From positions 1-27,080 of the forward strand of contig JAICXF010000023.1 of the NCBI GenBank assembly GCA_025981625.1: DNA of 27,080 nucleotides, written 5' to 3'. The position numbers and the translations under genes were made by a program. A model generated the notes under the pieces. The model worked only from the letters and a program-made list of their open reading frames with translations. It searched no databases and had not been told where the DNA came from. Shown here one piece after another: positions 1-27,080 of the stretch (positions are counted from its first letter, which is position 1; every line of letters starts with the position of its first letter). The DNA comes from Sphingomonas sp. Its GTDB lineage: Bacteria; Pseudomonadota; Alphaproteobacteria; Sphingomonadales; Sphingomonadaceae.

Positions 1-3000
1 GGACCTACACCGCCGACGACAGCCAGACCGCGATCCAGCAGCTCGGCGCGGGCCAGTCGATCACCGACAGCTTCACCGCCGTCTCGAGCGACGGCACCGC
101 CAGTCAGCTGGTCACCGTCACCATCAACGGCACCAACGACGCCCCCGTCATGGACCTGAACGGAGCGGCCTCGGGGACAGACGCTACGCTCGCTTTCACT
201 TCCGGTGCGGCGGCCGCGGCAATTTCTCCTGCAGCGATGGTGTCGGATATCGATTCGCCCGATTTCGGCGGTGGATCGCTGACCGTCGCGTTTACCGGCG
301 GCACCGGGACGAGTGCAGACCAGCTGGCGATTGAGAATCAAGGAACCGGCCTCGGGCAGATTGGAATTGCAGGAAGCAACGTCACTTATGGCGGCGTCGT
401 CATCGGAACGTTCAGCGGAGGAGCGAACGGCAACAGTCTCGTTATCTCCCTTAACGACAGTGCGAGTCAGGCGGCGGTTCAGGCGCTTTCGGAGCACATC
501 CTCTATTCGAACGACACGAGCGGAACGACGACGAAGACGCTCACCTACACCGTCGTCGATGGCGATGGCACCGCCAACGGCGGTGCCGATACCTCAACCG
601 CAACGGCGACGATCAACGTCACTGCCGGAGGGGATGTCACGGCCCCAACGGCCTCGCTCTCTCATGTTTTGAGCAAGAGCGGCCAAACGTCGACCTTCAC
701 GGTCCATGCGTCCGACGCGAGCGGAATTCAGAGCGTCACGCTTTATGATTCGGTGAACGGTGGCGCACCCGTGGCAATTTACACGTTCACCGCAGCCGAG
801 ATTCAGGCTGGAGGCGGTACCTACAGTCACACGTTCACCGACGGAACGTCGCCGTTCACGACGATCAATGGTGATGTTCACCAAATCAGCGCGGTCGTGA
901 CTGATAATTCAACCAACCACAATGCTACGACAACTGTCGATCCCGTCACCTTTGATACCAATGGCGGTGGTGGCAGCAGCACCAAGTTCAGCGCTCCCGC
1001 GGGTATCGCGGGCGAGCCGATCAACCTCGCACTCCAGGCTCCCGACGCGAGCAGCGTCACGGTGCATGTTGCTTCAATGCCGACGGGATGGAGCATTGCT
1101 GGGGCAGTTCAGCAAGCGGATGGCAGCTGGATAGTCGAGAGTGCGAATGTTGCGGGTCTGACGGTTACGACTCCGCAGGATTATTCGGGCGGCGCGGTGC
1201 TCGACATTACCCTGACCTGGACAAATGCGGACGGATCAGCCGGATCATCGCATGTGCTCGACAATGTTGAGGCCTACGCTCCGGGTAGTCCGATCTTCGC
1301 TTGGTCGGGTGACGACACGCTGACCGGCTCGTCCGGTGCCGACACGTTCGTCTTCTCGCAGCCGATCGGGTTGGACACGGTTCAGAACTTCGACGTGAAT
1401 GCCGACACCATTGACCTGATCGCTTATGCGGGGTTCACCAGCTTCGCCGATGTGCTGTCGCACCTCACCAGCGATTCGAACGGCAATTCAGTGATCACCC
1501 TCGGAGATGGCCAGACCATCACCATCGTCGGCATCGCTCCGTCGGCGCTCACCGCCGCGAACTTCGAGTTCGATGTGACTCCGACAATCGAGAATGCCGG
1601 CACGATGACCGTCGGCGACGGTGCGCTGCTGCCGCTGAGCGGAACCATCGACAACAACGGCACGATTTCACTCGGCGGCCAGAGCGCCACCACGACTCTC
1701 GAGCTGATCCAGAACGGAATGACGCTCCAGGGCGGCGGCCATCTGACGCTCTCCGACAGCTCTTACAACGTGATTTCCGGGAGCCTGCCGAGCGTCATCT
1801 TCAACAATGTCGACAACATCATCTCGGGGGCAGGGCAGCTCGGCGGAGGATCGCTCACGCTGATCAACGGCGGCACGATCAACGCGAACGGAGTCAATGC
1901 GCTGGTGATCGACACCGGCGCGAATGCAGTCACGAACAGCGGGACGATCGAAGCGACCGGTTCGGGCGGCCTCGAAATTGTCGCGTCGATCGTCAACAGC
2001 GGGCTGATTGCGGCCGGGGATGGCAGTCACATCCTCATCGGCGGCGACGTAAGCGGCGCCGGCCATATCGAGATCAGCGGCGCTGCAACCGTGGAGCTTG
2101 GCGGCGCCGACACGAACAACATCATTCTCGATGCCAACGCGACCGGCGTCCTCATGCTCGATCATGCAATGCAGTTCAGCGGCAGCATCTCGGGCATGAA
2201 CGCGGACGACAGCATTGACCTTCGCGACGTCGCCTTCGGAGCGAGCACGAGTGCCAGCTATGCTGACAATGGCAACGGCACGGGAGTGCTGACGGTCACC
2301 GACGGTACCAGCAGTGTCCAGCTGGCTCTCGTTGGCGATTTCGAGGCGCAGGACTTCAGTCTCGCATCCGACGGCCACGGCGGAACGCTGCTCAGCAACA
2401 GCGCATTGGGAATTTCCCATTATGCCGCCGGAGACCTCATCGATGTCAGCCAGGCGCTGAGCGTGGCCGCGGGCACTGACGTGGTGGCGGACGGCTACCT
2501 GCGCGTCACCACCAGCGGTCTCGTCCAGGTCGACCTGAACGGCGGCGGCGATAGCTGGGTGACCCTCGGCGATGTCGATACGAGCGCCGGGCCGCTGGCG
2601 ATCACCTATCTCTCGGGAGGGGTGGCAACCACTGCCGAGCTCACGCCGGTCGCGCCGCCGATCGGGATCGACTTGAATGGCGACGGGATGGTGAGCTTCA
2701 TCGGGACCGGCGCCGGAGTGACGTTCGACTACGGTTACGGACAGGTCGCGACGGCATGGGTCGCGCCGCAGGACGGCATCCTCGTTCGCGACGCAAATGG
2801 CGACGGCCACGTCACGGCCAGCGAGATGGTGTTCTCGACGGGCGGAAGCGACCTCCAGGGCCTGGCCGTTTACGACAGCAACCACGACGGGCAGCTGTCG
2901 GCCGCAGACGTCGACTTCAACCAGTTCGCCGTGTGGCAGGATTCGAACAGCAACGGTGTCGTCGACGCGGGCGAGATGAAGAGCCTGACCGCGCTCGGAA

Positions 3001-3878
3001 TCACCAGCATTTCACTGTCGAGCGACGGCATCGGCTATTCAGCGGCGAACGGCGATGTCGAGGTCGTGGGTGGCGGCAAATTCACCTACGCCAACGGAAC
3101 GACCGGCGTGCTCGCCGATTCCGTGTTCGCAACCGGTGGCAGGGCCACGGACGAGCTGGCCCGGGCAAATTCGGGCCTGGGCTCGAGCCCTGCGCTGCTC
3201 GGTGCGGTCGCCGCCGCTGGCCTGATGGCGATTCCCGTCGATGCCGCGACCCGTCCCGGCGCCGCAGCCGAGCTTTCCGCAGCGGGCGCGCACCCGCTGG
3301 TGGCTGCCGACCAGCCGCTCGCAACGGCCGCGGGCGAGGCCAACCATGCGCTGTCGGGCGAGACCAAGGTGGCGCTCGACCAGGGCAGTGTCACTCCCGC
3401 CGCTGCCGCTTCTGGATCCACTCCGGTTTCTGCAGACCACCTCAGCGCGACGGACACTGGTCACCAGATGTACCCGCTCGATGCGCTTCTTGCGCCGGAC
3501 AGCGTCCACGCGCCGCTCTCGGGGCTGCTGGCGTTCGCTTCTCACCCGGGAGCCGTGTCCGCGGCAATGCTCGAGGCGGCCATGGCGGGGATCGCCGGTC
3601 ACCACGCCGCGCAGGCGGACGTGCATGCCGGCTCGAGCGACGGTTCGGCGCAGCTCGGCGATGTCCTGTCAGACGCGATTGCGGCAGGATCGGCGGGCAA
3701 GCCGGACATCGATTCGGTGCTCCACGCGCTTCACGGCAACGAGCATCCGCACGACATCCTCGCGCATGCGCTCGCGCTCGCCGGTCCGGTCGGCCACAGC
3801 CTCGTTTTCTCGCATGGACTGCACATGTTCCACATCACCGAATCGATGGCGATGCATGCCGCGGCCTCGCACGGGTAA
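1..3878 (+). CDS. Giant secreted calcium-binding repeat protein (VCBS / RTX / EF-hand-like), 3' part
   Basis: The frame is open from base 3, so the gene is cut by the window edge; about 1,291 codons to the TAA at 3876-3878 are visible. The first 50 or so residues are the end of a VCBS-type domain ending in [10 protein letters not shown]. Cadherin/Ig-like beta domains follow to about base 1250. Bases 1290-1570 hold an RTX-like block ([16 protein letters not shown]), and bases 1580-2400 hold beta-helix-like repeats rich in 'NNGTI' and 'NSGTI'. Bases 2660-3000 carry four Asp/Asn-rich calcium loops ([32 protein letters not shown]). The C-terminal ~230 residues are Ala/Gly-rich with many His and are low-complexity. 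This order is typical of type I-secreted adhesins or large exoproteins; export and adhesion are inferred. No secretion genes are adjacent in the window. Confidence 0.85.
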
Positions 3879-4075
3879 CGAGGTGCCCGTCGGGCCCGGC
3901 TCCCGGGGTTCGAAGCCGCAGGCGCAGTAAGAGAAGGGGCGGTCCAGCACCGCGAGGGTGGCGCGTGTGGTGCCAATCCGGGCGGGGGGCATGATCCGGT
4001 TGCTCCTGGTGGATTTGAACTCCGCTTTACATAAGATCGCTTGTCATCCCGCTGATCGCGATCCCGGCGCGCCGA

Positions 4076-4939
4076 TCAGGGCTCGCGCGAGCGGGCAAGC
4101 AGCAATGCTCCATCGAGGCTGTCGCCAAGCGGCGGGCGAAGGCGCTTGCGAAGACCGGCTGCAAGCCAGTCACGCAGGACCTCGGAAAGACCGCCCATGA
4201 GGCTGCAGTGCGGCGCGCCGCGGTCGAACAGAACCCGGATCAGCCGGTCGACCGCGCGCGCAGCATCCTGGACGATCGGCTCTGCGACCGAATCGCCTTT
4301 GCTCGCATGCTCCATCACGAGAGGGGCGAAAACCGCATAATCGGTCGCCGTCGCGCCATCCATCCAGCTGACGATCTCGCCCGCCGAGTCGGAGAATCGC
4401 TCGAGGATCTCCTCGGTCATCGGACTGCGAGCAATCCGGCGATCGCGCGCCCACAGGCTCTGCTGAATGGCGTGGAGCCCGAGATCGGCACCGCTGCCTT
4501 CGTCGGAAATTGGAAAGCCATAGCCGCCGACGATGATCGTCTCGCCTCCAACCCGCGCGAACCCGATGCTTCCGGTCCCGACGATCACGATCCCTCCATC
4601 GCCGCCGGCATGGGCACCCAGGCAGGCGATCGCCGCGTCGCTCGCAAACGCGGTCGAAGCGAACGGGAACCTGCGCGCCTGGAGCGCCTCGAGGACGCCG
4701 CGCCGGTTCAGTCCCGAAATGCCGAGGCCCGCGCGGATCGAGCCCACCTCTGCCTGCGACAGCCCCGCGGCCCCGATCGCCTGCGCTGAGGCGACTTCAA
4801 TCTCGTGCAGGGCGTTGTCGAGGCCGACGCGGGTGTTGGCCGGACCCGCCTCGCCGGTTCCGAGCGTCTCTCCGTCAGTATCCACCAACCTTGCCGTTGT
4901 GCGTGTCCCCCCGGCATCGATTCCAAGATAAAAGCTCAC
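4076..4939 (-). CDS. BadF/BadG/BcrA/BcrD-family sugar kinase (GlcNAc/MurNAc kinase-like)
   Basis: This is a 287-residue member of the ASKHA kinase fold. The N-terminal phosphate loop reads LGIDAGGTRTTARLVD; a second glycine-rich motif (VGTGSIGFARVGG) and DEGSGADLG follow, and GGLSEVLRDWL lies near the C-terminus. Family members phosphorylate N-acetylglucosamine, and some (MurK of Clostridium) also N-acetylmuramic acid; this one lies divergent to murQ, so an amino-sugar or peptidoglycan-recycling role is the best reading. I chose GTG at 4937-4939 because the conserved fold starts immediately after it and AAGG lies about 7 nt upstream. A longer TTG start at 5002 would run the coding region through the palindrome at 4985-5001 and add 21 unconserved-looking residues. 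Exact substrate is unknown. Confidence 0.85.
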   Translation of the reverse strand: MSFYLGIDAGGTRTTARLVDTDGETLGTGEAGPANTRVGLDNALHEIEVASAQAIGAAGLSQAEVGSIRAGLGISGLNRRGVLEALQARRFPFASTAFASDAAIACLGAHAGGDGGIVIVGTGSIGFARVGGETIIVGGYGFPISDEGSGADLGLHAIQQSLWARDRRIARSPMTEEILERFSDSAGEIVSWMDGATATDYAVFAPLVMEHASKGDSVAEPIVQDAARAVDRLIRVLFDRGAPHCSLMGGLSEVLRDWLAAGLRKRLRPPLGDSLDGALLLARSREP

Positions 4940-4984
4940 GCCGCCGCCTTGCCGAGGTCTGCCCGAAAAGCTGTCGCTATCTCC

Positions 4985-5001
4985 TGATCGGTGACCGATC
5001 A
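4985..5001. promoter_or_regulatory. Perfect 17-nt palindrome, putative operator between the kinase gene and murQ
   Basis: TGATCGGT-G-ACCGATCA has two perfectly complementary 8-bp arms around one central base. It lies 46 nt upstream of the kinase GTG and 75 nt upstream of the murQ TTG, in the divergent intergenic region. This is the expected form of a dimeric repressor site acting on both promoters. The regulator is not in the window; GntR-, LacI- or RpiR-type regulators of amino-sugar genes are possible. A second, weaker inverted repeat (GCAGCC/GGCTGC, 5025-5042) lies between it and murQ. Confidence 0.5.
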
Positions 5002-5075
5002 ACCGGGCTACTCGCCACGGCGGGGCAGCCGCTCTAGGCTGCTCGAGTCCCTCAAGTGAAAAGTGGAGACAGGGC

Positions 5076-5987
5076 TTGGCGACCGAGGGAAGGACCCGCA
5101 GATTTGCAGAGCTTGACCTGTGGCCGACCGCTGACGCGGTGACGGCAATGTTCGAAAGCCAGCTCGCGGCTGCAGCCGCGATCCAGCCTCGGATCGGGGC
5201 ACTGGCCGCTGCCGCCGAAGAAGCCGCGCGAAGACTGGAAAATCCCGCGGGCCGAATCGTCTATGTCGGTGCGGGGACCTCGGCTCGCCTCGCGGTCCTC
5301 GACGGCACCGAACTCGAGCCGACGTTCAGCTGGAGCCGCGATCGGCTCGTCTATGGCATCGCCGGCGGTACGGCAGCGCTGAGCGCGAGCGTCGAGAATG
5401 CCGAGGATGACGAGCAAGCCGGACGCGAATTCGTGAGATCGGCCGCCCTCAATCACGACGATGTCGTGATCGGGGTGTCGGCAAGCGGGACCACTCCCTT
5501 CACCGTGGCTGCCGTTCGCGAGGCTTCCGCGACCGGTGCCCTGACCGTGGCGATCGCAAGCAATTCGGGCGCTCCGCTCCTCCTTGCAGCCGAGCATCCA
5601 ATCCTTCTCGATACCGGAGCCGAGGTGGTGTCCGGTTCGACCAGGATGAAGGCCGGAACCGCGCAGAAGATCGCACTCAACCTGCTCTCGACCGCGATCA
5701 TGCTCAGGCTCGGACGCGTATACCAGGGTCTGATGGTCGACATGCGTGTGTCCAATCACAAGCTGCGCACTCGCGCCGTCGCAATCGTCGCGGAAATAAG
5801 CGGCGTTGAGCCGGATGGCGCGGCGGCCGCGCTGGATGCCGCGCACAACGACATCAAGGTTGCGACACTGGTGGCCATGGGGGTGAGCGCTTCGGAGGCG
5901 AGCGCTCTTCTCGCCGCCTCTGGCCAAAACCTCAGAGCAGCGGTTGCGGTGCTGCGCAGCGGCGATTCGGCGAGAACCCATTCCTGA
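5076..5987 (+). CDS. murQ: N-acetylmuramic acid 6-phosphate etherase (MurQ)
   Basis: This 303-residue SIS-domain protein is close to the 298 of E. coli MurQ. The enzyme cleaves the D-lactyl ether of MurNAc-6-P to give GlcNAc-6-P, a cytoplasmic step of peptidoglycan recycling. The signature VYVGAGTSARLAVLDGTELEPTF is split here as the SIS motif GAGTSARLAVLD followed by GTELEPTF, where Glu79 matches catalytic Glu83 of E. coli MurQ. Glu110 in ENAEDDE matches Glu114, with identical spacing of 31 residues. Later motifs GVSASGTTPF, SGSTRMKAGTAQK and VSNHKLRTRA are also family hallmarks. The start is TTG, with GGAG 8 nt upstream; no ATG or GTG fits better. It is divergent from the sugar kinase, which could supply its phosphorylated substrate. 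Confidence 0.95.
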   Translation: MATEGRTRRFAELDLWPTADAVTAMFESQLAAAAAIQPRIGALAAAAEEAARRLENPAGRIVYVGAGTSARLAVLDGTELEPTFSWSRDRLVYGIAGGTAALSASVENAEDDEQAGREFVRSAALNHDDVVIGVSASGTTPFTVAAVREASATGALTVAIASNSGAPLLLAAEHPILLDTGAEVVSGSTRMKAGTAQKIALNLLSTAIMLRLGRVYQGLMVDMRVSNHKLRTRAVAIVAEISGVEPDGAAAALDAAHNDIKVATLVAMGVSASEASALLAASGQNLRAAVAVLRSGDSARTHS

Positions 5988-6232
5988 CCGCCCCCCAAAG
6001 GCGTCCGCTCCTCTCGTCTGCTTTCCAACTGAACTGCCGCGGGCATGGCTCGAGGCCATTGTCCGTTTTCGCCCGCAGAAAACGTTCGCAGCGCCGCCGC
6101 GGCGCGACGGGACAGGGCGTGCATCTGCTCGGCTGAATTCGCGCGCGGCGGCTGTGCCCCCCTTCTCGAGCGGCGCTATTGTGTGACGCGCAGATTTGCG
6201 CACCCGAACGGCAGCCACAAGTGGAGAAAATC
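5988..6232. other. Intergenic region with one inverted repeat, no gene seen
   Basis: The 245 bp between murQ and the His-rich gene show no convincing coding frame. CGTTTTC (6064-6070) and GAAAACG (6078-6084) form a 7-bp inverted repeat around a 7-nt loop. It could be a weak terminator for murQ (no following T-run is seen) or a regulator site for the next gene. Confidence 0.3.
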
Positions 6233-6760
6233 ATGGGTCGTGCCACGCTCATGTGCGTAGCGCTGGCGGCGGCGGTGCTGGGTTGGCCACTCGCCGCGCA
6301 GCAGACCATCCCCGACGAGCCGGCTGCGCCGACGCAGCAGCCGTCACCGCCGCCCGCCCCCGAGCTTCCTCCGCCCCTGCCGCGAGGCTCGACCGAGCTG
6401 CCGCCTCCGTTCCCGCACTACCCTGCCAGAGCACCAAGGGAGCACGACCCCAATTATCATGCGGGCACGCGCGCGCATCAGCGCCGCAAATCACATCGTG
6501 ATGCCAAGATGCATCACCGCACGGCAGCGCATCACCAACGTAAGGCGCATCACCACGCGCATGAGCACTTTTCGAAGCGCACAGTGCGCCAGTGTCACCG
6601 CATGAGCTACAGGCAGATCGTCCGACACAGCAGCTGCAGGACCATGATCATGCAGGATCTCGAAACGGCCGAGCTTCGTCGAGATCATGTCCATCATCAC
6701 GCGTCCGCGCATCGTCATCGCTCCGCCCATCACCTCAAGGCCCGTCACCACCGAGTTTGA
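6233..6760 (+). CDS. Histidine-rich exported protein of unknown function
   Basis: The protein has 175 residues. ATG at 6233 is preceded by GGAG with 7-nt spacing and opens a clear Sec signal peptide (MGRATLMCVALAAAVLGWPLAAQQ is split here as MGRATLMCV plus a hydrophobic Ala/Leu core ending LAAQQ). A Pro-rich linker follows to about residue 70. The rest holds about 25 histidines, often in HH or HHH clusters, many arginines, and only two Cys after the signal region, in CHRMSYRQIVRHSSC. The composition suggests periplasmic metal binding or a charged envelope protein, but that is inference. I recall proteins with a similar two-Cys motif from sphingomonads, without known function. It seems to be a single-gene unit. 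Confidence 0.6.
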   Translation: MGRATLMCVALAAAVLGWPLAAQQTIPDEPAAPTQQPSPPPAPELPPPLPRGSTELPPPFPHYPARAPREHDPNYHAGTRAHQRRKSHRDAKMHHRTAAHHQRKAHHHAHEHFSKRTVRQCHRMSYRQIVRHSSCRTMIMQDLETAELRRDHVHHHASAHRHRSAHHLKARHHRV

Positions 6761-7105
6761 CCGGAACCGCGGCCGTGCTTTTGGACACTTCGGAGCGATT
6801 GGTGCGATCGCAAACGCGACGGGTCCAGGATGTTGCTGAGGCTGGTCGCGAGACTGCTTGCAGCTGCTGGTGGTTGGAGTGATAATCGGGGAGGTCGCAG
6901 GGTCGGCGCTGGTATGACTCATGAGCCGGTTGGAAGTGATGGGCATGATCTCCTTGGCGGGGACGGTCTTCGGGGGGCTCGCCCTCCTCGCCGGTTTAGC
7001 CTTGATCCGCTTGATGTGAGATTCGGCGTCGCTTGACCCAGCTGCGTGGCATCCGAATTGCCAGTGTCGTATTGGCCGCCTGCCGGGGATGCCCGGAGAG
7101 CAGAG
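6761..7105. other. Non-coding or decayed stretch upstream of the serine recombinase
   Basis: No gene with a convincing start is present in these 345 bp. One plus-strand frame encodes two hydrophobic stretches broken by a stop: one reads LQLLVVGVIIGEVAGSALV then TGA, the next is a possible 32-codon ORF at 6921-7019 with one membrane-spanning segment (GTVFGGLALLAGLALIRLM). There is no ribosome binding site before 6921, so this may be a decayed small membrane protein. A minus-strand frame across the region looks like a shadow. Confidence 0.35.
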
Positions 7106-8863
7106 ATGCCAAAACCCCACCACAGCAATCTCGCCATTAAGCGTTGCGCCATTTACACGCGAAAAAGCGTTCAACTTGGCCTCGAGCGGGACTTCAATAC
7201 GCTGGAAGCCCAGCGAGCAATTTGCTCCGCCTACACGACGAGCCAGGCACACAAGGGATGGCAGGCGCTTGCCAAGCATTACGATGATGGTGGCGAGTCC
7301 GGCTCGACGCTGGCTCGGCCCATGCTGCAGCAGTTACTTGGCGACATTGAGAGCGGCCTGGTCGACGTCGTTCTCGTCTACAAGATCGACCGGCTCACGC
7401 GGACCCTCCTCGATTTCGTCCGCCTTGCCGACTTCTTCGAACGATACGGTGTGGTGTTCGTCTCGATCACGCAGAACTTCGACACGGCTGACAGCATGGG
7501 ACGACTTGTCCTCAACATCCTTCTCACGTTCGCGCAGTTCGAGCGTGAAATGCTTTCGGATCGGCTTCGCGACCGCGTTCGCGCGTGCAAGCAATCGGGA
7601 CGGTGGGCCGGCGGTCCAGCTCCATACGGGTACGATCTCAGTCGCCGGAGGCTCCACGTAAATCCGGACGAAGCAGAGCGGGTGAAATGGATCTTCGAAC
7701 GCTATGTCGAAGTCCAAAACCTGACGCAGGTCTTTCGTGAGGCTCGCGACAGCGGGATGAGCAGCAAGCGGTGGCGAACACGAGCAGGCCACTTCAGCGG
7801 CGGCGGTCCGCTAACCAAATCGCTGATCAATCACATATTGGGCAACCCGATCTATGTAGGCGATATCCGCCATGGCAAAGACACGTATGTCGGCCTCCAC
7901 GCGCCTATCATCGCACGGAACATCTTCGATCGAGTGCAGGCGATCCGATCGGCGCATGCCTCAAAGAAGGCCGGTCGCAACGCCGATCACATACTGACGG
8001 ACCTTCTCTTCGACTGCTTCGGTCGTCCGATGAGCGTCAGAGTGACTCTCATCGAAGGAAGTTCGATCAGACGTTCTCGAACTTACGTTTCGTGCCAGAG
8101 CGCATGGGGCAAACGCAGGCAACTGAAGCGGATGCGTGCGCCTGCAGACGAAGTGGAGGAGCTTGTCACAACCGCGATCAGTACCTTTCTCTCCGACGCT
8201 GAGCGCGTGCGATCGATGCTCATGTCTTGTGGCAGACACGGGCAGGAGTTCGAGAGACTCGCCTCCAAATCCAACGCAGCAGGCAAGCGCCTCAATCATG
8301 TACCGAGAGATAGACTCCGGCTGATCCTCCGCGCACTCATTGAACGCATCGAATTATCTCTTGAACGAGTGAAAATTATTGTCCGATGCAATGAGCTGGA
8401 ACGCTTCATCGCCTGGGACGGCGTTGGCCTGTTCAAGGCTCGCCTTGACACTTGGCCGCACTCGCGGACCGAGCTGATTGATGTGCCTGCGTCGTCGATA
8501 CGCTATGACCGCCATTTACTGATGCCAATCGAGCCAAAGCCGCCCAACACCCCAACGAATCCGTCGCCGGGTCTCCAGCGGCTGATATCCGAAGCCAGAA
8601 AGTTGCAAGCGTTAGTTGATCAGCGGCGCGAGCTCAGCATTCCGGAGCTTGCCAGCGCGTCGAGGCTCTCGCCATGGCGTTTCGCGCGCGTTCTGCGGCT
8701 CAACTACCTTGCGCCGGATATTATTTCCTCGATTCTGGACGGCACTCAGCCCGGCGGTCTCACGCGCCAAAAACTCGTCAAAGCCCACCTGCCTATGGAC
8801 TGGGCACTTCAACGAACATTGCTCGGATTCTCTCCTCGCCAGCCGCTGGAGGGCGGTGAGTAG
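7106..8863 (+). CDS. Large serine site-specific recombinase
   Basis: The protein has 585 residues. ATG at 7106 has GGAG 7 nt upstream; a GTG at 7046 is possible but lacks a site. The N-terminal resolvase catalytic domain (about residues 10-160) contains YTRKS with nucleophile Ser21, followed by YKIDRLTR. The Recombinase domain follows (GGPAPYGYDL, LTKSLINHILGNPIYVG, about 180-290). A zinc-ribbon-like region comes next (CFGRPMSV...YVSC, two Cys only, so probably degenerate). The C-terminal HTH-like part ends LAPDIISSILDG...LPMDWALQRTLLGF, a form I associate with alphaproteobacterial phage or island recombinases. Codon use is visibly more AT-rich than in neighbouring genes (for example 8340-8390). 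It is probably the integrase of a past or present mobile element; no phage structural genes and no clear att sites were seen. Confidence 0.9.
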   Translation: MPKPHHSNLAIKRCAIYTRKSVQLGLERDFNTLEAQRAICSAYTTSQAHKGWQALAKHYDDGGESGSTLARPMLQQLLGDIESGLVDVVLVYKIDRLTRTLLDFVRLADFFERYGVVFVSITQNFDTADSMGRLVLNILLTFAQFEREMLSDRLRDRVRACKQSGRWAGGPAPYGYDLSRRRLHVNPDEAERVKWIFERYVEVQNLTQVFREARDSGMSSKRWRTRAGHFSGGGPLTKSLINHILGNPIYVGDIRHGKDTYVGLHAPIIARNIFDRVQAIRSAHASKKAGRNADHILTDLLFDCFGRPMSVRVTLIEGSSIRRSRTYVSCQSAWGKRRQLKRMRAPADEVEELVTTAISTFLSDAERVRSMLMSCGRHGQEFERLASKSNAAGKRLNHVPRDRLRLILRALIERIELSLERVKIIVRCNELERFIAWDGVGLFKARLDTWPHSRTELIDVPASSIRYDRHLLMPIEPKPPNTPTNPSPGLQRLISEARKLQALVDQRRELSIPELASASRLSPWRFARVLRLNYLAPDIISSILDGTQPGGLTRQKLVKAHLPMDWALQRTLLGFSPRQPLEGGE

Positions 8864-8896
8864 TTGGTGTCGGGCAGAGAATAGTTGCTTCCTGAC

Positions 8897-8910
8897 TGGC
8901 GGCACCGCCA
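8897..8910. repeat. Short inverted repeat after the recombinase gene
   Basis: TGGCGG-CA-CCGCCA lies 34 nt after the recombinase stop, in the convergent gap before the XRE gene. A second small inverted repeat (GCCAT at 8914-8918, ATGGC at 8924-8928) follows at once. No T-run is present on either side. It may be a weak bidirectional stem-loop. Confidence 0.25.
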
Positions 8911-8955
8911 AATGCCATTCGCGATGGCGCCGGCGTTCAAAGAGAAATCTGCGGG

Positions 8956-9243
8956 CTACGCCGTTTCGGCCAGCATCAATCTTTCCGGCGGCACGTCCAA
9001 GGCTTCGGCCAGGGTACCGATCGTTTCGAGCGTGGCGCTGTGGCGGCCGCGTTCAAGCTGATTGAGGAACGTTCGGCATATTCCAGCGGCAGAGGCCAGT
9101 TGCTCCTGAGTCATCTGCCTCTTGCGACGCAGGAGCCGGACGTTGCGCGCGAATCTTGACCTGAGGCGGTCCCCGGCTTCGCTGCTCGGCGCTCGCCGCC
9201 TGGATCGAGCGGCGGTTGTCTTCGATGGGCCTCGGGAGATCAA
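8956..9243 (-). CDS. Small XRE-family (Cro/CI-type HTH) transcriptional regulator
   Basis: This is a 95-residue protein with a basic N-terminal tail and a complete HTH_3 domain in residues ~30-90 (RNVRLLRRKRQMTQEQLA, GICRTFLNQLERGRHSAT, LAEALDVPPERLM). The open frame extends upstream to 9498 without a convincing start, as a shadow of the SLAM gene. I chose TTG at 9241-9243, which overlaps the SLAM TGA (9240-9242) in a TTGA junction with CAGGG just upstream, so it is probably the last, translationally coupled gene of the lipoprotein-SLAM operon. Its targets are unknown; autoregulation of the operon is possible. It could also be a separate regulator inherited with the recombinase-bounded segment. 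The start is less certain than the domain call. Confidence 0.7.
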   Translation of the reverse strand: MISRGPSKTTAARSRRRAPSSEAGDRLRSRFARNVRLLRRKRQMTQEQLASAAGICRTFLNQLERGRHSATLETIGTLAEALDVPPERLMLAETA

Positions 9244-10556
9244 AAGGCCCTGACCAATGCAAATTCGGTCCGTGTCCGCTTGTAGTCGTAGAACTCGATG
9301 GTGCTGCGATTGCGCTCGATGGTGAAGCGGGCGACCGGCGAAAATCCACGGAAGGTCAGTTGCCTGAACGTGGCTCCGAGCGTCAGGCGCGAATAGCGGT
9401 CGCGCCGCTTGTCCGGGAATAACATCAGGCGGTCGTCGGCATTGAGGCGCCCTATCTCGGCGCTGGCAGTCAGCGTGGCGCGGCCTACATCCTTCCATCC
9501 GAGCACGCTTGCTCTCCAGCCACTGGTCGAATAGCCCGGGTCCTTGAGGCTCTGGCGATCCAGTCCCAGGTTGAGCGCTGCGCCCGTAGTCGTCGATAGT
9601 GCCCGCTCGACGCTCACCTGCCCGGAATAGCCCTTGCCGTCCTGAAGGTCGTTCAATTGATTGTCGATCAGGGAGGCGCTCGAATTGACCCTAAGCTGGG
9701 TGCGGCTGCCCAAGGGTCGGATCCAGGTCACAGCCGCGCGTGCCGATCGACTGAAGGGCTTTTGCCCATACCAGCGCTGGGTGACGCCAACCTCCAGGTT
9801 GAGCTGGTTGCGCCCGACGCGAAGTTCCGGCCCGGCTGCGAAATCCAGAGCGACATCGTTGAAGTCGCTCTTCCCGTAAAGATCCCCAAAGCCGCTGACT
9901 CGGGCGAGGAAGCTAGTGTCTCCATTGCGCAGCGCGAACCGCCGGAAGGCCTGGCCCCGGAGTGACAGGCCAAGACCGGACCTCGCTTTGCTTGCGTGGT
10001 CGATGTCGAAGTCGCCGAAGATCGTTCCAAGCGTATCGGACCGCGTGGCGTGGTTGATGTTGCTGTCAGGCGCCAAAGCAAGCTCGAAGCTGGCGCCGAC
10101 GGGCCGGGACGCCCTCAGAGCCTCGGAATATCGGTCGACCAATCTGGCGACCGCCGGCGGCAATCCCTCCGCCTGGGCCGCCCGAAGCTCACGAAGCGCG
10201 GCAGTGGAATCCCCCATCACCTGCAGCAGGTGCGCGAGTTCGAGGCGAACCGTCGTCGCGTCCGGCTTGTCGTCAAGGATGCGCCGCAGAAGCAGCGCCG
10301 CGTCGCGATTGCGCTTTTCCTGAATGAGCAGCTCGGCATGCAGGAACCGTGCTTCCGAGCGGATATCGGGATCCGGGTTCTTCTCCAGCGCAGCATAGAC
10401 GGCGCGGACGGTCACCATATCGCCTTTGGCCGTCGCAATCTCCGCCAGGCGGAACATCTCGGCAGGAGTCAGCCTCAGTGTCCGCGTCGCCTGCACTGGG
10501 GAGGCGGCGGCGCCTGGGAGAGAAGACGCCGCCAGCAGGAGGGCAGTCGACAGCAT
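9240..10556 (-). CDS. SLAM-type surface lipoprotein assembly modifier (TPR plus outer-membrane beta-barrel, DUF560)
   Basis: The protein has 438 residues, near the usual SLAM length. It has a short signal peptide (MLSTALLLAASSLPGAAA), a helical TPR-like N-domain (about 28-150), then a barrel that starts at GASFELALAPDSNINHA. PDSNIN (163-168) is the family's characteristic junction motif. Alternating amphipathic strands follow and the chain ends ...RTEFALVRAF, with the terminal Phe typical of outer-membrane barrels. SLAM proteins move specific lipoproteins to the cell surface. The gene just upstream encodes a TbpB-like lipoprotein, the standard client. ATG at 10554-10556 is only three codons after the in-frame TAA of that gene, and no clear Shine-Dalgarno is visible, so translation is probably coupled. 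The client assignment is inference from position and fold. Confidence 0.85.
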   Translation of the reverse strand: MLSTALLLAASSLPGAAASPVQATRTLRLTPAEMFRLAEIATAKGDMVTVRAVYAALEKNPDPDIRSEARFLHAELLIQEKRNRDAALLLRRILDDKPDATTVRLELAHLLQVMGDSTAALRELRAAQAEGLPPAVARLVDRYSEALRASRPVGASFELALAPDSNINHATRSDTLGTIFGDFDIDHASKARSGLGLSLRGQAFRRFALRNGDTSFLARVSGFGDLYGKSDFNDVALDFAAGPELRVGRNQLNLEVGVTQRWYGQKPFSRSARAAVTWIRPLGSRTQLRVNSSASLIDNQLNDLQDGKGYSGQVSVERALSTTTGAALNLGLDRQSLKDPGYSTSGWRASVLGWKDVGRATLTASAEIGRLNADDRLMLFPDKRRDRYSRLTLGATFRQLTFRGFSPVARFTIERNRSTIEFYDYKRTRTEFALVRAF

Positions 10557-10565
10557 GGTTCTTGG

Positions 10566-11570
10566 TTAGTTGCCGCGCTTGGCAATCCACGCGCCGAACG
10601 CTTGATGAACCTTGTTGTCCGCCTGCAGAGTTTCGCCGCTCGTCGCGAAGACGAAGGGCAGTGCCCAGGCGCCAATCGTTTCCTCGGCGCCGGGACCCGT
10701 GAACCGGCCGAGGAAGAAGTTGTCGCCGTCCACGTTCGTGTCGAACTTGCCCGAATAGGTCGGACTGCCGACCGAAAAAACCGTGTCCTTGAAAGCGTAT
10801 GTGCCCAGCGGGAGGGACTGCATACCGTCGGGCAAGGACAGGCTCATTGAGCCGGTAAGCGAGCCCGCCGCAAAATCGAACGACAGTTGGACATCACCGC
10901 CGACCCCAAGCGGGACATAGCCGCCGTAAAAGGTGTCGGATGTCATGATGTCAGTGGAGCCTGTAGCAAATCCGGCAAAGTCCGCGTGACCCGTAGTGGG
11001 AACGTTCTGCGGCGCGGTCGGTGATCCGAACGCGACCCAACCCCAGCGGCCGGCAGCGTCTGAGCCCCAGGCAGCCAACTCTGAATAGGAATAGCCCTGC
11101 TTGCGAGCCTGGTCGGTCAACAGATAGCCAAGATTCTCGGCGACTGACGCGGGCTGGAAATAATTGAAATCCGCTGGGTCGTCCGGGACCGACCCCTTGT
11201 AGAAAATCAGCTTGTCCCAGTCGGAACCGGGCATTTTTATCTCATAATAGCCGGCCGCCGTATATCGTATGTGAGGCTGGTCCGAATCTGCAGACGAGAC
11301 GGTGTCGAACATCGTCGGCTGGTCGTACTCGTCGAGGTTCCCACCCGTCCCCGCAATCGAAGCGCCAACGGACGCATATTCACCCGGCGTCGGGCTGGGG
11401 AAAATATTGACCGACGCGGCTGTATCCGGAGGCGGCGGAGGCGGCGGAGGTGGAGGAGGCGGCGCCGGCACAAACGGCGTAGACTCCACGCCTCCGCCCC
11501 CGCCCCCGCACGCCGAGAGCGCTATCGCTGTTGCACCGACGAGCAGGCACCGAAGATGTTGGACGCGCAT
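10566..11570 (-). CDS. TbpB-like surface lipoprotein, probable SLAM client
   Basis: The protein has 334 residues. ATG at 11568-11570 is preceded by GAGGGAG at good spacing; a TTG at 11588 is less likely. A lipoprotein signal ends in the lipobox LSAC, with lipidated Cys21 followed by six Gly and a 12-residue polyproline run (37-48), a flexible tether suited to surface display. The C-terminal half has the pattern of TbpB/factor-H-binding-protein beta-barrels: VQLSFDFAAGSLTGSMSL, then strand repeats, then FLGRFTGPGAEETIGAW. No ligand can be named. In the wider family, clients bind transferrin, heme, complement factors or other ligands. It is the first gene of an operon with the SLAM gene, and direct repeats at 11626-11669 lie 56-99 nt upstream. 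Confidence 0.85.
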   Translation of the reverse strand: MRVQHLRCLLVGATAIALSACGGGGGGVESTPFVPAPPPPPPPPPPPPDTAASVNIFPSPTPGEYASVGASIAGTGGNLDEYDQPTMFDTVSSADSDQPHIRYTAAGYYEIKMPGSDWDKLIFYKGSVPDDPADFNYFQPASVAENLGYLLTDQARKQGYSYSELAAWGSDAAGRWGWVAFGSPTAPQNVPTTGHADFAGFATGSTDIMTSDTFYGGYVPLGVGGDVQLSFDFAAGSLTGSMSLSLPDGMQSLPLGTYAFKDTVFSVGSPTYSGKFDTNVDGDNFFLGRFTGPGAEETIGAWALPFVFATSGETLQADNKVHQAFGAWIAKRGN

Positions 11571-11625
11571 GACTTTGCTCCCTCGCAAAACCGAGGGGCC
11601 CGCGTAGGACCAACCAAGTCGTGTA

Positions 11626-11669
11626 TGCGATGATGATGTGCCGATGATCTGCCGATCATTGCCTGATCA
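11626..11669 (-). promoter_or_regulatory. Tandem 11-bp direct repeats, putative winged-helix regulator box upstream of the lipoprotein gene
   Basis: Read on the minus strand, four consecutive 11-nt units begin at 11669, 11658, 11647 and 11636. Each starts T(G/C)ATC; the first three continue with GGCA (consensus TSATCnGGCA, for example TGATCGGCAGA) and the fourth is degenerate. An 11-bp helical phase is the known binding mode of PhoB/OmpR-type winged helices. The regulator with such a domain is encoded next door, and a closely similar array precedes it (13201-13233). The position suits an activator site. Confidence 0.6.
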
Positions 11670-11686
11670 GAGTGGCTACCGACTGC

Positions 11687-13186
11687 CTAGGCCGAAATAC
11701 TGGTATCTGGACCAACGCCCCGTTGCCGCCAGTAAGACGCTAGCCCGAGTTCCTCGCATGTCGCGCTGAATCGCGGGTCAGCACGGACAGCCGCAAGGGG
11801 TGGCATGAACAGCCAATGGGTGCGGCACCAGCTCGCGGAATTTGCGACGAAGTTGCGGGGCACGATCGGCCGGTCCGCCACCAAAGGCCCCTTGCTCAGC
11901 AACAGTCCGTCGATGACGTCGAAGGCTGAGTCGATCTCCCCAAGCTGGGTGAGTGCCATTGCTGCGTACGCAGCCTGGCCGGGATTGAGCCGCGCCGCCT
12001 TCAAATTGGCTTCTCTGGCCGCCGCGACTTTCGCCGCGGTGGGGCTGGTGAAGGCTTCGAGTGTTGGTTGCCATTGATCGATGCGGGCAGGGAGCGAGTT
12101 GCGAGCAGGGGCAACCGGATTGCGAAGCATCGCCATGGCTGCGCCGGCCCGGCCGCTAAAGGCAAGGATCATGAACCGCGCGTTCCACACGAATGCATGC
12201 GTCGGCCACAGCGGCAGCAAGCGTTCGCTCAAGGTGAGCGCTTCCCCGGTGCGGCCGGCGGTCCACAGCCGCAGGGCGCGCCTCCACTGCGGCGTCGGCG
12301 AAGCCGGGGCGAGCGCCGCGGCTCTCTCATTGTAGAGCCACGACCTGGAGGTCCGCCCCAGCCCCTGAAGCAAGGTTGCGAGGCTTCCGAGTATATGTAC
12401 GTTTGTCGGCGCCAACGCTCGCACGGCCTCCAGCTGATCCTCGATCTGAGCCCAGTCGAGACTGCCCGACTTCATGTCGATCATCGCGAGGCGAGCATGC
12501 GGTTCGTTCGGATCGCGAACCAGGGCAGATCGCGCTGCCTGTTCCGCATCGAGCAGCGTCTCGCCAGGGTTGCTTGCCCCACCATTGTACGCCCGGGTTT
12601 CTTCGGTCAGTGCGAGTAGTCCCAGCGTCTTTGGATCGTTCGGATGGATTTTGAGCGAAGCTCGCAATGGGGCGAGCGCAACTCCGGCCTCAAGCGGGAC
12701 GGAATCACGCAGAAGGATGTCACCCCGGTCGGTAAGACGCCGCGCGTCCGAAGCCTGCGCATCCGTCCCCGCACGCCAGAGCGCGGCACCGCCAAGTGCC
12801 ACCAGCAAGGAAGCGCCCCCGGCCAACGCCGTTCGGCGGGAGACCAGGGACTTGGCTTTGGCGTTGTCCGGATCGACGATGAGCCGGTATCCTGCCCGGG
12901 GTACCGTCTCGATCACCACAGTGCCGCTGCTGGTACATTCGAGCGCTTTGCGAAGGCTGGCGACCAGCCGGTTAAGGCTATCGTCGCCGACCTGGGCCTT
13001 GCCCCAAAGGCTGTCGAACAACTCCCGACGCGAAAGCACCTCTCCCTGTCGATCGAGTAGTTGTTCGAAGAGCCGCATGACCATGGGCTCCACGGCGGTC
13101 TCGCCACCCGGGCCTGCAATTCGGCGACGGACCGGATCGATCGTCAATCCAGCAACTTGAAGAGGAAACGCCGCCGTTGCGTTCAC
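11687..13186 (-). CDS. ToxR/CadC-like one-component regulator: winged helix, membrane segment, TPR sensor
   Basis: The protein has 499 residues. An OmpR/PhoB-type winged-helix DNA-binding domain fills residues ~8-105 (GGETAVEPMVMRLFEQLL, SRRELFDSLWG, DDSLNRLVASLRKAL, VIETVPRAGYRL). One transmembrane segment follows (~118-138, ALAGGASLLVALGGAALW), then a long periplasmic TPR-like Ala/Leu-rich region to the end. This is the CadC/ToxR layout: a membrane-bound DNA-binding protein with an outside sensor. There is no receiver domain or kinase partner nearby. The start is GTG at 13184-13186, with AGGGGG upstream. It lies just upstream of the lipoprotein-SLAM pair on the same strand, and matching 11-bp repeat arrays precede both units, so it probably regulates them and itself. 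The signal sensed is unknown. Confidence 0.85.
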   Translation of the reverse strand: MNATAAFPLQVAGLTIDPVRRRIAGPGGETAVEPMVMRLFEQLLDRQGEVLSRRELFDSLWGKAQVGDDSLNRLVASLRKALECTSSGTVVIETVPRAGYRLIVDPDNAKAKSLVSRRTALAGGASLLVALGGAALWRAGTDAQASDARRLTDRGDILLRDSVPLEAGVALAPLRASLKIHPNDPKTLGLLALTEETRAYNGGASNPGETLLDAEQAARSALVRDPNEPHARLAMIDMKSGSLDWAQIEDQLEAVRALAPTNVHILGSLATLLQGLGRTSRSWLYNERAAALAPASPTPQWRRALRLWTAGRTGEALTLSERLLPLWPTHAFVWNARFMILAFSGRAGAAMAMLRNPVAPARNSLPARIDQWQPTLEAFTSPTAAKVAAAREANLKAARLNPGQAAYAAMALTQLGEIDSAFDVIDGLLLSKGPLVADRPIVPRNFVANSASWCRTHWLFMPPLAAVRADPRFSATCEELGLASYWRQRGVGPDTSISA

Positions 13187-13416
13187 TGCCTCGCCCCCTT
13201 TGATCGACGGATCATCGGCGCTTCATCATGGGCCAATAGCTTGCGACCGCCAAGCCCCCCCTGTCGGCCAGACCGAGCGGTACCGAAGAGACATCCGCAG
13301 CGGAATTCCTGCGCTCTGAAATGGGTCGACAGCCGCCGTAAGCAGACGGACCGGTATCGGCCAAAGCTTGTACCTAGTCCGTTTCCGCGGAGGCCATTCT
13401 GGCCACGGAGAACGTC
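13187..13416. other. Intergenic region with regulator box, otherwise no gene seen
   Basis: This 230-bp gap separates the winged-helix regulator from the recombinase relic. Apart from the direct-repeat box at 13201-13233, I see no supported feature; open frames here have no ribosome binding site or recognisable domain. A Shine-Dalgarno-like GGAG at 13407-13410 belongs to the relic that follows. Confidence 0.4.
13201..13233 (+). promoter_or_regulatory. Three 11-bp direct repeats upstream of the winged-helix regulator gene (probable autoregulatory box)
   Basis: On the plus strand the units begin at 13201 (TGATCGACGGA), 13212 (TCATCGGCGCT) and 13223 (TCATCATGGGC). Compared unit by unit with the last three units of the array at 11626-11658 (minus strand), 26 of 33 bases are identical, in the same order and phase. 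The site ends 15 nt from the GTG of the regulator gene and is in opposite orientation to it, which would fit autorepression. Confidence 0.55.
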
Positions 13417-13604
13417 ATGGGACATTCGTCATACGACCCTGTCGAGCAAGAGCGTTCCTGGAACTCAGGACGAAAGCTCGGCGCTAAGCGACCGCTCAAG
13501 CCCGAAGGAGATCTGGGCCATCCGCTTCATGCTGGACCAAGAGCATCGTTTGCGAGACCGGGCGCGTCGACCTCGCGATCGACAGCAACCTTCGTGGCTG
13601 CGAT
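13417..13604 (+). pseudogene. Frameshifted, truncated tyrosine recombinase/integrase relic
   Basis: ATG at 13417 has GGAG 6 nt upstream and starts ERSWNSGRKLGAKRPLKP. At about 13504 one extra base shifts the frame, and KEIWAIRFMLDQEHRLRDRA continues in the next frame (shown here as KEIWAIRFMLDQ and EHRLRDRA). About two bases are missing near 13563, after which DLAIDSNLRGCD continues in the third frame. Put together this matches the N-terminus of a family of ~200-residue alphaproteobacterial integrases (pattern KAPLKPKxIWAIR...RDLALFNLAIDSKLRGCDL, as I recall it). The match stops after GCD at 13604; the catalytic Arg/His/Tyr region is absent. It is inactive and marks an old recombination or insertion boundary. 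Confidence 0.65.
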
Positions 13605-13750
13605 CGAGAGAATTGTTGTTCAGTGACTGCGCCCACCGCCAGCATTCGAGAGCAAGCTGGCATAAGCGTCGATCCGTCGCTGCTCATGCCTGACTTGGCG
13701 ACGTTTGCATGGCGTTGAAGGACCTGCTTTCGCGGACTAGCCGTAGGTCG
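13605..13750. other. Unassigned sequence between the integrase relic and the sugar symporter gene
   Basis: Sequence similarity to the integrase family ends at 13604, and the symporter's recognisable domain begins near 13805. The stretch between may be the junction of the accessory segment with the ancestral locus. No terminal inverted repeats, tRNA or clear promoter were seen. Confidence 0.3.
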
Positions 13751-15121
13751 ATGAAATACACCTTCCGAACGACCCTGCGCGGGACCGATGGTTCCCCGGT
13801 GCGCGTGTCGAGGCCTCGGCTGGCGCTCTTCGCTTTCGGGGACTTCGCGTTCAATCTTTACTGGCAGAGCATCATGCTCTTCCTGCTGTTCTACTATACG
13901 GACGCGCTGGAGATCTCGATCGGGGTCGCGGCGACGACCTACATGGTCGCGTCGGTGTGGGACGGCATCGCCAATTTCATCGCCGGCGTGCTGGTCGACC
14001 GCGAGCACAGCCGCTTCCGCTACGGACCGTTGCTGGTTGCTGGAGCGGTGCCGCTCGGGCTCACCTTCGTCCTGACCTACATGCTCCCGCCAGTGACCGG
14101 CGCCTGGGCGATCGCCTGGGTCTTCGTCGCGCACCTGTTGTTCCGCACTGCCTATGCAGCGGTCAACGTGCCCTATCTCGCGATGTCGGCGCGGATCAGC
14201 CCCGATCCGCGCGATCGCGCGTTCGTTGCCGGCCTCAGGATGCTGTCCGGCACCGGGGCCGCGGTGTTCGTCGCGCTCGGCACGATCCCGGTGGGGCACT
14301 GGCTGACCGGAGGCAGCGCAGCGCAGGCCTATTTCGGCGCGGCGATGCTCTTCGCCCTGATAGCCGCGGCGATCCTGATCGTGGTCGGCGCGAGCTATCG
14401 CGAGGCCGCGGAGGCCCGCCGTCCGGTCCCGGCGAGCATCAAGGCTGCGCTTGTGAGCCTCTCGCGCAACGCGGCCTTCGTCGCGCTTAACGCCGCGATG
14501 ATGGCGGTGATCGTCGCCATGACCGTGCTCAGCAAGTCGGTGCTCTATTATTTCAAATATGTGCTGGAGGTTGCGCACGCCGGCGAGGTAGCGCTCGCGT
14601 GGATGGGCCTCGTCGGCGGCATCGCGATCCCTCTGTGGATGCTGCTTGGACGGTTCGTCGGCCTTCGAGCGCTGTGGCTGATCGCCGTCGGGTTCGGCAT
14701 CGTGGGCCTGCTGATCTTCATGGGCGTCAAGGTCGACGGAGCAGGCGCGATGCAGGTCTTCCTGGTCGGCATGCAGGTGATGGCGGTCGGCGTCTATTTC
14801 GTGTTCTGGGCGATGCTTCCGAACACGATCGAATATGGCGAACGCGCGACGGGTCTGCACGTCGAAGGAACCGTGTTCGGAGTCGCCGCGCTGCTTCAGC
14901 GGATCGCGATCGGCATCGCCACGGCCATCCTCGGGTGGGGATTCGATTCCGCCGGCTATGTCGCGAACGTGCGGCAGAGCGCGGCAACGCTGGCGGGCAT
15001 GCGGATGACCATTGCCGTGACGCCGCTGGTGTTCCTGGCCTTGTCATGCATGGCGATGCTGTGGAACCCGCTGGGCCGCCGCCCCAGCCAGGCGCCGGAG
15101 ATCGCCGGAGCCGCGGGCTAG
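13751..15121 (+). CDS. GPH-family (glycoside-pentoside-hexuronide) cation symporter, MFS
   Basis: The protein has about 456 residues and twelve predicted membrane segments. The N-terminus of the fold (RLALFAFGDFAFNLYWQSI) and the motifs YYTDALEISIGVAATTYMVAS, WDGIANFIAGVLVDR, and NVPYLAMSARISPDPRDRA (given as separate stretches) are those of GPH sugar symporters such as MelB/XynP/LacS relatives. It would carry a glycoside or oligosaccharide across the inner membrane. The start is uncertain: ATG 13709, ATG 13751 and GTG 13805 are all possible and none has a strong site. I used 13751, which has a weak TAGG before it. It converges on the GH3 gene and shares a 4-bp CTAG with it in which both stops lie. 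The neighbouring GH3, GH144-type and receptor genes suggest a glucan-derived substrate. Confidence 0.88.
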   Translation: MKYTFRTTLRGTDGSPVRVSRPRLALFAFGDFAFNLYWQSIMLFLLFYYTDALEISIGVAATTYMVASVWDGIANFIAGVLVDREHSRFRYGPLLVAGAVPLGLTFVLTYMLPPVTGAWAIAWVFVAHLLFRTAYAAVNVPYLAMSARISPDPRDRAFVAGLRMLSGTGAAVFVALGTIPVGHWLTGGSAAQAYFGAAMLFALIAAAILIVVGASYREAAEARRPVPASIKAALVSLSRNAAFVALNAAMMAVIVAMTVLSKSVLYYFKYVLEVAHAGEVALAWMGLVGGIAIPLWMLLGRFVGLRALWLIAVGFGIVGLLIFMGVKVDGAGAMQVFLVGMQVMAVGVYFVFWAMLPNTIEYGERATGLHVEGTVFGVAALLQRIAIGIATAILGWGFDSAGYVANVRQSAATLAGMRMTIAVTPLVFLALSCMAMLWNPLGRRPSQAPEIAGAAG

Positions 15122-17406
15122 GCGACGAGGTCGAAGCTCCCGTGCACGCCCTCGGCTTGCGCGGATGGCGCGATCCATACGTCGAACGTGCCCGGCTCGA
15201 CGGTGGGCCGGTCCTGCAGCCCGTAGAAAGCGAGGTCGGACGGAGTCAGCGTAAAGCGCACCACCTGCGATTGGCCGGGCGCGAGCGCGACCTTGCGGAA
15301 CGCTTTGAGCTCCCGGACGGGCTGGGTGACGCTCGCGACGCGGTCGTGGATGTACAGCTGCGCGACTTCCTCGGCGGCGCGGCTCCCGCGATTGGTGATC
15401 GTCGCCGCGATCTGGATCGAGCCGTTCGCCGGCATCGTCGGGCTGCTCAGGGCAAAGCCGCTATACTCGATCCTGCCGTAGGTGAGCCCGTGGCCGAACG
15501 GGAAACGGGCGCTGTTCGGAATGCCGCGGAAATGCGCCTTGTAGGGCTGGAGCTCGCCGGGCGGGTTGGGCCGCCCGGTCGGCTTGTGCGCATAATAATA
15601 AGGCTCCTGGCCGGATTTCCACGGGAAGCTCGCGGGCAGGCGGCCGGACGGACCATAAGCGCCGAACAGCACGTCGGCGATGGCATTGCCGGTCTCGGTA
15701 CCGAGGAACCATGTCGCGAGGATCGCCGGCGCATCCGCGACGGCGCCTTCGAGCGCGAGCGCGCGACCATGCTTCAGGACCACGACCATCGGCTTGCCGG
15801 TCGCCGCGACGGCTTCGGCCAGCGCCTGCTGCGGCGCGGGCACGACAATCTCGGTCCGCGACTGCGCTTCGCCCGACATGTTCGCGCTTTCGCCGATGGC
15901 GAGGATGACGATATCGGCGGTTCGGGCAGCGGAGACGGCCTGTTCGATTCCGCCTGGCAGCGGCTCCTCGACGCCGGAACCCGGCGCGACGATCACCGAC
16001 TGAGGGTTCGCGACCGCGGCGCGGATTCCGTTTGCCAGATCGACCGCCTTTGCGTCGTCGCCATAGACGACCCACGGGCCGACCAGGTCGTGCGGACCGG
16101 CGGCGAATGGCCCGATCAGCGCGATCCTTTTGCCCGAGCGCGGCAGCGGCAGCAGGTCGCCGTCGTTCTTCAAGAGGACGATCGCCTTGCGGCCCGCTTC
16201 GCGAGCGAGCGCGCGCGTCTGCGGAAGCACCGAGCGCGCGGCCTCGCGCTTCTCGTCGATCCGGCGGAAGGGATCGTCGAACAGGCCGAGCATCGCCTTG
16301 AGCGCAAGCACGCGGCGCACCGATTGGTCGAGCTTCGCCTCCGGCACTTCGCCGGCGCGGACGAGGTCGGGCAGGAACTGGCGATAGAGGCCGCTCTGCA
16401 TGCTCATGTCGACGCCGGCGAGGAACGCGAGCCTGGCAGCGTCCCGGCCGTCCTTCGCATAGCCGGCGGCAATCATTTCCTCGTCGCCGGTGTAGTCGGA
16501 GACGACGAAGCCTTCGAAACCCCACTCGCCGCGCAGCAGGTCGGTCATCAGCCAGTGGTTGCCGGTCGAGGGGACGCCGTTGATCTCGTTGAACGAGGCC
16601 ATCGCCGACAGCGCACCGGCCTCGAAGCCGGCCTTGTAGGTCTGGAGATACACCTGGCGCAGCCGGCGCATCGACATGTCGACGACGTTATAGTCGAGCC
16701 CCGATTCCGCCGCCCCGTAGGCAGCGAAATGCTTGATGCAGGACAATAGGTGCTCGTTCGACTTGAGGTCCGGCCCCTGGAAGCCGCGCACTCTCGCGGC
16801 CGCGAACAGGCTGCCGAGCAGCGGGTCCTCGCCGCCGCCTTCCACTCCGCGGCCCCAGCGCTGATCGCGCGCGACGTCGACCATCGGCGAGAAGGTCCAG
16901 TCGATTCCGGCACCCGATGCCTCGAACGCTGCCGCTTCGGCGGTGCGCCGGGCAAGCTCCGGCTCGAAGCTCGCGACCTCGGCGAGCGGGACGGGGAAGA
17001 TCGTGCGATGCCCGTGGATGATGTCGGCGCCGAAGATCAGCGGGATCTTCAACCGCGACTGGCTTGCAGCGGCGGTCTGCAGGATGCGCGCCATCCGCGC
17101 GCCGTTGCCGTTGAAGACGCCGGTGAGCAGTCCCTCGCGGGCTTCCTTCACCTGCTGCTCGAAGTCCGAGCCGTTGCCCGGCGGGTTGAGGCTGAGCGCC
17201 GCGCCGCCGCCCCATGCGGAGGCCATCAGCTGGAGCTGGCCGGCCTTCTCCTCGAGCGTCATCCGCGACACGAGCTGGTCGACGAAGGCCGGAATCTGCA
17301 CCTTGCCGGCGGCCAGCAGAAGCGCGCGCGCGGGGCTGGCGAGCCAGGCGGCTGCGGCCCCGGCGGAAATGAGAATGGCGCGTCGTGAAACCGCCAGGTC
17401 CAGCAT
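15118..17406 (-). CDS. bglX: Glycoside hydrolase family 3 beta-glucosidase, exported (BglX-like)
   Basis: The protein has 762 residues, the usual BglX length. ATG at 17404-17406 has GAGGGAG upstream; a start at 17451 is possible but unsupported. The N-terminus has a twin-arginine-like signal (SRRAILISAGAAAAWLASPARA, SRR then a hydrophobic stretch). The TIM-barrel domain holds GADIIHGHRT, RWGRGVEGGGEDP, CIKHFAAYG and GFVVSDYTG, with Asp304 as the expected nucleophile. The second domain holds MSGEAQSR with Glu513 as the likely acid/base. A C-terminal fibronectin-III-like domain (VTQPVRELKAFRKVAL) completes the family order. It would release glucose from beta-glucosides in the periplasm; linkage preference cannot be read from sequence. 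It is divergent from the LacI gene with a LacI-type operator between them. Confidence 0.92.
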   Translation of the reverse strand: MLDLAVSRRAILISAGAAAAWLASPARALLLAAGKVQIPAFVDQLVSRMTLEEKAGQLQLMASAWGGGAALSLNPPGNGSDFEQQVKEAREGLLTGVFNGNGARMARILQTAAASQSRLKIPLIFGADIIHGHRTIFPVPLAEVASFEPELARRTAEAAAFEASGAGIDWTFSPMVDVARDQRWGRGVEGGGEDPLLGSLFAAARVRGFQGPDLKSNEHLLSCIKHFAAYGAAESGLDYNVVDMSMRRLRQVYLQTYKAGFEAGALSAMASFNEINGVPSTGNHWLMTDLLRGEWGFEGFVVSDYTGDEEMIAAGYAKDGRDAARLAFLAGVDMSMQSGLYRQFLPDLVRAGEVPEAKLDQSVRRVLALKAMLGLFDDPFRRIDEKREAARSVLPQTRALAREAGRKAIVLLKNDGDLLPLPRSGKRIALIGPFAAGPHDLVGPWVVYGDDAKAVDLANGIRAAVANPQSVIVAPGSGVEEPLPGGIEQAVSAARTADIVILAIGESANMSGEAQSRTEIVVPAPQQALAEAVAATGKPMVVVLKHGRALALEGAVADAPAILATWFLGTETGNAIADVLFGAYGPSGRLPASFPWKSGQEPYYYAHKPTGRPNPPGELQPYKAHFRGIPNSARFPFGHGLTYGRIEYSGFALSSPTMPANGSIQIAATITNRGSRAAEEVAQLYIHDRVASVTQPVRELKAFRKVALAPGQSQVVRFTLTPSDLAFYGLQDRPTVEPGTFDVWIAPSAQAEGVHGSFDLVA

Positions 17407-17481
17407 GAACTCTCCCTCTATCCCCGGACCGAGCCATAGACGAGGTGCCAAGCCGGCATCGCCGCCGTGCTTGACGCCTCG

Positions 17482-17495
17482 TGTAACCGGTTACA
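17482..17495. promoter_or_regulatory. LacI-type operator palindrome between GH3 and lacI-family genes
   Basis: TGTAACCGGTTACA is a perfect 14-bp palindrome with a central CG, the classic form of LacI-family operators. It lies 75 nt upstream of the GH3 ATG and 96 nt upstream of the LacI ATG. A TTGACG hexamer (17471-17476) precedes it on the plus strand, so the site may sit in the promoter spacer. The same sequence recurs upstream of the TonB receptor (23845-23860). Confidence 0.75.
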
Positions 17496-17591
17496 TGACG
17501 CACGCGCAGCGCAATTGCAATCGCCCCGCGAGTGGCTTTTGCGCGCTGTGCAGTCGATGGGATACAGCTCCTGCTGCTCACTCGGGAAAGC

Positions 17592-18578
17592 ATGTCCAAA
17601 GCCACGATCCGCCACGTCGCCCGCCGCGCGCAGCTCTCCGTCGCCACCGTGTCGCGCGCGCTCAACGGATTCGACAACGTCAGCGACGATGCGCGCGACC
17701 GGGTCGCCGAGGCCGTTCGCGAGCTCGGCTATGTCCCGCATGCGGGGGCGCGCAGCCTCAGCCTCGCGAGGACCAACGCGCTGGGCGTCGTGCTCCCCGA
17801 CCTTCACGGCGAGTTTTTCTCGGAATTCGTGCGCGGCATGGACCGGGAAGCGAGCCGTCGCGGCTATCTCCTGCTGCTTTCGAACCTGCACGCCCAGGCG
17901 GAGCAGGCGGTGCTGGCGCTGAGGGCAATGCACGGGCGGGTGGACGGCCTGATCGTAATGGCGCCCCATCTTGCCGCGGAGGATCTCGCGGCGGCACTGC
18001 CGGCGGGCGTGCCGTCGGTTCTCGTCAACACGCGCGACGGACGCAGCGGCCGCGCCGCGATCCATCTCGACAATGCGGCCGGAGCGCAGGCGGTGGTCGA
18101 TCATCTGGTCTCGATCGGACGCAAGCGGCTGGTGCACATCGCGGGCCCTGAGGGCAATATTGACGCCGACGAGCGTGCGGCGGCCTTTACCGCAGGCTGT
18201 ACGGCGCGCGGCGTCGACGGTCTCATCATGCGCGGCGATTTCGACGAAAGCTCGGGCGAGCGGGCGATCCTCGAGTTGCTTGATCGAGGCCAGTCGTTCG
18301 ACGGACTGTTCGCGGCGAACGACAATATGGCGATCGGCGCGCTGGCGGCGCTCCGCGCGCGCGCCGTGCAAGTGCCGGACGAGGTGGCGGTGGCCGGGTT
18401 CGACGACATCCCGCTCGCGCGCCATCTCGGCCTCACGACCGTGCGCGTGCGGATCGACGAGCTTGGCGAGCGCGCCGTTGCGCGGCTGCTCCAGTCGATG
18501 GCGACTCCGGATAGCAACGGCGACGAGCGGCATGCGCCCGAGCTCGTCGTGCGGCACACGACCGACCGGGGCCGTTGA
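17592..18578 (+). CDS. LacI-family transcriptional regulator
   Basis: The protein has 328 residues. ATG at 17592 follows GGGAAAG and opens directly into the LacI HTH (TIRHVARRAQLSVATVSRALNG, residues ~5-26; the recognition helix is VATVSRALNG), followed by the hinge GYVPHAGARSLSLART. The periplasmic-binding-protein-like sensor domain fills the rest (NALGVVLPDLHGEFF, GLIVMAP, FDGLFAANDNMAIG, VAVAGFDDIPLARHL). It most likely represses the glucan genes and itself through the palindromes at 17482 and 23845, with a sugar as inducer. Its TGA (18576-18578) overlaps the ATG of the GH144-type gene, so the two are co-translated. The sugar effector is not known. Confidence 0.93.
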   Translation: MSKATIRHVARRAQLSVATVSRALNGFDNVSDDARDRVAEAVRELGYVPHAGARSLSLARTNALGVVLPDLHGEFFSEFVRGMDREASRRGYLLLLSNLHAQAEQAVLALRAMHGRVDGLIVMAPHLAAEDLAAALPAGVPSVLVNTRDGRSGRAAIHLDNAAGAQAVVDHLVSIGRKRLVHIAGPEGNIDADERAAAFTAGCTARGVDGLIMRGDFDESSGERAILELLDRGQSFDGLFAANDNMAIGALAALRARAVQVPDEVAVAGFDDIPLARHLGLTTVRVRIDELGERAVARLLQSMATPDSNGDERHAPELVVRHTTDRGR

Positions 18579-19993
18579 TGGACCTCGATCGTCGGCAGCT
18601 TCTCGAGCGATCGGCGCTGCTTGCCGCGGCCGTCGCGCTGCCGGTGCGCGCGTTCGCGGCGGCTCCGCGGACGCTCCCCGCCTTCTACGAGGATATCGAG
18701 CACCGCACCTTCCGCTGGTTCTGGGACACGGCCAATCGTCACAACGGGCTGGTGCCCGACCGAGCGCCGAGCCCGAGCTTCGCGAGCATTGCGGCGGTCG
18801 GTTTCGCGCTTCCCGCTTATGCGATCGGTGTCGAGCGCGGCTGGTGCACGAGGGTGGAGGCGCGTGAGCTTACGCTGACGACCCTGCGCTTCTTCTGGAA
18901 CGCGCCGCAGGGGCCGGAACCGGCCGGCACGACTGGCGAGGCAGGCTTCTTCTACCACTTTCTCGACATGGAGACGGGGACGCGATTCCGCGACGTCGAG
19001 CTGTCGAGCGTCGACACCACCATCCTGCTGATGGGCGCCCTGTTCGCGGCGCAATATTTTGATCGCGATGATGCGGCGGAGCGGGAGATCAGGCGGCTCG
19101 GCGATGCGCTCTACGATCGCGCCGACTGGAACTTTTTCCGAAGCGACGGACGCCGCGCAATCTCGATGGGCTGGCACCCGGGCGAAGGGCTGATCCCGGC
19201 AAACTGGGTCGGGTTCAATGAGGGGATGTTCGTCAACATCCTCGCGCTCGGCTCGCCGAGCCATCCCGCACCCGCAGACCTGTGGCAACAATGGACCTCG
19301 ACCTATGCGGATTATTGGCGCGGCGAGGGATCGACGCGGCGGCTCGCCTTCGCGCCGCTGTTCACGCATCAGTACAGCCAGATCTTCATCGATTTCCGCC
19401 GCATCCACGACGCGGTCATGCGAAAGGCGGGCTTCGACTATTTCGAGAACAGCCGGCGCGAAACCTATGCCAACCGCGCCTATTGCACCGCCAATCCGAT
19501 GGGCTGGCGCGGCTATTCGAGCGACCTGTGGGGTTTGACCGCGTGCGATGGACCGGGCGACTTCGAGCTTCCCTACCGCGGCGCGCGCAGAACATTCTAC
19601 GGCTATGCCGCGCGCGGGCCGGGGAGCGAGCCGGGCGGTGTCGACGACGGGACCATCGCGCCGACGGCCGCGCTTGGCTCGCTTCCTTTCGCTCCGGAGA
19701 TCGTGGTGCCGTGCGCCAGGCAGCTTTTGCGGCAGCCGGGGCTGTTCGACCGCTACGGCTTCAAGGACGCGTTCAACCCGAGCTTCACCTACGCCGGCCT
19801 CAAGGTGGGCACCGGCAGCGTCGACCCGCAGCACGGATGGGTGGGCAAGGACTATCTCGGCATCGACCAGGGTCCGATCCTGCTCCAGGCGGCGAATTAT
19901 CGCGACGACTTCGTGTGGCGGTACATGCGCCGCGTGCCGGCAATCCGCCGCGGCCTCAAGCGCGCCGGATTTTCCGGCGGATGGCTCGGCTGA
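18578..19993 (+). CDS. Glucoamylase-like glycoside hydrolase (GH144-type, endo-beta-1,2-glucanase-like), exported
   Basis: The protein has 471 residues. ATG at 18578 overlaps the LacI stop (TGATG). The N-terminus is a signal peptide with a twin-arginine-like start (DRRQLLERSALLAAAVALPVRAFA, RR then a hydrophobic core). The mature part reads as the Pfam 'glycoamylase' (PF10091) (alpha/alpha)6-barrel: HRTFRWFWDTAN, PSFASIAAVGFAL, GFFYHFLDM, SSVDTTILLMGALFA, NEGMFVNILALGSP, WGLTACDGPG, DGTIAPTAALGSLPFAPE and GIDQGPILLQAANYR. Characterised members of this fold form GH144, endo-beta-1,2-glucanases, so that is the leading activity; other glucan or polysaccharide targets are possible. Pairing with a GH3 enzyme fits stepwise breakdown to glucose. 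Catalytic acids cannot be assigned with confidence here. Confidence 0.82.
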   Translation: MDLDRRQLLERSALLAAAVALPVRAFAAAPRTLPAFYEDIEHRTFRWFWDTANRHNGLVPDRAPSPSFASIAAVGFALPAYAIGVERGWCTRVEARELTLTTLRFFWNAPQGPEPAGTTGEAGFFYHFLDMETGTRFRDVELSSVDTTILLMGALFAAQYFDRDDAAEREIRRLGDALYDRADWNFFRSDGRRAISMGWHPGEGLIPANWVGFNEGMFVNILALGSPSHPAPADLWQQWTSTYADYWRGEGSTRRLAFAPLFTHQYSQIFIDFRRIHDAVMRKAGFDYFENSRRETYANRAYCTANPMGWRGYSSDLWGLTACDGPGDFELPYRGARRTFYGYAARGPGSEPGGVDDGTIAPTAALGSLPFAPEIVVPCARQLLRQPGLFDRYGFKDAFNPSFTYAGLKVGTGSVDPQHGWVGKDYLGIDQGPILLQAANYRDDFVWRYMRRVPAIRRGLKRAGFSGGWLG

Positions 19994-20008
19994 GCGAAGC
20001 GGCTCAGC
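19989..20008. terminator. Stem-loop containing both stop codons of a convergent gene pair
   Basis: GCTGAGC (19989-19995), loop GAAGCG, GCTCAGC (20002-20008) form a 7-bp stem. The TGA of the GH144-type gene (19991-19993) lies in one arm and the TGA of the DUF6445 gene (20004-20006, minus) in the other. There is no T-run, so it would be a weak terminator or an mRNA 3'-end stabiliser acting both ways. Confidence 0.4.
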
Positions 20009-20687
20009 GCCCGCGGACGAACAGATTGGCGGTGAGCCGGCCTTCGCGCGGGTCGGCGCTGAAGCGCATGCCCGCGGGAATGATGCCGGAATGGAGAAGG
20101 CTTCCCTGATAGATGACGAGCCGGTCGGGCACCGCCTCGACCGCACTGATCTGCTCGAAGAACGCGTCCGAGCCGTCGATGTAGCCCGAGTCGTCGGGCA
20201 GGAGTGCCGCTTCGGCTTGCGCAACGCGCACGAAGGTCGCGAGATTCGCTTCGGTGACGCGCTCGATGCCGGTCGACCGCTGGCGATAGAAGGCAGTGCC
20301 GGAGCCCGGCGGAACCCTCAGGTAATGAAGCAGTGCGAGGTGCTTCTGGTCGGTCGTGTCGAAGTGCGGCGCACGCTGCGGCGGCGTCAGGCTCGCCGGT
20401 GGCGTGCTGACGATCGAGAAGCTCGCCTCGATCAGGTCGAAACTGTCGATGTCGAAACCGCCGCCGATGAACTGCGCTGCGCGCTCGCACGTTTCAGTGA
20501 CATAGGCCTCGGCAGCGATATCGCCGCTGCCGATGATCCGCCGTACGCCGGGGTAATAATTGGTGTGCGGAGGATAGGGGGCGAGGCTCTCGGCTAGACG
20601 CAGGATTTGGTCGAGCTCGCCGCTGAACTCGTCGATGACGACAACGTGGCTCTGCGTGTCTCCAAATCGTCGAAGTTCGGGCCTCAC
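20004..20687 (-). CDS. DUF6445 family protein, possible Fe(II)/2-oxoglutarate oxygenase-like fold
   Basis: The protein has 227 residues. The central stretch APHFDTTDQKHLALLHYL followed by GTAFYRQRSTGIE, and VIYQGSLLHSG...FSADPREGRLTANLF near the end, match the DUF6445 pattern seen near TonB receptors in sphingomonads, caulobacters and xanthomonads. I see a possible metal triad His108-x-Asp110 with His199, plus Arg213/Arg217 downstream, in the order HxD...H...R used by 2-oxoglutarate oxygenases; this function is inference. The start is GTG at 20685-20687, with AAGAG 6 nt upstream. A terminator-like hairpin lies just before it (20704-20732), so expression probably depends on read-through from the receptor gene. 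Confidence 0.8.
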   Translation of the reverse strand: MRPELRRFGDTQSHVVVIDEFSGELDQILRLAESLAPYPPHTNYYPGVRRIIGSGDIAAEAYVTETCERAAQFIGGGFDIDSFDLIEASFSIVSTPPASLTPPQRAPHFDTTDQKHLALLHYLRVPPGSGTAFYRQRSTGIERVTEANLATFVRVAQAEAALLPDDSGYIDGSDAFFEQISAVEAVPDRLVIYQGSLLHSGIIPAGMRFSADPREGRLTANLFVRGR

Positions 20688-20703
20688 TGAGGGCTCTTAG
20701 ACG

Positions 20704-20732
20704 AAAAGGGGAGGGGCGGTGAGGCCCCTCCC
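20704..20732 (-). terminator. Rho-independent terminator-like hairpin after the TonB receptor gene
   Basis: On the minus strand GGGAGGGGC (20732-20724 paired with 20717-20709), loop of 6 nt, and GCCCCTCCC form a 9-bp GC-rich stem that is followed by C then TTTT (20707-20704). It lies 42 nt after the receptor stop and only 16 nt before the GTG of the DUF6445 gene. It probably ends most receptor transcripts and lets a fraction through. Confidence 0.65.
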
Positions 20733-20773
20733 AATCGGCCCGAGGGGATTCAAGGGCCGGAGTTCTGTTCGAA

Positions 20774-23700
20774 CTAGAAGGTGAAACGCGCGCCGATCTT
20801 GAAGTTGCGTCCCTGGCTCGCGACCCCGAGGCCCTTGTCGACCTTGTGCGACGGCCCGGGGCCGCCAACGAAGCCGAGTCCGCTGCCCCACTGCGAATAT
20901 TGGCGATTGACGAAGTCGAACGCATTCAGCGCCTCGAAATAGACGGTGAAATCCTGGCCCGGATTCCACGGCGCCTTGAACGTTTTCGAGACGTTGAAAT
21001 CGACATTCTTGTAAGCAATTCCGTGCGGCCGATAGACGCCAAAGTTCGTCAGGAAGCATCTGTTGCCCGATGGCGTCGGCACGTTGCACAGGACGGCAGG
21101 GTAGGATGGCCCGGACGAGAGGGTCACGACGGTCGAAAGCCTGATGTCCCACGGGAGGCCGACGGTGCCCGTGCCCACGAACCGCCAGCGTTCCAGGCCC
21201 ACTGCGGGTCCCCAACCCATGTCGCCGATCTGCGGCTCGTCGAACATGAACGGATCGCCGATCGAGTTCGTGTCCCTCGGATCGTTGCTCCGCGAATTCG
21301 AAATCGTCAGCGCGGCGCTGAAGCCGTAATGGCTTTCCTGCGTGTACGGCTTGTCGGCGGTCAGATACACCGCGGTGTAATGGGCCTTGCCGTCGCTGTT
21401 GCCGATGAAGATGGCGCCATGGCCCGGCAGGGGTGCCCCGAAGATCGCTGCTCCAGGGAAGAAAATGCCGTCCGCATAAGTGATGCCGTTGTAGGTGAAG
21501 ATCGGGTTTTCACCGTTGCTGTAGCTTCCGTTGGGGTACCGGTTGCCAACCACTTCCTGATAGATGTTGTGGGAACTGATATAGGAGAAGGTGATCGACG
21601 TATTGACCTTCCCGAACCGCTTCCTGACGCCGAGGTCCACTTCGTCGGAGTAGGGAATCTTGGTCTTGTTGTTCAGGAGATGGACTTCACCGCCCTGCAT
21701 GGAAGCGAGCGCACGCAGCTGATCAGGATCCGTTGGCAAGACGTCGACGCAGAGCGGGTCAGCGGCGCCGGGGGTGCAACCGGTCGCAGGGGTCCTCAGC
21801 GTGACGACCGATTCGTAATAATCCTTGATCGTCTCGAGCGCTGAATCGATGAAGAGCGAGCGATCATAGTACCGGCCGGCGCCGGCGAACAGCACGATGT
21901 CGCGATCGCCCCGCACGTCGTACGATATGCCGAGCCTCGGCTGGAACTCGCCCATGAACGGCTTCCGGTTGTGGCCGGTGGAAATGTAGTCCTCGGGATT
22001 GATCCCGGCGGCGGTCCAGCCCGGATAGGCGCTTAGCGCTGCCGCCACGTCCGGCGGTGTGATGAAGTTCTCGTTCGTCGCATTCGACTCATAGTCCCAG
22101 CGCAATCCGTAGTTGATCAGCCAGTGGTCGTCAGGCCGCCATGAGTCCTGAGCGAAAAGCCCGATCTGGGTGTCCTTGGCGCTGACCGGCTGGACAGCAG
22201 CAGTGTTGATTGTCGCTTCGAACGGAATCGATGCGCCGACGCCCGTGAAGCTGTTGGCATCGAAGAAGAACGTCCCGTTGCCATTGTTGTCCTCGAGTCG
22301 CGACAGCTTGAGGAAGTTGACCGTGGCGCCGACCTTGATCGTGTGCGGTCCGGCGGTGATCGTCAGATTGTCCTTGATCAGGTTCTGATATTGATGGTCG
22401 TCCTGGGCAAAGTTCGTACCGCCAAGAACGAGCACATGATTGTTCGTGCTTGGGATGGTTCCAGGGAGACCATTATAGGTCACCACATAGGACGAACCGC
22501 CAACGTTCGGAATGGCGCCGTTCGCACCGGCATCGCGCGCCAGATACAGTTCATTGACCCAGTTGGAGCCGCGATGGTTCCACCAGAGCTCATACCGGTC
22601 TTCATTATTGCGATTGAGCGTCGAGGCGTCTGTGGTCGTGACGCCGCCGCTGATCGCCAGGTTGGACTCGTGACGGATGAACGCGCTCGCGTTGATCGTG
22701 TCGTCCGGCGTTGCGAAATAGGTGAGCTTCCCGAAATAAAGCTGCTCCTTGAACGTCTCCGGAAAGCTGCCGTCGTATTTTGACCGGGCCGATTGCGCAT
22801 AAGCCTGTTCGGCAGGCGGGAGAAGGCTGAGGTCGCCCGGATAAACGTTGATGTCGTTCGATCCGAACGTCTTGTTCGTGCCTTCGAAGTCAACGAAGAA
22901 TGTCAGCTTGTCCTTGATGATCGGACCGCCGAAGTTGCCGCCGAAATATTTGGTGCTGAAGTCGGGTTTGGCGCGGTAAGGCCGCGTCTTGTTGAAGAGG
23001 TTGCCGGGCCGGTCGTCGTAATTTTCGCTGATGAAGCCTTTCGGCTGCCACTCGCCGAATATTTGCCCGTGGTACTGGTTGCCGCCGGTTTTGGTGACCG
23101 TCGAAATCACGGCCGAAGCGGCGTCCCCGTACTCGGCCGCGAAATTCTGCGTCTCGACGTTGAACTGGTCGACCGCCGACGCCGGGAAAGGGTTCCCCGA
23201 CGAATAATTCTGGCCGAGGGTCCCGCCGTGGTTGACGAGGTTCTTGATGCTGAGGCCGTCGATATAGGTATTGGTGTTGTCCGAATTGATCGCCCCGGCC
23301 TGAACCTGGCGGGCCTTGCCGCCGAGAGTCGGCGGTGAAACCGTAACGCCCGGCGCCAGCGCCGCGAAATTGAGGAAGTTGCGGTCGCCGTTGGGCAGGT
23401 TTTCGATCTGGAAGCGGGAAACGTTGGTCGTCACGGCGGGCGTTTTGACGTCCTTGGTGCGTGCCCCGACCACCACGATTTCGCGGCCGGTCGCCGCCGC
23501 AGCCGCTGCCGCGAGGTCGACCGTGACTGTCTGCCCGAGCGGGACGACGACCGTCTGCGAGTGGCCGCTCGACTGAACGCGATAGGTGCTCGGCGGCAGC
23601 CCGGCGATGAGGTAATTGCCGTTCGCGTCGACCTTGGCTGTGTTCGTGTGACCGGTGTTGAGGTCGGTGAAGGTGACCACCGAACCGGGCGCGGCCCCGT

Positions 23701-23824
23701 CCACATGCCCCTGGATGCCCGAAGTCGTCTGCGCCGCGGCGGGACTTGCGAGGCCCAGCGACCCCGCAATGGCCATGACCGAAATGCCGCACGCAAGCCG
23801 ACGCTTGTTGTTGGTGATGTTCAC
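20774..23824 (-). CDS. TonB-dependent receptor, Oar-like, with N-terminal carboxypeptidase-regulatory domain
   Basis: The protein has 1,016 residues. GTG at 23822-23824 has GGGGAG about 8 nt upstream and opens a signal peptide ending ASPAAAQ. A CarboxypepD_reg-like Ig domain follows (SGIQGHVDGAAPGSVVTF...GNYLIAGLPPSTYRV). A TonB-box-like EIVVVGAR comes next, then the plug (FQIENLPNGDRNFLNFAALAPGV, NTYIDGLSIKNLVNH, AVDQFNVETQNFAAEYGDA) and a long 22-strand-type barrel ending ...FKIGARFTF with terminal Phe. It would import a bulky ligand, most likely glucan oligosaccharides, across the outer membrane with TonB energy. A LacI-type operator lies 21 nt upstream of the start. A TTG at 23839 is possible but the SD favours 23824. 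Confidence 0.92.
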   Translation of the reverse strand: MNITNNKRRLACGISVMAIAGSLGLASPAAAQTTSGIQGHVDGAAPGSVVTFTDLNTGHTNTAKVDANGNYLIAGLPPSTYRVQSSGHSQTVVVPLGQTVTVDLAAAAAAATGREIVVVGARTKDVKTPAVTTNVSRFQIENLPNGDRNFLNFAALAPGVTVSPPTLGGKARQVQAGAINSDNTNTYIDGLSIKNLVNHGGTLGQNYSSGNPFPASAVDQFNVETQNFAAEYGDAASAVISTVTKTGGNQYHGQIFGEWQPKGFISENYDDRPGNLFNKTRPYRAKPDFSTKYFGGNFGGPIIKDKLTFFVDFEGTNKTFGSNDINVYPGDLSLLPPAEQAYAQSARSKYDGSFPETFKEQLYFGKLTYFATPDDTINASAFIRHESNLAISGGVTTTDASTLNRNNEDRYELWWNHRGSNWVNELYLARDAGANGAIPNVGGSSYVVTYNGLPGTIPSTNNHVLVLGGTNFAQDDHQYQNLIKDNLTITAGPHTIKVGATVNFLKLSRLEDNNGNGTFFFDANSFTGVGASIPFEATINTAAVQPVSAKDTQIGLFAQDSWRPDDHWLINYGLRWDYESNATNENFITPPDVAAALSAYPGWTAAGINPEDYISTGHNRKPFMGEFQPRLGISYDVRGDRDIVLFAGAGRYYDRSLFIDSALETIKDYYESVVTLRTPATGCTPGAADPLCVDVLPTDPDQLRALASMQGGEVHLLNNKTKIPYSDEVDLGVRKRFGKVNTSITFSYISSHNIYQEVVGNRYPNGSYSNGENPIFTYNGITYADGIFFPGAAIFGAPLPGHGAIFIGNSDGKAHYTAVYLTADKPYTQESHYGFSAALTISNSRSNDPRDTNSIGDPFMFDEPQIGDMGWGPAVGLERWRFVGTGTVGLPWDIRLSTVVTLSSGPSYPAVLCNVPTPSGNRCFLTNFGVYRPHGIAYKNVDFNVSKTFKAPWNPGQDFTVYFEALNAFDFVNRQYSQWGSGLGFVGGPGPSHKVDKGLGVASQGRNFKIGARFTF

Positions 23825-23844
23825 TCGCGCTCTCCCCAACGGCG

Positions 23845-23860
23845 ATGTAACCGGTTACAT
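23845..23860. promoter_or_regulatory. LacI-type operator palindrome upstream of the TonB receptor
   Basis: ATGTAACCGGTTACAT is a perfect 16-bp palindrome whose inner 14 bp are identical to the site between the GH3 and LacI genes (17482-17495). It ends 21 nt from the receptor's GTG, next to the ribosome binding site, so a bound repressor would block transcription start or early elongation. It lies in the 174-bp gap between the halogenase and receptor genes. Confidence 0.75.
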
Positions 23861-23998
23861 TTACGGGTCCAAGCAATCGCCGCTTTGCGAACGGAGAAAC
23901 GCCTTCATCGGCGGCGAGTCAATTCGGCGGCGGGATCGATCTGACAGCTTTATGGCTGCTGTGGCTTTCAGGTCACGGCGCCCGTTCGTCGAAGCGGC

Positions 23999-25582
23999 TC
24001 AGGCCGCGCCTCTCCCGTAGGTCAGCGCGAAGCTGACGTTCGGCGGCGCGGCCATTCCTGGCGCCGGCGTGCTGCGCTTCGGAAGCCGCTGCAGGAACGC
24101 GCGATGATCCGGCATCCGGTTTGCGACGTCTTCGATGACCTCCTCCAGATCGTCGAGGAAGCCGGTGAGATCGTCGGTGGAAACGAACTCGGTGACCGGA
24201 TCCGCGCGCATGTCGAGCCCCTGGCCGAGCAGGACCTGGACCCAGCTCTCCTCGGCAAAAAGCTCCTGCGCGCTATGCTTGAAGAAGCGGCCCGAACTTC
24301 GGAACAGCTCGAGCCTATCGTTCAGCGTATCGGGTATCTCCATCTCGCGGACGTAATCCCAGAACGGATCGCCGCTCCGTCGAGTCACCTTGTAATGCGC
24401 GATGATGAAGTCGCGGATATCCTCGTACTCGTAGGTCGACTGGCGATTGAACTCGGCGATGTCGGCGGCAGCGAAGCGTTCGCTCGGGAACATCGCGAGC
24501 AGACGATGGATGCCGGTCTGGATGAGGTGGATGCCGGTCGATTCGAGCGGCTCCAGGAAGCCCGACGACAGGCCGATGGCGACCACGTTCTTGTCCCATG
24601 CGCGCGCCCGCCGGCCCGGGGCGAAGCGGACCGGGCGCGGCTCGGCGAAGGGTTCGCCGTCAAGGTTCGCGAGCAGCATCTGAGCGACTTCGTCGTCGCC
24701 GATTAGATCCGACGCATAGACGTAGCCGTTGCCGACCCGGTGCTGGAGCGGGATACGCCATTGCCAGCCACACTTCGCGGCCGTGCAGCGGACATAGGGT
24801 GTCAGCGGATCCGCACTTGCGCTCGGAACGGCCTGCGCACGGTCGCAGATCAGCCACTTGTTCCAATGCTCGTAAGGGACGCCGAGCGCTTCGCCGATGA
24901 GCAGCGCGCGCATGCCCGAGCAGTCGACGAACAGGTCGCCGTCCACCTCCCGGCCGTCCTTCAGCCGGACGCGCTCGACAAAGCCGGTCTGGCCATTCGT
25001 GAGCACTTCGACGATCCGGCCTTCGATCCGGGTGACTCCGCGCTCCTCGCTTTGCTTGCGCAGGAAGCGCGCGAACAGGGAAGCATCGAACTGATAGGCG
25101 AAGTCGAGATCGGCGAGCGGCGAGTTCGGGTTGCTCTTGTCGGCGAAGGCGAAGCGGTTCTTCAGCGACGCGACGCAGTTGATCGAGTAATGGTCGAAAT
25201 GCTTGACGGCGTCCGGCTTGCGCGCCCGCGCCGCAAGCCACAGCTGGTGGGGGTGCAGCCACAGCATGTCGCGGCCGATGCGGCCGAAGCCGTGGATGTA
25301 TTTCTCGCCCGGCGCTCCCCAGTCGACGAATTCGATGCCGAGCTTGAAGGTGGCATTGGTCTCGGCGATCATCTGGAGCGGATCGATCTTTGCGAGCGAC
25401 AGATAATTGCTGATGTGGGGAATGGTCGCTTCGCCGACCCCGATGGTGCCGATCTCTTCCGATTCGATCAGCCGAATTTCGATCTTGCTCAGCCATTGGG
25501 AGAGGACGGCGGCCGTCATCCAGCCCGCGGTGCCGCCGCCGACGATCGTAACTGTGCGAACCGGTTGATCGGCGCCCGCCAC
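23999..25582 (-). CDS. Flavin-dependent (tryptophan-type) halogenase
   Basis: The protein has 527 residues, the family's usual size. The FAD-binding GGGTAGW motif is at residues 15-21. WxWxIP is at 273-278 (GWQWRIP), the motif that separates halogenases from monooxygenases. Lys80 (ATFKLG) matches the catalytic Lys79 of PrnA, and Glu347-Ser348 (EPLESTG) match PrnA Glu346-Ser347, so it looks active. GTG at 25580-25582 has a strong GGAGGA upstream. Relatives next to TonB receptors in Brevundimonas (BrvH) and Xanthomonas halogenate free indoles in vitro; the natural substrate is unknown. It is transcribed toward the receptor and divergent from the dehydrogenase operon. A small GC stem (GCGGC/GCCGC, 23994-24007) spans its stop. 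Confidence 0.92.
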   Translation of the reverse strand: MAGADQPVRTVTIVGGGTAGWMTAAVLSQWLSKIEIRLIESEEIGTIGVGEATIPHISNYLSLAKIDPLQMIAETNATFKLGIEFVDWGAPGEKYIHGFGRIGRDMLWLHPHQLWLAARARKPDAVKHFDHYSINCVASLKNRFAFADKSNPNSPLADLDFAYQFDASLFARFLRKQSEERGVTRIEGRIVEVLTNGQTGFVERVRLKDGREVDGDLFVDCSGMRALLIGEALGVPYEHWNKWLICDRAQAVPSASADPLTPYVRCTAAKCGWQWRIPLQHRVGNGYVYASDLIGDDEVAQMLLANLDGEPFAEPRPVRFAPGRRARAWDKNVVAIGLSSGFLEPLESTGIHLIQTGIHRLLAMFPSERFAAADIAEFNRQSTYEYEDIRDFIIAHYKVTRRSGDPFWDYVREMEIPDTLNDRLELFRSSGRFFKHSAQELFAEESWVQVLLGQGLDMRADPVTEFVSTDDLTGFLDDLEEVIEDVANRMPDHRAFLQRLPKRSTPAPGMAAPPNVSFALTYGRGAA

Positions 25583-25807
25583 TCATTCCTCCAAGCGTGA
25601 AGCTGTCCGGGACCGCTTACACCAGCGGCGGCGCGAAGAGACAAGGCACGCGGCTCATGTGGGGCTGAGGAAGCCCGGCGCGCTTGACCGTGGTCAGGTT
25701 TGGCGTTCACGTCGCTTCACAACCGGAACGATGGAACACCATCAACGTTGCTGCCTTGTCGCGAGCGACCGGACGAGTCGCTTCCGAGTGTTCGCCCGGG
25801 AGAATCG
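25583..25807. promoter_or_regulatory. Divergent promoter region with a 12-nt palindrome
   Basis: This 225-bp gap separates the halogenase (-) from the dehydrogenase subunit gene (+). TGACCGTGGTCA (25685-25696) is an inverted repeat with 5-bp arms around GT, and it overlaps a TTGACC (25684-25689) that could be a -35 element. No LacI-type TGTAACCGGTTACA site is present here. The exact promoters cannot be fixed from sequence. Confidence 0.35.
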
Positions 25808-26587
25808 ATGGGGCAAGGTCCAACCCGACGCGTGAATCGCCGCGAGTTGCTCGCTTTCGGAGCCGCTCTCGGAACCGCGGGAGCGGCGGAAGCGCTCGCC
25901 CGGCACGACGGGATGCTCGGCGGTCCGAGCCGCACGTACACGGATGCGCTGCCTTGGGACGACGGTCTGACCGATGCGCCCTTGGCCGCTGCGGGGGGCG
26001 ACTGGCAATATCTGAATGCTGGCGAAGTGGGCTTCCTGACCGCGGCGGTCGATCGCCTGATCCCGCCTGATCCGACCGGGCCGGGCGCGTCCGAGGCGGG
26101 CGTGGTCGTGTTCCTCGATCGCCAGCTTGCCGGCGAATACGGCAACGGCGCGCGCTTCTACCTCCAGGGCCCGTGGGGAAAAGGAACCGACACGCAGGGC
26201 TACCAGAGCCGCTTCACACCGGCGCAATTCTATCGGCACGCGATCGCCGCGATCGAGCAGGCGGTCGGCCGAAGCGAGAACGGCAAGGCGTTCAAGGACG
26301 TGGCCGCGGACAGGCAGGATGCGCTTCTCAAGCAAATGGAGTCCGGAGACCTGAAGATCGACGGGCCGATCACGTCGAAGGCCTTCTTCACGATGTTCCT
26401 CCAGAATGTGCTCGAGGGATATTTCTCGGACCCGATCTACGGCGGAAACCGCGGAGGCGCGGCGTGGAAGATGATCGGCTTCCCGGGCGCGCATTACGAT
26501 TATTCGGAGTGGGTCACCGCTTATAATCAGCCGGTTCCCGTTGTGACCGTCGGCCTGCGCGGCCGCCCCGGCTGGCAGCGCGGCTGA
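25808..26587 (+). CDS. Gluconate 2-dehydrogenase subunit 3 family protein (small subunit of a GMC sugar dehydrogenase), Tat-exported
   Basis: The protein has 259 residues. ATG at 25808 has GGGAGA just upstream; the upstream 36 codons to 25700 look non-coding. The N-terminus is a twin-arginine signal (RVNRRELLAFGAALGTAGAAEALA, RRELLAFG core). The mature domain is PF13618-like: LNAGEVGFLTAAVDRLIPPD, DPTGPGASEAGVVVFLDRQL, GPWGKGTDTQGYQSRFTPAQFY and SKAFFTMFLQNVLEGYFSDPIYGGNRGG (quoted in parts). Such subunits escort the flavin subunit through the Tat system and bind it in the periplasm. The GMC gene follows after 2 nt, so they are one operon. The substrate could be gluconate, fructose, or a glycoside oxidised at C3. 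Confidence 0.9.
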   Translation: MGQGPTRRVNRRELLAFGAALGTAGAAEALARHDGMLGGPSRTYTDALPWDDGLTDAPLAAAGGDWQYLNAGEVGFLTAAVDRLIPPDPTGPGASEAGVVVFLDRQLAGEYGNGARFYLQGPWGKGTDTQGYQSRFTPAQFYRHAIAAIEQAVGRSENGKAFKDVAADRQDALLKQMESGDLKIDGPITSKAFFTMFLQNVLEGYFSDPIYGGNRGGAAWKMIGFPGAHYDYSEWVTAYNQPVPVVTVGLRGRPGWQRG

Positions 26588-26589
26588 CG

Positions 26590-27080
26590 ATGGCAACGAC
26601 GATGCCAAAGGTCGATGTCGTGCTGGTCGGCTTCGGCTGGACCGGCGCCATCCTCGCCCAGCAATTGTGCGACGCGGGGATGGCCGTGCTGGCGCTCGAA
26701 CGCGCGTCGGCGCGCACCACGCCGGATAATTGGGCGACGACCTTCGATCAGGACGAGCTCCGATACATGTGGCGGCACCACCTGTTCCAGAACGTCAAAT
26801 ATTCGACCCTCACGTTCCGCAACAACGTCAACCAGACCGCCCTTCCGATGCGGCACCTCGGCTCGTTCCTTCCAGGCACGGGCGTAGGCGGCGCGGGCAT
26901 CCACTGGAACGGACAAATCTGGCGCTGGCTGGAGACCGACTTCAAGCTCAAGAGCCACAACGAGGCGCGTTACGGCAAGCAGGCCACCGCCGCGCTGACG
27001 ATCCAGGACATGCCGCTCGGCTACCAGGAACTCGAACCTTATTACGACATGTTCGACAAGATTTGCGGGACGTCGGGGCA
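26590..27080 (+). CDS. GMC oxidoreductase, flavin subunit of a sugar dehydrogenase, 5' part
   Basis: The frame from ATG at 26590 is open to the window end: 163 codons and two bases are visible of a gene usually ~550-580 codons long. The FAD-binding motif GFGWTGAILAQQL is at residues 14-26, with the acidic strand end LALERA after it. GTGVGGAGIHWNG (about 97-109) is the second GMC signature. The 'GFGWTGAI' version is the one found in membrane-bound gluconate/fructose dehydrogenases and glucoside 3-dehydrogenases (including LacA-type enzymes of Caulobacter). It starts 2 nt after the small subunit stop and is probably translationally coupled. A cytochrome c partner may lie beyond the window. The electron acceptor and the substrate are not known. 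Confidence 0.9.
   Translation, partial: MATTMPKVDVVLVGFGWTGAILAQQLCDAGMAVLALERASARTTPDNWATTFDQDELRYMWRHHLFQNVKYSTLTFRNNVNQTALPMRHLGSFLPGTGVGGAGIHWNGQIWRWLETDFKLKSHNEARYGKQATAALTIQDMPLGYQELEPYYDMFDKICGTSG

Follow-up and report, generated by a model that had tools for sequence, protein, structure and literature searches.

Matching 11-bp repeat arrays beside a winged-helix/TPR regulator gene and a Slam-type lipoprotein operon in Sphingomonas

Two matching arrays and the genes beside them

The Sphingomonas locus described here raises the question of what two short arrays of direct repeats, one on either side of a gene for a winged-helix protein and one of them upstream of a gene pair for surface lipoprotein export, might do, and which protein might bind them. 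The window (the whole 27,080-nucleotide stretch of DNA that was analysed) carries the following features in this region.

9240-10556, minus strand: Slam / T11SS outer-membrane protein, 438 aa (SlipAM PF04575, 50.9 bits against a cut-off of 22)
10566-11570, minus strand: TbpB-like lipoprotein, 334 aa, with the lipobox LSAC followed by glycines and prolines
11626-11669: lipoprotein-side array, four 11-bp units, plus-strand consensus GATSATnnGCC, antisense to the lipoprotein gene
11687-13186, minus strand: probably membrane-tethered regulator of 499 aa with a winged helix and a TPR-like region, GTG start (Pfam, AlphaFold2 model, Foldseek)
12776-12832, minus strand: hydrophobic segment, regulator residues 119-137, a possible single membrane span by hydropathy, with TPR-like helices following
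12875-13162, minus strand: winged-helix DNA-binding domain, regulator residues 9-104 (Pfam and model)
13201-13233: regulator-side array, three 11-bp units, minus-strand consensus GATSATnnGCC, sense to the regulator gene

Read on the minus strand, the units at 11626-11669 are TGATCAGGCAA, TGATCGGCAGA, TCATCGGCACA and TCATCATCGCA; on the plus strand, those at 13201-13233 are TGATCGACGGA, TCATCGGCGCT and TCATCATGGGC. Both arrays, with the four and three units given by a first-pass annotation of this DNA, were confirmed, and its count of shared bases was reproduced: the 33-mers at 13201-13233 (plus) and 11626-11658 (minus) are identical at 26 of 33 positions. Chance falls short of this: across 2000 first-order Markov simulations of both upstream regions the top score was 24 of 33, and 26 was never reached. 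Between 11400 and 13500, no inverted repeat listed by a repeat finder is longer than the one formed by the two arrays (29 nt, 86% complementary). All three genes (regulator, lipoprotein and Slam) share the minus strand, whereas the arrays run in opposite directions; the two arrays therefore have opposite polarity relative to their own genes.

The regulator-side array is kept in all five close orthologues of the regulator. When a matrix was built from six regulator-side arrays only (those of the five orthologues and the window's own), the held-out lipoprotein-side array scored 43.5, compared with a top score of 17.0 in 100 simulated 27-kb windows.

As had been proposed, the gene between the arrays encodes a winged helix of the PhoB/OmpR type, with a Trans_reg_C match (PF00486, 3.8e-13) at residues 30-102 and a CadC/ToxR-like fold. 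Its recognition helix contains GDDSLNR, a motif common to the homologues. Pfam gave only two further matches, both weak and to TPR families, and no receiver domain was found among them. The AlphaFold2 model (mean pLDDT 84, 31 sequences) comprises the winged helix at 9-104, a long helix from residue 126 and a helical solenoid up to residue 489, with helices spanning 164-489. In Foldseek searches the DNA-binding part resembles CadC (5ju7; TMt 0.81, 32% identity) and ToxR in complex with toxT DNA (8b4d; TMt 0.72), and the solenoid matches TPR proteins. Residues 119-137 form the most hydrophobic 19-residue window of the protein (mean hydropathy 1.58) and fall partly in a low-confidence stretch of the model (residues 108-133).

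The lipoprotein scores 21 bits against TbpB_B_D in Pfam, under the 26-bit cut-off, and has no match in NCBIfam. Its AlphaFold2 model (mean pLDDT 90, 34 sequences) has Foldseek matches to TbpB (3v8u; 7.7e-7) and to the barrel at the C-terminus of NHBA (6cuj; TMt 0.68). Both features expected of a Slam-type surface lipoprotein were found, the lipobox in the sequence and the C-terminal TbpB-type barrel in the model and its Foldseek matches, and we predict a Slam-dependent surface lipoprotein that folds like TbpB. The Slam protein combines the SlipAM barrel with an N-terminal TPR region, TPR_19 scoring above its own Pfam cut-off and TPR_Slam below its own.

Upstream and downstream, the window has a varied content. 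A large gene of the serine-recombinase type with Resolvase and Recombinase domains (7046-8863, plus) and a Cro/C1-type HTH frame (8956-9498, minus) adjoin the Slam gene, and the lipoprotein-Slam unit may therefore lie at the edge of a mobile element. Positions 3-3878 (plus) encode a large repetitive protein with weak EF-hand matches that runs off the window start. The region 13709-27080 holds MFS sugar-transporter, TonB-dependent-receptor-like and tryptophan-halogenase-like genes, together with frames read as glycosidase-, LacI- and oxidoreductase-like, and looks like a sugar-use locus. Its sole matrix match (score 15.0, 22114-22143) lies inside the TonB-dependent-receptor-like gene and was taken as chance.

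Arrays, regulator homologues and Slam genes across genomes

A scan of genome contigs identified two orthologues of the regulator, in Sphingomonas sp. URHD0057 (70%) and S. rhizophila (61%), and in both the array lies immediately upstream of the start codon. Among 71 Sphingomonas genomes, regulator homologues (E up to 1e-30) occur at 41 places in 24 genomes. Scanned with a matrix from 21 arrays at a threshold of 13, 35 of the 41 have an array beside them. In 26 cases it is a sense array within 400 bp upstream (the 5 close orthologues, 18 homologues at 35-43% identity and 3 more distant), 20 of these arrays having themselves helped to build the matrix; the other nine, all below 35% identity, have an antisense array no more than 150 bp from the 3' end of the match. 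Simulated flanks gave 9 sense-type and 2 antisense-type arrays in 1950. Six homologues have no array at threshold, two of them at contig ends and one a fragment. A held-out test used 17 newly fetched loci from genomes outside the 71, none of which contributed to the matrix: 14 have an array, sense and upstream in 12, compared with any array in 8 of 340 simulated loci.

Several features of these loci were noted in passing. An antisense array follows just after the 3' end of distant homologues, and none precedes them, at L062, L064, L065, L067, L068, L069, L072 and L075, and among the distant homologues with a 3'-end array the recognition helix reads DAINR instead of DSLNR in six that were parsed. 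In some genomes (for example G001, G002, G006, G016, G017, G032, G036 and G070) two or more homologues have almost the same recognition helix, and an array there could be served by any of them. Convergent to the 3' end of the regulator gene there is a VTGER-type frame, with a start that by eye is TonB-dependent-receptor-like, at L043, L045, L047, L048, L051, L053, L054, L056, L057 and L066. It could be part of the regulator's signal path.

Slam genes were found in 16 of the 71 genomes, as 20 rows corresponding to 19 genes, one of them broken in two. An array precedes the lipoprotein or Slam gene at 11 of these 19 loci: at all nine that have a regulator homologue within 2.6 kb and, among the remaining ten, before a lipoprotein gene of the locus at L101 and L103. 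In G031 the regulator and lipoprotein genes are divergent, with a single array between them. Eight loci (L098, L099, L100, L102, L104, L105, L106 and L107) have no array before either gene. L098, L099 and L102 each adjoin a gene read as ribosomal L17, L105 is the broken Slam gene, at L107 the Slam match is close to a contig end (87-920), and at L106 the array stands before a neighbouring small secreted protein rather than before the lipoprotein or Slam gene. Conservation of the repeats in relatives, which had been put forward as a test, thus holds at 35 of 41 homologues and 11 of 19 Slam loci.

The three-gene link between regulator, lipoprotein and Slam protein fared less evenly. Paralogues of the regulator do adjoin Slam genes, but the five closest orthologues (60-70%), which have the array, have no Slam gene within roughly 8 kb on either side, and no TbpB-like lipoprotein was seen among the reading frames around them. 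Three of the five have a divergent exported-protein gene across the array, read as PEP-CTERM-like. The G001 orthologue has, 1 kb away, a gene for a small secreted protein with an antisense array of its own. Elsewhere, the linkage is carried by predicted paralogous regulators and not by close orthologues.

The genome sequences were also searched with the pattern YGATSATNNNCYGATSATNNNCYGAT, using the reversed pattern as control. With up to two mismatches there are 72 matches in 31 of the 71 genomes and none for the control. With up to one mismatch, 29 of 397 genomes of the family match and the control again gives none; some of these matches look like coding sequence. The regulator is present in 14 of 15 genomes with a one-mismatch array compared with 10 of 56 others in the set of 71 (P = 1e-7), and in 11 of 29 compared with 23 of 368 in the set of 397 (P = 4e-6), where the family search gave 44 regulator rows in 34 genomes. 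Thirteen of the 31 genomes with a loose match have no strong regulator hit; five of these have a weak one and eight not even that. Twenty array places without a known regulator nearby were opened, yielding 18 arrays above threshold and one counted elsewhere. The matches at L140 and L151 lie in coding sequence and were set aside, L151 having no array at threshold. The many unrelated genome hits that the first-pass annotation had named as evidence against its proposal did not occur: 15 of the 18 arrays chosen by array alone precede exported-type starts on the antisense side.

These distributions bear on an alternative in which the arrays are operators of another winged-helix protein, either a PhoB/OmpR-type response regulator or a paralogue, with the intervening gene as just one of its targets. 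PhoB-family proteins also bind 11-bp direct repeats, the GDDSLNR helix is shared among homologues, 33 of the 60 arrays analysed below do not lie beside this regulator family, and 13 genomes have a loose array match but at best a weak regulator hit, which five of them show. Against this, the arrays go with the regulator family in both genome sets at the P values given above, and their position beside regulator genes at 35 of 41 and 14 of 17 places would be left unexplained by a general response regulator. We regard a different binder as unlikely, although a paralogue could fill this role.

Target genes, polarity and promoter geometry

The target set comprised 60 distinct arrays scoring at least 18. 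The window supplied two, regions fetched for a nearby regulator 37 and those fetched for another Slam gene three; the remaining 18 came from places selected on the array alone. Loci fetched for a regulator or Slam gene are a biased sample of targets. Gene starts were chosen by one rule applied everywhere, which in its strict form asked for an ATG behind a sequence resembling a ribosome-binding site and for a hydrophobic N-terminal stretch. Export was scored simply by hydropathy, in a way that favours exported starts, so the controls, taken under the identical rule, matter. Strictly defined, an exported start lies on the antisense side of 46 of the 60 arrays, 50-127 bp beyond the array (median 65.5), and on the sense side of six, compared with 178 of 756 other gene starts of these loci (odds ratio 10.7, P = 2e-16). 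A looser rule, which admits RTX proteins and other start codons, gave 51 antisense, 12 sense and 243 control starts, and left nine of the 60 arrays without an exported-type start. For the 18 array-only arrays the strict counts are 11 antisense and one sense (P = 9e-4 against 178/756), and the looser counts 15 and three.

Protein families were assigned by scanning 54 of 55 ATG-start target proteins with E values up to 0.01, so that not all matches are above curated cut-offs; the protein omitted was that of L155, where the array has no clear exported target. Pfam matches were to TbpB_B_D (12), PEP-CTERM (9), RTX repeats (3), PD40 (3), Slam (2) and a YadA head (1), and NCBIfam matches to slam_lipo (14) and PEPxxWA-CTERM (9). 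In G002 (L158, 3014-5996), three tandem genes for lipoproteins of the CGGGG type each have an antisense array before them, with scores of 35.9, 16.5 and 28.6. Small secreted proteins of about 90-103 aa with a TRGECE/SRGACE-type motif were also seen behind arrays, at L052, L057, L061, L106, L153 and L157. The earlier suggestion that the regulator controls surface lipoprotein export and its own gene is thus supported by the conservation and polarity of the arrays as far as sequence comparison can indicate, and needs widening, as the apparent regulon extends beyond lipoprotein export to include Slam-type lipoproteins, PEP-CTERM proteins and RTX proteins.

When 50 target promoters were aligned on the array, the array was followed by a nearly flat stretch and then by an isolated A, 23 bp beyond the array, in 36 of the 50. 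Arrays without a neighbouring regulator have this A at +23 in 18 of 33 cases (background 0.19, P = 7e-6), those with one in 24 of 27, the 33/27 split being our own assignment to the regulator family or not. At a fixed offset from the array this single A stands out, and no hexamer resembling TATAAT does. The -10 element of sigma-70 promoters has an A at -11, and the conserved A at +23 fits such an element: read as its -11 position, it would place the array end near -34, with the array covering -35 in a PhoB-like activation geometry. The following putative promoter elements were located in the window.

11601-11606, minus strand: putative -10 hexamer TACGCG of the lipoprotein operon, its A 24 bp beyond the array (the family mode is 23)
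13248-13253, minus strand: putative -35 hexamer TTGGCG of the regulator, from orthologous promoters
13225-13230, minus strand: putative regulator -10 hexamer, CATGAT, which overlaps the first array unit

Six orthologous regulator promoters have TTGGCG (five) or TTGGCC (one), then 17 bp, then CATGAT. The overlap of CATGAT with the first array unit suggests that the regulator represses its own gene, and autorepression is probable on this promoter layout. The T of TTGG is the complement of the conserved A column, so divergent loci cannot separate the two readings, which makes the -35/-10 step on the regulator side weaker.

The same overlap would also suit a regulator acting as repressor at its own gene and at the lipoprotein operon alike. 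The target arrays, however, end about 34 bp upstream of the inferred transcription start, which is the geometry of an activator, and exported-type starts lie antisense in 46 of 60 cases and sense in six; double repression is accordingly judged quite improbable. That the match is due to chance, a mobile repeat or the remnant of a gene duplication, without regulatory meaning, can be dismissed: short two-copy repeats often arise by chance and at least two of the 20 array matches opened (L140 and L151) are in coding sequence, but chance or a mobile repeat is rejected by the simulations, the held-out matrix score and the reversed-pattern control (72 genome matches against none), the units are conserved amid variable flanking bases with a preferred place and polarity before gene starts, and the array recurs in held-out loci.

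A possible circuit and its relation to known systems

Our preferred reading, to which we assign a probability of roughly 0.78, is that the arrays are operators of the CadC/ToxR-like regulator encoded between them, which would activate the lipoprotein-Slam operon and repress its own gene. It brings together features that are directly observed: the arrays, with their polarity and their conservation beside the regulator family, the mostly exported nature of the targets and the near-fixed A. The regulator would act as a one-component activator like CadC or ToxR, probably tethered by insertion in the membrane and reading a periplasmic signal through its TPR domain. Its winged helix would bind tandem 11-bp GATSATnnGCC units head to tail. 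The array of the lipoprotein-Slam operon would cover about -32 to -75, such that the bound regulator could meet RNA polymerase at -35 and switch on the TbpB-like lipoprotein and its Slam exporter. At the regulator's own promoter, where the array runs from the putative -10 towards the start codon, binding would most likely repress.

More generally, there appears to be a family of winged-helix/TPR regulators, probably membrane-tethered, with an 11-bp-phased operator, that controls surface and secreted proteins of sphingomonads. A more speculative extension, which we offer tentatively and hold to be rather doubtful, is that sphingomonads use paralogous membrane switches with periplasmic TPR domains to sense surface-protein export. 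These would share an 11-bp-phased operator and serve cargoes of the T11SS, PEP-CTERM, RTX and YadA types, and a divergent array would activate the cargo and repress the regulator, forming an export-surveillance circuit.

Among known systems, CadC and ToxR are the closest in architecture. Like them, the window's regulator has an OmpR-type winged helix in its N-terminal part, then a hydrophobic segment and then a large C-terminal domain, and Pfam, topology and fold matches agree on a receiver-less winged helix of the OmpR/PhoB type at its N-terminus. The C-terminal part of this regulator is a TPR-like solenoid, from which the sensor domains of CadC and ToxR differ; the tandem GATSATnnGCC operator and the apparently surface-exposed or secreted targets are further differences. 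PhoB offers a parallel in its operator, the pho box consisting of 11-bp direct repeats that overlap -35, as the arrays would here. TIGR02154 fits only the DNA-binding domain of the regulator, however (41 bits against a cut-off of 296), the N-terminal receiver domain of PhoB-type proteins is absent by Pfam, the unit sequence is another one, and the array is sense at the regulator and antisense at its targets. Regulators of the HilA/EilA type are also winged helices fused to TPR-like repeats, but NF009037 covers no more than residues 37-102 of the window's regulator (42 bits against a cut-off of 589); HilA is cytoplasmic and has another operator and other targets.

On the export side, the PF04575 protein of the window adjoins a TbpB-like lipoprotein and in this resembles subcluster 1C of the T11SS (Slam / DUF560) proteins, described in the text of PMC8406197 as largely from environmental Sphingomonadaceae and without a characterised representative. 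The words regulator, winged and promoter do not occur in the main texts of PMC8406197 and PMC12282271, and among the literature matches listed none described the operator or the regulator family. The present analysis would provide this T11SS group, which has no characterised member in the text of PMC8406197, with a defined operator sequence, a rule for its polarity and a candidate family of regulators, and would tie a single operator to PEP-CTERM, RTX and other exported proteins as well. A surface regulon could thereby become predictable from genome sequence, and direct tests of how environmental bacteria control Slam-dependent export would become possible.
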